Positions 1-64,000 of a DNA stretch of 64,000 nt are shown here, piece after piece; within the stretch, counting starts at the first letter, position 1, and each line of letters begins with the position of its first letter. The DNA lies in the NCBI GenBank assembly GCA_015680905.1, contig CM027378.1:87759501-87823500 (forward strand). Direction: 5' to 3'. The translations under genes and the position numbers were made by a program. Origin of the DNA: Coptis chinensis. Taxonomy: Eukaryota > Streptophyta > Magnoliopsida > Ranunculales > Ranunculaceae. Below the pieces are notes generated by a model, which saw only the letters and a program-made list of their open reading frames with translations, did no database searches and was not told the DNA's origin.

Positions 1-180
1 TCTAGATCTTCAGATCTAATTCACCAAATTTACTGATATTTACCGATATTTCGATATTTCATCATCTTCTCTTAAAAAAAAAAAAACCGATCTTCTCTTA
101 AAAAAAAAAAAAAAACGATCTTCACCAAAGAGTTCAAACCGATCTAACAAAAAAAAAAACCGAAATTCAAAACCGATCTA
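1..180 (+). repeat. Left terminal inverted repeat of FAR1-type Mutator-like element
   Basis: The first 75 bases, from TCTAGATCTTCAGATC through the TCATCATCTTCTCTT block, are the reverse complement of 11966-12040 and of 20102-20176. Similarity continues past the A-rich runs to the CCGATCTAACC motif near 175. Both right-hand copies are followed by the same 12 bases, so the true left tip probably lies just outside the window. TIRs of 100-500 bp are typical of Mutator-like elements, and the FAR1-type transposase inside supports that class. No target duplication can be checked here. Confidence 0.8.
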
Positions 181-897
181 ACCAAAAATTAAGACCAAGA
201 GACCGATCTAACCAAAAAAAGAGACCGATCTAACCAAAAAGAGAGGGATCGACTAATCCGAAATGCGATCTACAAAACAACCATATATTGCTTTGTCGAT
301 TTGATTTCCATCTCTTCTTTTCTCATGCGGTATGTGAACTTCTATCGGGTCTAATTCACCACATCTAATTTAGATCTGTTTTCCGCTTATGTTGTTAGGT
401 TCTAAAAAGGTTATTTTTTTGTGCGTACGTATATTTGGTGGCTCAAGACTTCAAGTTGTTGAAATCAAAAGGTTGGTAATCGATACTTCCTTTTTCCGAT
501 AGCATTTCATATATCTTTAACTTATATTAAACTCAACCTTATTCGTAATAAAATTAAACCAAGAATATTCTTTTTGTTTTAAGAATGTAAATTTACTTAT
601 GAAGTGGATGTGATTTAACTTGCATCTATGTCACATGACTAGAAGCAACAACTAATAACCGATAGAAATATTGATTCGAGCATTTTGCTTATCAGTATTA
701 TTTGGAAGATCCAAATGCAATATGACTAGAAGCAACAACTAACCTATCCAATATCCTTGAATACTTTCACCACACCACCCATATTTGTATTAGCTTTAGA
801 GTCGTTTTTAAGCTGGCCGCCGCGAATGCGGCACTACTCTTATGCTTAGTAGTTCAAGGAGCTAAATGTGTTTAATTAGGTGTTAGCATATTTGATG
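181..897. other. Left subterminal region, no gene seen
   Basis: AT-rich DNA with repeats of the CCGATCTAACCAAAA motif up to about 240. I see no coding potential. The pair 640-730 holds a short repeat (GACTAGAAGCAACAACTAA twice). It lies between the left TIR and the first minisatellite block. Confidence 0.5.
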
Positions 898-1592
898 AAC
901 TCTCGCCGAGTTCGTGAATTGTCGAGTTTTGAACTCGCCGAGTTCGATGAATTTCTGTCGAGTTCTAAATTCTCGCCGAGTTCGGTGAATTACAGCCGAG
1001 TTTTGAATTTCGCCGAGTTCTAAATTACGCCGAGTTCGGTGAACTCTGTCGAGTTTTGAATTGTCGAGTTTTGAACTCGTCGAGTTCTAAATTCTGTCGA
1101 GTTCGGTGAATTTCGCCGAGTTCGGTGAACTCTGCCGAAGTTTTGAATTGCCGCGAGTTTTAAACTCTGTCGAGTTCTAAATTTCGCCGAGTTCGGTGAA
1201 TTTCGTCGAGTTTTGAATTGTCGAGTTTTGAACTCTGCCGAAGTTCGGTGAATTCTGTCGAGAGTTTTGAAGTCCGTCGAGTTCTAAATTCGCCGAGTTC
1301 GATGAATTCGTCGAGTTTTGAACTCTGTCAGAGTTCGGTGAATTCTGTCAGAGTTCGGTGAATTCTGTCAGAGTTCTAAATTCTGTCAGAGTTCTGAATT
1401 CTGTCAGAGTTCTAAATTCTGTCAGAGTTTTGAATTCTGTCAGAGTTTTGAACTCTGTCAGAGTTCTAAATTCTGTCAGAGTTCTAAATTCTGTCAGAGT
1501 TTTGAATTCTGTCAGAGTTTTGAACTCTGACAGAGTTCGGTGAAGTAGCATATTTGGTTAACTCTGTCAGAGTTTTGAACTCTGTCAGAGTT
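898..1592. repeat. 18-bp palindromic minisatellite, left block
   Basis: Tandem units of about 18 bp. The clean consensus is CTGTCAGAGTT followed by a variable TTTGAA, CTAAAT or CGGTGAA. GAACTCTGTCAGAGTTC is a palindrome apart from its centre base, so each unit can form a hairpin. Units are regular at 1330-1550. At 898-1330 the core appears as CGTCGAG or CGCCGAG instead of CTGTCAGAG, which I suspect is a sequencing artefact (see findings). The regular part is open in frames on both strands only because 18 is a multiple of 3. Confidence 0.9.
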
Positions 1593-1705
1593 TCGATGTT
1601 TAAGTTATTTACACTGTTTATGTACATTGTTATTTTTGACTGTTTAAGTTATTTATATTTTTAATTTTTTCGATTTATAGAAATGGAGACATAGACATCA
1701 ATGTT
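1593..1705 (+). repeat. Inverted copy of the FAR1-gene leader and first codons
   Basis: From CGATGTTTAAGTTATTTACAC to ATGGAGACATAGACATCAAT this is the reverse complement of about 9770-9880, the 5' leader plus the start codon of the FAR1-type gene. Only the first few codons are present and one has become a stop (GAG to TAG). Together with the adjacent minisatellite it forms an inverted counterpart of the right arm of the element. It is a fragment, not a gene. Confidence 0.75.
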
Positions 1706-2624
1706 ATGTTTATCCAAGTTCAAAATAAATAAATCATTAAATCAAACAATGAAGTTATGAACTTATTGTCTCTCCTGTTGATATCACTAGATTTTTATTT
1801 GAGGCCATATCGACTGGAGTACTGCTTGCTTGATTCAAAATAAATATATAGCTCTGTTTTGTAAATCGTTCTATCTTTCTATCTTTTTTTTATATATATA
1901 TAATGTTATGTTTGATTCAATTCTTTTGAATTCTAGACACCCATTTTGTAATACTTTCCCCGTTGATGAATTACATGACAAGATACAAAAGAGTAAAACA
2001 CAGTTTAGCTAAAAATAGATGTTGAGTTAAGTTACTATTAGAGAGAATAAATCATGGTTATTTTCATTATTGATTTTGAATTAATAATTTAGCGTAACGG
2101 AAGAAGTTATCGCGAGAGGATTTTGCATTGTAAACTCCTCGCTACTAAGACAAATTTTAAAATGAAAGTATATTATGAATGCTAACCAATTTGCTGCATT
2201 TTATTTTTTCTTCCTTTGCTTTTGGATTTTTGTTTTGTTCGGAAAAAGAAAAGAAAAAATGTTAAGGTTTGTACGCTTCATCACTTTCGTCACTAATGCT
2301 ATACTCATCTTCACATTATCTATTATAAATTGATAATTATGGCTAAGCCTTAACTCTGCCATCCAACGGACATTTCGTTTCAATATTAAGAATACATCCT
2401 CCAATCGAATTCCATACATAGGACCTACAGTTAGTAGTTGGTACTACTCAACAAACTACACAATCCTACTGTGGAAGGAGTCGGCAGGAAACAATGATTA
2501 GTTAAAATCAAGGTATTAAGATGATTGATATTTTTTTGGTAAAGAAGTAGATGGATAAGTTTAACTGCATGTTTAAGCCCATACAATTAATAATAATACA
2601 ATTCTTAGGACTTTGTTGAGGTTT
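1706..2624. other. AT-rich interior, no gene recognised
   Basis: No similarity to known coding sequence is visible; reading frames are short. It has ordinary AT-rich plant intergenic composition and separates the inverted FAR1 fragment from the next minisatellite block. Confidence 0.4.
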
Positions 2625-2732
2625 CTGTCAGAGTTCGGTGAACTCTGTCAGAGTTCGGTGAACTCTGTCAGAGTTTTGAACTCTGTCAGAGTTTTAAATT
2701 CTGTCAGAGTTCTAAATTCTGTCAGAGTTCCA
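2625..2732. repeat. 18-bp palindromic minisatellite, short block
   Basis: About six units of the CTGTCAGAGTT minisatellite in clean form, ending just before a change to a more GC-rich, organelle-like sequence. Confidence 0.85.
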
Positions 2733-2739
2733 ATGCCTT

Positions 2740-4918
2740 TCCTTTAGCGTCCATGGTTCATTGTTAGACGTAAGAGTATAATTCATTCTTTAATCTTTTC
2801 TATGATTCATTCATTATATTATCGATCATGTAAACGGAGACCTTTCTAAGGTTCCTAGATCTTATCCCACCAAGGTAAAGGTGTTCGATCAATGCCATCG
2901 CCGGTTCGATCGGTGGTAGTTTGGGGTCATTTATCCTATATATGCAAATGGAGGGAGGATCTTTACCCTTCCCCTTCGGCAGCCCATTCCTTCCTAAAGT
3001 CAGGAATAGCGGGATGAGGAAATAGTATGTAAATATAGCAACAGGAAGACTAAGGGTGGTAGAACCTACTCCTTTCTTTCTTCTCTTATGATATAATGAT
3101 CTTGCACGTATCTCACCGGCGGGTTTAAAAAAACACGCGAATTGACTCAAGTAAAAATAGCAATCGCTATACAAGAATCTGTTTCTACTTTAGGAGTCTT
3201 TGTGGCATAAAAAAAGAAGCTTGGGAAGAGAGGGAAGGGACTCGATACCAGGCAATAGGCAAAGAAGGCATAAGAGGGAGCAAACAGAGGCTTTGAAGCC
3301 GTCCTACACCTAGAAAACTACGGATGGGATGTCTTGCACCAGATTGCAAACCAACCTAATATAGATTCCGAAAAGAAACTACACTAGCCCAAGCAAACAG
3401 AGGCTTAGAAAACAATAGGGGCGAAAAGGGGCCATTACAAACAAACGGAGTCGGTGTGGAACCTATTAAGAAGCTAATGGCGTCTTGAGTTTACTAGGTT
3501 CGGAGATAAATAAGTAGGCTTCAAAGCCATAGTTGGCCAAAGAGCCCGACCAAAGAACCGCTAGAGGGAGGGCTTAAAGGAAGCGGTTTGCTTTAGTCTT
3601 GACCATCCACACTGCATGGAGGGGAATGAACCTTTAGGGGGGTCGGGGTAGGAAGGATATCGTGTTTTGATGCAGGATGTTTTCTAGTTGAATATGCATT
3701 TCATTCCGTAGAGGACTAGACTATCGATTCCGTTGAGCCAGACTTTAGAGAGAAGGGGCCTAGTGGTGTGAGCTTGGCTGTGAGCTTGAAGCGGGGTCCC
3801 TTCCATTGCTTCTTCAGTAGTGCACTTTCTCATTTCGAGAAGGCTTGAAGTGGCCTACGCTAGTACGGAGGAGGAAACTACGGATCTTTGCCGAACGGAA
3901 TGATAACAAAGGGTCCGAAAGAAAGAAGCATGAGCCACAGAGCTATCGGCTTAGGCTTGCTCACAATCCGTTAGTTTTGAGGAGTAGTTTTACTTCTAGT
4001 TTTGAGATACCTTGGCACCTTGAAGCATAGGACTTGTGAAGCTCATGGGCTGGCTTCCCGCATCCGATTGTACTCACTCGAGTCTTCCCGCCATGTAGTA
4101 CCGCCACCGGATGGACTTCATTTCCTTAAGGCGTGTCTAGTTCCCAACCCGAATCTGAAAGTGCCAAGTCGACTCCATCCGCAAGTCAAAGTGTCTAATT
4201 CAATTGCAAACCGGAGTACTAAAAGGAAGGACCTACCGGCCGGTCGCTATAGGATAGGTCGCTAGCTCAAGAAAGCGTTGGTGACCTTAGCTTAGCCGGA
4301 TAGGCAAAAGGACTTACTATGTGTGAGGCTACTTTGAGATCTTAAAAGCGAGGAGCTAGTTCAATAGTTTCGAATAGCTTCTAATCACGCTGAGAAGTAG
4401 TGGAGTGGCAAGCAAATGTTAATGAATGAGGCGATTGAGTGGGGTCGGTTAAAGTAAGCAACAAGGCATGATGAGATCCGAACCCCTACCTTGACGCATT
4501 TGAGAATCGGGCTTTTGCATTTTGTCTTCGGTTGAGGCCTATCCATCCTATGCCCCGTATGTTTTTATCAATCGAACTTCAAACTCAACCTCGATCGAGG
4601 CCTTCTTCGCCGGAAATTTGTTTGATTCATTCCCTTTGCTATTCATTCTAAACCCAACCCGGCTACAATCGTAAAACACGGCATAGCAACAAATGCTAGC
4701 TACTCCTTCCGCTTAGGAGCAGAGCTCGACATTACCTCCCACCCGGGCGTGGGGACCAAGCAAGCGATAAGACCCGATAGCTCATTCGAAGCAAGCCCTA
4801 ATTAATTGAATTATTTGATTAATTCAATCAATCAGTCTCACCTTTGTTGATATCGTCTTTCTTAGGGATACCCGAAGCAAGCAAGGCAAGGACTCTACTA
4901 AGCACTTTATGCAAGTAG
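2740..4918. other. Organelle-like (probably mitochondrial) DNA insert, first part
   Basis: Composition and word use change sharply here. GC rises well above the flanks, and the sequence has the look of plant mitochondrial intergenic DNA (AAGCAAGCAAGGCAAGG, GAAGCGGGGTCCC, many AAAGG/CTTTC words). No organelle gene, tRNA or rRNA could be identified. A 124-codon minus-strand frame (2800-3174) and two shorter plus-strand frames (3845-4030, 4002-4265) are open but match nothing I know. The insert is bounded on both sides by the 18-bp minisatellite. The mitochondrial origin is an inference from composition. Confidence 0.45.
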
Positions 4919-4920
4919 AT

Positions 4921-5278
4921 ACAGAGTTCGGTGAATTACCGCCGAGTTTTGAATTCATCGAGTTCTAAATTCGTCGAGTTCGGTGAACTCGGTCAGAGTT
5001 TTAAATTCTGTCAGAGTTTTGAACTTTGTCAGAGTTCTAAATTCTGTCAGAGTTTTGAATTCTGTCAGAGTTTTGAACTCTGTCAGAGTTTTGAACTCTG
5101 TCAGAGTTCTAAATTCTGTTAGAGTTCGGTGAATTCTGTCAGAGTTTTGAACTCTGTCAGAGTTTTAAATTCTGTCAGAGTTCGGTGAATTCTGTCAGAG
5201 TTTTGAACTCTGTCAGAGTTCGGTGAATTAACATATTCGGTGAACTCTGTCAGAGTTTTGAACTCTATTAGAGTTTTG
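4921..5278. repeat. 18-bp palindromic minisatellite, middle block
   Basis: About 20 units of the CTGTCAGAGTT minisatellite, mostly clean, with a few CG-type cores at the left end (4925-4990). It separates the two organelle-like segments. Confidence 0.88.
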
Positions 5279-5896
5279 AGCTAAAGTGGATTGATCCGGT
5301 CGACGTGGCTAAGCTGAAAAAAGAAGGGAGTCCTATATATTCTATACTGTATTGATGGCTCATTTTGGCTCACTTCCTCGATATGGGATCGAAAATGTTA
5401 AGTACTCGATTTCTTTGAGAGGTAGTGGGTTAGTCAGTAAAAGCAATTCGACCTCTTATAGGGGATGGGGTTTAAAGCGACTTCTCTAGAGGGGCACCCG
5501 AAGCAAGATTCTAGGGCTTAAGTGGGGATTTTGGTCTAGCAATTAGAGATAGAGAAAAAGTTGAGCCAACCAAGGCTTTGGTAAGAAACCGATGTATGCT
5601 TAACACACCCAAGTCAAGGGCTACGAGTGGGGATTTCTAGGGAGATTCAAGCCGTATGCGCGACTAGCTTTAGTCGGCATAAGAACAAACAACTAAATGG
5701 GTATCCTTAGCCTTTTGTTAGCTTCGGTGGCCCGGAGTCTTCTACGGGGGCATCTCTTCTTTATAGCTTTATAGATTATGAATTCGATTCGAACACACAA
5801 GAAAAAAGCGTTGATGGAACCATGCAAACAGTGCTCATTAACTCACTAGCGTCCCAATCAAATCATTCCAAAGTACTTCCCTTATGCGCCAAGTGT
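5279..5896. other. Organelle-like DNA insert, second part
   Basis: Same composition as 2740-4918 (for example GAAGCAAGATTCTAGGGC and CTAGAGGGGCACCCGAAGC). No gene is recognisable. It ends where the hairpin-motif array and the long direct duplication begin. Confidence 0.4.
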
Positions 5897-5905
5897 CGTT
5901 AAAAA

Positions 5906-6335
5906 TGGTGTGTCTGTTTGGACTTTGTCCCAAACGGCATGGCGGGACCGTTTGGACTTTGTCCAAAACGGCATGGCCACACCGTTTGGCCTTAGTTCCA
6001 ACGGTGTGGCGGGGCCGTTTTGGACAAAGTCCAAACGGTTCCGCCATGCCGCTTGGTACAAAGTCCAAACAGATTACACCATTTTTTTACTGGAGTTCAA
6101 AGTCGAAACGGCATGGCCACACCGTTTTTGGCCTTAATTCCAAACGGTGTGGCCATGCCGCTTTGAGACTAAGGCTAACGGTGCGGCCATGTCGTTTGAC
6201 TTTGAACTTGCAAAAATAGAAGTCTGTTTGGACTTTGTCCAAAACGGCATGGCCACACCGTTTGGTACTAAGGCCAAACGGTGTGGCCATGCCGTTTGGG
6301 ACAAAGTCCAAACAGACACGCCATTTTTTTTATCC
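5906..6335. repeat. Hairpin-motif array, short version
   Basis: Alternating inverted units built on CCAAACGG-TGTGGCCATG-CCGTTTGG and its reverse complement, spaced by GGACTTTGTCC or GGACAAAGTCC. The outer arms CCAAACGG/CCGTTTGG pair perfectly and the centre holds TGGCCA, so each unit can fold. It is not coding, although several frames stay open. The same array is much longer at 12053-14520, and a diverged relative lies at 58600-59060. Confidence 0.88.
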
Positions 6336-7436
6336 AAATTCAAATCCAAACGATATCGCCGTACTAAGTCCATATCGTTGATGTTGATGTTTTGGCAATT
6401 TATCAGTTTGGTTTGTTTGTGTTGATGTTCATTGATGATCATATGAGTTGAGGTAAATTTGTTGTTGACAAACGCTGGCATTATAATCGGGTGGTATAGT
6501 ATCGCATCAATACATCATATCAACTTACGGAACAAAATTGCAAGTGGGCACGCTTGTTGTAACAACAAGAACATTTATAATAAGCACATCAAAATGCTTT
6601 ATGCAATCCCAAATATTATTGTTCATTACAAACATTTAAGCACATCGAATGAATTAGCAACAAGTATAGCCTCCGCTGCACCTAGCTTTGGCTTGTTCAA
6701 GCCTTTCACTCCAAGTTTCAAATCTCTTCAACTTCTCCACCTTCTTTCAACACTTCGCTTCTTCTCTCTCTCTTTTCACGACAATTTCTCCCGTTATAGC
6801 TAATAACTCAATTTTGGCGCACTTTCTTGAATGGTGCATAGTCAAGGTGGCGTTGATACTGTGGCATCTTGTGGAACTCAGAGCGATGAGAAACATAACC
6901 CTTGAGAGAATGATGAAAAGATCAAGATCGATTGATGCAAAGTCGAGGGGTGGAAACGAGCGGATGAGAAGGCAAGATTTTTTTACCTAAAGCAAAGCTT
7001 TGCCTCCGTGATTCTCCATTTCTCCTTGAGCCATACTTCTCTTTTCTACAATATCAATGAGATTAGAACTCAGTCTAATTAAACTCCCCAAATGTAACCT
7101 AAACCAGCAATATTAAAATTTGAAAATAAAAAAGGAGAAAGAAGTTATCAAAAAAAGCACCGGTCTATCATTATGATGTTTCATATCTAGAGCCTAACAG
7201 ACAACATTAGATACTATCCAATGGACATAATGATGCAATAGAACACAACCCTCGACACAGTTCAACTTAACAACACTTGATAAAACTCTAACAAGGCTGC
7301 CATATCTAAACCACTATTAACAAGTCCAGACATCAATGAAGTCCATGACGCGCAGATAAAAATATCATTAGAACTAGTGAACATTTAGAATCAAAGAGTT
7401 TTGAATAAATCTATACTTACAATCGACGATTACGTA
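6336..7436. other. 3' flank of FAR1-type gene copy 1, possible second gene remnant
   Basis: Unique sequence between the array and the C-terminal exon of the transposase gene, duplicated at 14475-15585. In the second copy a 102-codon minus-strand frame (14861-15169) rich in Lys/Glu near its end (EKKREKKRMLKEGGEVEE) is open; here the equivalent is interrupted. It could be a small second gene of the element or a captured exon. I do not recognise it. Confidence 0.35.
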
Positions 7437-9783
7437 TTATTTTTTTTCCCGGACAATTTCTCGAGTCATGGTTAGCAATCTGTCCACATCTGTGACACTT
7501 TCTTCCCGAATTGTTTAGGGCTATCTCTTTGGGGATTTCCATCTATCCGCTTTCTTCTTCCCCTCCCTTTTGTTTGAGAAATGTTGGGATTCAAAATCAA
7601 TAGCTGAAATAAAGACCGAATTAAAATAAATATTTATATCAAATTAAACACCAATTAAACACTAAATTTATATCAAATTAAACATTCAAATAAAAACTCA
7701 CGGATGTATTAACCGAAGGTATCGGGAGGCTCTCGCAATCGAGGCTCTCAAGAATCGAGGCTTTGCAACCGGAGGCTCTCAGCGAATCGGAGGCTCTGCA
7801 ACTTCGCGTCTCCTTTGTAGGAAGTCTCATTAAACTTTGAAATTTCAATAGCCATTTCACCAATCTTTTCAATAAAATATGAATAACCCTCAAAAGTATC
7901 GACGATCGATCGTAAAAGCACTTGAGAAGCAACCTTGATAGAATGAGCCACTCTCAAAGGTTCATTTGAGACATTCCCCACCACAAATCCAATTATCAAA
8001 CTCCGCTCTATAAGTGTTAGACTTTTGCATCCACCGCGTCAATCTAAAATGGTTTGGAATCTCTTCAATCTCAGATCGCGATAAAACCTTTAAGATATGA
8101 CCACAAAGCAAACCCATAAACCGAAAGTACTTGCATTCGCAGCCCTCCTCTAAGGTTCCTCTATCGAAACTCACTCTCCAAACTGAATTCTTCAATGGGT
8201 CTCTCCATTTCACCATGTAGCTTCCGGTTCCATACATCAATTTGTTCCCCATCAATTTTGTACTCCATCTTTGCCTTTTCTAGTTGCTCTTTAAATTTAT
8301 TGAATATTGAGATCGTTATAGACCTTCGCGGCATGCATAAGGATGAAAGCATCGTTAGGCACAATCCGTGAACTATGCTCGCGCGTCGTAATCTCTCTCT
8401 TTCCTAGCAAGCAAAGTCAAAGACTTCTCATTACCATGTACAAACCGCATAAAGCGTGAGTCGTCCGAATTGACAAACCGGTCATAATGAGCATTCATCG
8501 ATTCACTTCGACCCGATTCGTGTGCATACCAAAAAAAAGGTGCCACCGAGATAACAAGGAACCCATTTCTCCCGCGATTGAATATATCTCATCGAACCAA
8601 GGATTTTCGACAACTCATACTTCTCAATGATTGTACACCATCTTCTCTCAAAATCAACAATCCTATACGAAAAAGAAATAGTGTTCTTCAACTTCGGTTA
8701 CCAATGTCTCAAATTTGGTAAATGACATCTTCTCTTGAATTTCTGCATAATATGCCAAAGACGATAACGATGACGAGTATTAGGAAACACTTTGGCAATG
8801 GCTCAGCTGTCATCCATCGCTTCTATCCCGGTCGGTTGATGATTGCGGTTGGCGCCACGACCACCCATGGCCGCAAGCCGGGCTTTAAATAGCCATATGA
8901 ATGTATCTTACGTCTCATCAAGCAACAATGCGAAACCAAACCGAATCGACCGATAATGATGGTTGACTCGATAAAAGGGGCAAAAGGCATGGAATATGCA
9001 TTGGTGCGATATGTGGTATCAAAAGACACAACATCTCCGAAATATTCATATCGGCATCGAGACCTCCCATGAACCCGAGAAAAAGTTCACCGCATCCCAT
9101 TTTCATCTAAATCAATAAGCGTAATAGAACCGGGATCCTCGGACTCTTACGCATAAAATATTGCGGCAGACGCGGTTGCATCACCTTCTTTAGGCATCTT
9201 TACGGTCAAACCATAATAATGGTTCCAACAATCTTTCTGTGTAAACCCAACTTCCTCTCCATGGAAAACGGATGCCACTTTCCCAACGATAAACCTATCA
9301 CTAAATATCTCGGTCAAACGCACTTCACCGCCTCGCATATGTTTGTTAGTTTTCATGCAAATTCTTCTTGATGGGGTCACCGGACCGTGACTATGGTCAT
9401 TATGAGCAACGCTGACCTCATATATCTCTTCATGCATTCTTTTCTTAATAACAAATTCTAGCTTGGCAACCACACCGGATAGTTGATGTATTTCTTGATC
9501 GGACTTCATCTCTCTTAGGAGTCTTAACCCCTTCACGTGAGCAAACCAGTAAACAACCACTAACCAAATCCACCTGATTTTGTTGCTTAGAAGTCGTCCG
9601 AACACGAGTCTCAAATCCCTCTTGTTGACCATACTCTTTGTAATAAGTCTTTGCCTCGTCAATACTTGTAAAAGTCATTCCTATATAAGGAGCAGCTAAT
9701 GTTTGCGTGCCTTGAACAGGGGCTTTAGTAGACGAAGACCCAACTACGTCTTCTTCGATATTGATTGATGTCTCTGTCTCCAT
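7437..9783 (-). pseudogene. FAR1/FHY3-type MULE transposase gene, copy 1 (frameshifted)
   Basis: The gene reads from ATG at 9783 (METETSINIEEDV). Order of domains: FAR1-type DNA-binding domain (9783 to about 9165; GMTFTSIDEAKTYYKEYG, then RCGCQARI), MULE transposase core (about 9106-8820; FDTTYRTNAYSMPFAPF, then the Gly-rich PTAIINR region), and SWIM zinc finger (8255-7962; CECKYFRFMGLLCGH, a C-x-C-xn-C-x-H pattern). An intron with GTGAGT at 7701 and CAG before 7603 follows. The last exon encodes a CCHC knuckle (CHRCGQIANHDSRNC, about 7440-7500). Such proteins either mobilise MULEs or, when domesticated, act as nuclear transcription factors. Between TIRs and with a twin copy, this one is the transposase of its element. 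Several frameshifts break it, some of them probably miscalled bases. Confidence 0.85.
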
Positions 9784-9869
9784 TTCTATAAATCGAAAAA
9801 ATTAAAAATATAAATAACTTAAACAGTCAAAAATCCCAATGTACATAAACAGTGTAAATAACTTAAACA

Positions 9870-11612
9870 TCGAAACTCGGCGAGTTAACCAAATATGCTA
9901 CTTCAACTCGTCCGAGTTCAAAACTCCTGACAGAGTTCACCGAATATGCTAGTTCACGAACTCGACAGAGTTCAAAACTTCGACAAAGTTCACCGAATAT
10001 GTTAGTTCACCGAACTCGGCGAGAATCGGCATGAAGAATATATGAGTTCAAAACTTCGGCGGCGTCAAAGTTCACCGATATATGATACTTCACGAACTCG
10101 GCGAGTTCAAAACTCGACTGACGAGAATCGGCATGAAGAATACGACGAGTTCACGAACTCGAAAGAGTTTTGAACTCGGCAAATCTGACGAGTTCAAAAC
10201 CCGGACAGAGTTCACGAATATGCTACTTCAACGAACTCGACAGAGTTCAAAACTCGAAAAGAGTTCAAAACTCGATAGAGTTCACGAACTCGACGAGTTC
10301 AAAACTCGGACGAATCACGACATGAAGAATACGGCGAGTTCACCTAACTCGGCGAGAATCTGACGAGTTCAAAACTTTGATAGAGTTCACGAACTTCGGC
10401 GAGTTCAAAACTCGATAGAATACGGCATGAAGAATACGACGAGAGTTCACGAACTCGAAAGAGTTTTGAACTCGGCGTAATCACGACGAGTTCAAAACTT
10501 CGGCAGAGTTCACCGAATATGCTACTTCAATCGAACTTCTCGACAGAGTTCAAAACTCGAAAGAGTTCAAAACTCGAAAGAGTTCAAAACTCGATAGAGT
10601 TCACGAACTCCGACGAGTTCAAAACTCGATAGAATACGGCATGAAGAATACGACGAGTTCACGAACTCTGAAAGAGTTTTGAACTCGGCGAGAATCTGAC
10701 GAGTTCAAAACTTCGGCGAGTTCACCGAATATGCTACTTCAACGAACTCGACAGAGTTCAAAACTCGAAAAGAGTTCAAAACTTTGATAGAGTTCACGAA
10801 CTCGGCGAGTTCAAAACTCGATAGAATACGGCATGAAGAATACGGACGAGTTCACGAACTCGAAAAGAGTTTTGAACTCGGCCGAATCACGACGAGTTCA
10901 AAACTCGGCAAGTTCACCGAATATGCTACTTCAATGAACTCGACAGAGTTCAAAACTCTGAAAGAGTTCAAAACTTTGATAGAGTTCATCAACTCCGGCG
11001 AGTTCAAAACTCGGCGAATAATCGGGCATGAAGAATACGACGAGTTCACGAACTCGAAAGAGTTTTGAACTCGACGAATCAATGACGAGTTCAAAACCCC
11101 TCGCGAGTTCACCGAATATGCTACTTCAACGAACTCGGCGAGTTCACCGAATATGCTACTTGGAAACTCGACAGAGTTCAAAACTCGAAAGAGTTCAAAA
11201 CTCGATAGAGTTCACGAACTTCGACGAGTTCAAAACTCTGACGAGAATCGACATGAAGAATACGACGAGTTCACGAACTCCGCGAATCTACGGCATGAAG
11301 AATACGACGAGTTCACGAACTTCGACGAGTTTCATCGGCGAGAATCACGACGAGTTCAAAACTTCGACGAGTTCACCGAACTCGGCGAGTTTCACCGAAC
11401 TTCGACGAGTTTCATCGGCGAGAATCTGACGAGTTCAAAACTCGACGAGTTCACCGAACTTCGGCGAGTTTCATCCGACGAAATCTGACGAGTTCAAAAC
11501 TCTGACAGAGTTCACCGAACTCGGCGAGTTCAAAACTCGACGAAATCTGGCATGAAGAATACTGACGAGTTCACGAACTCGGCCAGAATCTGACGAGTCC
11601 ACCGAAATTGTC
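9870..11612. repeat. 18-bp minisatellite, right block of copy 1
   Basis: Long array in the orientation opposite to 898-1592 (GAACTCTGACAGAGTTC type). It is interspersed with a longer higher-order unit that contains CATGAAGAATACG and ACCGAATATGCTACTTCAA. Almost every core is written CGACGAG, CGGCGAG or CGACAGAG rather than CTGACAGAG. It lies directly upstream of the FAR1-type start codon, as does its counterpart in copy 2. Confidence 0.88.
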
Positions 11613-11875
11613 GCCGTCTTTAAACGAGGGTATTAATCATAACTATAATCATAGCAACCTAAATTAAATCAAAATTCAAGGTTTTATGGTATAATGACAA
11701 TCCAAGTGTCAATTAAAGCATTATTAATAGGCAAGCACCATAACCAAATGTGGACTATAGTTGAAGTGCCAAATGATACCTGTCAGAGAAGAAGAAACCA
11801 AGTGAAGAAACCTAATTGCCAAATGATGAGAAGAAGAAGCCGAGAGAGCCGAGCCGTCGAGAGAGAGAAATTTAA
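11613..11875. other. Right subterminal unique segment
   Basis: A 260-bp stretch between minisatellite and TIR, repeated at 19752-20010. It contains a short plus-strand open frame that runs into the TIR (11694-11942). Its purine-rich AGAGAAGAAG composition does not look like a conserved protein. Confidence 0.5.
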
Positions 11876-12052
11876 TTTCGGTTTTTTTTTTTGGTTAGAT
11901 CGGTTTGAACTCTTTGGTGAAGATCGGTTTTTTTTTTTTTAAGAGAAGATCGGTTTTTTTTTTTTTTAAGAGAAGATGATGAAATATCGAAATATCGGTA
12001 AATATCAGTAAATTTGGTGAATTAGATCTGAAGATCTAGAGGGCTCGATCGG
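11876..12052 (-). repeat. Right terminal inverted repeat, copy 1
   Basis: Reverse complement of the window's first 170-180 bases, ending GATCTGAAGATCTAGA at 12040. The next 12 bases (GGGCTCGATCGG) also follow the second right end at 20177-20188, so they belong to the element or to the duplicated unit. After 12052 the sequence passes directly into the hairpin array. Confidence 0.85.
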
Positions 12053-14520
12053 TTGGGCATGCCGTTTGGTACAAAGTCCAAACAGACACACCATTTTTTT
12101 TGCAAGTTCAAAGTCCAAACGGCATGGCCACACCGTTTGTCCTTAGTACCAAACGGTGTGGCCATGCCGTTTGAGACTAAGGCCAAACGGTCTGGCCATG
12201 TCGTTTGGACTTTGAACTTGCAAAAAAAAAAGGCGTGTCTGTTTGGACTTTGTCCCAAACGGCATGGCCAGACCGTTTGGACTTTGTCCCAAACGGCATG
12301 GCCACACCGTTTGGTACTAAGGACAAACGCGGTGTAATGCCGTTTGGGACAAAGTCCAAACGGTGTGGCCATGCCGTTTGGACTTTGAACTTGCAAAAAA
12401 TGGTTTGTCGTTTGGACTTGAACTTTAAGTCAAAATGGCGTGTCTGTTTGGACTTGAACTTCGCGTCAAAATGGCGCGTCTGTTTGGACTTGAACTTGCG
12501 TCATGGCGTGTCGTTAATACATTTTGGACTTGAACTTGCATTAGAAAACGGCATGGCGTGTCTGTTTGGACTTGAACTTGTGTCAAAAATGGCGTGTCTG
12601 TTTGGACTTGAACTTCGTCAAAATGGGCGTAATACGCTTGGACTTCGAACTTGCGTCAAAATGGCGTGGTTCCGTTTGGACTTCAACTTCGCGTCAAAAA
12701 TGGCGTGTCTGTTTGGACTTCGAACTTGCGTCATGGCGTGTCGCGTTCCGCATTTGGACTTGAACTTGCATTAAAAACGCATGGCGTGTCTGTTTGGACT
12801 TCGAACTTGTGTCAAAAATGGCGTGGTTGTTTGGACTTGAACTTAAGTCAAAAATGGCGTAATCTGTTTGGACTTCGAACTTGCGTCAAAAATGGCGTGT
12901 CTGTTTGGACTTCGAACTTGCGTCATGGCGTGTCGTGTCTGTTTGGACTTCGAACTTGCATTAGAAAACGGCATGGCGTTAATCTGTTTGGACTTCGAAC
13001 TTCGCGTCAAAATGGCGTGTCTGTTTTGGACTTCAACTTGCGTCAAAAATGGCGTGTTCGTTTGGACTTCAACTTGCGTCAAAATGGCGTGTCGTTTGGA
13101 CTTTGTCCCCAAAAACGGCATGGCGGCACCGTTTGGACTTTGTCAACGGCATAACCACCGTTTTACCTTAGTTCCAAACGGTGTGGCCATGCCGTTTGGT
13201 ACAAAGTCAAACGGTGCGCCATGCCGTTTGGTACAAAATCAACGGACACACCATTTTTGCAAAGTTCAAAGTCAAACGGCATATTACACCGTTGTCCTTA
13301 GTACCAAAACGGTGTGGCCATGCCGTTGAACTAAGGCCAAACGGTCCGCCATGTCGTTTGGACTTTGAACTTGCAAAAAAAAGGCGTGTTTGGGACTTTG
13401 TCCCCAACGGCATGGCCAGACCGTTTGGACTTTGTACCAAACGGCATGGCCACACCGTTTGGTACTAAGGACAAACGGTGTGGCCATGCCGTTTGGGACA
13501 AAGTCCAAACGGTGTGGCCATGCCGTTTGGACTTTGAACTTGCAAAAAAAATGGTTTGTCTGTTTGGACTTCGAACTTGCGTCAAAAATGGCGTGTCTGT
13601 TTGGACTTCGAACTTGCGTCAAAAATGGCGTGTCTGTTTGGACTTCGAACTTGCGTCAAAAATGGCGTGTCTGTTTGGACTTCGAACTTGCGTCATGGCG
13701 TGTCGTGTCTGTTTGGACTTCGAACTTGCATTAGAAAACGGCATGGCGTGTCTGTTTGGACTTCGAACTTGCGTCAAAAATGGCGTGTCTGTTTGGACTT
13801 CGAACTTGCGTCAAAAATGGCGTGTCTGTTTGGACTTCGAACTTGCGTCAAAAATGGCGTGTCTGTTTGGACTTCGAACTTGCGTCAAAAATGGCGTGTC
13901 TGTTTGGACTTGAACTTGCGTCATGGCGTGTGGGTTCCGCGTTTGGACTTCGAACTTGCATTAGAAAACGGCATGGCGTGTCTGTTTGGACTTCGAACTT
14001 GCGTCAAAAATGGCGTGTCTGTTTGGACTTCGAACTTGCGTTAAAAATGGTGTGTCTGTTTGGACTTTGTCCCAAACGGCATGGCCAGACCGTTTGGACT
14101 TTGTCCAAAACGGCATGGCCACACCGTTTAACCTTAGTTCAAACGGTGTGGCGGGCCGTTTTGGACAAAGTCCAAACGGTTCGCCATGCCGCTTGGTACA
14201 AAGTCCAAACAGACACACCATTTTTTTGCAAGTTCAAAGTCCAAACGGCATGGCCACACCGTTTGGCCTTAATTCCAAACGGTGTGGCCATGCCGTTTGA
14301 GACTAAGGCCCAACGGTCTGGCCATGTCGTTTGGACTTTGAACTTGCAAAAAAATAGAGTGTCTGTTTGGACTTTGTCCAAAACGGCATGGCCACACCGT
14401 TTGGTACTAAGGCCAAACGGTGTGGCCATGCCGTTTGGGACAAAGTCCAAACAGACACGCCATTTTTTTTATCCAAATTCAAATCCAAACGATATCGCCG
14501 TACTAAGTCCATATCGTTGA
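12053..14520. repeat. Expanded hairpin and 37-bp minisatellite array
   Basis: Starts and ends with the CCAAACGG/CCGTTTGG hairpin units seen at 5906-6335. Between about 12400 and 14045 it is dominated by a 37-bp tandem unit (TGTTTGGACTTCGAACTTGC plus GTCAAAAATGGCG). Units start at 13561, 13598 and 13635, so the period is exactly 37. Every few units it is broken by GTCATGGCGTGTCG and by GCATTAGAAAACGGCATGG. It replaces the left half that copy 1 of the element has, so the second element copy lacks a left TIR. Confidence 0.88.
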
Positions 14521-15585
14521 TGTTGATGTTTTGGCAATTTATCAGTTTGGTTTGTTTGTGTTGATGTTCATTGATGATCATATGAGTTGAGGTAAATTTG
14601 TTGTTGACAAACGTTGGCATTATATTGGTGGTATAGTATCGCATCAATACATCATATCAACTTACGGAACAAAATTGCAAGTGGCACGCCTTTGTAAACA
14701 ACAAAGATAACATTTATAATAAGCACATCAAAATGCTTTATGCAATCCCAAATATTATTGTTACGTATTACAACATTTAAGCACATCGGAATGAATTAGC
14801 AACAAGTATAGCACGCTTTTGCACCTAGCTTTGGCTTGTTCAAGCCTTTCACTCCAAGTTTCAGCTCTCTTCAACTTCTCCACCTTCTTTCAACATACGC
14901 TTCTTCTCTCTTTTCTTTTCGACAATTTCTCCCGTTATAGCTAATAACTCAATTTTGGCGCACTTTCTTGAATGGTGCATAGTCAAGGTGGCGGTGATCT
15001 TGTGGCATCTTGTGGAACTATGCGATAAGAAACATAACCGCAGAGAATGATGAAAAAGAGCCAAGATCGATTGATGCAAAGTCGAGGGGCGAAACGAAAC
15101 GGATGAGAAGGCGATATTTTTACCTAAAGCAAAGCTTTGCCTCCGATTCTCCATTTCTCCTTGAGCCATACTTCTCTTTTCTACAATATCAATGAGATTA
15201 GAACTTCGGTCTAATTAAACTCCCCAAATGTAACCTAAACCAAAGGCAATATTAAAATTTGAAAATAAAAAGGAGAAAGAAGTTATCAAAAAAGCACCGG
15301 TCTATCATTATGATGTTTCATATCTAGAGCCTAACGGACAACATTAGATACTATCCAATGGACATAATGATGCAATAGAACACAACCCTCGACCGCAGTT
15401 CAACTTAACAACACTTGATAAAACTCTAACAAGGCTGCCATATCTAAACCACTATTAACAAGTCCGGACATCAATGAAGTCCATGGCCAGCGGATAAAAA
15501 TATCATTAGAACTAGTGAACATTTAGAATCAAAGAGTTTTGAATAAATCTATACTTACAATCGGCCGGTCATTATTATTTTTTTC
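14521..15585. other. 3' flank of FAR1-type gene copy 2
   Basis: Duplicate of 6390-7436. A minus-strand frame at 14861-15169 (102 codons, starting MAQGEMENRRQSF, basic-acidic tail) is open here but not in copy 1. No known domain is seen. Confidence 0.35.
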
Positions 15586-17919
15586 TCCTGACAATTTCTC
15601 GAGTCATGGTTAGCAATCATCCACATCACTGACACTTTTCTTCCCGAATTGTTTAGGGCTATCTCTTTGGGGATTTCCATCTATCCGCTTTCTTCTTCCC
15701 CTCCCTTTTGTTTGAGAAATGTTGGGATTCAAAATCAATAGCTGAAATAAAGACCGAATTAAAATAAATATTTATATCAAATTAAACACCGAATTAAACA
15801 CTAAATTTATATCAAATTAAACATTCAAATAAAAAAAACCTGTGATGTATTAACCGAAGGTATCGAAGGCTCTCGCAACCGGAGGCTCTGCAACTCGAGG
15901 CTTTGCAACCTGGAGGGCTCGCAATCGAGGCTCTGCAACTTCTCGTCTCCTTTGTAGGAAGTCTCATTAAACTTTGAAATTTCAATAGCCATTTCACCAA
16001 TCTTTTCAATAAAATATGAATAACCCTCAAAAGTATCGCGATCGTCGTAAGCCACTTGAGAAGCAACCTTGATAGAATGAGCCACTCTCAAAGGTTCATT
16101 TGAGACATTCCCGACCACAAATCCAGTATCAAACTCCGCTCTATAAGTGTTAGACTTTTGCATCCACCGCGTCAATCTAAAATGGTTTGGAATCTCTTCA
16201 ATCTCGTATCGCATAAAAACCTTTAAGATATGACCACAAAGCAAACCCATAAACTGAAAGTACTTGCATTCGCAGTCTCCCTCTAAGGTTCCTCTATCGA
16301 AACTCACTCTCCAAACTGAATTCTTCAGCGGGTCTCTCCATTTCACCATGTAGCTTCCGGTTCCATACCTGTCAATTTGTTCCCCATCAATTTTGTACTC
16401 CATCTTTGCCTTTTCTAGTTGCTCTTTAAATTTATTGAATATTGAGATCGTATAGACCTTCGCGGCATGCATAAGGATGAAAGCATCGTTAGGCACAATC
16501 CGTGAACTATGCTTTCGGTCGCGGTAATCGGAATCTCTTTCTTTCCTAGCAAGCAAAGTCAAAGACTTCTCATTACCATGTACAAACTGCATAAAGTAGT
16601 GAGTCGTCGAATTGACAAACTGGTCATAATGAGCATTCATCGATTCACTTTTCCCCCGATCGTGTGCATACCGACAAAAAGGTGCCAGAGATAACAAGGA
16701 ACCCATTTCTCCCGCATTGAATATATCTCTCAACCAAGGATTTTCGGACAACTCATACTTCTCAATGATTGTACACCATCTTCTCTCAAAATCAACAATC
16801 CTATCTGAAAAAGAAATAGTGTTCTTCAACTTCGGTTACCAATGTCTCAAATTTGGTAAATGACATCTTCTCTTGGAATTTCTGCATAATATGCCAAAGG
16901 CGATAACGATGGCGAGTATTAGGAAACACTTTGGCAATGGTGCTGTCATCGCTCTATCCCGGTCGATGATTGCGGTTGGCGCCACGACCACCCATGGTGC
17001 AAGCCGGGCTTTAAATAGCCATATGAATGTATCTTACGTCTCATCAAGCAACAATGCGCCAAACCAAACTGAATCGACCGATAATGATGGTTGACTCGAT
17101 AAAAGGGGCAAAAGGCATGGAATATGCATTGATTGCGATATGTGGTATCAAAAGACCACAACATCTCCGAAATATTCATCTTGGCATCGAGACCTCCCAT
17201 GAACCCGTAAAAAAGTTCACCGCATCCCATTTTCATCTAAATCAATAAGCGTAATAGAACCGGGATCCTCGGCTCTCTTACGATAAAATATTGCGACGGC
17301 GGCGGTTGCATCACCTTCTTTAGGCATCTTTTCTGGTCAAACCATAATAATGGTTCCAACAATCTTTACGTGTAAACCCAACTTCCTCTCCATGGAAAAC
17401 AGGATGCCACTTTCCCAACCGGATAAACTGTTATCACTAAATATCTCGGTCAAGCACCCATTTGCTTCGGGCATATGTTTGTTAGTTTTCATGCAAATTC
17501 TCTTCGATGGGGTCACCGGACCGTGACTATGGTCATTATGAGCAACAACCGACCTCATATATCTCTTCATGCATTCTTTTTTTCTTATCTGAAATTCTAG
17601 CTTGGCAACCACACGGATAGTTGATGTATTTCTTGATCGGACTTCATCTCTCTTAGGAGTCTTAACCCTTCCGTGAGCAAACCAAGAAACAACCACTAAC
17701 CAAATCCACCTGATTTTGTTGCTTAGAAGTCGTCCGAACACACGTCTCTCAAATCCTCTTGTTGACCATACTCTTTGTAATAAGTCTTTGCCTCGTCAAT
17801 ACTTGTAAAAGTCATTCCTATATAAGGAAGCGACTAATGTTTGCGTGCCTTGAGCGAGGGCTTTAGTAGACGAAGACCAACTCGTCTTCTTCGATATTGA
17901 TTGATGTCTCTGTCTCCAT
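15586..17919 (-). pseudogene. FAR1/FHY3-type MULE transposase gene, copy 2
   Basis: Start codon at 17919. The N-terminal FAR1 domain is frameshifted, with fragments at 17741-17337. The transposase start motif is in pieces at 17236-16946. From 16829 to 15825 a 334-codon stretch is uninterrupted: the C-terminal part of the transposase domain, then SWIM finger CECKYFQFMGLLCGH, then a Leu/Gln/Ser-rich tail made of short repeats (GAGGCTCTGCAA type). The C-terminal CCHC exon follows at about 15590-15735. This copy has fewer breaks than copy 1 in the same gene, which suggests part of the damage is base-call error. FAR1-family proteins are usually 500-850 residues, and the combined exons would fit that. 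Confidence 0.85.
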
Positions 17920-18009
17920 TTCTATAAATCGAAAAAATTAAAAATATAAATAACTTAAACAGTCAAAAATCCCAATGTACATAAACAGTGTAAATAACTT
18001 AAACATCGA

Positions 18010-19745
18010 AACTCTGACAGAGTTAACCAAATATGCTACTTCACGAACTCGTCCGAGTTCAAAACTCGACGAGTTCACCGAATATGCTAGTTCACGAACT
18101 CCGACAGAGTTCAAAACTTCGACAAAGTTCACGAATATGTTAGTTCACCGAACTCCACGGCGAATCTGGCATGAAGAATATGACGAGTTCAAAACTTCGG
18201 CGGCGTCAAAGTTCACGAATATGATACTTCACCGAACTCCGACGAGTTCAAAACTCTGACGAGAATCACGCATGAAGAATACGGCGAGTTCACGAACTCG
18301 AAAGAGTTTTGAACTCGCCGCATCAATCGACGAGTTCAAAACCCTGACAGAGTTCACCGAATATGCTACTTCAACGAACTCTGACAGAGTTCAAAACTCT
18401 GAAAGAGTTCAAAACTCGATAGAGTTCACGAACTCTGACAGAGTTCAAAACTCGACGTATCGACATGAAGAATATACGACCGAGTTCACGAACTCCTGGC
18501 GAATCTGACGAGTTCAAAACTTTGATAGAGTTCACGAACTCGGCGAGTTCAAAACTTCGATAGAATACGGCATGAAGAATACGGCGAGTTCACCGAACTC
18601 GAAAGAGTTTTGAACTCGGCGAAAATACGACGAGTTCAAAACTCGGCGAGTTCACCGAATATGCTACTTCAATCGAACTCGGCGAGTTCAAAACTCGAAA
18701 GAGTTCAAAACTCGAAAAGAGTTCAAAACTCGATAGAGTTCACGAACTCGACGAGTTCAAAACTCGATAGAATACGGCATGAAGAATACGGCCGAGTTCA
18801 CCGAACTCACGAAAGAGTTTTGAACTTCGACGTAATCGACGAGTTCAAAACTCTCGGCAGTTCACCGAATATGCTACTTCAACGAACTCGACAGAGTTCA
18901 AAACTCTGAAAAGAGTTCAAAACTTTGATAGAGTTCACCGAACTTCGGCGAGTTCAAAACTCGATAGAATACGGCATGAAGAATACGCGAGTTCACCGAA
19001 CTCGAAAGAGTTTTGAACTCGGCGACGAATCACGACGAGTTCAAAACTCGGCGAGTTCACCGAATATGCTACTTCAATGAACTCGACAGAGTTCAAAACT
19101 TCGAAAGAGTTCAAAACTTTGATAGAGTTCACCGAACTTCGGCGAGTTCAAAACTCGGCGAGAATCACGGCATGAAGAATACGGCCAGAGTTCACGAACT
19201 CGAAAAGAGTTTTGAACTCGACGAAATCGGCGAGTTCAAAACCCCGCGAGTTCACCGAATATGCTACTTCAACTAACTCGGCGAGTTCACCGAATATGCT
19301 ACTTCAACGAACTCGACAGAGTTCAAAACTCGAAAAGAGTTCAAAACTCGATAGAGTTCACCGAACTCGACGAGTTCAAAACTCGACGTATCATCGACAT
19401 GAAGAATACGACGAGTTCACGAACTCGGCGAATCGGCATGAAGAATCTGACGAGTTCACGAACTTCGGCGAGTTTCATCGGCGAATCGACGAGTTCAAAA
19501 CTTCGACGAGTTCACCGAACTTCGACAGAGTTCACCAACTCGGCGAGTTTCATCGGCGAGATCACGGACGAGTTCAAAACTTCGACAGAGTTCACCAACT
19601 TCGGCGAGTTTCATCCCGACGAATCATGACGAGTTCAAAACTCGACGAGTTCACCGAACTCGGCGAGTTCAAAACTCCCGACGAATCACGAAAAGAATCT
19701 GACGAGTTCACCCGAACTCGGCCGAATCATGACGAGTCCACCGAA
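18010..19745. repeat. 18-bp minisatellite, right block of copy 2
   Basis: Counterpart of 9870-11612. The first unit after the gene leader reads CTCTGACAGAGTT here (18012) where copy 1 reads CTCGGCGAGTT (9876). Elsewhere the two copies disagree mainly at such CTG/CAG sites. Confidence 0.88.
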
Positions 19746-20011
19746 ATTGTCGCCGCTTTTAAACGAGGGTATTAATCATAACTATAATCATAGCAACCTA
19801 AATTAAATCAAAATTCAAGGTTTTATGGTATAATGACAATCCAAGTGTCAATTAAAGCATTATTAATAGGCAAGCACCATAACCAAATGTGGACTATAGT
19901 TGAAGTGCCAAATGATACCTGTCAGAGAAGAAGAAACCAAGTGAAGAAACCTAATTGCCAAATGATGAGAAGAAGAAGCCGAGAGAGCCGAGCCGTCGAG
20001 AGAGAGAAATT

Positions 20012-20188
20012 TAATTTCGGTTTTTTTTTTTGGTTAGATCGGTTTGAACTCTTTGGTGAAGATCGGTTTTTTTTTTTTTAAGAGAAGATCGGTTTTTTTT
20101 TTTAAGAGAAGATGATGAAATATCGAAATATCGGTAAATATCAGTAAATTTGGTGAATTAGATCTGAAGATCTAGAGGGCTCGATCGG
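20012..20188 (-). repeat. Right terminal inverted repeat, copy 2
   Basis: Same sequence as 11876-12052, including the GGGCTCGATCGG tail at 20177-20188. The bases after 20188 are unrelated to those after 12052, so this is the outer boundary of the duplicated block. Confidence 0.85.
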
Positions 20189-20245
20189 ACGGCTCAAATG
20201 AAGAGTGAGATAAGGGTGGCACTCTAAGAGTGGCACCCTAGACAA

Positions 20246-20250
<5 letters not shown>

Positions 20251-20291
<41 letters not shown>
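20251..20291. repeat. (TA)n microsatellite
   Basis: About 20 TA dinucleotides shortly after the MULE boundary. Confidence 0.95.
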
Positions 20292-20296
<5 letters not shown>

Positions 20297-21135
20297 CAAC
20301 TATTTGTTCGGTATAGGTAATGATGTTCGGTATAATATCAACTTTTTGTTCGGTGTAGCATACAAATGATGTGCATGCACAAGATAGATTTTGTTGACCC
20401 TTTTCCAGACACTTAATTCATGATCTTTAACAAGCCTGAAAATCATGCCAAGATATGCTTGGTATACTATTTGTATGCTATTAGGTGTGCAACACTTAAC
20501 ACACATTTCCATCTGCCTTTGACGTGTTTGTTAAGGCTGTAGTGTAAGTAACTTTAAGGCGCTCTTTCTTTTTGTATGTGATTTAACCTGCAACTACACT
20601 TCAAGCCAATTGCTTAAAGGATTAAGTCATACAACAAAAACTTTCCTTGAGAAAGCCACACAAATGAAAACAACTGAAGCTCCGGGTGAGTATGCTAACC
20701 AAATCAACTTCAAGCTACCAAGTTGAAAAGTAGATGATTGGAGGCAGATATGAAAAAATTAGGGTTCAAACCATGGAAGGACTACTAATGTGTTAGCATT
20801 GTGTAGGTCAATTATTTACACATGTATAAACATTTGTACGTATCCAATTGTTTATTCCAAGAGTAGATTTTCATTACTCTCATCGTTCCAACTATTTTAT
20901 CTCTCTTCATGCTATCTTCAAGTGTAAACTTCTTCATATTTAAATTTAAGACATAGCTTTTGCATTATCAACTGTTAAACGGAAAAAGAAAGAAAGAAAG
21001 AAAGAAAAATCTATAATACCAAAATAAAGCCCCACTTCTTACCCGGATTATGCATAAGCTAAGTGCATAACTAACCTTAAGTACCTCCGTGCGGAAGGTT
21101 GTATTGAGAAAAACTTTGAGTAGGCCATAAATGAA
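20292..21135. other. Intergenic, nothing recognised
   Basis: AT-rich with short reading frames only and a small GAAA repeat at 20985-21005. Two near copies of GTTCGGTATAATATCAAC lie at 20280-20345. Confidence 0.4.
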
Positions 21136-21144
21136 TACATTTAA

Positions 21145-21364
21145 GGGTGAACTAGTATTACCCCCCACTAGATGAGCCAATTTGGATTCCCCCCCCCCCC
21201 CACTAGATGGGAAATTAGGGTCTCCCCCCTAAATACACACAAAAAAATTTCGGTCAACCCACTTTGACTTTTTTGTGTGTGTGTATTTAGGGGGGAGACC
21301 CTAATTTCCCATCTAGGGGAATCCTAATTGGCTCATCTAGTGGGGGGGTAATACTAGTTAACCC
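21145..21364. mobile_element. 220-bp foldback MITE, copy 1 (Mutator-type)
   Basis: Almost fully palindromic: GGGTGAACTAGTATTACCCC and CACTAGATGAGCCAATT on the left pair with AATTGGCTCATCTAGTG and GGGGTAATACTAGTTAACCC on the right. The loop is at about 21245-21265. Flanking 9-mers TACATTTAA (21136-21144) and TATATTTAA (21365-21373) match at 8 of 9 positions. A 9-bp duplication points to Mutator-like transposase. No coding capacity. A second copy is at 56063-56283. Confidence 0.88.
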
Positions 21365-21373
21365 TATATTTAA

Positions 21374-22589
21374 TTTTGAAACCCTATGACCTTAGCATCA
21401 CTAAATTTACAATAACGAAATTTGAAACGGTAGAGTACTTTAGAAATAAGACCAAACACTCAATTCTTTGATAGTAATGATACACAAACGTGTGCAGTTT
21501 GTATTCTAAACGAAATCATTGAGGTTTCCTTTTTCTTCACGAGGAAAATTATTTGATTTTTCTAGACTCCCATTAGACGCAGTTGTTACTCCTTCAGCTT
21601 CTTCTCCCTCATTATTAAATCCAAAGTTTCATTTCTCTTCACCAGAAAATTAATTGGATTATTCAAGACTGCCATTAGTATAGCCGTTCCTCCCTCTTCC
21701 GTTTCTTTGTTTTCCTCTCCCATTCAATTCAATTATTCAATAGAACCACAACTCCAATATAAAAACCCAATTCCCCCACTCTCTCTCCCAAGATCGCATT
21801 CCTGAATTTGCTCAAACTCACTTGCTATAACCATCCCCCATAACTCTAGAAGGGTTCGATAAGGTATAACACAATTGCAATTTCCAATATCATTATCTAA
21901 ATCTTCTTGTCTTCGTCAATTTCTTGGAACTTTTTACAGTCATTGTTCATTGGGAGAATCTTGATTAGTTGCAGAATTTTTCATTTTTTATTTTTATTAA
22001 CAATACAATTATACAATTCCAATTCATTTACCAGTTTTTCTATTTTCTGATCTCTACAATTGAACAAGTTCAACGAATTCCATCACGTTTGATAAGTTTT
22101 CATTTTTGATCATTTCATTTTTTTTTTCATTTTGAATTCATCTATTTTAGTTTGAATGAAACTGTGCAAACCTTATTTCAAGTTGCTAAATGGTTTTAGA
22201 TTGCATCGTTCAACTTGGATAACTAATAAACTGATACAGATTGTTTTGTGTTTTCTAATTTCGTACATTTCGTCCAGATCATTATAGGAACTAAAGGTTT
22301 CTGTAGATTTTTTTTTGTGTTATTATCTGTCAGTACAATATTGAGAACTGATGATGCAGTATGTGTGCTCCATCTTACTTCTATAAACCACAGGTCATCG
22401 AGGTGTTAAATATACTCGGTTTGCGAGTATATTAGAAGAAATGACAACTAATTAGTTTAGCTTTTTTGTTGTTTCAAATTCACTAGAGATTGTGCTGATG
22501 CCAACCGACATGAATAGATTTTTCAGTGTATATACAATGTCGGATGCTTCAGTGAAAACCATGAAATGTTGGTGATCCATTAATCCATC

Positions 22590-22626
<37 letters not shown>

Positions 22627-24042
22627 GCATTGAATTGATTTTTCTTTATTCTGATATAGTTGCATGCCATTTTGTATATTTCCAGACTCCAAGTGCAAGG
22701 AGTGTTTTGAAGGACTACGTGAACTTGGTTGGAAAGTATTCCTCTAGCTCACTTTCACATATTATCCGTTACTGATGCTTAATTTTGATATTTTTTGGTG
22801 AAAATATTTCATTTATCAAAGAAAGGTTTCAGTAGATATCTACTAATGCTTCAAAATATTTCATTTATCTTGGTGAAAATATTGATTGATGTTTCAGTAG
22901 ATATATCTAACAAAGGTTTTGCATTATAACTGACTTGAGAAGTAAATTCATGTGTTCGACGTTGTAGTTTGTTTTTGTTGAAAAGTTTGTTTGGCAAAGA
23001 GGCTTTGTTATCTCAATTACCAAAGAAAGTTAAGATATAATGAATCTTCATAATTATTTTTTATCTATGGTCAATTCCGTAATGACTTTTTTTTTTTTTT
23101 TTTTTTTTGCAACATTATTATGGCATGTACAATAGTCTTTTACTTTGGGTAAACACATCTGAAAACATGCGACAAAAAGAACCAGTTTCACTAATTCAAT
23201 ATTTCAATGAGGTCCATACTATAAAGACAAAACTGCAATTACTAGATTTTATCTCATGAAAAGTAATACTCTATAGTTATTGATGAAGGATAGCCTTAAA
23301 AACAACTAAACAAGCTTCCTTTTATAGTCTTAAGGTTTTGCCTCAATCAAGTAATTTATTCATGCCTATTGTTTGGTTATGTGAGTGTGTAATTTTATTT
23401 GAGAATATGGCTCACAGTGTGCTCAGACTACTCAATGTAAATTTATTTTGAAGATTAGAAGATTGTTTTGAAAATCAATATTTATGTGTCTATTGCTCAA
23501 GAAAGCGGTGATTATTTTACGTTTTTCCACGATTGATGTACTGGACAATGTTTCATATGGCTTCATATGAACTTATGAAGTTATGAACAAGTTCATCAAA
23601 AAGTGTTGAAGGCGTGGTAGAGAACAACATCCATGTCATTTTTTTTTTGCTAAATATACTTTCAGTTGTTTTTGTTCATTTTTTTCCCAATAATTTGTGA
23701 TTAGATTCTATAATATTGATAGGTACAATTTACATACCCAACTATCATTCATGTCTGACTGATCAAATTAGTTTGCACATATCAATATTCAAATGTTCAG
23801 TTCATTACAATTTAGCTTTGTAATCAGAAATGAAGGAGTAGATGCATTTAGAAAAAAGTGAAATTGAATAACTAGATCAACTTTTTATTGTAAAATACCT
23901 CCAAGGCTCCAACTATCAAATGGCACAATGCTTTAGTCTAAGATACCACCACATACTGACATCCACAAAATAAACAACCACTTCAAAATAAAATGTCTAC
24001 AAATTCTCACATGGACCACACGTTTGAAAATACTTGGATGTA
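21374..24042. other. Intergenic stretch with a possible promoter and one exon-like segment
   Basis: At 21756 AATATAAAAACC resembles a TATA box, followed by a pyrimidine-rich leader (CCCCCACTCTCTCTCCC) and AAGGTATAAC, a possible splice donor near 21862. At 22686-22735 a segment flanked by TTTCCAG and GTATTC would encode TPSARSVLKDYVNLVGK. I cannot assign a family. A (CT)n tract lies at 22589-22622 and a long T run at 23086-23108. This may be an unrecognised gene start, a non-coding RNA gene or a decayed gene; evidence is thin. Confidence 0.25.
22589..22622. repeat. (CT)n microsatellite
   Basis: About 17 CT units within the sparse 21.4-24.0 kb stretch. Confidence 0.95.
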
Positions 24043-25399
24043 TCAAGATTAATGCCACAAAATGGGCAGACAAAGGGTAGACAAAGGGTGGTTGAGATTT
24101 TGTGGGGATCTGAGTTAAATGTGCATGGGGCTTTGTGTAGCCCTTATTAATGAGAGAATTTTTTTAATACAAATTCAATGCATGCATTGGTTGTACATTG
24201 GATTCCTAATATAATCAAAATTTTCAATTAATAAAAAAAATAATAGGCATAAATCAAATTGCTCTTCTTTCCTATTTATTGCATTTAATAGAAAGTAAAA
24301 CACCTTTGAGGAATTTTCTCAATAGCATTTAAATTATTTACTTCATGAGCTTGAATGGCTTTTAAATGAATTAAATGGTTTACGATTTGAAACCCAAAAG
24401 TTTTTTCTCAAATACATTTTAAACAATGACATCCGATTCTAATTAATTGGTGGGAGACCGACAACTGCAGTGGGTGGTCGAGAACTCGAGATACCGTAAA
24501 GACTTTGAATGGGCTTGGGCTTGGGCTTGGGTTTCTACCACCTTACACTCTAAAGCACAATAAATTGTAAGAAAACGATCCAACTTCCATTCCCTTCCAT
24601 TAATTTTTTCCCTTTAACCCTGGATTGTATTAAAACTTTCAAAGCAAAAAAACGATCCAAATGGAAAACGAAATAGCTCTAATACACATAGCTCTTTCAA
24701 TTGCTATAAGAAAGAAGATCTCAGGTCCCTTTTTTCGTTTTCTCCCCCTTGCTTTTGTCATTGTCCTCTATTATATCATGTTTTCTTATTCAGTATTCCT
24801 AATCTCATATAACTTTGTTTTCAATTTTTTTCCAATAATCTCTCAATTTCAGTCCATGGAATTGGTTGCATTTTCGGCAAAATGGTGATTGATGAGAGTG
24901 CAAAGCCCTCCAATTTTTTGGGGTCTGCAAAGATAAAAATTGGATGGTAAAAGGTCACCCTCCTTCTTCGGGTAAGTGACTAAGAGTTTTGAATATTTAT
25001 CAACTTCTTTATTAGGGCTTTGATTCTATTTCATTTTTCAAAATTTTATGCTATGTAATTCCTACTCCGAGGTTAGCTTAACATAGACAAAACCATCACC
25101 TGTAAGATATTTAGTTGGAAAACTTCTATGTTGGTACTGATTAGCACAATTAATGTCATAGAAGACTTCGGAAGGCAGAACAGAAGTCATAGAAAAGGTA
25201 ACACGGGTGAGTCATGATTATTGACGACCTTTTGGGTTGAATTGATTGGATTAGCTACAACATCTATAAACTTCGGTGAAAGAAGCCAATTTGTGCTTTT
25301 AACTTCCATTGAAGAATTGAACAACCGTTTTGCAATTTGATTGGAATTAGAAGATGACTATCTGTTATCACAAATTAAATCATCAACATTAAATCCTCC

Positions 25400-25430
<31 letters not shown>

Positions 25431-28400
25431 TTGTACGTACATTGACATATATATGAAGTAACAATGTGCTCGGCGACATTAATGTATTATTATTATAAGC
25501 TTACTGAGAATATCATATTTTGATTAGAAAATATGTTGATAAGGATCGAACTCTATATATTCCATATCCAGAAGGACATCTTCTTTACATAGCACTCCAT
25601 GTAATTAGTTACGAACCATGGTACTTCTGAGATATTTCACATGTGCAATACCTTTTGTTATTGCAGAAGTGAAATACAGTGGTTTTTGTCATCCATCTAG
25701 GATTTTTTCAATTTTTCATCATCTTTTTAGAGTTTAAATTCCAGTTTTCATGTTTCTAATGCATTACTGATCAACCTCATTAATGTTTCAATTTTGTTAA
25801 TGATCACTGATTTAGCTTCTTCTATATGGAAATGATGGAATTGTTGTACTTAATGATTTCAATCTGAAATCCAAAAACATTTGTATTTAATACCATGAAG
25901 ACCTATGGACTGCCTTGAAACCTTACATTGGCTTGGCAAAGTACAAACAACAATCTCCCTCACTTCCTCAACTCAAAGTTTGATATTTACTTTGTCCGTT
26001 TATTCATCTCTTTTCTTATTTGTAGTTGTGCAGAGAATCTCTACCTAAGTGAAATCATCCCTTCTCAAGTAATCTCACTCTCACGAACTCTTTCTTTCAT
26101 TTGATGTATTTTCTCTAGAAGAAATGTAAAATCAATATGCATTTTCATGAGATTTATATTGCATGAATTATAGGGATAGGGCCATTTGTATTGAAATGTC
26201 ATAAACACAACGCCGAATTCATATGGAATTTCTCTAATTGAATCGACTTAGCTTGATTGAGTTTGAAGTTGAGTCGGTGGGGTTTTCCCTTTTCTTCACT
26301 CTATAATGCTATTGCTATTGTATCACATATACATTCTTTTTACCAAAACTATTTTAAATATTAATTTTATTTCTTAGAGGTTTAATGATTTAAAAATGCA
26401 TCAACTTGATTGATTGGTAAGCACGAGCTGGCAACAACTTCACACTTGTTGAGGAAACCGAGGTTATTATGATCATATTGATTTGGTTCCCGTTTTGAAA
26501 TATTTGGAAGTTCAAATCAGATTTGTTATATGTAGATATGAGGTTCCTTTGGAACTCAAATCAATTCGGAACCGATTGGTTCTTAAAGACAATAATAACA
26601 CTTTCTTCTTTTCTTCATTATATTACAGATTGCTCTCTTTGAGGAAGTTTCTTCTCCAACTCTGCTTTCGAATGCAAAGCTTGCAACAATAATGGTTCTT
26701 GAGACTACTTCCATTACTTTACCAGTTTTATAGTCTATGTGATTCAATTTGGTTCATCGTTTCAGTTTGTTTATAAAAATGTCTCTCATTTTCACTCGCT
26801 TTCTTTTAAGAATTTGTTCACATCCGAGTCGAATTTGCTCCCAGTCTGTATAGATGTATAGATCCATTCAAGCTAGGTACTCATAATTAGCTTATGTTCT
26901 CCTATGACTATTATTTTTTGGTTAAGGAAGTAAGGTAATGTGCATAAGTAGTTAATGTGCAAACAAGGAATTGCCTAATAATGGCGAGTTGAATCAGGCA
27001 CTGCAGCAGTTGCAAGGTTTACATGCCACCGTTCAGGCCTCATTATGATAGGAGAACGAGGTTGTGGAATTTTATTCTACGTGTGTAGTACAATATGGAT
27101 TTCTAATTTTATCCCAACGTTTAGAGTTTTTGGGGGTAGTCAAACATATGAAAATTTACAAGCGCGATGTTTCGGCTAAGATTATATAGGTTCTTCAACT
27201 TATGCAATCTATTAAAAGTCACCAACTGTTTAGTGGTGTTTATGAATCAACTGTTATAATGATGTTAATCGTCTAAGGCAAAGGACTGGCCAGAGAGTGC
27301 ACCAAAGCAATGGCTAGATTCGAATGAAGAGGCAACCAAGTCGGTGCAAGGCAAAGCTAGAAAGAAGAATGTTCCTTGGTTGTACAAATAATGCAGCGCT
27401 CATCTTATCATGTAGGTTTTGTTGTTCTAGGATACCAATATCTACTAAAGAATCATGCTTGATCGGTTAGTGGTGTCTCTTAATGACATGGAGTGCGGTT
27501 CAACCAGTATTCACAAGTACCACCCACTGCAAATCTCTGGCAACATGTGAAGCGAGTAATTAAACAATTTGTTTTTTGAAATTAGAATCTCAACAAAAAA
27601 ACAGCACGTGAAATTTTCAGCGTATAAAATTACCTATATTTACTGATAGACTTGCATTTTACATTTTTATTGCCATATTTTGCTTTCTGTTGTGATAGTA
27701 ACTTTGCAAATAAGTACTGACAGTCAAAGGTTCTTCATCCAACGACTAGAACTGGGAGTTCATAACCCCAATTTTAGTTTTTTTTAACTAAGTTGAATTT
27801 GTATTTAATAATATATATCATATCCATATTCGAATTGGGTATTTTACACCATATATGCTATTTTAGAATGTAGTTCATGTATTTTAACTTTATCGCTCAC
27901 ATATTAGGTAAGGCAAACAACCAGTATTGCTTGGGAGTCTTCATGTCAAATAGCTTTGCAAGATCCAACATAGTGAATTCTTGCCACCATTACAGAGAAC
28001 TTTTTTAATTTTCTATGAAAGTGTATGTGTACTTTATTACTTTGGTTTCAGTTCTGAAGACCTTACATTAATGGTCTAAAAGCAACGAAACAGTTATGTT
28101 ATTGTTAAAACATTTGTAACTTTTTTGTGTTTTAATGTCTAATGATTACACTAAATGTGAGATGTCTCCAATTGGATTGTAATTGTTTTGGAAATAAGGT
28201 ATAGTCGTATAGACAATGCTATTTGAGAAAAATCCACCTATTCAGGTTCTTTCTATTTTTAACCTTGGCAAGTTTTAATTTCTTTGAATTTTGCTTAATT
28301 GATCTACTCACTCAAAATGTTAAATTTTCGAAGGAGCATTCGCTCTTAATATGTTGAATGCATGCCAAAGGCATATTGAAATTTGTAGAAAATTTGTCTC

Positions 28401-29888
28401 ATTTGTATGAACATCAAAGTTTTGTAAGGCATTGTGAGCTCAATAATTGCAGGATGACTATTTGATTTTTGGGTAGGATCCAATTTAAACTTTATAATTG
28501 TCTAGAAGGTGAGAAAAATAGTGCCAGGAACTATAGGTTACAATTAACCATGGATATAGATACCTAATAGTTCTACAAAATAATTTGTTTGGGAGTAATG
28601 GAGCCATAGGTTACACTTAGAATCATAATGGAACATCGTATCATTCCAATTGGCAGACTAATGTGCATACTAAACTTTTGCTAATAGAGCACAAAGACTT
28701 AGAAATGTCATCCATGTCGAAGTCTTTACAAATTTTATATTCTATTTTAATAGGCATCATGATTTGTTTAATGTAAAAGAATTTCATGTGTGCCATGGTT
28801 TTCTTCATTTGATGTACAAGAATTATGCAATGTTACTTGCAAATGGTTGATCCAGTCCATTAGAAAGGTTTAAGCCAAACTTTTGAGCCAACAATTTGGA
28901 TCCAATTGAGATTTTCCTATAGTAAAGTAAATAAGGATTGAAGCGCTAAATGCTTACAACACTTATTGAGTTTTTTCTTCATATATTAGAGAAAAGAGGT
29001 GAAGTAATCTGGATATGTTGTGTGAATGTACTCAAAGAATAGCTTATTTGTTGAAGCATGGTATTGACATTGTGTTGCATGGAAAAAGATTCTTTGAATT
29101 TTACGAATTGGAATTGAGAGAGTAGAACCAGGTTATCCTATTCAATTTGTAAGTTTTCCGTCAATTTTTCTGTTCTTCAAGAGTTTAAGAGATGTTGCAA
29201 GTTGGAGTTCATTCCCAGTTTTTCTTTTAGTAGTTTTGGTGGATTATAAATAATAATCAATCCAATCTTTAATGTTAACAAGAAGAATGATTTGATCAGT
29301 GGTTTATATATAACACTTTTTTTTTTGTTATATTTGTTATTTTATTCTATTTATCTTCATTAGCGTATATGAATATTGCAGTATTTTATTGTTCATATAT
29401 ATAACCATATTATACCTTAATTATGGCCAGCAAAAGAGGGTAAATATTTAGAAAAAAAAAAAGAATGATTTTGGTTTTTCCAATAAATAAATTATGTTGT
29501 TTAAAACTTTTATACTTAATGATTCCCATATATGTTCAGAAGATGATGGTACACTTAGTAGGAAATTATAAGTAAATTAAATAAGATGCACACACTAGCA
29601 TTGAACCAAAACATCTCAAGACCTTAACGCCCAGAAGGCAGACATATTTACTAAATGATAATGGACATTGAACTTAAATTATATTTGTAAGTCTCGATGG
29701 ACGTAAGAGTTGATTCAGGTAATACATGGGAGAATATGAATATATAACTAATTCGAGCTATATTATTTGTAGGCATGTAGGTAAAAGAAAATGTGTACAA
29801 ATTTTAAAATACTTAGAAAGATGTATAGCACGAACAACATAATATGCACCTCATAACCAATCGTGCCGTAGGCACGGGTTACAACTAG
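24043..29888 (+). mobile_element. Helitron-like unit 1 (candidate)
   Basis: The right end has the Helitron 3' signature: a 6-bp-stem hairpin CGTGCC-GTA-GGCACG (29862-29876), then GGTTACAA and CTAG at 29885-29888, followed by T. The left end is proposed at TC (24043) because the next 100 bases resemble the start of the adjacent unit at 29889 (both have ACAAAATGGG, GACAAAG, GGGATCT and AGTTA-ATGTGC in the same order). No Rep/helicase gene is present, so it would be non-autonomous. A decayed Ty1/copia RNase H tail may lie near 29600-29660 (ADIFTK). The (TA)n tract at 25401-25428 lies inside. Confidence 0.4.
25906..27391 (+). pseudogene. Coding-like exon fragments of unknown protein
   Basis: Three short segments have protein-like codon content. 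25906-25977 encodes LWTALKPYIGLAKYKQQS and ends at a GT. About 26977-27050 gives ELNQALQQLQGLHATVQASL before stops. 27278-27391 gives KDWPESAPKQWLDSNEEATK then KKNVPWLYK and a stop codon. They are in the same orientation, separated by AT-rich DNA with splice-like borders. They could be exons of one small gene, or exons captured by the Helitron-like unit. I do not recognise the family. Confidence 0.25.
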
Positions 29889-29989
29889 TCTATTATAATA
29901 AAACAAAATGGGAGGACAAAGAGTGGTGGAGATCATCTTGGGATCTAAGTTAGATGTGCGTGGAGATTTGCATTGATCTCTTCTCAACC

Positions 29990-30475
29990 TTTAATGCAAA
30001 ATTAAATCAATAATCTATAATGCAAAAATTAATCAATAAAATGTTTTCATTTGAGTTAATACAAATTTAATCATTTTTAAACGTTTTTATTTGGGTTAGT
30101 GCAAAATTAAATCAATTAATTTCAATGTAAAAATTAATCAATAAAACGTTTCCATTTGGGTTAATGCAAATTTAATCATCTTTAAACGTTTCCATTTGGG
30201 TTAGTGCAAAATTAAATCAATTATCTTTAATGCAAAAATTAATCAATAAAACGTTTTTATTTGGGCTAATGCAAATTTAATCATCTTTAAACGTTTCCAT
30301 TTGGGTTAGTGCAAAATTAAATAAATTATCTTTAATGCAAAAATTAATCAATAAAACGTTTCCATTTGGGTTAAGACAAATTTAATCATCTTTAAACGTT
30401 TCCATTTGGGTTAGTGCAAAATTAAATCAATTATCTTTCATGCAAAAATTAACCAATAAAATGTTTCCATTCATA
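29990..30475. repeat. 105-bp tandem repeat
   Basis: Units recur at 30099, 30204, 30309 and 30414 (GTGCAAAATTAAATCAATTA start), exactly 105 bp apart. Each unit is itself two related halves sharing AACGTTTCCATTTGGGTTA. About 4.5 copies. Confidence 0.92.
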
Positions 30476-30764
30476 TCGAGATAGTTGAATCATTCGGAAA
30501 TGTAAACTGTCACAGGAAAGTGTCGAATGAGGATGCTAACCAACATAGCAAGCATGACGAATATGCATTAAATACATTTCATTGCAATTTGGTTGACTAT
30601 CGGCTGACAATCAATTTATGTTTCCGAAACTATTCTTGCATGCAATGAATCCCCAAGACATCCACATTACTTTGCCAATGATAATTGTAGGTGTACTAAT
30701 GCATGATAACTTGGCCACTTGCAGTGTAGAGTTGTTATAGAGCGAAAAACTTATTATTATTAAG

Positions 30765-31001
30765 TGATAAGATTGTTGTGGAAAGTGGGTGTTGCGAAAT
30801 GACCTTTGTTAGTTCAAGCACATCGTTACTTTGATAAAATTGTTGTGGAAAGTGGGTGTTGCGAAATGGCCTCTGTTTGTTCAAGCACATGGTTACATGA
30901 AATTAAGTGAAAAGATAGAGAAGGCAGTGACTAAGTTGATGGGTATGTATGAAGAAGTAAGAGAGAGGGGAATGAATGTATCTCCATCAAAACATGTATG
31001 A
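30765..31001 (+). pseudogene. C-terminal gene fragment with partial duplication
   Basis: From 30834 a clean frame reads LWKVGVAKWPLFVQAHGYMK, continues with EKIEKAVTKLMGMYEEVRER and ends GMNVSPSKHV plus TGA at 31001. The first 55-60 bp are duplicated just upstream at 30770-30828, where the frame has a stop. Codon content and a natural-looking C-terminus argue for a true exon. I cannot name the protein. Its place inside a Helitron-like unit suggests capture. Confidence 0.4.
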
Positions 31002-31539
31002 GATAGATAAAATTCTCTATCTTTGTAGTTTATTTATTTATTTTTTCTCTTGGTGAATTGTTTATTTATTTATTGATATTGTAATGTAAAGGAGAACTAT
31101 TGCCATATGTATAGCCTTGCAACATGTTCATTCTCATATTTTCAATCATATGTTTGTGATTATATTTCATATGTTATGTCTTTCTCTTCTAAGCATACTA
31201 TGTCGCATGTTCCATGGCACTAATGCTTTAACTGTATTATCTTTTATAGACAACTTCATAGTATCTCTAATAAAGTTACAATATTATTATATCATAGTAT
31301 TACAATTTGTAAACATGTGAAGATGTGTCGTACTTACTATTAAAAATATCTATATTTTCTCCGTGTAGGAATGAGTATGTTTAAGCACTCGATCACATGC
31401 ATGGTTTGATTGTCATAGTGCGCGAATATATATGACTCAAATAAAAAATATTTGATTGATATAATTCTTTATTTTTTCCATTAACGATTGATATAATTCT
31501 ATGAAAAGCAACATTAATGACATCCGTGCTTGTAGGCAC

Positions 31540-31542
<3 letters not shown>

Positions 31543-31604
<62 letters not shown>
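31543..31604. repeat. (TA)n microsatellite
   Basis: About 31 TA units. It is also the landing site of the next inverted-repeat element, whose two ends are both flanked by TATATATA. Confidence 0.95.
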
Positions 31605-31609
<5 letters not shown>

Positions 31610-32484
31610 GCTCTATTCAGGTCCGCACAAAATAAAGTCAGGACCTAAAAACAACATGTGACTTCTCCTATATATTCTCTTTCTTATTTTCTCTCTCTAC
31701 TAAAAAAATAGCCTAACTTTGTTAAAATCAGGTTCATAAAAAATAGCGTGACTTTCCTTATTCTCTCTCTTCTCCTCTCTCTCTCTCTCCTCTAATTTAA
31801 TAATAGTGAAAACTTATCCTCTCTTTTTCCTCTAATTTAATAATAGCGAAAATTTAGAGATAAATTTTGGTAATTCCAATCTTTGTCTCTTTTGTCACTT
31901 CCATGCCCACTTTTCTTAAAATCTATGGAAGAAAAGGAAAAGAGATAAAAGAGATTACTCTAATTTAATTGGGCTTGAAACAAGCAAAGGGAGCAAGTTT
32001 GCATTGCTTTATTTTTCTTCTTCGATCTCTTGAATTTACTTTATGGTTTGGCTTAGTGTTGGTCAAATTATTCATAGTTTATGTAAATGGATTCAAACTT
32101 GCCCTTCAAAAAAAAAAAAAAAAGGTTTCAAAGTTCGGTTTGCTTATTCCAATCTAAATGAAATTGCAAATCAAGAGTTGATTCTTTTACTGTGAATATC
32201 TCGTCAAGTTTCTTTGGTAAGAATCAAACTATAATAGTATGATATTCCTTACCTTAGTGACCATTAATGGCTGTGGAGTACAAGATAATTAATGATAAGA
32301 CAAAGAAGTGGGAATGATATTATTTGTTTATGATATAAATTTTGGTGGAGGAAGAGAGAGAAAGTGGGAGTTCGGCTATTTTTTAGTGGAGAGAGAGAAA
32401 ATAAGAGAGAGAATAGGGGAAGTCACGTGTTGTTTTTAAGTCTTGACTTTATTTTGTGTGGACTGGTCCTGACTAGAGCATTTC
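31605..32484. mobile_element. Inverted-repeat DNA element of 880 bp
   Basis: The left end (GAAATGCTCTATTCAGG, then CACAAAATAAAGTCA and CAACATGTGACTTC) is the inverse of the right end (GAAGTCACGTGTTG, TGACTTTATTTTGTG, CTAGAGCATTTC). Inverted similarity continues through the CT/GA-rich blocks for about 150 bp. Any target duplication is hidden in flanking TA repeat. There is no transposase; a 62-codon frame inside is not conserved-looking. Class undetermined. Confidence 0.75.
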
Positions 32485-32495
32485 TGTATATATAT

Positions 32496-32892
32496 AGTCC
32501 CGATCTTAAAGTATATACTTACTTTAAATTAAAATAAGTACATAAGTAAAATATCACTTAGAAAATGAATTCAACTCTAATTTTTTGTGGGTATTACCTA
32601 CACATCATAAAGATCATCTCCACAATATTTGAACTCATTTGAAAACCTCTAACTTAGCTAAAAATTGTTGTCATCTTTAAAAAGAAATCCAACGGTCAAG
32701 AAATATCGAGTTTGTGCAATCATCTTTTGCTTAGGTTAGAGGTTTCCAAATGATATGAAATTTTGTGGCGATGATATTTATGGTGAGTAGGTCATATCTA
32801 CAAAAAATTATGGTTGAATTCATTTTCTTAGTGAAATTTTACTTGCGTACTTATTTTAATTTAAAATAAATATGTACTTCTAAGATCGGGAC
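32496..32892. mobile_element. 397-bp foldback MITE
   Basis: The ends AGTCCCGATCTTA and TAAGATCGGGACT are perfect inverses. The inverted arms run about 120 bp (TTAAATTAAAATAAGTAC, AGAAAATGAATTCAAC). It is flanked by TATATATA on both sides, so its target duplication cannot be told from the surrounding repeat. Non-coding. Confidence 0.82.
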
Positions 32893-32999
32893 TATATATA
32901 TATGAGGTGTAATGTGCTCACTGTGGGCCTGTGGCAGCAAATTAATAATACAAAAATCTATTTAATACAAAAAATTAATAATAATAATAATGAAAGAGC

Positions 33000-33440
33000 T
33001 AAAAATGGTATCAATCTTTGAATATTCGGAAGCTTAAATAGCTGTCCACATTTACTATGAAATTCGTCAAATTTAATTTGGAATCTAACATTGTCAGATA
33101 ATTACTTTATTTAGATTACATTTCTGCCCAAAATAAGTTTTACCATGGTTTTCTAGGACTAATGCTGTGGACTTTTATTTTTATTTTATTTTAATAAAAC
33201 AATGAGCAGTATACTAGTATAGGAGCGGTACGGTAATTTGTTTTGACAATGTTACTGCTATTAGCCTAAATTTTTCTCAAAAATTTGGAAGCTTAAATTA
33301 GCTTTCCACATTTATTATGGAGTTCTTCAAATTTTATTTGGAATCCAGCATTGTCAGATAATCACTATCTTAGATTTTATTTTCTGTCCAAATAAGCTTT
33401 ACCATGGATTTTTAGGACTAGAACTTTGGACTTTTATTTC
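33000..33440. repeat. Diverged direct duplication, about 200 bp units
   Basis: About 33020-33190 and 33283-33440 are the same sequence, roughly 85 percent alike by eye (GGAAGCTTAAAT, CATTGTCAGATAAT, TTTACCATGG, TAGGACTA in the same order), 263 bp apart. Non-coding. Confidence 0.8.
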
Positions 33441-33661
33441 AATTTTCACTTTTTAAATAAAAAAAAGAGTGAATCTGATTAATATAATGTTGCTCTAGGA
33501 GCCTAAATTTTCTCAACTACGTACAACCGAACATTTTTCAAAAGAGAAGGCAAGGCAAGTTCCTAAAGACGAATTGTTTTTTCAAATTCAATCAAGATAT
33601 TTCTCTGTGAATTCATGCTTTCCACAAAGAGAAATTGGTCGAAATATGAGAAAGCAAAAGT

Positions 33662-34256
33662 ATTTTTTTTTTTTTGCTGTAAGATAATTGATATTATTAA
33701 AAACTAATATAGGTTACAAGAAAAGAAAAGAGTACATGTAGTGCAAAGCTAACAAGCTAGCTGCGCAACTTAGTTAACAAAATGGTAGTAAGCGCTATGC
33801 TAGTTCTCAAGATTGGCCAGAAATCTGGGTCGTACGTCCCACCACTCATTGACCCCATTACCTAGATTCTCACCATGCCTAGCACACTTGTTTGCGCCTG
33901 TGTTTACTTATCTCCATGCTGCCATGACATTGATCCACCTAGGTCTCGTCTTCAGTAATAACCATGCCGACCTAGCCTTCCAACAAACCTTGTTTCCTTG
34001 GAAAGCTTTAGCTACTGTTGTGGAATTCGTTTCTATCCATATTTCTGTCCACCCCACCCCAACTCCACTATTTTTTGAATGGCATGAATGATTGCCACTG
34101 TTTCTGCGATGTAGTTAATCTCGTTACACCTAACCCACCAGCAGGCTTACCAAGGAAGTTTCCTTCATGATCTCTCAGAACATAGCCCCAACCCGAGTTC
34201 CAGGATTGACTTTTGAGCAAACATCGATATTCGCTTTAATCGTGCCAGGTGGCGGT
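33662..34256 (-). pseudogene. L1-type LINE RNase H-like remnant, 3' part
   Basis: Read on the minus strand from 34256, PPGTIKANIDVCSKVNPGTR leads into an RNase H-like fold of the kind found at the end of plant L1 elements (RDHEGNFLGKPAGG, later IWIETNSTTVAKAFQG). It has several stops. A T run at 33662-33675 is the poly(A) tail of a minus-strand LINE. The upstream part of the same frame lies at 56586-56778, displaced by the Tat insertion. Confidence 0.7.
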
Positions 34257-34636
34257 TGTAGTGATCAGAGAAACTAACTACGATCAACAAGATTGAATTG
34301 CTAAAGGTAAATGATAAAGATTGAATCGAGAGAAATTTGTTATTGAATAAAAGTATCGGCTACAACATTCTCTCTCTCTCTCTTGTTCTAAGTTTACAGA
34401 TTTTGTATAATGAATTGGAATGAATCCATTTCTCCCACTTCCAGTCTTTATATAGTGTTGTAAGGCTAGCTTTGTCCAATCATCGGCGTGTCCATCCTCT
34501 TTTTCTTCCTCATTTTCCCGCCTTAAACCTGCAATACACAAACTATATTTGCGAAATATCAATTATTACATCGATATCTCTTATTAGTCACGATATACGG
34601 GCTGGAATATCAGGTTGACGATATTTGCCCACGACA
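34257..34636 (-). repeat. 3' LTR of the Tat element
   Basis: 380 bp, TG...CA bounded (minus strand TGTCGTGGGCAAATATCG to GATCACTACA). It lacks the MITE carried by its sister LTR and so shows the empty site TTATTGAATAAAAGTATCGG. A (CT)n tract lies at about 34371-34385. Confidence 0.9.
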
Positions 34637-34650
34637 TCGCCCCCTCTCGA
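34637..34650 (-). other. Polypurine tract of the Tat element
   Basis: On the minus strand CGAGAGGGGGCGA abuts the TGTCGTGG start of the 3' LTR. Position and composition fit the plus-strand primer of an LTR retrotransposon. Confidence 0.75.
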
Positions 34651-35117
34651 CACTTTCAAATTTCGACTATGAAAATTTGAATGTTTCGAAAACCAACACA
34701 AATTTAAAATTTTCAAAATTCAAAATTTCAAAATATCAAGCGGTTACATCTAGAAAATGAACAGTTATCACGAAATATTAGATATAAAAGCTTCCAATCG
34801 CTTTCTCTCTCTTCACTTATTCACAAAGAGTTTGAGACACTCCAACCCCACCACCATTAACAAACTGAAAAAGCTTCAACTTGGATTTTTCAGCTGTCTC
34901 CATCATCAAAACTTTCTACAAACTTGTCAGATTAGTCAACATAAACACTTAATATGGGATTTTCTGCAATAAACTCATCGTTGTCTTTAATCTTCTTGAA
35001 AAATTACACCTGTTTCTCTTTCTAAATTACTAAAAATTAGGGTTAGGGTTTTGATCTTAACCGTGCTATTTGTGTATCTCAATACTAACTAGACCTTGAA
35101 TTATAATTTTTGACAGT
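34651..35117 (+). other. Presumed leader/promoter of the antisense gene
   Basis: AT-rich region between the polypurine tract and the first ATG of the antisense frame, with CT-rich patches (34800-34870). A 71-codon frame at 34757-34972 has no recognisable features. No clear TATA box can be singled out. Confidence 0.3.
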
Positions 35118-36985
35118 ATGGCTAGGAGAAAAACTTGTGTTAACTTTAAACGCACCCTCTCGAAATAATCCTGGCTTCAACGTCAAGAACGTATGCTTTT
35201 GACATATAGTTCTTCACCTCGAAACCTGACATTATCCCCAAGAAACCTCAATACGTGTTTAATTAATAAGATCTTATATATAGCGATAGTGGCTCAGATA
35301 AATGATACAATTCTAATAAAAAATTTATTGTTTCTAGTGATACCGACATGTCGACCGAAAGTATTGAATCTGCAACTCGAACCAACTCGTCCTCTTCAGC
35401 CTCATCATCACAAAGGACCGAGACTGACGAACCAGAATGGCATGCCACGTATCTGGCTGATGGCTTACCTTGCCATCCCTTCGAGACTGTGGAATCTGAA
35501 TCTGACCATGAAATTATGGACGATCATAGCATATAGAGTAGTGGTTTGAACCCTTGTTTTCCAAAAAGACCCAACTTAGACATAGTTAAAGCTGCCTACC
35601 AAATACTAGACTCTGTCCATCTTCGACATTATGCTGGAGGTATCAAAGGAACTCGATGCCAAAGTGGTGATCTCAAAACCACCATTATTACTGTTGGGCA
35701 ACTAGCTGCTGGCTTGCGCCTTCCCCTATCTAACCTCAATCGAGCAGTACTGAACTACTTGGCCATTTCTCCTGGCCAAGGCACAGGCAATTTTTGGAGA
35801 TTGTTGTACATTTGTAATTTATATAATTCTCACCTTGCACCCAATGTCCGGCCATCCCAAAGAATTCGTCTTATCGACATCCAAAAACATTACTCCTTTA
35901 TTGAACGTAATGAGAAGAATAAACATGGTATAAAAGAACCCAATGGTTATTTTTATCCCAAAAAACAAATGAACAGCGCAGGCATCATAAGGATAAATCG
36001 AGATAGCAATTTCAGATGGCCATTATACCCTATCGTCATATCTGGGCAATGGGAATCATCTGTTGTGATCGCTGTTCCATCTTTGATACATCCTGTCTTT
36101 AACAGTAGAGGTACGTTATTTTACAACATTCCATCCCTCCTCCATCTCAGAGCTGCTATCTGATTGGTCTGTCGTTGCGACTTTGTTTCAGTGCCAAAAC
36201 CAGCCTTAATGAAAAGTCTTGGAGAATCCACTAGAGTAACAGATCTTCTAAGAGGCACTGATGAAGAAATCACTACTCGAATTGGCGCTGATAAATATGG
36301 GAATCCAAAACTGACTGTCGACCTTCCAGATATTGACAACTATGTCGCTCCCTTATATTTCTTAAAAAGTACTGTCCTTCGAGGTCAAGATTCTTTACCT
36401 CCCCAATCTATTATGCCATGTAAAACTACTCCATGTCCCTTACAGCCTTGTTCCTCTGAAAAAGTATTAAGAAAAACTTTTGATTCCACTGAATTACCTT
36501 CTAATACTCCTCGATGTTATTTTGAATATATGCTTAATGGTTTTAAAATGACTGAAGATCTTTTTCCTAAAATCAAACAAGAAATTCCCGATTTCTATAA
36601 TTATCCTCTTTTGAACGATGTGCTTGATCACCACTGCTTATTGTTCACAGATATGGCATCTCGAATTCCCCAAGTTCCAGTCAAATCATCAAAATCTCTG
36701 AATAAGTTTCTGCACAACAGAAAACCAACAGATGGCAGTTCTTCCCAAGCTCCCACTTCTTCCAAAGATAAGAATGTCGATACCGGACTTCTTTCAAAGA
36801 AAAGAAAAGAACCCTGCTATATTCCAGCATCACTAGCCTCGAAACCGAGCAAAACTGCCAAAACTACTACCATTGCACCTGTTAATATGCCATCCAAATC
36901 TTCAACTATTCCCGCCAATCCAAAAACTACTGCCTCTGATTCCTCTTCTTCAGCTAGTGATTTCGAGGTGAAACTCGTCCTTTGA
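35118..36985 (+). pseudogene. Antisense extra gene of the Tat element, N-terminal and middle part
   Basis: A possible start at 35118 reads MARRKTCVNFKRTLS before a stop. From 35348 to 36985 one frame runs through with only a TAG at 35534-35536 and a TGA ending at 36163. Visible parts: a Ser-rich acidic N-terminus (TNSSSSASSSQRTETDEPEW), a central globular domain (KAAYQILDSVHLRHYAGG, LAAGLRLPLSNLNRAVLNYL, GTGNFWRLLYICNLYNSH), and a basic Ser/Thr/Lys-rich tail (KKRKEP, SKPSKTAKTTT). The strand is opposite to gag-pol. Tat elements such as Grande carry an antisense gene in this position; its function is not known to me. This copy is not functional as it stands. Confidence 0.65.
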
Positions 36986-37116
36986 GATCAAACCAAAGTC
37001 CCCAAAACTGCATCTCTATTTTCTGAACCTCCACTACCAGGCCTCGGGAGAGGCTCTTATGCTAAATACTATACTTCCTCGAGATAGGACAGCCATGACT
37101 GAGATTACTATAGATG

Positions 37117-37300
37117 AATGATTCCAACTTTTGTGTTATTCTATTGAAAAAGTAAGTATCTATCATTTCCCTTACTCTTATCTTAATTTACTTGTTCTGT
37201 ATTAATTTAACTATATCTATGTCAATCCCAGGTTAAAGTTGCTGCTGTGGGGCAGTTTGATAACGAAATGGCCAGCTTCCGTCGTTATAGAGATGAGAAC
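37117..37300 (+). pseudogene. Antisense gene: intron and start of coiled-coil exon (left copy)
   Basis: GTAAGTATC at 37152 and ATCCCAG before 37231 bound a 79-bp intron. The exon after it starts VKVAAVGQFDNEMASFRRYR and is cut at about 37300. A diverged copy of the whole segment, with the exon continuing, lies at 47793-47980. Confidence 0.7.
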
Positions 37301-38870
37301 CATATCCAAATTACACCTCTCCAAGGCATTGGCATCAAAACATGTGTCCTCCTCCTCCTCCTCCGAATTAACATTTTCCACAACCCTATCTCCAGGCAAT
37401 CTCCACACCTTCTTAATACATTCCGTATAAGCAATTGCATTTGCATGCAACTTCAACATAGTCCGCTCAGTTTTTGGTTTCTCACCATAAGACATCATAA
37501 TCTTAGTAATCAGAACATGAAAGGGTGCGGTACTCACTCCAACTCCTCGAATCATAGTTAACAAGAAGTCAATTATACAAAAATCATACCTTTGTTGCTG
37601 TAATATCCAGAGTACGTGCAGACAGTTAAGACTGATGTCACTGAACTTCTCTTTCCCAATGACATTCTTACCAACCCACTGAGATCTGATCGGTGGTTGG
37701 TTCTCGAGGCGCATCGGACCACAATCGCGACTTGGTATTATCTTCGTCCTTCCAACACAGTGTCTCTTATCAACGTCTCTACCGTCTCTTATCAACGTCT
37801 CTTATCAACGTCTCTTCCGTCGTTATAGAGATGAGAACCATATCCAAATTACACCTCTCCAAGGCATTGGCATCAAAACATGTGTCCTCCTCCTCCTCCT
37901 CCGAATTAACATTTTCCACAACCCTATCTCCAGGCAATCTCCACACCTTCTTAATACATTCCGTATAAGCAATTGCATTTGCATGCAACTTCAACATAGT
38001 CCGCTCAGTTTTTGGTTTCTCACCATAAGACATCATAATCTTAGTAATCAGAACATGAAAGGGTGCGGTACTCACTCCAACTCCTCGAATCATAGTTAAC
38101 AAGAAGTCAATTATACAAAAATCATACCTTTGTTCTTTGTAATATCCGTGAATGCGTCGCGGCGATTAAGGCGATGTCACCAACTTCTCTTTCCCAATGA
38201 CATTCTTACTAACCCACTGAGATACAGTCAGCTGGTTGGTTCTCAGAGGCGACTGTCGGACACAATGCGACTTGGTATTATACTGTCCTTCCAACACAGT
38301 GTCTCTTATCAACGTCTCTACCGTCTCTTATCAACGTCTCTTATCAACGTCTCTTCCGTCGTTATAGAGATGAGAACCATATCCAAATTACACCTCTCCA
38401 AGGCATTGGCATCAAAACATGTGTCCTCCTCCTCCTCCTCCGAATTAACATTTTCCACAACCCTATCTCCAGGCAATCTCCACACCTTCTTAATACATTC
38501 CGTATAAGCAATTGCATTTGCATGCAACTTCAACATAGTCCGCTCAGTTTTTGGTTTCTCACCATAAGACATCATAATCTTAGTAATCGTAACATGAAAA
38601 AGGTGCGGTACTCACTCCAACTCCTCGAATCATAGTTAACAAGAAGTCAATTATACAAAAATCATACCTTTGTTCTTTGTAATATCCGTGCGTACGCGGG
38701 GCCGCTTAAGACTTATGTCACCAACTTCTCTTTCCCAATGACATTCTTACCAACCCAATCGAGATACTGATCGGTGGTTGGTTCTCGAGGCGACGGCTGT
38801 CGGACACAATCGACTTGGTATTATATTGTCCTTCCAACACACGGTTGTCTCTTATCAACGCCTCTCCCCC
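37276..38870. repeat. 538-bp tandem triplication
   Basis: CTTCCGTCGTTATAGAGATG starts each unit at 37276, 37814 and 38352. This 26-bp start is the end of the antisense-gene exon, so the unit spans the junction between that exon and the inserted gene fragment. The third unit runs into the unduplicated part at about 38860. Confidence 0.88.
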
Positions 38871-39170
38871 ATACCGGGATTCCTGCGTGGTTGCTACAAG
38901 CTGGGATTTTGGCATAATGTTTAGAACATGAGTCAACATCGAAGCACACACTTCTTTCTTCGCGCCATTCAACTTTACAAAAATCTTCCTACCCTCGATT
39001 TCCCGCTTCTTATAAAAATTCAAAACCAAATCCTCATGGTAAAAATCATTCTACGTATACCACAACCTCTTCCAACTCCTACGTTTCATCTCGTCATCGT
39101 AAAACAGCGCAAAATGATCCGACTTGAAAAATTGTTCTGGGAGGATTTTGAGTTTTTGGGCCATTGAGTA
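37301..39170 (-). pseudogene. Fragment of a putative plant transposon-protein gene, internally triplicated
   Basis: Minus-strand frames read VLNFYKKREIEGRKIFVKLN then KEVCASMLTHVLNIMPKS (39029-38880), and after a gap GKEKFSDISLNCLHVLWILQ with FHVLITKIMMSYGEKPKTE and an acidic EEEEED run. The layout resembles the plant transposon-protein domain Pfam PF20167 (Transposase_32-like), but I place it there only tentatively. The part from the FSDIS segment to the acidic run is present three times: 37276, 37814 and 38352 mark starts of 538-bp units. Each unit ends in short TCTTATCAACG repeats. Frameshifts separate the parts. Confidence 0.5.
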
Positions 39171-40173
39171 TTGGTATTCGAAATGTGGGTTTGAATAAGG
39201 TGGGGGGAGAGTAAATAGAACAAGGAATCGAACTTGGAGTTTGATTGCTCGTTTGATTTGGGTGATTTTTTTTTTTTTTTGGAGAGAGAGAGTGAACTGG
39301 AGGGGGCGAAATTTGGTGTGGGTGGTTGATTTGAGTGGAGAAGAATCTGTGGAGGTTAAATTCAGTAGTGGTTTTCCTTTTTTTTTTTTTTTTCTTTAGG
39401 GTTTGGTCGTTAATGGAGCTGATGGCGGAGTGGAGAAGAAGAACGCGATGCGTTCTTGGGTTTTACTGTGGACTTGGGCCCAAGCCCAAACAATTTTGGA
39501 AATACCCATTTTGTCCCTACGTATGCAAAATTAAAATTTGAAATTCTCGACTCGTTACCGGTCCGATTTTTGTGAATGAGATATGAAAATGATGAGGAGA
39601 GAATTTCCAATCCAATGATCCATTAAATACTCTATTCTAACCGTGGTTGACATATAAAACGGTGGAAAATGTCTCGAAGTGCGTGAATGACGTAAATTAT
39701 GCGAACAAATGAAATCTAAATTCATAGATAAAGTTAACCAGAATCAAAATACGATTAAACGAAATAAGCAACAAAAATGGAAACAATCAAGAATGGAAAG
39801 ACCAACACCCCACCCCCAAACAAAATTTATAGAACAGAGTTCAGAAAATTTATTTTAAACGCGGGTCTTTTAAAGTCAAATTCCCGAGACTTGCTAGATT
39901 ACTATTTTTAAGGTTTTAATATTTTATACTTTTTATGAATACGGATTAATATAAGGAAAAAAAACAATAAAGCAATAAGGACATAATTCACACCATAGAT
40001 AAACATGACTCAAAAACCGAGAAAACATGCGAGAGTGGAAAACGTGAATTACGTTAAACGTGGACTTAGAATCCGGTACTTACAGCCACACACTCTAATA
40101 GGAGGGCCCGGTTACCTGAATGGTCCACTTACCAATATATGGAAGTGAAAGGAAGTACACCAAACAACAAAGG
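39171..40173. other. Non-coding stretch between gene fragment and Athila integrase
   Basis: 39171-39480 looks like the 5' flank of the minus-strand gene fragment (T-rich runs at 39268-39281 and 39376-39394, GGCCCAAGCCCAAAC). 39600-40173 is probably the region downstream of the Athila integrase. Neither a polypurine tract nor an LTR matching 46303-47792 is present. Confidence 0.4.
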
Positions 40174-41420
40174 TCAGTTCTCATAGACAGGGTCCTGTAA
40201 AAGGACTTTCTCCACATTAGGGGACATTAACTCGTAAAAATATTTTAACCGTTGGCCATTGACTTGAAAGGTATTGTTGTCCTTAGGATTTACCAAGGTG
40301 ATTGCCCCGTAAGGGGTGACTTCAGTAACCAAAAAAGAACCAGACCAACGGGTTTTTAATTTTCTGGGAAAAATATGCAAACGGGAGTTATAAAGAAAAA
40401 CCTTTTGACCAACCACAAACTCTTTGCGCAAGATTTGCTTATCATGAACACGTTTCATGTTAGCTTTATAATCCTTTGCGAGATCATAAGGATTGCCACG
40501 GATTTCTTCAAGCTCATTCAATTGCAACTTGCGCTTAACACCCGCATCATCAAAATTGAAGTTAAGGCTTTTTATAACCCACATAGCACGGTGTTCAAAT
40601 TCAACTGGCAAATGATAAGGTTTCCTAAATACAAGTCTGAAGGGAGACATACCTATAGGAGTTTTAAAAACAGTCCTATACGCCCATAAGGCATCAGTTA
40701 GACGCTTAGACCAATCTTTCCTATCAGGATTTACAGTTGTTTCTAAGATTTTTTTGATTTCCCTATTAGAAACTTCTACTTGCCTGCTAGTTTGTGGATG
40801 ATAAGGATTTGCCACCTTATGTGTAACTCCATACTTTTTAACTAGGGACACAACAACTCTGTTGCAAAAATGTGTTCCGCCATCACTATTGATGGCTTTA
40901 GGAATGACAAATCGACAGAAAATATATTCCTTAACAAAAAACACCACTGTCTTATGGTCATTGCTACGGCAAGCCATGGCCTCTATCCATTTAGACACGT
41001 AGTCCAGGACAACTAGAATATAAATGAAGTGGTGGAAAACAGGAAAAGGACCCATGAAATCAATGCCCCATACGTCAAAAATTTCTACTACTATGATGGG
41101 ATTTAATGGCATCATATTACGCTTAGTGATTCGCCCAAGTTGTTGGCAATGAACACACGTCTTGCAATGCACTTAGGAATCTTTAAAAAGGATAGGCCAA
41201 TAAAACCCACATTGAATAATTTTTGCAGCTGTTTTCATACTACTAAAATGGCCACCACACTTTTTGTCATGGCAGAACGATAGAACCTCATTGTATTCCC
41301 ACTGGGGAATACAATGACGAATAATTTGATCCGCACAATACTTAAAAAGGTAGGGCTCATCCCAGTAGTATAGCTTAACTCTGGCCAAGAACTTCTTACG
41401 TTCATTTCTTGACCAAACAT
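40174..41420 (-). pseudogene. Athila integrase
   Basis: The zinc-binding N-terminus has H-x-H spaced HDKKCGGHF followed by CKTCVHC across a TAG stop at 41173-41175. The catalytic core shows [11 protein letters not shown] (first Asp), INSDGGTHF (second Asp) and [10 protein letters not shown] (Glu), so the D-D-E triad is retained. The C-terminal domain ends [20 protein letters not shown]. Integrase inserts the cDNA into the chromosome. Apart from the stop and a break upstream near 41420 the 332-codon main part is open, which suggests a moderately young copy. Confidence 0.85.
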
Positions 41421-41577
41421 CAGGAATAATATCAGAAGCTAAATAATTAACAATGTCAGCATACCATGGTGCAGAAAAAATAGCATACAGATGCTCATCA
41501 GGAAAAAAGTCAGGTATGGACTCAGAATCACTATCATCGTCATTTGTTAGTCTAGATAAGTGGTTGGCAACTACATT

Positions 41578-41960
41578 TTAGACCTCTCTTTTGTCCTTAA
41601 TTTCTAAGGTGAACTCTTGTAGGAGAAGAATCCACCAGATCAATCTCTGCTTAGCATCCATCTTTGCGAGAAGGTACCTAAGGGTTGCAGGGTCCATGTA
41701 AACTAAAGTCTTAGTACCAACCAAATAAGGACAAAATTTATTTAAAGTATAAACGACAGCTAAGAATTCTTTTTCCATAGTTGTATAATTCCTTTGAGCA
41801 TCGTTTAAAGTTTTACTAGCATAATAAATGACAGTGGACTTATTATCTACTTTCTGACCTAACACAGCACCAACGACATAATCACTAGCATCACACATGA
41901 GTTCGAAAGGTTTAGACCAATCGGGAGGCTATATAATGGGTGCAGATATTAAAGCGGCTT
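41578..41960 (-). pseudogene. Athila RNase H domain
   Basis: MCDASDYVVGAVLGQ with the first acidic residue, then YASKTLNDAQRNYTTMEKE and YMDPATLRYLLAKMD. In gypsy RNase H the usual motif near here is TDH; PATL replaces the expected H-x-x-L context, so activity is doubtful. It continues the RT frame after stops near 42040-41960 and ends at a stop at 41578. Confidence 0.8.
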
Positions 41961-42040
41961 TTAAAGTTTCAAAAGCCTGTTTACAGTTATATTGAAATAA
42001 AAAATGGCATCCTTTAAAAGCAAATTAGTTAAAGGCCTAG

Positions 42041-44173
42041 CTATTTTTGAAAAATCCTTGATGAAACACCTATAAAACCTGCATGGCCTAAAAAGGCTCT
42101 AATATCACGGACATTCCGTGACATAGGTAGAGATGCTATCTTGTCTAGTTTGGCCTTATCTACTTCGATGCCATTACTAGATACAATGTGACCTATCACT
42201 ATTCCCTTTTTCACTATGAAATGACATTTTTCCCAATTTAAAACCAGACTCTTCTCTTCACACCGTATCAAAACCTTAGACAGGTTATTCAAGCAGTCAG
42301 TGAAAGAATCTCCATAGATAGAAAAATCATCCATGAAAACTTCCATGAAGCGCTCTACCATGTCACTAAATATATGAAGCATACACCGCGGGAAAGTACC
42401 AAGAGCATTACAAAGGCCAAAAGGCATTCGTTTATAGGTGTATGTTCCAAATGGACATGTGAGGGTAGTCTTTTCTTGGTCATCAATATCGATAATAATT
42501 TGAAAATAGCCAGAGTAGCCATCTAAAAAACAATAATAAACGTGACCAGCTAGACGTTCGGGCATCTGATCTATAAAGGGTAAAGGAAAATGATCTTTTT
42601 GTGTCATGGCATTTAAACGTCTGTAATCAATACAGATCCTCCATTTTATAGGGACACGTGTGGAAACATATTCACCCTTAGCATTAAGTACCATGGTAAC
42701 CCCCGATTTCTTAGGAACTACATGAATGGGACTTACCCATTTGCTATTGGAGATTGGGTATATGATACCCGCATCGAGTAACCGTAAGACTTCTTTCCTG
42801 ACCACCTCTTTCATGACAGGGTTCAAGCGACGTTGAGGTTCACGAGAACTCTTTGCATTATCCTCCAAATGGATACGATGAGTGCAAACATTAGGGTCAA
42901 TCCCCTTAATGTCGTCTAGGGACCAACCAATCGCTGAACGATGTTCCCTAATTACCCTAATCAACCGTGCCTCTTCATCCGCAGACAACAGAGAAGATAT
43001 AATTACCGGATGACTACCATCCGAATCAAGTTGAATATACTTCAACTCAGGGGTGGGAGGTATGTCGATAAAGGCTTTTAGTGGTTCCTCATCTTGAGTA
43101 GTGAAGACTTGTTTAGGTAGTAGGTCTTCATACTCGGTAGATAGAGCAACAGAAGGATCTATGATAGGAGTAGACTTGAAAATGGTGTTGACTTCCTCTA
43201 AGTAGGAGTCATCGGCAAAATTTGAACTTCCAAAGGAAAGGAATTTATGCATCTGATTTTTTGGAAATGTGTTATTAAAATAGTCTTGAGCTAAGCTCTC
43301 GATCATGCTAACCTCCCTATCTATAGACGAGTCTGGTAACTGTTTTATCATTTTAAAAACATTTACCTCAACAGAAAGGTGGCCAAAAGACATGGACATC
43401 GAACCATCGCGGCAATTTATAAGTGTGTTGGCAGTTGCCAAGAAAAGATGCCCTAAGATGATCGGAACAGAGTCGTTAGCGACTTCTGTATCGAGAATAA
43501 CAAAATCTGCAGGATAGTAGAAATCCTGAACCTTAACAAGCACGTTTTTAACCACACCCTTAGGATACTTAATAGACCAATCAGCTAATTGCAACGTCAT
43601 TTTAGTATGTTGCATCTCTTGTAGACCTATTTGTTTATAAAAATAATAAGGGAGTAAGTTAACACTCGCCCTTAGGTCTAATAACGTGGTCGTCGTGTGG
43701 AAATCTCCTAAGGTGCATTGTACCGTAGGACGACCAGGGTCTTTGTACTTACCGATTCCGTTATGTTTGGATAAAGTTGGAAATTGTTCAGTTAGAAAGG
43801 CGTCTTCTGGAATATTTGTTTTACACCTAGTAGTGCACAACTCTTTAAGAAACTTAGCATGGTGAGGTAACTTTTTAATCACTTCAAGAAAAAGTAGGTT
43901 TATCATTAGATTTTTGAAGACTTCCCTAATCTCATCGAAATTCGTATCCTTGCTTAACATGGCTAATCTTTGGGAAAACGGTGGTTTCTCTTTATATTTA
44001 GCATATGGATCAACAGGATGTTTAACCTTGGCTTTTTGTTTCTTAGGTTGTGGTTTAACTGGTACCTCTACTGGGGTAGGATTTTTAGTTATTACTTCGG
44101 TATCTAGTAAAATCTTCTGTGTAGGAACTACTAGTGGGGTAACTACAGACATAATTACGGCGTTATTAACCAC
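42041..44173 (-). pseudogene. Athila protease and reverse transcriptase
   Basis: 710 codons without a stop. Protease: LDLRASVNLLPYYFYKQIGL, where the aspartic-protease D-x-G has become D-L-R, a change expected to disable it. RT: WVSPIHVVPKKSG, WRICIDYRRLNAMTQKDHFP, YCFLDGYSGYFQI, MPFGLCNALGTF and VFMDDFSIYG. The catalytic Asp of FLDGYSGY and the MDD pair are both present, so the RT domain could be intact. The thumb-RNase H link is lost after HAGFIGVSSR. Confidence 0.88.
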
Positions 44174-44311
44174 TCTGCCAGAATGGAGAGTGGTGATGGC
44201 ATTTAGCTCACCTACGTTTCCATTTTCATTACTAGTATTATCGTTTACCTCAAAGGCTGTGCTTGGTGTTTTAGGGTTAGGTATCGCTTAACCTGAAAAC
44301 ACACATTTAGG

Positions 44312-44815
44312 TTATACTTTCTCTTGTGTTAACTGCTGTAAGGAAAGTTGGATGGACTGTAAAATCTGTTGTTGGGTTTGTATAAAGGCATCGAAATGAT
44401 CCGGTAGTGGAGGAATGTTTGTTGCAGGTTGTGTGACAGGAACTATGTCACGTTGATTATTAATGGGTAGGTTGTGATAGTTATTATTTACCGGAACGAT
44501 ACCTCTATTAGCATTATAATTATTATTGTTATAATTATTATAATTCCCTTGTCCTTGTCCTTGTCGTGGTGGAGCTTGGTTGTAATTGTTTGCTAGCCTA
44601 ACATTTTGATTATTATACCCTAGAGGTGTAACTTGTTGATTATTTCTCCATTTGAAGTTGGGATTTTGTCTCCAAGGGGCGTTAGGAATAGGATAGCTAT
44701 TAATGGAGCAAACATTATCTGGTTGTAATTGTTGTTGTTCATAGGCGAGAGGACAATAGGAGTCGGGATGCTCTGGATTCAAATAGAAATTACATGGAAT
44801 AGAGTTGACATTCAT
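44312..44815 (-). pseudogene. Athila nucleocapsid zinc knuckle and Asn/Gln-rich linker
   Basis: CNFYLNPEHPDSYCPLA resembles the degenerate Athila zinc knuckle (one Cys replaced), followed by an Asn/Tyr/Gln-rich low-complexity region (NNYNNNNYNANRG). It lies between gag and protease and ends at a stop near 44312. Confidence 0.7.
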
Positions 44816-44874
44816 GATGGGGATAGGCTTTTGTTGAATAGAAATAGCTTCTACCCTTTTAGTGAGAGATTCGA

Positions 44875-45606
44875 TTAAAGTTTTAAGCTCATGATCGGGT
44901 TTAATCTCAAATATACCGGCAGCCCTAACTGTTGAAGAAGAACTAGCGGAGCGGGGGATATCGTCACTACCCCCCAGTTATTATTATGCTTTGTTTGATC
45001 TTTTAAAAACCTATAAGCCTCTGCGACTCCTTTACTGAGGAAACTACCCCCATTCATTATATCAAGGACCTCTTTATGGTTATGTAACAGTCCCTTGAAA
45101 AAGGCACGAACTAACGTGTCTTTCGCAAGATTATGATGTGGACACTCTATAAGAAGATCAGTGAAACAATTCCAAGCCTCTAAAAAGAATTCATGAGGAT
45201 TCTGGCAGAAAAAATGAATCTTGGAAAGCATTTCATCTATCTTCAGTGGTGGGTAAAAATGTTCCATAAACAATTGAACAAGTTTGGCCCAGGAGTCCAC
45301 ATAATTAGGTGTTTGGGCAGTTAACCAAGACGCCGCCTTATCAGCTATGGTGAAAGGAAACACCCTCAGTTTAATTTGTTCTGCACCTACCATAGGATGA
45401 TGGAATGTGGTAAGAACTTGTTCAATCCTACGCATATGCTGATAAGGTTTTTCATGGTCTAACCCATGAAAAGCTGGTAACAAATTAAATATATTCGGGG
45501 GGATTCGGAAATCCCCCACTGGGTCTGCAAGAATGATGTAAGATTTTGGGCTATTGTTCAGGGCTTTGTAAAAGTTAGAGATAGGAGACTCTCTTTCTTC
45601 AGCCAT
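44875..45606 (-). pseudogene. Athila gag
   Basis: Starts MAEERESPISNFYKALNN at 45606. The retrotransposon gag domain is clear: FHGLDHEKPYQHMRRIEQV, KLRVFPFTIADKAASWLTA, FYPPLKIDEMLSKIHFF, AWNCFTDLLIECPHHNL. It would form the virus-like particle core. A frame break at about 44940-44875 separates it from the zinc-knuckle part. Confidence 0.85.
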
Positions 45607-46284
45607 TATTTCAGGTGTAGTGTGTGGTATACTAGATAGGTGTGCGTGTGTTGACGTTCACGATAGATTACGTTAGTAATTTTTTCTCTACCTGACCTTA
45701 ATCTCATGCAAGGCTAAGTCCAATATTAAAGAAACACGGCAACAACCAAAACAACCATGATATACTAGTATAAATCCTCTAACAGGAGATACGAGGAATG
45801 GAAGAAAGAAGTACCTGAATGCTTCTTTGGCTTCACTTATGAATAGCGTCTTGTATACATGAGCTCAGTGTAATTAACAAGTTAGAAACACTGAATAACT
45901 TGAAGAAATGGAAATTTGGACTAACCTGTGAAAATCGGGCTGCTCAGAAGAGGGTGCGTGGTGCGCTCAGAAATTGCCTAGGTAGGGCGCGGGTCGCGCT
46001 CTTGCCTGACTCGAAGTCCAGACACTTTAGCGCAGGGTGCGCTCTGAATTTGCCTTGGAAAGGCACGTGGTGCACTCTTGCCTTGGACGATGTCCAGGCA
46101 ATTTAGCACGGGGCACGCTTGGAAAATAGGCCAAAGAGGCGCGTGGCACGCTCAGTGTATTTCTACGAGAAAAAATCAGTTCTGAAGCAAACAACCACAG
46201 GTAGAACCAAACAAAGGTGGGTGGGTTTAATGGGACTTTGGTAGGATTAACACTACTAATGGAAATATAACTAAACACAACTAA
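45607..46284 (-). other. Athila untranslated leader
   Basis: Region between primer site and gag ATG. At 45945-46160 a GC-rich, twice-to-three-times repeated motif occurs (GTGCGTGGTGCGCTC, GGGCGCGGGTCGCGCTC, GGCACGTGGTGCACTC with TTGCCT linkers), unlike the AT-rich surroundings. No gene. Confidence 0.5.
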
Positions 46285-46300
46285 GATGGCAGCGGCGCCA
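46285..46300 (-). other. Primer binding site of the Athila element
   Basis: On the minus strand TGGCGCCGCTGCCATC begins two bases after the LTR end. The TGGCGCCG start fits the tRNA-Asp-type primer used by Athila/Tat elements; the last bases are diverged. Confidence 0.65.
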
Positions 46301-46302
46301 TT

Positions 46303-47792
46303 TGATAAAAGGAAAAACGATAGTTTTACCTACGAATAAGTGATGAAACTCAAATGTAAGTAAAACTAAAACTATTTTAATGCTTATGTATCAAAGTTTT
46401 CTACTCTCGTTATCAATGCAATATGTTTAGAGTAGAGAATTCGTTCCACTCCTAGTCGTTTAGATGTGAAGTTTCCTAGTTCGTGTAAGCTAACAAAGTC
46501 GTGAGAGTAATGCAATTGAAATTGACTACGATGGTGAATCAACTAATCAAGATGCGATAAATGAAATGACGGAAATTCAATACCAAATTGACAATATGAG
46601 AATGAATTAGGGAAATTTGATTCCACCTTGATTGGACTTAATAAACTAATGAAGAATTATTGTAATCCGAATTGCAATGTTTTCGCATAACAATTGTGTC
46701 TTTCTAATCCCTAATTGTTCATGGTAATCTCTACCAACTAACAATCAGCATTGTGGAACAATCAAACCCATTCTCATGGAGAACTAATTACTTTCTAGAA
46801 TGGAATAGATTACTACAACCATTTCTACACTAATCCAATCAAGTTTCATCAAGGCTTCTTCAAACCCCTCTAATGGAGGTTTTAGCCTTGAATTATTAAG
46901 CTATCATTTCTAACACAAGAACAAAAACAAGTCATTATTGAATAAGTATTAAACTTTATCAATCTAATTGAACAATAATATAATGATTTAAAATGAAATA
47001 AAACTGAATTTAAAACTAAGGTTATTGAATAACTAATTATGAAATTAAGACAACCTAAAGCTAACTAAGTATTGAATCATAAAACTAAGTTGAAATGAAA
47101 AACTAATTCTTTATTATAAAACTAAATCTAATTCTAAATAAAATTCATTTCTTTGTTCTCAAAACTAATTATTGGAATGTAAAAAAATTAATTCTATGAA
47201 TTATCTAACTAAGTAACTAAGTAGCTTAAGAGCTAAGTCTTAGTCTCTTTATATAGAAGAGACTAGATCCACAATTTCGTGCATGGGCTTGGGAGCTATG
47301 TTTTGGGCCGGAAAATCGAGCCCAAAATCTCATTACTTCAGTCCACAAAGGGGGTTTTCAGTTGGAAATAATTTCAACAGAATTTTCGTCAACTTTTGCT
47401 CCTTTGATTGGGTCAAAGCTTGGACCATTAGAAAGCTCTTTCCGAGCCGGTCGTTTTGACATATGGTAGGCCCAATTTCGAGATCTAAGTCCAAAGATAT
47501 AGCTTTCGGAAGTTCTACTGACTTTTATGCACTATTTCTACCCGCGTTGACTTTGACTTTTCAGCTTTGACCGGGCTTTAAAAATGCTTTTTATCCTTGA
47601 ATCTTGGTCTTTAATCATAGAACTTCTTAGCAACCAACCTTTTCTCTTTTATCTCGCAAAAGGGACGTATTTCTACACATATTCGACTCCAATGCCTGAA
47701 ATACATAATAACACGATAACAGTTTTAATCACATAATTGGTTTAAAAGTAATATTGTTAATGGGTTAAAACTACAATTTTGGGCTCTTATCA
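46303..47792 (-). repeat. 5' LTR of the Athila element
   Basis: 1490 bp. The plus strand runs TGATAAAAGG to GGGCTCTTATCA; the minus strand starts TGATAAGAGCCC and ends in CA. The length is normal for Athila LTRs. No second copy exists in the window. The five bases after it, ATGAA, also occur at 37113-37117, as expected of a target duplication in the antisense gene. Confidence 0.78.
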
Positions 47793-48586
47793 ATGAACGA
47801 TTCTAACTTCTGTGTTCTTCTATTAAAAAAGTAAGTATCTATCATTTCCCTTACTCTTATCTCAATTTACTTGTTTTGTATTAATTTAACTATATCTATG
47901 TCAATCCCAGGTTAAAGTTGCTGCTGTGGGGTAGTTTGATAGCGAAATGGCCAGCTTCCGTCGTTATAGAGATGAGAACCAACAATTGAAGAAAGACAAA
48001 GAAAATCTTCAACAAACTCTTGAGAAAATTCAGCAAGACCATGTTGTCGAGATGAAGAAATACTTCCCCGAACACACGGCGCTGCACAAGAAATTGCAAA
48101 GCTCTTTTGAGGCTATGGAGAAGGAACTTGCCCAAACACGAACCACCTTTGCCAATGAGAAAACGGAATGGGTACTTATGCTGATAACATTCAATTGTGT
48201 GGACACCATGAATTGGAGGCTAAATTGGAGAAGGCCCATCTCCAAGTGCCTACTTATGTTGATAACATGCAATATTGTGTGGACACCATGAAAAGCTTCA
48301 GACCATATGTACCTGCCGCTCTTATCAAAGAATCTAACCTTGATTCGGATGACGAGAGCGAGGTGCCCTCCGGTATTGCTACTTAGGACTTGGATACCGA
48401 TGTTGTTGACTCTGCAACCCCTGCTGCTGGGACTGTCGAGGCTAACATGTCTACCCCAGTATTCAATCCTGATTCCTTCATTAGCACTCGTAGCTGCTTG
48501 GACGATCATTAGATTCGAGCTGGTCTCAATACCCTTCTTGAGACGAAAACACTTGATACAAATACCGAGTTCTCTACCCAGCTCTA
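47793..48586 (+). pseudogene. Antisense extra gene of the Tat element, coiled-coil C-terminal part
   Basis: Repeats the intron (GTAAGTATC at about 47831 to ATCCCAG at 47910) and exon start seen at 37117-37300, with about 5 percent differences. It then continues: RYRDENQQLKKDKENLQQTL then EKIQQDHVVEMKKYFPEHT, a Lys/Glu/Gln heptad-rich coiled coil, then KTEW, a frameshift, SFRPYVPAALIKESNLDSDD and a Ser/Thr-rich end near 48585. In-frame stops (TAG in the VGQFD region, TAG after PSGIAT) confirm decay. Confidence 0.65.
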
Positions 48587-48829
48587 GTTTCCTTATCTTA
48601 AGGCATTGTAATTGTAATATTGATACAATGATTTGGCTATCTCTTGACAATGATCTTGATGTTGAATTTTGAATATTGATGTTGGTTAAAAAAAACTTGT
48701 AAATGCTTAACACTTTTTTTGAATTATGGAAAATAAATCTTTTTGCTTTTTATAATCTCATTGTGTATGCAATACATCTGATATTTATCATACTTAAACA
48801 AGAGACAATCTCATTTTTTATACCACTCC
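48587..48829. other. AT-rich link
   Basis: No gene. It joins the antisense gene and the tandem-repeat part of the Tat 3' untranslated region. Confidence 0.4.
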
Positions 48830-49375
48830 TAATCTTGAATTTAAAAACGAGTTTTGCTATCACTCCAACTAAAAAATCAGTATTGATACTTAACATATAC
48901 TTGAATCTAAAAAACGAGTTTCGATACCATTCCAACTAAAAAACAGTATCAATACTTTAATATATATTTGAATATAAAAAATGAGTTTCAATACCCCTCC
49001 AACTAAAAGCAGTATCGATACTTAACATATATTTGAATATAAAAAACGAGTTTCGATATTATTCCAACTAAAAAACAGTATCGATACTTAATGTATATTT
49101 AAATATAAAAAATGGGTTTCGATACCATTCAAACTAAAAGTAGTATCGATACTTAATATATATTTGAATATAAAAACCGAGTTTTGATACCACTCCAACT
49201 AAAAGCAGTATCGATACTTAATATATATTTGAATATAAAAAAAGAGTTTCGATACCACTTCAACTAAAAGCAGTATCGATACTTAACATATATTTGAATA
49301 TAAAAAATGAGTTTCGATACCACTCCAACTAAAAGCAGTATCGATACTTAACATATATTTGAATATATCTTGACA
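48830..49375. repeat. About 65-bp tandem repeat in the Tat 3' region
   Basis: About eight units containing GAGTTTCGATACCACTCC, AACTAAAAGCAGTATCGATA and CATATATTTGAATATAAAAA. Starts lie near 48850, 48915, 48981, 49047, 49114, 49179, 49244 and 49309. The later units are the most alike, suggesting recent expansion at that end. Confidence 0.92.
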
Positions 49376-49429
49376 TCAACCTTGTATTAAAATATCACTT
49401 ATAAATACATACCTTTATTAATTCACCTC

Positions 49430-49970
49430 TCATTGCTGCCAGGAATTGAATATTTTGATTCTGGTCAGAACCTGGATTTTATTGACCTGAACTCGCATTT
49501 CTGCCAAGAGCAGGATTTTATTGACCTGGTATCGGGATGAGGATCTACAGATCACTTGGATTTTTTGACCTGAACTTGACATTTCTGCCAAGAACTGGAT
49601 TTTATTGACCTGAACTCGCATTTCTGCCAAGAACATGATTTTATTGACCTGGTATCGAGATGAGGATCTACAGATCACTTGGATTTTTTTACCCGAACTT
49701 GACATTTCTGCCAAGAACTGGATTTTATTGACCTGAACTTGCATTTCTGCCAAGAACATGATTTTATTAACCTGGTATCGATATGAGGATCTACAGATCA
49801 CCAGGATTTTTTGACCTGAACTTGACATTTCTGCCAAGAACTGGATTTTATTGACCTGAACTTGCATTTCTGCCAAGAACAGGATTTTATTGACCTGGTA
49901 TCGAGATGAGGATCTACAGATCACCAAGATTTTTCTTGATCTAGTACCAAGATGAAGATCTACAGATCAC
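49430..49970. repeat. About 123-bp tandem repeat in the Tat 3' region
   Basis: ATGAGGATCTACAGATCAC recurs at 49537, 49660, 49782 and 49906 (period 122-124). Inside each unit ATTTCTGCCAAGAAC and ATTTTATTGACCTG recur twice. A 165-codon minus-strand frame is open across it because of the repetition and is not considered a gene. Confidence 0.9.
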
Positions 49971-50284
49971 CAGGCTTTTGCTTGACCTATTATCAATCAT
50001 ATAATTCTAGAGATACAAATATTTGTTATACATGTATGACTATTGATTTCGATAATGACAATATCTTTATTGAATGTATAACCTTGATAACAAAAATTAC
50101 ACCATGATACTTGAAATATTCTTTATTGATAAAATGCTTTCAAATTGCTTACATTTTGAGGCTTTGGTAATATTACACCTTCAGCCGTTTTTAAGTAATA
50201 AGCTCCATTGATTTTGACCTTGTGAATGATATAAGGCCCATCCCAGCTTGTTGCTAGTTTGCCAGCCCCTTTTTCTTTAGTAGC
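49971..50284. other. Region between tandem repeats and integrase end
   Basis: AT-rich to about 50160. From 50175 to 50284 it continues the integrase C-terminal reading (AGKLATSWDGPYIIHKVK on the minus strand) after a stop at 50285-50287. Confidence 0.5.
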
Positions 50285-51081
50285 TTAAGTGACCACTTTC
50301 AATACCAAGTCACCTTCCTGAAAATGCCTTTCTCTTACTTTCTTGTTGAAAGCTTTTCTAAGCTGCCTATGATAGGTGTCGAGCTTTAGCCTTGCTTGAT
50401 CCCTTGTCTCCTCGAGATTAAGAACTTCTGAAGCCATTCTTTCATTATTTTGGCCATTCTCTATCATCTTTGTTCTGGATGTCGATACCACCATCTCAGA
50501 TGGAGTTACTGCTTCCATACCATATGCCAAAGTAAAAGGTGATTCACCTGTAGCTGTTCGAGGTGTTATTCTATAAGCTCATAAAATGCTGTTTAGCTCA
50601 TCCACCCAAAGACCTTTCTTGTCTTCTAATTTTTTCTTAATATTATCCATAATGGTCTTATTTGTTGCCTTTTCTTGCCCGTTACCTTGAGCGTAGTATG
50701 TCGCAGATGTGAAGTGCTTAACCTTGTAAGACTCCAAGAAAGCTTTCACCTTTCCTCTTTCGAACTGCGGACCATTATATGATATAATGGTATAAGGCAA
50801 TCCATATCGACATATGACTCGTTCAAAAAGGAAATTTATGACATCCTTTTCTTTGATATGCTGCAGAGCTATAGATTCTACCCATTTTGTAAATAATCTG
50901 GGATTGCCAATATGAACTTTCTTTTGCCTCTCCCAGGTGTAAGCAAACGGACAATATCCATACCCTATAAAGCAAAAGGCCATGGGTTTGAGACACAATG
51001 TAACTCTTCAGCAGGAGCATGTATGACTTTCCCATGAACTTGGCGTTGTACACACTTTTTCGCATATCGAAGATAGTCCTT
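50285..51081 (-). pseudogene. Tat integrase (degraded)
   Basis: Pieces in different frames. The zinc-binding start HEGECGNHLAGRSL lies at the end of the preceding RNase H frame. The core follows with GMDIV (first Asp) and a second motif that reads SYNGPQFERGKVKAFLES, where the catalytic D-N-G-P has become Y-N-G-P. The C-terminal part is AYGMEAVTPSEMVVSTSR to FNKKVRERHFQEGDLVLK (50530-50285). At least three stops or shifts occur, and the lost Asp means it is inactive. Confidence 0.8.
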
Positions 51082-51900
51082 TCACATTTGAGGCCAAAAA
51101 TATCCCTGTCTCGTGATTTTATTGGCCAACGATCTACCAGCTAAGTGGTTTCCACATTCGCCTTCATGAAGCTCGACAATGATTAGCTGCGCTTCCTTAT
51201 ACAATATGCATTTCAAATGTGGGCCTCCAGGATTCTTTCGATATAATTCATTATCAACCAATACATATCTTTGGGCTCCAGACTTGATTCTTCTGGCCTC
51301 ATTTTTGTCCTCCACTACTTTCCCATCAGCTAAATATGAGATATATGCTTCCATCCATGACGCCCCCAGTGTATCAATTTCCATGATTGCTGAGTCGTCA
51401 ATGTCGGTGCTTGGCTTCTCTTGAACTCCGATATGTATAGTACCACCCTCTGTGTTTTCCAGCATCGTTGCAACATATGCCAAGGCATCCGCATGCCTAT
51501 TCTCATTTCTATTGAGATGTTGCAGTCTTATTTTACTGAAAATTTTCAACTTGGATTTTATAAAATTCAAATAATCGACCATATTTTCAAATTTTGCCGA
51601 GTATCCCCCATTGATCTGGCTTACCACGAGCATCGAGTCACTAAAAATCGATAACTCTTTTATATTGAAAGATTTAGCCATCTCGAGACTAGCTATTAAG
51701 GCTTTATACTCAGCCTCATTATTGGACGCATGGAAACCCAATGTTATTGCAGTCTTGAGTCTTTGATTTTCAGGAGTAACTAACACCACTCCAATGCCAC
51801 ACCCCTTTCTTCCAGAGGATCCATCGACAAATAGTCTCCAACCATTTGTTCCAACCCATGGATTGTCTGCATCGATAACATCTTCAGGCTCTTGCAGCAT
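51082..51900 (-). pseudogene. Tat second (plant-type) RNase H and link to integrase
   Basis: 272 open codons. GWRLFVDGSSGRKGCGIGVV (Asp), NNEAEYKALIASLEMAKS (Glu), LSIFSDSMLVVSQINGGY (Asp) and NRHADALAYVATM (Asp) give the full DEDD set of an archaeal/plant-type RNase H. An extra RNase H of this type next to the ordinary gypsy one marks the Tat lineage. The end carries the integrase zinc-binding start. Confidence 0.85.
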
Positions 51901-52047
51901 TGCAAATTCTTCTTATTCCATGCCCCAACTAGCATCCTCAGATGGAAAATCAGCCAAAAAGTTAGCTAGTACCTGACTCTTTTCTGATACGCGGTTTCGA
52001 TACTCGACTCCAAATTCATTTATTAGTACAGACCATTTAGACATCCT

Positions 52048-53446
52048 TCATGACTTAGCAGTTTTCGCCAAAGTTTGCTTTAATGGGAGATTCGTCATCA
52101 CGATCACCGAATGTGCTTGAAAATATGGCTTTAATCTTTGATATGAGAATAAAAGTGCCAAGGCATACTTTTCTATCATCGAATATCGAGTCTCAGCCTC
52201 GAGCATTGTTTTACTTTGAAAATGCACTGGTCTTTCCAATCCATTTTCTACTTTCATGGGGACAGAACTTATCGCAAAATCTGATACAGCCAAATAAAGA
52301 AGCAAACTTTCTCCCTCATCTGGCTTTGTCAAAGTTGGCATTTCTTGCAGATATTTCTTTAATTCAAAAAATGCTTCTTCACATTTCTCATTCCAACAGA
52401 ATTTGACATTCTTTTTAAGCAACTTAATTAAAAAGTGGCTTACAACGATCAGAAGTTCTGGATATGAATCTATTGAGCGCCGCTATTCTCCCTGTCAACC
52501 TTTGTATTTGCTTTTGAGTTGTAGGTGATGGCATTTGTTGAAGCGATCGTATTTGATCAGGATTAGCATCGATACCTCTCTTCGTAACTATGTACCCCAA
52601 AAACTTGCCAGAACTCACCCCGAAAGTACATTTTTCAGGATTAAACTTCATATTAAACTCTCTCAATATTTTGAATACAGTGTCGAGGTCCTTTATGTGA
52701 TCTCCAGCTTTCATAGATTTGATGACCATATCATTGATATAGACCTCGACAATACATTTGATGAGTTTCTTGAACATCTTCTCCACTAGCCTTTGGTAAG
52801 TGGCTCTCACATTTTTCAATCCAAATGACATTCTGATGAAGCAGTATATTCCTCCATTGACCAAGAATACCGTTTTTAACTGGTCTATCATAGCTATTAG
52901 AATATGAAAATATCCTGAATAACCATCGCAAAAACTGATCAACTCGTAACCAGCCGTTCGGTCGACCAACTCATCAATTCTAGGCATGGGATAGTGGTCC
53001 TTTGGACACTTTTTATTCACATCAGTAAAGTCAACACAAATTCAAACTCTACCATCTTTTTTGGTTACAACCACTATGTTTGCTACCCATTCAGAATGCT
53101 CACCTTCTCTGATGATGCCATTATCTAACATCTTTTGTATCTCCACTTGCACAACTTCTTCATACATTGGTCTCACTTTTCTATGCTTTTGATGCACTGG
53201 AGTTGCGTTTTCTTCCATATACAGTTGATGCGAACATACATCTGGATCGATACCAGTGAGATCCGACATCGACCATGCAAAAACATCTTGATTCTCTTTC
53301 AAGAATATCACTAACTCCTTTCTTATACTTACAGCCATTTCTATACCAATGAACGTATGACGCTCACTTTCCCCTGTACCGATATTAATCTTCTCCACCG
53401 CCTCTATGGTTTTTCTTTCCCATGGCGGTTTTTCATGTTTGTTCAT
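52048..53446 (-). pseudogene. Tat reverse transcriptase and first RNase H
   Basis: RT fragments: VAVSIRKELVIFLKEN then DVFAWSMSDLTGIDPDVCSH (53446-53042), and after a stop CPKDHYPMPRIDELVDRTAG, SFCDGYSGYFHI, SFGLKNVRATYQRLV and VYINDMVIKS (53020-52424). The Y-x-D-D box reads Y-I-N-D, so the first catalytic Asp of the pair is gone. The RNase H part (52422-52048) has FFELKKYLQEMPTLTKPDEG and SKTMLEAETRYSMIEKYALA. Stops at 53042, 52424 and 52048 interrupt one otherwise colinear protein. Confidence 0.85.
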
Positions 53447-53515
53447 CTCTTAAGTGAACTTTACCTGCTCCTGTATCTGTATGTTGGTATCGGCAGGTAA
53501 AGCTTGCTGTAACTG

Positions 53516-54265
53516 CTAAGCGGAGTTCTCCAAGACGCCCCCAGCGTCTTGAATTTTCCCCTTCATCATTCCTTTTACTGTGACGAAATTACACTTTTCT
53601 GATTTGGACTGATCTCCCCTAATCTCGTGCAATCCATATACAGTTGGAAATCTGAGAATTTGATAAAATGTACTAAGCACAACACGTATTTTGTGTATCC
53701 ATTTCCTTCCCAATATGGCATTGTGATCAGATTGGTGCTTGATGACCACGAATTTCGTCATCACCGTTTGAGGCCCTTTCGGGCCAACTTTTATCTCTCC
53801 ATCAGGTTTGGTAGAAGTTCCATTAAAACCATATAAATAGAACTTTGGTGGTTTTAAATGTGACTCATCAAGACCAATTCCTTTGAAAGCTTTCCAAAAT
53901 AAAATATTAACTGAACTACCACAGTCCACTAATATCTTCTATACATCATAGCCCGAAATACGCAAAATGATTAGTAATGCATTATCATGTGGTAACATTA
54001 CCTTAGACAAGTCCTCCGGTACGAACATGATTGCCCCAGGAATGCTAGCTAATATTAGTTGCTAACTCACTGGTACTGGTTCGATATTGACCTCGAGCAC
54101 TTCTTTGACTGTCGAGATCTTCCTTATCTTATCTCGAAAAATCTTTTTCTGAGAAATTTCCCCCTTGTAAATCATATTTATTACGCCTAATGGCTTCTCC
54201 CTTATGGTCGCTGTCTCTGCAAGTCTAACATCAGTACAAAACTCTCTCAGCTTCCCATCTTTCAT
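53516..54265 (-). pseudogene. Tat protease region
   Basis: VDCGSSVNILFWKAFKGIGL (53929 onward) is the retropepsin active-site region of this lineage (D-x-G-S-S), followed by GFNGTSTKPDGEIKVGPK and HNAILGRKWIHKIRVV. The upstream part (54265-54062) links to gag. Two stops interrupt it (near 53930 and 54062). Confidence 0.8.
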
Positions 54266-54289
54266 TAGCCTGTCTATCTCTTTAAATAA

Positions 54290-55714
54290 TTAGAGACACC
54301 TATTAGTCTCATGGTTCTCGATCTTGTGAAATTGACAATAAGGCTTTCCTTTCATTTCCCTAAGAGTATATTTTGGCCACATCACAAATTCTTCATTTGC
54401 TATCCTCCACAAAATATCTTCTGGTGTGGAATTGAGAGCTATGAAATTGCTAGGATTGAGCTCCTCTTTCAATATTCTGTCATACTTTCTTCGCTGTTGT
54501 GGCTGATTTTCTCGATTTGTATAATGCTCCTGAGGTCTTTTGTTATCTGACCTCAAGGAGTCTCGACTTTCATATCGATCATTATTATCCTTATCTTTCT
54601 TCCCCGCATCGGTGACTTGTAATACTGTTTGCACAGTGGCGGCTCTCAACCCCTCCTCTACTATGATATCTCTATCCACCTTATCATACAACTCTTGCAA
54701 TGTTTTCACCTCTTTCCTCAACAAATACTTATGCATATAAGATCCTGGTATTACCCCAGCTTGAAAAGCTATGACAGCTGTCATTTCTGATTCATCCAAT
54801 CTTTCTACTACCTGCGTTTCAGCCTTGAACCTTGTTAAGAAATCTTTTAATGACTCCTTCTTCGCTTGCTTCAATTGGAATAAAGTTGACACTTGCTTTG
54901 GCTTCACCATCTGGTGACCGTAATTAGTGAGGAACCTTTCTTCAATCTCTCTGAAGCATGAAATGGATCCCTCTAGAATTGTGCAAAACCACTTTAATGC
55001 TTTCCTTTTCAAGCTTGACGAAAATGATCGACATAGTTTAGTATCCCAATATTCGGTGCCCTGATATATCGAGAACTGATGTCGATAACTAAAAAGATGG
55101 TCCATGGGGTCAGTAGCTCCTTCATATTGGCTCAATTTTGGATTTTTGAACTTCGGAGGTAACGAGGCTCTTTCTATCTCCCTTTTTAATGGATTTCTAC
55201 CGACATCATCTGCCATCTTTCTTATCGATGCCGAGACCTTTTCCAACAGTTGGTCTCCTAATTGCTTCTACATCATTTCCTGAACCATCTCCTTTGTGAC
55301 TAATGCTTTACCTTCTTCTTCTTGCACCATTTTCGGTGTCGGTCTCGCTACAGATTGTATTTCTTCCAGATGACTCTTTCTCCTCTACTCGAGATGACTC
55401 TTGCGTACTACTGGAGTTCCAGAACTCGACTCCTTGACATCCTTCTCATACATAGCGTCTTCAGCACGCTTCTCCTTCTCTTCCCTTATTGTTTTATTCT
55501 CAGCCATTAACATCTGATTTTGCTTTTCTAACTCATTCATCCTTCTCAACAAGTCTCTCAAAGATACTTCTTCCTCTCGTATCTCATCCACCTCTTCCAC
55601 CAGTCTACTTGCTAACCGTCTAGTTCTTCGATCTGCATTCTTTGATACTGCCTGAGACGTATTTGCTTCTTCAACCATTAATGCTTTACTTGCTGTCGCT
55701 CATTTAGGAGGCAT
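54290..55714 (-). pseudogene. Tat gag
   Basis: Start at 55714 (MPPK then TGA at codon 5). The frame continues with a Glu/Arg coiled coil (VEEVDEIREEEVSLRDLLRR, RMNELEKQNQMLMAENKT), further TAG stops near 55385 and 55270, then the gag domain (PKLSQYEGATDPMDHLFSYR, KALKWFCTILEGSISCFREI, EERFLTNYG, KESLKDFLTRFKAETQVVER). It ends with CQFHKIENHETNRCL, a zinc-knuckle-like motif. All stops are single-base type, as expected from CpG/CHG decay. Confidence 0.82.
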
Positions 55715-55949
55715 CTTGATAAAACTCTTTAATCAAATTCCTACTCTCCACTGATCCTATCAAATTCTTTCCAACTCCTTCACAATAGATTTGAAAACTT
55801 CAAAGAAACCAAGAAAAGAATGTTCTTTCTTGATCCTTAATCCTTCACTAACCTTACCAACAATTTCTCTTTATCATCAAGATTTCAATCAATGGATTCG
55901 ATCAAAGAAAAAAAGAAACGAAAGACAAAACAATCAATCTTTGTCTTTG

Positions 55950-55966
55950 AACCACAGACGGCGCCA
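55950..55966 (-). other. Primer binding site of the Tat element
   Basis: On the minus strand TGGCGCCGTCTGTGGTT begins one base after the 5' LTR (which ends ...CACTACA at 55968). The TGGCGCCG start matches a tRNA 3' end of type CGGCGCCA. Confidence 0.75.
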
Positions 55967-55967
55967 A

Positions 55968-56585
55968 TGTAGTGATCAGAGAAACTAACTACGATCAATA
56001 AGATTGAATTGCTAAAGGTAAATGATAAAGATTGAATCGAGTGAAATTTGTTATTGAATAAAGGATCTTTTAGTATTACCCCCCTACTAGATGAGCCAAT
56101 TAGGATTTACCCCAACTAGATGGGGAAATTAGGGTCTCCCCCCTGAATACACACAAAAAAAAGTCAACTTAGGTTGACCGTGTTTTTTTTGGTGTGTACT
56201 CAGGGGGGAGACCCTAATTTCTCCATCTAGTCGGGGGAAATCCTAATTGGCTCATCTAGTAAGGGGGTAATACTAGTTAACCCTTGAATAAAAGTATCGG
56301 CTACAACATTCTCTCTCTCTCTCTCTTGTTCTAAGTTTACAGATTTTGTATAATGAATTGGAATGAATCTACTTCTCCCACTTCCAGTATTTATATAGTG
56401 TCGTAAGGCTAGTTTTGTCCAATCATCAACTGCCGTATGTCCATCCTCTTCTTCTTTCTCCTTTTCCCGCCTTAAACCTGCAATACACAAACTATATTTG
56501 CGAAATATCAATTATTACATCGATATCTCTTATTAGTCACGATATACGGGCTGGAATATCGGGTTGACGATATCTGCCCACGAAA
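55968..56585 (-). repeat. 5' LTR of the Tat element, with MITE insertion
   Basis: About 388 bp of LTR after removing the 221-bp MITE (56063-56283) and one 9-bp duplication. Its outer end reads CGAAA where the sister LTR has CGACA. It differs from 34257-34636 at a modest number of sites, for example ATCAACTGCCGTATGTCC against ATCGGCGTGTCC. Confidence 0.9.
56063..56283. mobile_element. 221-bp foldback MITE, copy 2 (Mutator-type)
   Basis: Same family as 21145-21364. It is flanked by perfect 9-bp repeats TTGAATAAA at 56054-56062 and 56284-56292. The matching site in the other LTR (about 34341-34350) has TTGAATAAA once and no insert, which proves the borders. Confidence 0.95.
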
Positions 56586-56870
56586 GTGGTATTGCCCAAT
56601 AACATTCAAGAATCTGTGGTGCTCTTCGTAGCTTGTGTTGCAGCCTCAAAGTACCCAATATTTGAACCTCAACCACAGAGTTGTGCATGCTGCCATTAGA
56701 TTTGCAGTCTTCTCTAGCTTCAGCTCTACGTATCAGAAAACATATTTGGGAGAAATTCGATGCTTTGTTATCATACAAGACCTTTGTTCCTGTTCCAAAT
56801 ACTTACTAGGCAAGTTAAGGAGCAAACTTTCTACGTATCCAAAATTAGTGAGCTGAAATGCTTACACTGT
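56586..56870 (-). pseudogene. L1-type LINE RNase H-like remnant, upstream part
   Basis: Minus-strand frame reading RRAEAREDCKSNGSMHNSVV, LRRAPQILECYWAIP and then the Tat insertion. The next codons (PPGTIKAN...) are found at 34256 going down. Removing the element and one target copy keeps the frame. Confidence 0.65.
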
Positions 56871-56943
56871 TGAAGAATGTCACACTAGGAAGCGACTTTC
56901 ACATTTTGGCCTATGCAGAGATGTAAAAACTCAAGAGTGCTAA
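56871..56943. other. Short spacer
   Basis: Nothing recognised. Confidence 0.3.
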
Positions 56944-57583
56944 TATTCTCACCCCCTCAACTTGATAATTATCCCGCCCCAAAACCAAAATGTCCTATAT
57001 ACCCCTCCATCAATAACCATATCACAACCAATTTCTCATTCTCTCTATATATATTTTTGCTATCAATTTTTATTAATTGCAGCACTATATAGAGTCTGAA
57101 ATCTGAATTGTGATTTTTTTTTTGTTGCTTGGTGTAAATTCTCGAAGAACTTGACAAAAATAGCAACTCATCTATCAATTTTCCCCCTACTGCTTCAAAA
57201 CTACTCCATATAATCTTAGTATATGTGTTTTATTGTACAATGAATTTATGTACTATTGATGCACTATAGGAAAACCTATTAATATATATTTAGCTAGCCA
57301 ACTTTTAGGGAATTGGTGTTACTTAAACAAGTAAAAAAACATTTTAGTTGAATCATGGTTTCATCAATATCTAATGTCACAACCGATTAGCACAAGTGTG
57401 TGTTATGCTGATTAACATGCTTGGATTGTGACGTGGGCAAAGTCACCATTTAATTGAATTTCAAATTCAGAGATGATGTTCATGTCTAAGGAAGAAGAAG
57501 TTGGTTGGAAGAGATGAGGGATATATCATGTATTTTGATTTTTAGGCGGAGAGGTTATCGAGTTGAGGGGGTGAGAATGTTAT
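56944..57583. mobile_element. 640-bp element with about 40-bp inverted ends
   Basis: The left end ATTCTCACCCCCTCAACTTG then ATAATTAT and CCGCC pairs with the right end GGCGG-GAGAGGTTATCGAGTT-GAGGGGGTGAGAAT. No clear target duplication; no coding sequence. Class undetermined. Confidence 0.65.
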
Positions 57584-58221
57584 CACCCAAAACTAAAAAG
57601 CAAGGCCCAAATCCCCTATTGTCCAATAAATATGATTCCTCAGGAATCACTTGAAGCGACCCAATGAAACGAGATATTTGGGTTGAGAACTTCATATCTT
57701 CAACTAGCTCACTCTAAGCGTCCAAGATCTTATGGCCATTCCATGTTTTTTTTTATGCTCAGCCGAACTTCACTAAGTCAATATAAATGGGCTATGTTGG
57801 GTTCATGGGCTTGTCCAGTAGGTTAAAAGAGGGACCGTGATTCATGAATCATGATATTCAAAATTGCGCTTCTGCATCCAATTTTATGATCAGCAACTAA
57901 ACCAAACAAATTTAGTGAACCTTTTTCTTTGGTTTGTTTTACTGGAAAAACATACTAGAGTTAAATATGGAGAAAATTTTAGTAACCACCTGAACGTTTG
58001 ATTCAAAATGAAGAAACTAAATTCTTAGGCTCAAAGTCCACCCAACTGGAATGAAAAATATGTAAAGCCCCAATTTGGTGGAGTTGAATTTCTGGCTAGT
58101 AAAGTGTAGCCAAGTTGAAGTTGCAACGTTTTTCTTCAGTACAATCTGTATATTGTCACATGCTTTAGGTGTTCTTCTCTTGTGTTTCATCTTCTAAGTA
58201 TTACAAATGAAAAAAGTATTT
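57584..58221. other. Intergenic, nothing recognised
   Basis: AT-rich DNA with only short frames. Confidence 0.4.
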
Positions 58222-59223
58222 GTTATTGCAGGACCCCATATTGTGTTGGGCAGACCACAAAAAAATAAGTAATATTATAAGTGTGCTATTAGTCCCAAAA
58301 AGTCTAAAAAAAACAATTATTACAAGTGTGCCATTGGTCTAAAAAAATTGTTTTGTGTTGGACAATCTCCCAAATCAACATGAATTTTTCTTTTTCAGCC
58401 CTTCTCTTCTCTTCCACCATCCTAAATCTTAAACTATGAAAACTATATCCTAACACTAACATTAAACATTACGGCTGAATATGCACGTGACTAGGGCTGA
58501 ATATGCATGTATACAGTGACTGAATTAGAAATTCGAAAACCCCAAACTTAAACGACCAGGGTAAGACTTAAACGACCCGGCTAGGTCGTTCGTTGTGCAC
58601 ACCAAACAGTCTGGTCACACCGTCTGGACTGAGTCCAAAACGATGTGGCCATGTCGTTTGAGATTTGGACTTAGAAAAATCCCCAATGATATGACAACAC
58701 CGTTTGGACTAAGTCTCCAACGATATGGCCACACCGTTTGGACTAAGTTCCAAACGGTGTGGCCATGTCGTTTGGGATTTGAACTTTGAAAAATCTCCAA
58801 CGATATGGCCACACCGTTTGGACTAAGTTCCAAACGGTGTGGCCATGTCGTTTGGGATTTGAACTTTGAAAAATCTCCAACGATATGGCCACACTGTTTA
58901 TACTAAGTCCCAAACGGTGTGGCCATGTCGTTTGGGATTTGAACTTTGAAAAAAATAAAGTTCTGTTTTTTGGCCTCTTGACCGGTGTGGGCATATCGTT
59001 TGGACTAAGTCCCAAACGGTGTGGCCAAGTTGTTTGGGACTAAGTCCAAATGGTGTAGCCGAGTTGTTTAAGCTTGGGGACTGCGGTTTTCGAATTCAAC
59101 TTTTTGGGACCAATGGCACACTTGTAATAATTGTTTTTTTAAAGAATTTTTAAGACCAATATCACACTTTTAATCATTTTTTTTTTGGGTCTGCCCAACA
59201 CAATATGGGGTCCGGCAGTAATA
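58222..59223. mobile_element. 1.0-kb inverted-repeat element carrying a hairpin-motif array
   Basis: The ends GGACCCCATATTGTGTTGGG (58231-58250) and CCCAACACAATATGGGGTCC (59194-59213) are perfect inverses. Imperfect inverted similarity extends over more than 100 bp (ACAAGTGTGCCATTGGTC against GACCAATGGCACACTTGT). The interior (58600-59060) is an array of CCGTTTGGACTAAGT and CCAAACGGTGTGGCCATG units, related to 5906-6335 and 12053-14520. No transposase is present, and no target duplication could be fixed. Confidence 0.8.
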
Positions 59224-62147
59224 GGACTCAAGAAAAATGTTGATTCGGTTAGAAAGAGTACTTCTAAAAGCAATTTCAATGTAAGCAACAACTTGTTACC
59301 TGCACATAGGTGCTACATAGGACTATTTCCTCTCATAGTTACCTTCTTAGTCAGAAGTTACTAGGAGTTGTCCAATACAAATATGACTTAAAAATTTGGA
59401 CGAAATATTTTATTCCGTCTAAAAGTAAAAAACAAAACAATATCGAAAAATTACACGTCGGACAAAATGAAACAACTTGTCTGGAAAAAAAAAATCTAAA
59501 AAACACGCGGGACACATAATGAAAGATCCTGTCCAAAAAAACAAATCGAAAAAACATGTGAAATGGAATAAAAGATTCCATCCGAAGTTCACAACTCAGT
59601 GGTAATCTCAGTAGCAAGTGCTACCCTCATTGTTACCTAGTGAAGAACCACCTCCATAGTCACCCTTGCATTGGGCCATTGTTTTTAGCTCATAAAAATG
59701 ACAAGTCGCTATTTCCCTTCAAAGTCACCTGCATTGGGAATGTTCTAATTTGTGATCATATTAATCAATGATGTATGCTCGATCAGGGGTATCTTTCATG
59801 CAACGTTGCTTACTATCCAAAAGCCCATAAACCCTTACCACTCCACAGCGAGTCCTAGTACCTCAATGCAACCCCTATAGCTTCACATACCTTCATTTCC
59901 ATATTCCACCTATCTACCTTCCGACCACCACCAACCACGTGTAGATCTAGTTATGTGTAGAACTAGTTGTTTGAGCTATCTCAAAGTTGCGTCATTGCCA
60001 AACACTAACTCCTTTCTTGTTATGATGATGGCGAATGCCGAATAATTATTATTATAAAGAGTTACTGATCTCATTTAAAACAGAATTGCTAAAAAAAAAA
60101 GGAAGGTAAGTTATTATTGAACCTCTTCATTTATACTTTCCTGCCATAGATGGCAAGTATTTCTCATTGTGATTATATATATATATATATATGCTAAAAA
60201 AGAGAGGAGAGTAAGTTATTATTGAACCTCTTCATTTATATTTCTCATTGTGATTATATATATATATATGAGCAAGTTTCGTTTACCACACTTTTTATAC
60301 TATAGTTTATACCATATCCTACAACTTTACCTACAACGTGAATTATAACCTAGATTTTTGTGGATGTGTTCAACTAACCATGAAAATCACCTTTATAAAA
60401 TTTCAACTTATTTGATAATATTTAACTATATCAAAAGATTATTGCAAAATCAAAATTTTTGAGCCGTTGAGAAATATTCAAAGATATATATAAAGGAAAA
60501 TCAATTAGTTTATTATGGAATCCGTAACCATTTATCATATCTTGTGATATTACAGTTGGGGAATAAATTTAAATTGTGAAAATTTGACATAATCCGCCAA
60601 CACCCCTCATGCGGGAAGGGGTACACAACTCTTAAGCCAATTACTCATTTGCACAATTGAGGATCTAAATAACCTTTCTCAATGCCCACGCAGGGTCATT
60701 TCAAAAGTTCTTGTAGTCCAATTGTGAAAGAATCTTTCCGGACAAATAGCAAAATCTCATTCCTCTATTATCCTCCATCCCAATTGGAAGACGTACCTAC
60801 ATGAGGACTATATCATACGCCAGAAAACTCTCGCTTCTTGTGTTTTCGCCACCATTATCTTGCATACCCAAATATTTCACTCGAGTCAAGATCTCTCTAT
60901 GACCATCTGTGGAATGTGCATTACTACAGTATGGTGACTTGGCTCATTGAAATTCCCTAGGCACAGGGAAGCCAATCACCAGGGAGAGAGAGAGATCTAC
61001 TGAACCAGGGCTAACGTGCCTAGACACACCCCTTGTTTCACAAATGTTTGAGCACCTTGGTACCTCTGGAGTTCCTAAGCTTGAAAGGAAATGCTAACAA
61101 AGAATCGTCAGAACCTAGAATCTCTAGGGAAACACTTCAACTTGGTTGGGTAGAAGAGTGAAGACAACCCAATTCAAAGTGGTGTTGTTCTATTTCAATC
61201 TTCTATTATTTATTTTAGACATGATCTTCAATCACCAGGATACAATTGTACTAATTCATTAAGAAACCAAAGAATTGTACAATCGTACAATTGAAACGAA
61301 ACCAAAGAATCTGATTCATCAAGACTCGCTTCACACGGATATTTCAGCTCACAAGAACTTAATTGTAGCAAACAAGGAAAAACATAATATCTTAGAGACC
61401 CAATAACCAATAGCATGGAGAGGGAGGCGAGGCGAGAGAGAACCAGAACGCTTAACTTGAAAAGTTTTAAATATTCATTATTTCAAGTACCTACAAAATT
61501 GGAAACTACGTGGAGTGGCACCCTACTATGAGGATTCACTTAGCAAGGATGAGACATTCTTTGACTCACTAGGGCAAATAGATTCTAATACAAGGCCATG
61601 GGTGAAATGATTCGATTTTCTACTTTAGGTTTGACATAAATCAAAGTAAACTTTAACACATCTATGGCCAAAGCCTGACCAAAAGGATTAGGCTGCTTCC
61701 AGATCTGGTGCATTTATATCATATACTTTGTTTTACCAAAACATTTTCAGAAAACTACTGTATTTGATTATCTGGACTAGAACTAAGTTCAATAACCATT
61801 TTACAGGCATGGATAGAGACTTCCAATACAACACAATACCACACACCAGACCACAACACAACACTCAGAAATAAAACCAGTTAATAATTCACGAAAATAG
61901 GTACTGAGCACTATTATAGGTTTTTCATGACATTCATTATCAAGCAATATGACACGTGAAGCATATACCTCCTATAGCTAGTTGAATTAACAACTAGAAA
62001 AACTGCACATCTGGACATCTGGCAGATGGATTAGGAGTTATGAACTCCATTTATCAGTTGTATAAGAGAAAAATCCAAGTGATCAAGGAAAAGGTACCAG
62101 TAAAATAAGCCAATATAAATTGCCTATAAAAATTAATAAGCACATTC
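59224..62147. other. Intergenic, gene-poor
   Basis: No recognised gene. (TA)n tracts lie at 60173-60191 and 60253-60270. A segment of about 50 bp (AAGTTATTATTGAACCTCTTC to TCTCATTGTGATTA) occurs twice, at 60107 and 60212. 60590-60930 has a composition hinting at an old coding or LINE remnant on the minus strand, but it is full of stops. The last few hundred bases before 62148 are expected to include the 3' untranslated region of the Rab3GAP-like gene. Confidence 0.4.
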
Positions 62148-63971
62148 TCAAATCAGAGATCGGTTTATAACTGATATTTGACCAGAGTCTCCATTCAACA
62201 AGAAAACTTCCAGAGGCACATAAGATGATTCAGCGATTAGGGATCCAAACCTCGGGGTAGGTTGCAAAATCATGCTTCCTGTAGCACACTGAATGACTAG
62301 AAGACGAGGACCAATTCGCATCTGCCACACCTGCATTCACAACAATCAAGATATTAGCATAACAGAAAGTACACAATTTTTAAGACCTCTTATGAAGCTC
62401 ATATCGTCTTATGAAGATAAGTTATATAAAAATCAACGGAAAGGTGCCACTGTTAGAAAATTATGCATTGCCACTACTCCGTTTTTAAAAAACAAATAAT
62501 GACATCAAACAGTAGTATATGGCAAAAGCAACATTAAATCTGCAAGGGTAAGAGTATTATACCTCCACTATTCCTTTACGAGGTGCAAGAATAGCTAGAC
62601 ACAAATAATAACCACTTTTTGATTGTTCGCGATAAGTAGTACTTGATGATACTGTATCTCTTCCAACTATCATCTCCATGAAAAGACAGCGAGCATCACG
62701 ATATCCCTGCACCATTTCAAAAGCCAAGCCAAGTCCAATTTAAATTTAAAAAACAAAAACAAAGCAAAAAAAGAAAAAAGAAAAAAGAAAAAAGAAAAAC
62801 GGTAGTCTGTGTTTATTGTTATTGGTTTTGTGAGATAACCTTCCATATCCGTTGAACAACGAGTGCTTCAGTGTCTAATAACAAAATACGCCCAAGTGAA
62901 TCTGTTATAGCAGCCAATGTACCACCCGGTGAGAGGGTAAGCTTCTCTCCCTTTCTTGGGTAATCTTTCAAACAAGTCAAGGAAGACGCTGCCAGAAATT
63001 ACACCGCCTAGAAATCAGTCAACAATATTTATGTCATAGATTTAACTGAACAATTCTTATATTCTGATGACTTGATGCAGCATGCACATCAAAAGTTTGA
63101 GCATGCATCATTTTCATCTCCGTGCTTCATTCATTTTCATCTAGTTGCTCCATTGAGTGTAGGAGTTAAGCATGAATATAAAGCAATGGCTCACATCATA
63201 ATATTACTTCTAACCTATAATGGTTCATGGTTGTATGGAATGAAACCTGGAAATGGTTAGAAGTTAGAAACATGCATGGTTATTATGAGTTAAAGAAAAG
63301 TGGAACAACAGCTATATGACAATGTAATTAGGTAAGATAAAAGTCTACAAATATAAGGAAATCAATTCCTGAGACCTACTCCTTAACAACCAAAATAGAG
63401 CTCTAATTACGTTATGCCTTTTTTTCTTTTTCTTTTTGCTTTTGCTTGATATTGCTTTTCATATCAGTAAACACAGAATAGTAACATTAAATATACACAG
63501 ATTAATTACTATGAAATTATGCCTAACAGTGAAAATATCAATTGGTGTACCACCAAGATATAATACAATAAGGAAAATGATGATAAAAAAAAGATATTAC
63601 CTTTAGCAAAAGTCTGTGGTTTCACTTCCTTGTTGCTTGAGTCTTTCTCACTTCGCCAGATCATTTTCGAAACAGAAGATAATGTAGAAAATGCGGCAGG
63701 GACAACTTTTGAAAGAATAGCTCCAACTATAGACCTATTTCTGTTTTCTGAAAGCCTGTAATAAATGCAACTCAAATGATGAACAATATCAAGCTAGAAA
63801 TATGTAAATAGGTATCAAGTCCTACATCAATTATCATATGAGGGGAGACAGATGTAAAAAATAAAATCAGTGACGGTATATATTATTACCTATATGCTGA
63901 AATAACAGCATCCTCTCCAATGGTAACTGCACAATAGTAATGTTCACTTGACTGTCCAACAATAAAAGCAG
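62148..63971 (-). CDS. Rab3GAP non-catalytic subunit-like protein, C-terminal exons (5' end outside window)
   Basis: Five exons with consensus borders: 63971-63890, 63755-63601, 62988-62840, 62706-62563, 62330-62148 (TGA at 62148). Together they read SSEHYYCAVTIGEDAVISAY, RSIVGAILSKVVPAAFSTLS, SKMIWRSEKDS, SLTCLKDYPRKGEKLTLSPG, LAAITDSLGRILLLDTEALV, RIWKGYRDARCLFMEMIVGR, ILAPRKGIVE, VWQMRIGPRLLVIQCATGSM, LEVFLLNGDSGQISVINRSL. This matches the plant protein annotated as Rab3 GTPase-activating protein non-catalytic subunit (Rab3GAP2 N-terminal domain, a beta-propeller-like fold). In animals that complex regulates Rab3/Rab18; in plants it is presumed to act in membrane trafficking. No frame break is seen, so it looks functional. 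The gene starts beyond 64000. Confidence 0.88.
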
Positions 63972-64000
63972 CTGAATTCAAATACGAGAATAACTTTCAG
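63972..64000 (-). other. Intron end of the Rab3GAP-like gene
   Basis: On the minus strand the last 29 bases end TTTGAATTCAG, a splice acceptor for the exon at 63971. The upstream exons are outside the window. Confidence 0.6.

Follow-up and report, generated by a model that had tools for sequence, protein, structure and literature searches.

Methylation-linked base-calling errors are known as a kind from bacteria. In one Klebsiella benchmark, Dcm sites (CCWGG) accounted for ca. 70% of the consensus errors obtained with default ONT models, and the authors proposed that other taxa may be affected as the Enterobacteriaceae are by Dcm (PMC6591954). In Listeria, modification-mediated errors at GCWGC and GCTGG were reported together with Modpolish (PMC10687267). 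Nanopore accuracy was found to be lower in plants with general models, and plant methylation was named as a likely cause (PMC9749173). At telomeres, errors of nanopore repeat calling were described and the similar current profiles of the repeats were suggested as their cause (PMC9414165). CHG methylation acts in transposon silencing (PMC8514461).

A 64,000-nucleotide stretch of Coptis chinensis DNA (contig C2, bases 87759501–87823500; hereafter the window) carries CG variants of CTG and CAG (together CWG) that resemble these cases in part. As with Dcm, the errors would involve 5-methylcytosine (5mC) in a CWG core, judged to be missing from training data, and survive into the consensus; unlike the Dcm errors, which are bacterial and tied to one five-base motif, they fall at plant CHG with many different flanks, and the output tends to CG. 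With Listeria they share the CWG core and motif-specific systematic errors that outlast polishing, but that bacterial case was shown by whole-genome amplification, whereas methylation is here what we infer. In the plant study, the passages concerned give no motif, and the term CHG is absent from its main text. As at telomeres, a base caller would rewrite one tandem repeat into another, although the telomere errors were not put down to methylation. In a search of largely open-access literature, no description surfaced of CHG misread as CG in a plant assembly. With high confidence, the CG variants are interpreted as consensus errors of a native long-read assembly, most probably a nanopore one, at methylated CHG. 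A sequence-only reading of the window had proposed base-calling errors, and that interpretation is supported by CHG enrichment, by conserved 16S triplets and by reading frames. Much of the apparent repeat decay in the window is very probably not real.

Repeats and reading frames of the window

The features analysed are collected in Table 1. The host element (window 1–20188), a putative Mutator-like element with a FAR1-type transposase, has inverted ends of ca. 170 bp and contains a 6.2-kb direct duplication, 5897–12052 versus 14039–20188, whose copies are spaced 8.1 kb apart and align with 93% identity. The strings quoted in the sequence-only reading were found in place, CTCGGCGAGTT at 9876 in copy 1 and CTCTGACAGAGTT at 18012 in copy 2.

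Table 1. Features of the window with their positions, strands and triplet counts. Pattern matches in the arrays include overlaps and are not strict unit counts.
Feature	Position	Strand	Remarks
Left terminal inverted repeat, putative Mutator-like element	1..171	+	Inverted match to 12040-11871 (96.5%) and 20176-20010 (95.9%)
Corrupted 18-bp tandem array (block A)	898..1328	+	9 CWG, 46 CG; 23 forms in 28 pattern matches
Clean block of the 18-bp array (block B), CTGTCAGAG	1321..1600	+	29 CWG, 4 CG; 4 forms in 18 pattern matches
Cargo segment	2900..4880		Differences from three further copies fall chiefly at CAG and at triplets containing CG
Short corrupted array block	4915..4995	+	1 CWG, 8 CG; 4 pattern matches
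Clean array block	4990..5280	+	25 CWG, 5 CG
Duplicate copy 1, transposase region, corrupted	6222..9870	-	35 CWG, 140 CG (copy L022: 73, 92)
Corrupted array, copy 1	9870..11600		25 CWG, 170 CG
Duplicate copy 2, corrupted, sites partly differing from copy 1	14361..18010	-	36 CWG, 134 CG
336-aa open frame with SWIM zinc finger, open in copy 2	15825..16835	-	Pfam PF04434, E 3e-6
Corrupted array, copy 2	18005..19745		24 CWG, 175 CG
538-bp triplication, copies differing almost only near CWG/CG	37276..38892		CWG 12, 11, 4
Ty3-like element; gag, RT and integrase pieces open over long stretches	40177..45657	-	Pfam

Triplet changes between the two copies of the duplicate were tabulated over 3,560 columns starting at 6222 and 14361, the poorly aligning arrays being omitted. 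The 312 differing columns formed 92 clusters separated by long identical runs. Change rates between the copies were highest for CAG (20/28, 0.71) and CTG (23/37, 0.62) and lowest for TAG (1/75, 0.01) and CTA (2/74, 0.03), a clear enrichment at CHG, on which the sequence-only reading had made itself dependent. The eight CG-containing triplets changed at rates of 0.32–0.58, and many of them are products of a CWG change. CG was present in 68 of the 92 clusters and CWG in 40, as compared with means of 31.5 and 10.9 and maxima of 46 and 21, respectively, in 500 draws of random placement. One or the other was found in 79 clusters, and seven of the remaining 13 were run-length changes. Such changes are a usual residue of nanopore sequencing, and those of the duplicate fit nanopore reads; a comparison of A/T runs, in which 6 of 10 differed, was not leaned on, since the count takes in three flanking bases. 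Divergence of the copies amounted to 15.5% near CWG/CG versus 1.1% away from them, a contrast that is partly built in and inflated, since the partition uses CG made by the errors themselves. With this proviso, the figures bear out the suspicion that much repeat divergence is unreal.

The triplication behaved likewise: copies 1 and 2 differed at 42 of 200 columns near CWG/CG and at 1 of 293 elsewhere, and the other two pairs at 42/205 versus 2/294 and 35/204 versus 3/294. CCAGAG and CAGACAG of copy 1 do correspond, as had been pointed out, to CCGTG and CGCGGCG of copy 2; copy 3 displays other CG-rich forms.

In the tandem arrays, the contrast between clean and corrupted blocks described in the sequence-only reading was reproduced by the triplet counts of blocks B and A. 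Using a stricter pattern, CA preceded GAGTT in 14/14 units of block B and in none of the 22 units of block A. CCG was affected in a similar manner, with 29 occurrences of TTCACCGAA against 28 of TTCACGAA in the two corrupted arrays, whereas blocks B, C and E, which are clean, showed nothing but the CCG/CGG form (9/9). Base-calling errors intrinsic to CWG words or to palindromic arrays, arising independently of methylation, would also generate differences at these words, and the arrays are indeed palindromic enough for ARAGORN to call tRNAs in them. Yet an identical array unit occurs clean in one block and, a few bases away in the next, corrupted, and a stretch that is clean in one copy may be corrupted in a second: CWG/CG counts in the bin 1400–1650 were 22/2 in the window and 5/12, 21/3 and 15/8 in three copies elsewhere in the genome (L030, L031 and L032). 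Uneven polishing or depth could mimic such contrasts. Methylation-independent errors are rated as very unlikely, though the least improbable of the alternatives considered. The ARAGORN calls, one tRNA-Pyl and two tRNA-Gln at 1341–1430, 2642–2732 and 5112–5203, inside clean CTGTCAGAG arrays, are almost surely false matches to palindromic repeats. An Rfam scan of the window gave no match at gathering scores.

A Pfam search of three pieces of the element matched the SWIM zinc finger (PF04434) and gave no FAR1 or MULE match. Copy 1 differs from the open SWIM frame of copy 2 by 11 frame-changing differences, all of which touch CWG/CG; in the four that contain CWG, it is the open copy that has the CWG each time. 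Over the whole duplicate outside the arrays, 38 of 45 frame-changing differences touched CWG/CG. These observations agree with the earlier claim that many frameshifts are unreal.

Transposon and Ty3 copies across the genome

The genome (935.6 Mb in 116 contigs) was searched for further copies. The transposon set comprised 22 copies, namely copy 1 of the window, the next 20 of 40 scored matches, drawn from 477 first-look candidates, and copy 2 of the window. Per copy, CWG ranged from 30 to 73, CG from 92 to 140 and TAG plus CTA from 76 to 88. CWG and CG counts were inversely related (rho −0.84, p 1e-6), as compared with rho 0.28 (p 0.20) for the TAG plus CTA control, and open frames were longer in CWG-richer copies (rho 0.50, p 0.018). 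Where a test counts each cell, or each direction of a pair, as an independent observation, its p value overstates the significance. Of the 660 CTG cells in the set, 57% were intact, and of the 572 CAG cells 58%, as against 92–96% for CTA, TAG, CAA, TTG, CAT and ATG, 81–92% for CTT, AAG, CCA, TGG, GTG, CAC, GAG and CTC, and 57–75% for CG-containing triplets. CG forms arose at 0.29 per cell for CWG, and at 0.002–0.083 for eight other triplet pairs. The concentration of errors at a candidate methylation motif, shown in the duplicate, was thus repeated across the 22 copies.

CTG was replaced by CCG in 72 cells, CG in 23, TCG in 16, ACG in 16, TTG in 16 and CTA in 7, and CAG by CGG in 58, CG in 7 and CAA in 40. 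The sequence-only reading had described the change as a loss or shift of the middle base. Middle-base loss does occur (CG, 23 and 7 cells) and the usual result is that CG arises, but outside the arrays substitution, to CCG or CGG, is the commonest change. Error-prone repair after DEMETER/ROS1-type excision of 5mC, altering CHG bases in the plant itself, was considered in this context. Such repair would be CHG-specific and would leave small indels, and loss of an outer base is indeed seen in a small number of cells (AG 13, CA 6 and TG 5 among the listed outcomes). However, excision removes the C itself, so that loss or change of an outer base would be expected, whereas middle-base loss (CG, 47 cells) and substitution (CCG 96, CGG 71) dominate; clean units also adjoin corrupted ones within a single array. 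This origin is therefore regarded as extremely improbable.

Real mutation was weighed as a second alternative, according to which old transposon copies decayed naturally and methylation raised the mutation of CHG and CG. Both are natural hot spots, and the transposon copies do carry some deamination. Natural decay of methylated cytosines, however, consists mainly of C-to-T and G-to-A changes at CG and CHG, deamination of CWG yielding TTG, CTA, TAG or CAA. Changed CWG cells of the transposon instead comprised 428 CG forms versus 78 deaminations, 316 of 822 being neither (an alternative sorting gave 428, 91 and 262 of 781, respectively), which upholds the argument that deamination cannot produce these changes. 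Likewise, CTG became CCG in 72 of 660 cells while CTA became CCA in 10 of 880. Divergence over the 231 pairs of copies was 22.0% near CWG/CG and 3.4% elsewhere, the compared pair being left out when defining this partition.

The unaffected control, showing natural decay, was a Ty3 family of the window (42100–43300, with 10 of 39 other scored matches), ca. 9% diverged, in which CWG was retained or lost through ordinary deamination (55 deaminations versus 7 CG forms) and in which divergence over 55 pairs was 12.6% near CWG/CG and 6.6% elsewhere. The two spectra stand in sharp contrast, and mutation in the plant is accordingly held to be very unlikely as the source of the transposon changes. That this family keeps its CWG or loses it by deamination also speaks against errors intrinsic to the CWG word. 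By contrast, a second Ty3 family, which came up at an arbitrarily picked locus (L047) and was analysed in nine copies (L047 and 8 of 39 other scored matches), showed 47 CG forms versus 7 deaminations. Since one Ty3 family has a natural spectrum and another is affected, the CG effect is neither universal nor limited to one element. Frame length in the affected family tended to rise with CWG without reaching significance (rho 0.61, p 0.079, n = 9).

Intactness differed widely among individual CWG sites in the alignment of 6222–9870: those in AAACAGACAC and ATAGCTGAAAT were intact in 22/22 copies and others in 3–5 of 22, among them TCTGGTCA (3/22). Flanking context therefore matters as well, which agrees with methylation-independent errors, and these differences may reflect either a methylation preference or the context seen by the base caller. 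A four-gamete test of errors against inherited variants gave a weak difference (0.73 versus 0.61).

The segment 2900–4880, which we take to resemble plant mitochondrial DNA, is also found ca. 10 kb away from the transposase region at no fewer than four further sites (C1 at 40.67 Mb, C62, C8 at 95.59 Mb and C4 at 33.03 Mb), and therefore seems to be cargo copied along with the transposon. In comparison with three of its 11 long other copies (L030–L032), the window triplets were changed at 27/39 CAG, 6/18 CTG and 4/132 CTA.

Conserved 16S triplets and the direction of the change

An external reference was provided by small-subunit rRNA genes of bacterial type, for which a search (8254 first-look candidates) gave at least five scored copies. 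One lies on C26, an organelle-like contig of 281,685 bp that is probably mitochondrial; four, which by their sequence appear to be of plastid type, lie inside chromosomes C2, C8, C7 and C6 (L067, L068, L069 and L070), with mutual identities of 75–78%. They were compared at 25 CWG triplets common to at least 17 of 18 cyanobacterial 16S genes, taken from at least 80 loci, and the tabulation covered 14 triplet groups, a part of the 64 triplets.

Only 19 of 100 conserved CWG cells were intact in the four chromosomal copies. Among the 13 other groups, nine were 69–83% intact and the lower ones, CCA/TGG (58%), CCG/CGG (57%), CG-containing triplets (55%) and GTA/TAC (46%), all remained far above CWG. 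The 81 lost cells comprised 48 CG forms, 12 deaminations and 21 others, an outcome that, like the spectrum of the transposon, argues against real mutation. Since triplets conserved in the reference are lost in the chromosomal copies, the direction is fixed where it can be checked: CTG and CAG are the true sequence, and the CG readings are wrong. The SWIM frame, which is open in copy 2, points the same way.

By contrast to the chromosomal copies, the one on the organelle-like contig keeps 18 of the 25 conserved CWG, even though it is the less conserved in 11 of the 13 other groups. Errors intrinsic to CWG words would be expected on both kinds of contig, and this difference thus favours methylation-linked errors. 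Organelle DNA, however, has a far higher read depth, which confounds the contrast.

Proposed origin of the CG variants and its consequences

Taken over the families, the error sites are CTG and CAG and, less so, CCG, while CHH triplets are much less affected, and the commonest outputs (CCG, CGG, CG, TCG and ACG) contain CG. The effect is strong in the DNA transposon family, in one Ty3 family and in the chromosomal plastid-type 16S copies, and is not seen in the other Ty3 family or on the organelle-like contig. A preference for CHG over CHH is a signature of symmetric plant methylation. From this specificity, from the difference between chromosomal and organelle-like DNA and from the published precedents, we infer both methylation and a nanopore platform. 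The CHG cytosines at the error sites would carry 5mC, which the base-calling network may have met in training mainly preceding G; the shifted current would then be decoded as a word containing CG, the middle base being dropped, replaced or moved, and subsequent polishing would have cleared the errors in some places only.

Several observations stand against this account. Besides the site-to-site differences in intactness, the weak four-gamete result, the modest CTG change in the cargo segment and the non-significant frame trend given above, blocks B, C and E are clean next to corrupted ones, a Ty3 family that would be expected to be methylated has a natural spectrum, and at least a third of the CWG cells that changed belong neither to the CG forms nor to the deaminations. 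Uneven polishing is a likely cause of the clean blocks and of the clean Ty3 family, although a direct test, relating CWG count to the distance from the nearest copy in the 22 transposon copies, was null (rho −0.12, p 0.59). Escape of near-identical repeats from short-read polishing gained no support from this correlation, and in age the two Ty3 families hardly differ, divergence away from CWG/CG being 5.6% in the affected and 6.6% in the clean family.

By our arithmetic, apparent divergence would be inflated about threefold in the transposon family and about eightfold in the window pair. In affected stretches, genes would seem frameshifted, plastid insertions scrambled and CpG content overstated, so that insertion dating, pseudogene calls and studies of CpG depletion would go wrong there. 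More tentatively, the assembly could be regarded as an unintended methylome, in which the fraction of CG for CWG at unpolished places records CHG methylation site by site, the emission of CG for a 5mC not followed by G being general in CpG-trained base callers; this extension is possible but rather doubtful. If it were true, silenced repeats could be mined from the FASTA files of public nanopore plant assemblies by their CG/CWG ratio, and transposon ages and pseudogene calls in nanopore-based plant assemblies could be corrected.

The CG/CWG ratio itself can be computed without reads and makes an inexpensive screen. It was raised (2.3–10) in 17 of the 20 1-kb bins at the start of the window versus 4 of the remaining 44, and the other three of those 20 are the bins holding the clean array blocks. 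Among 15 arbitrarily chosen stretches, two (L047 and L054) had a ratio above 2 over most of their length. A second tandem array of the window, at 12000–14300 with copies 37 bp apart, was inspected by eye: it repeats GTGTCTGTTTGG, which keeps CTG, and nearby words vary at CG.
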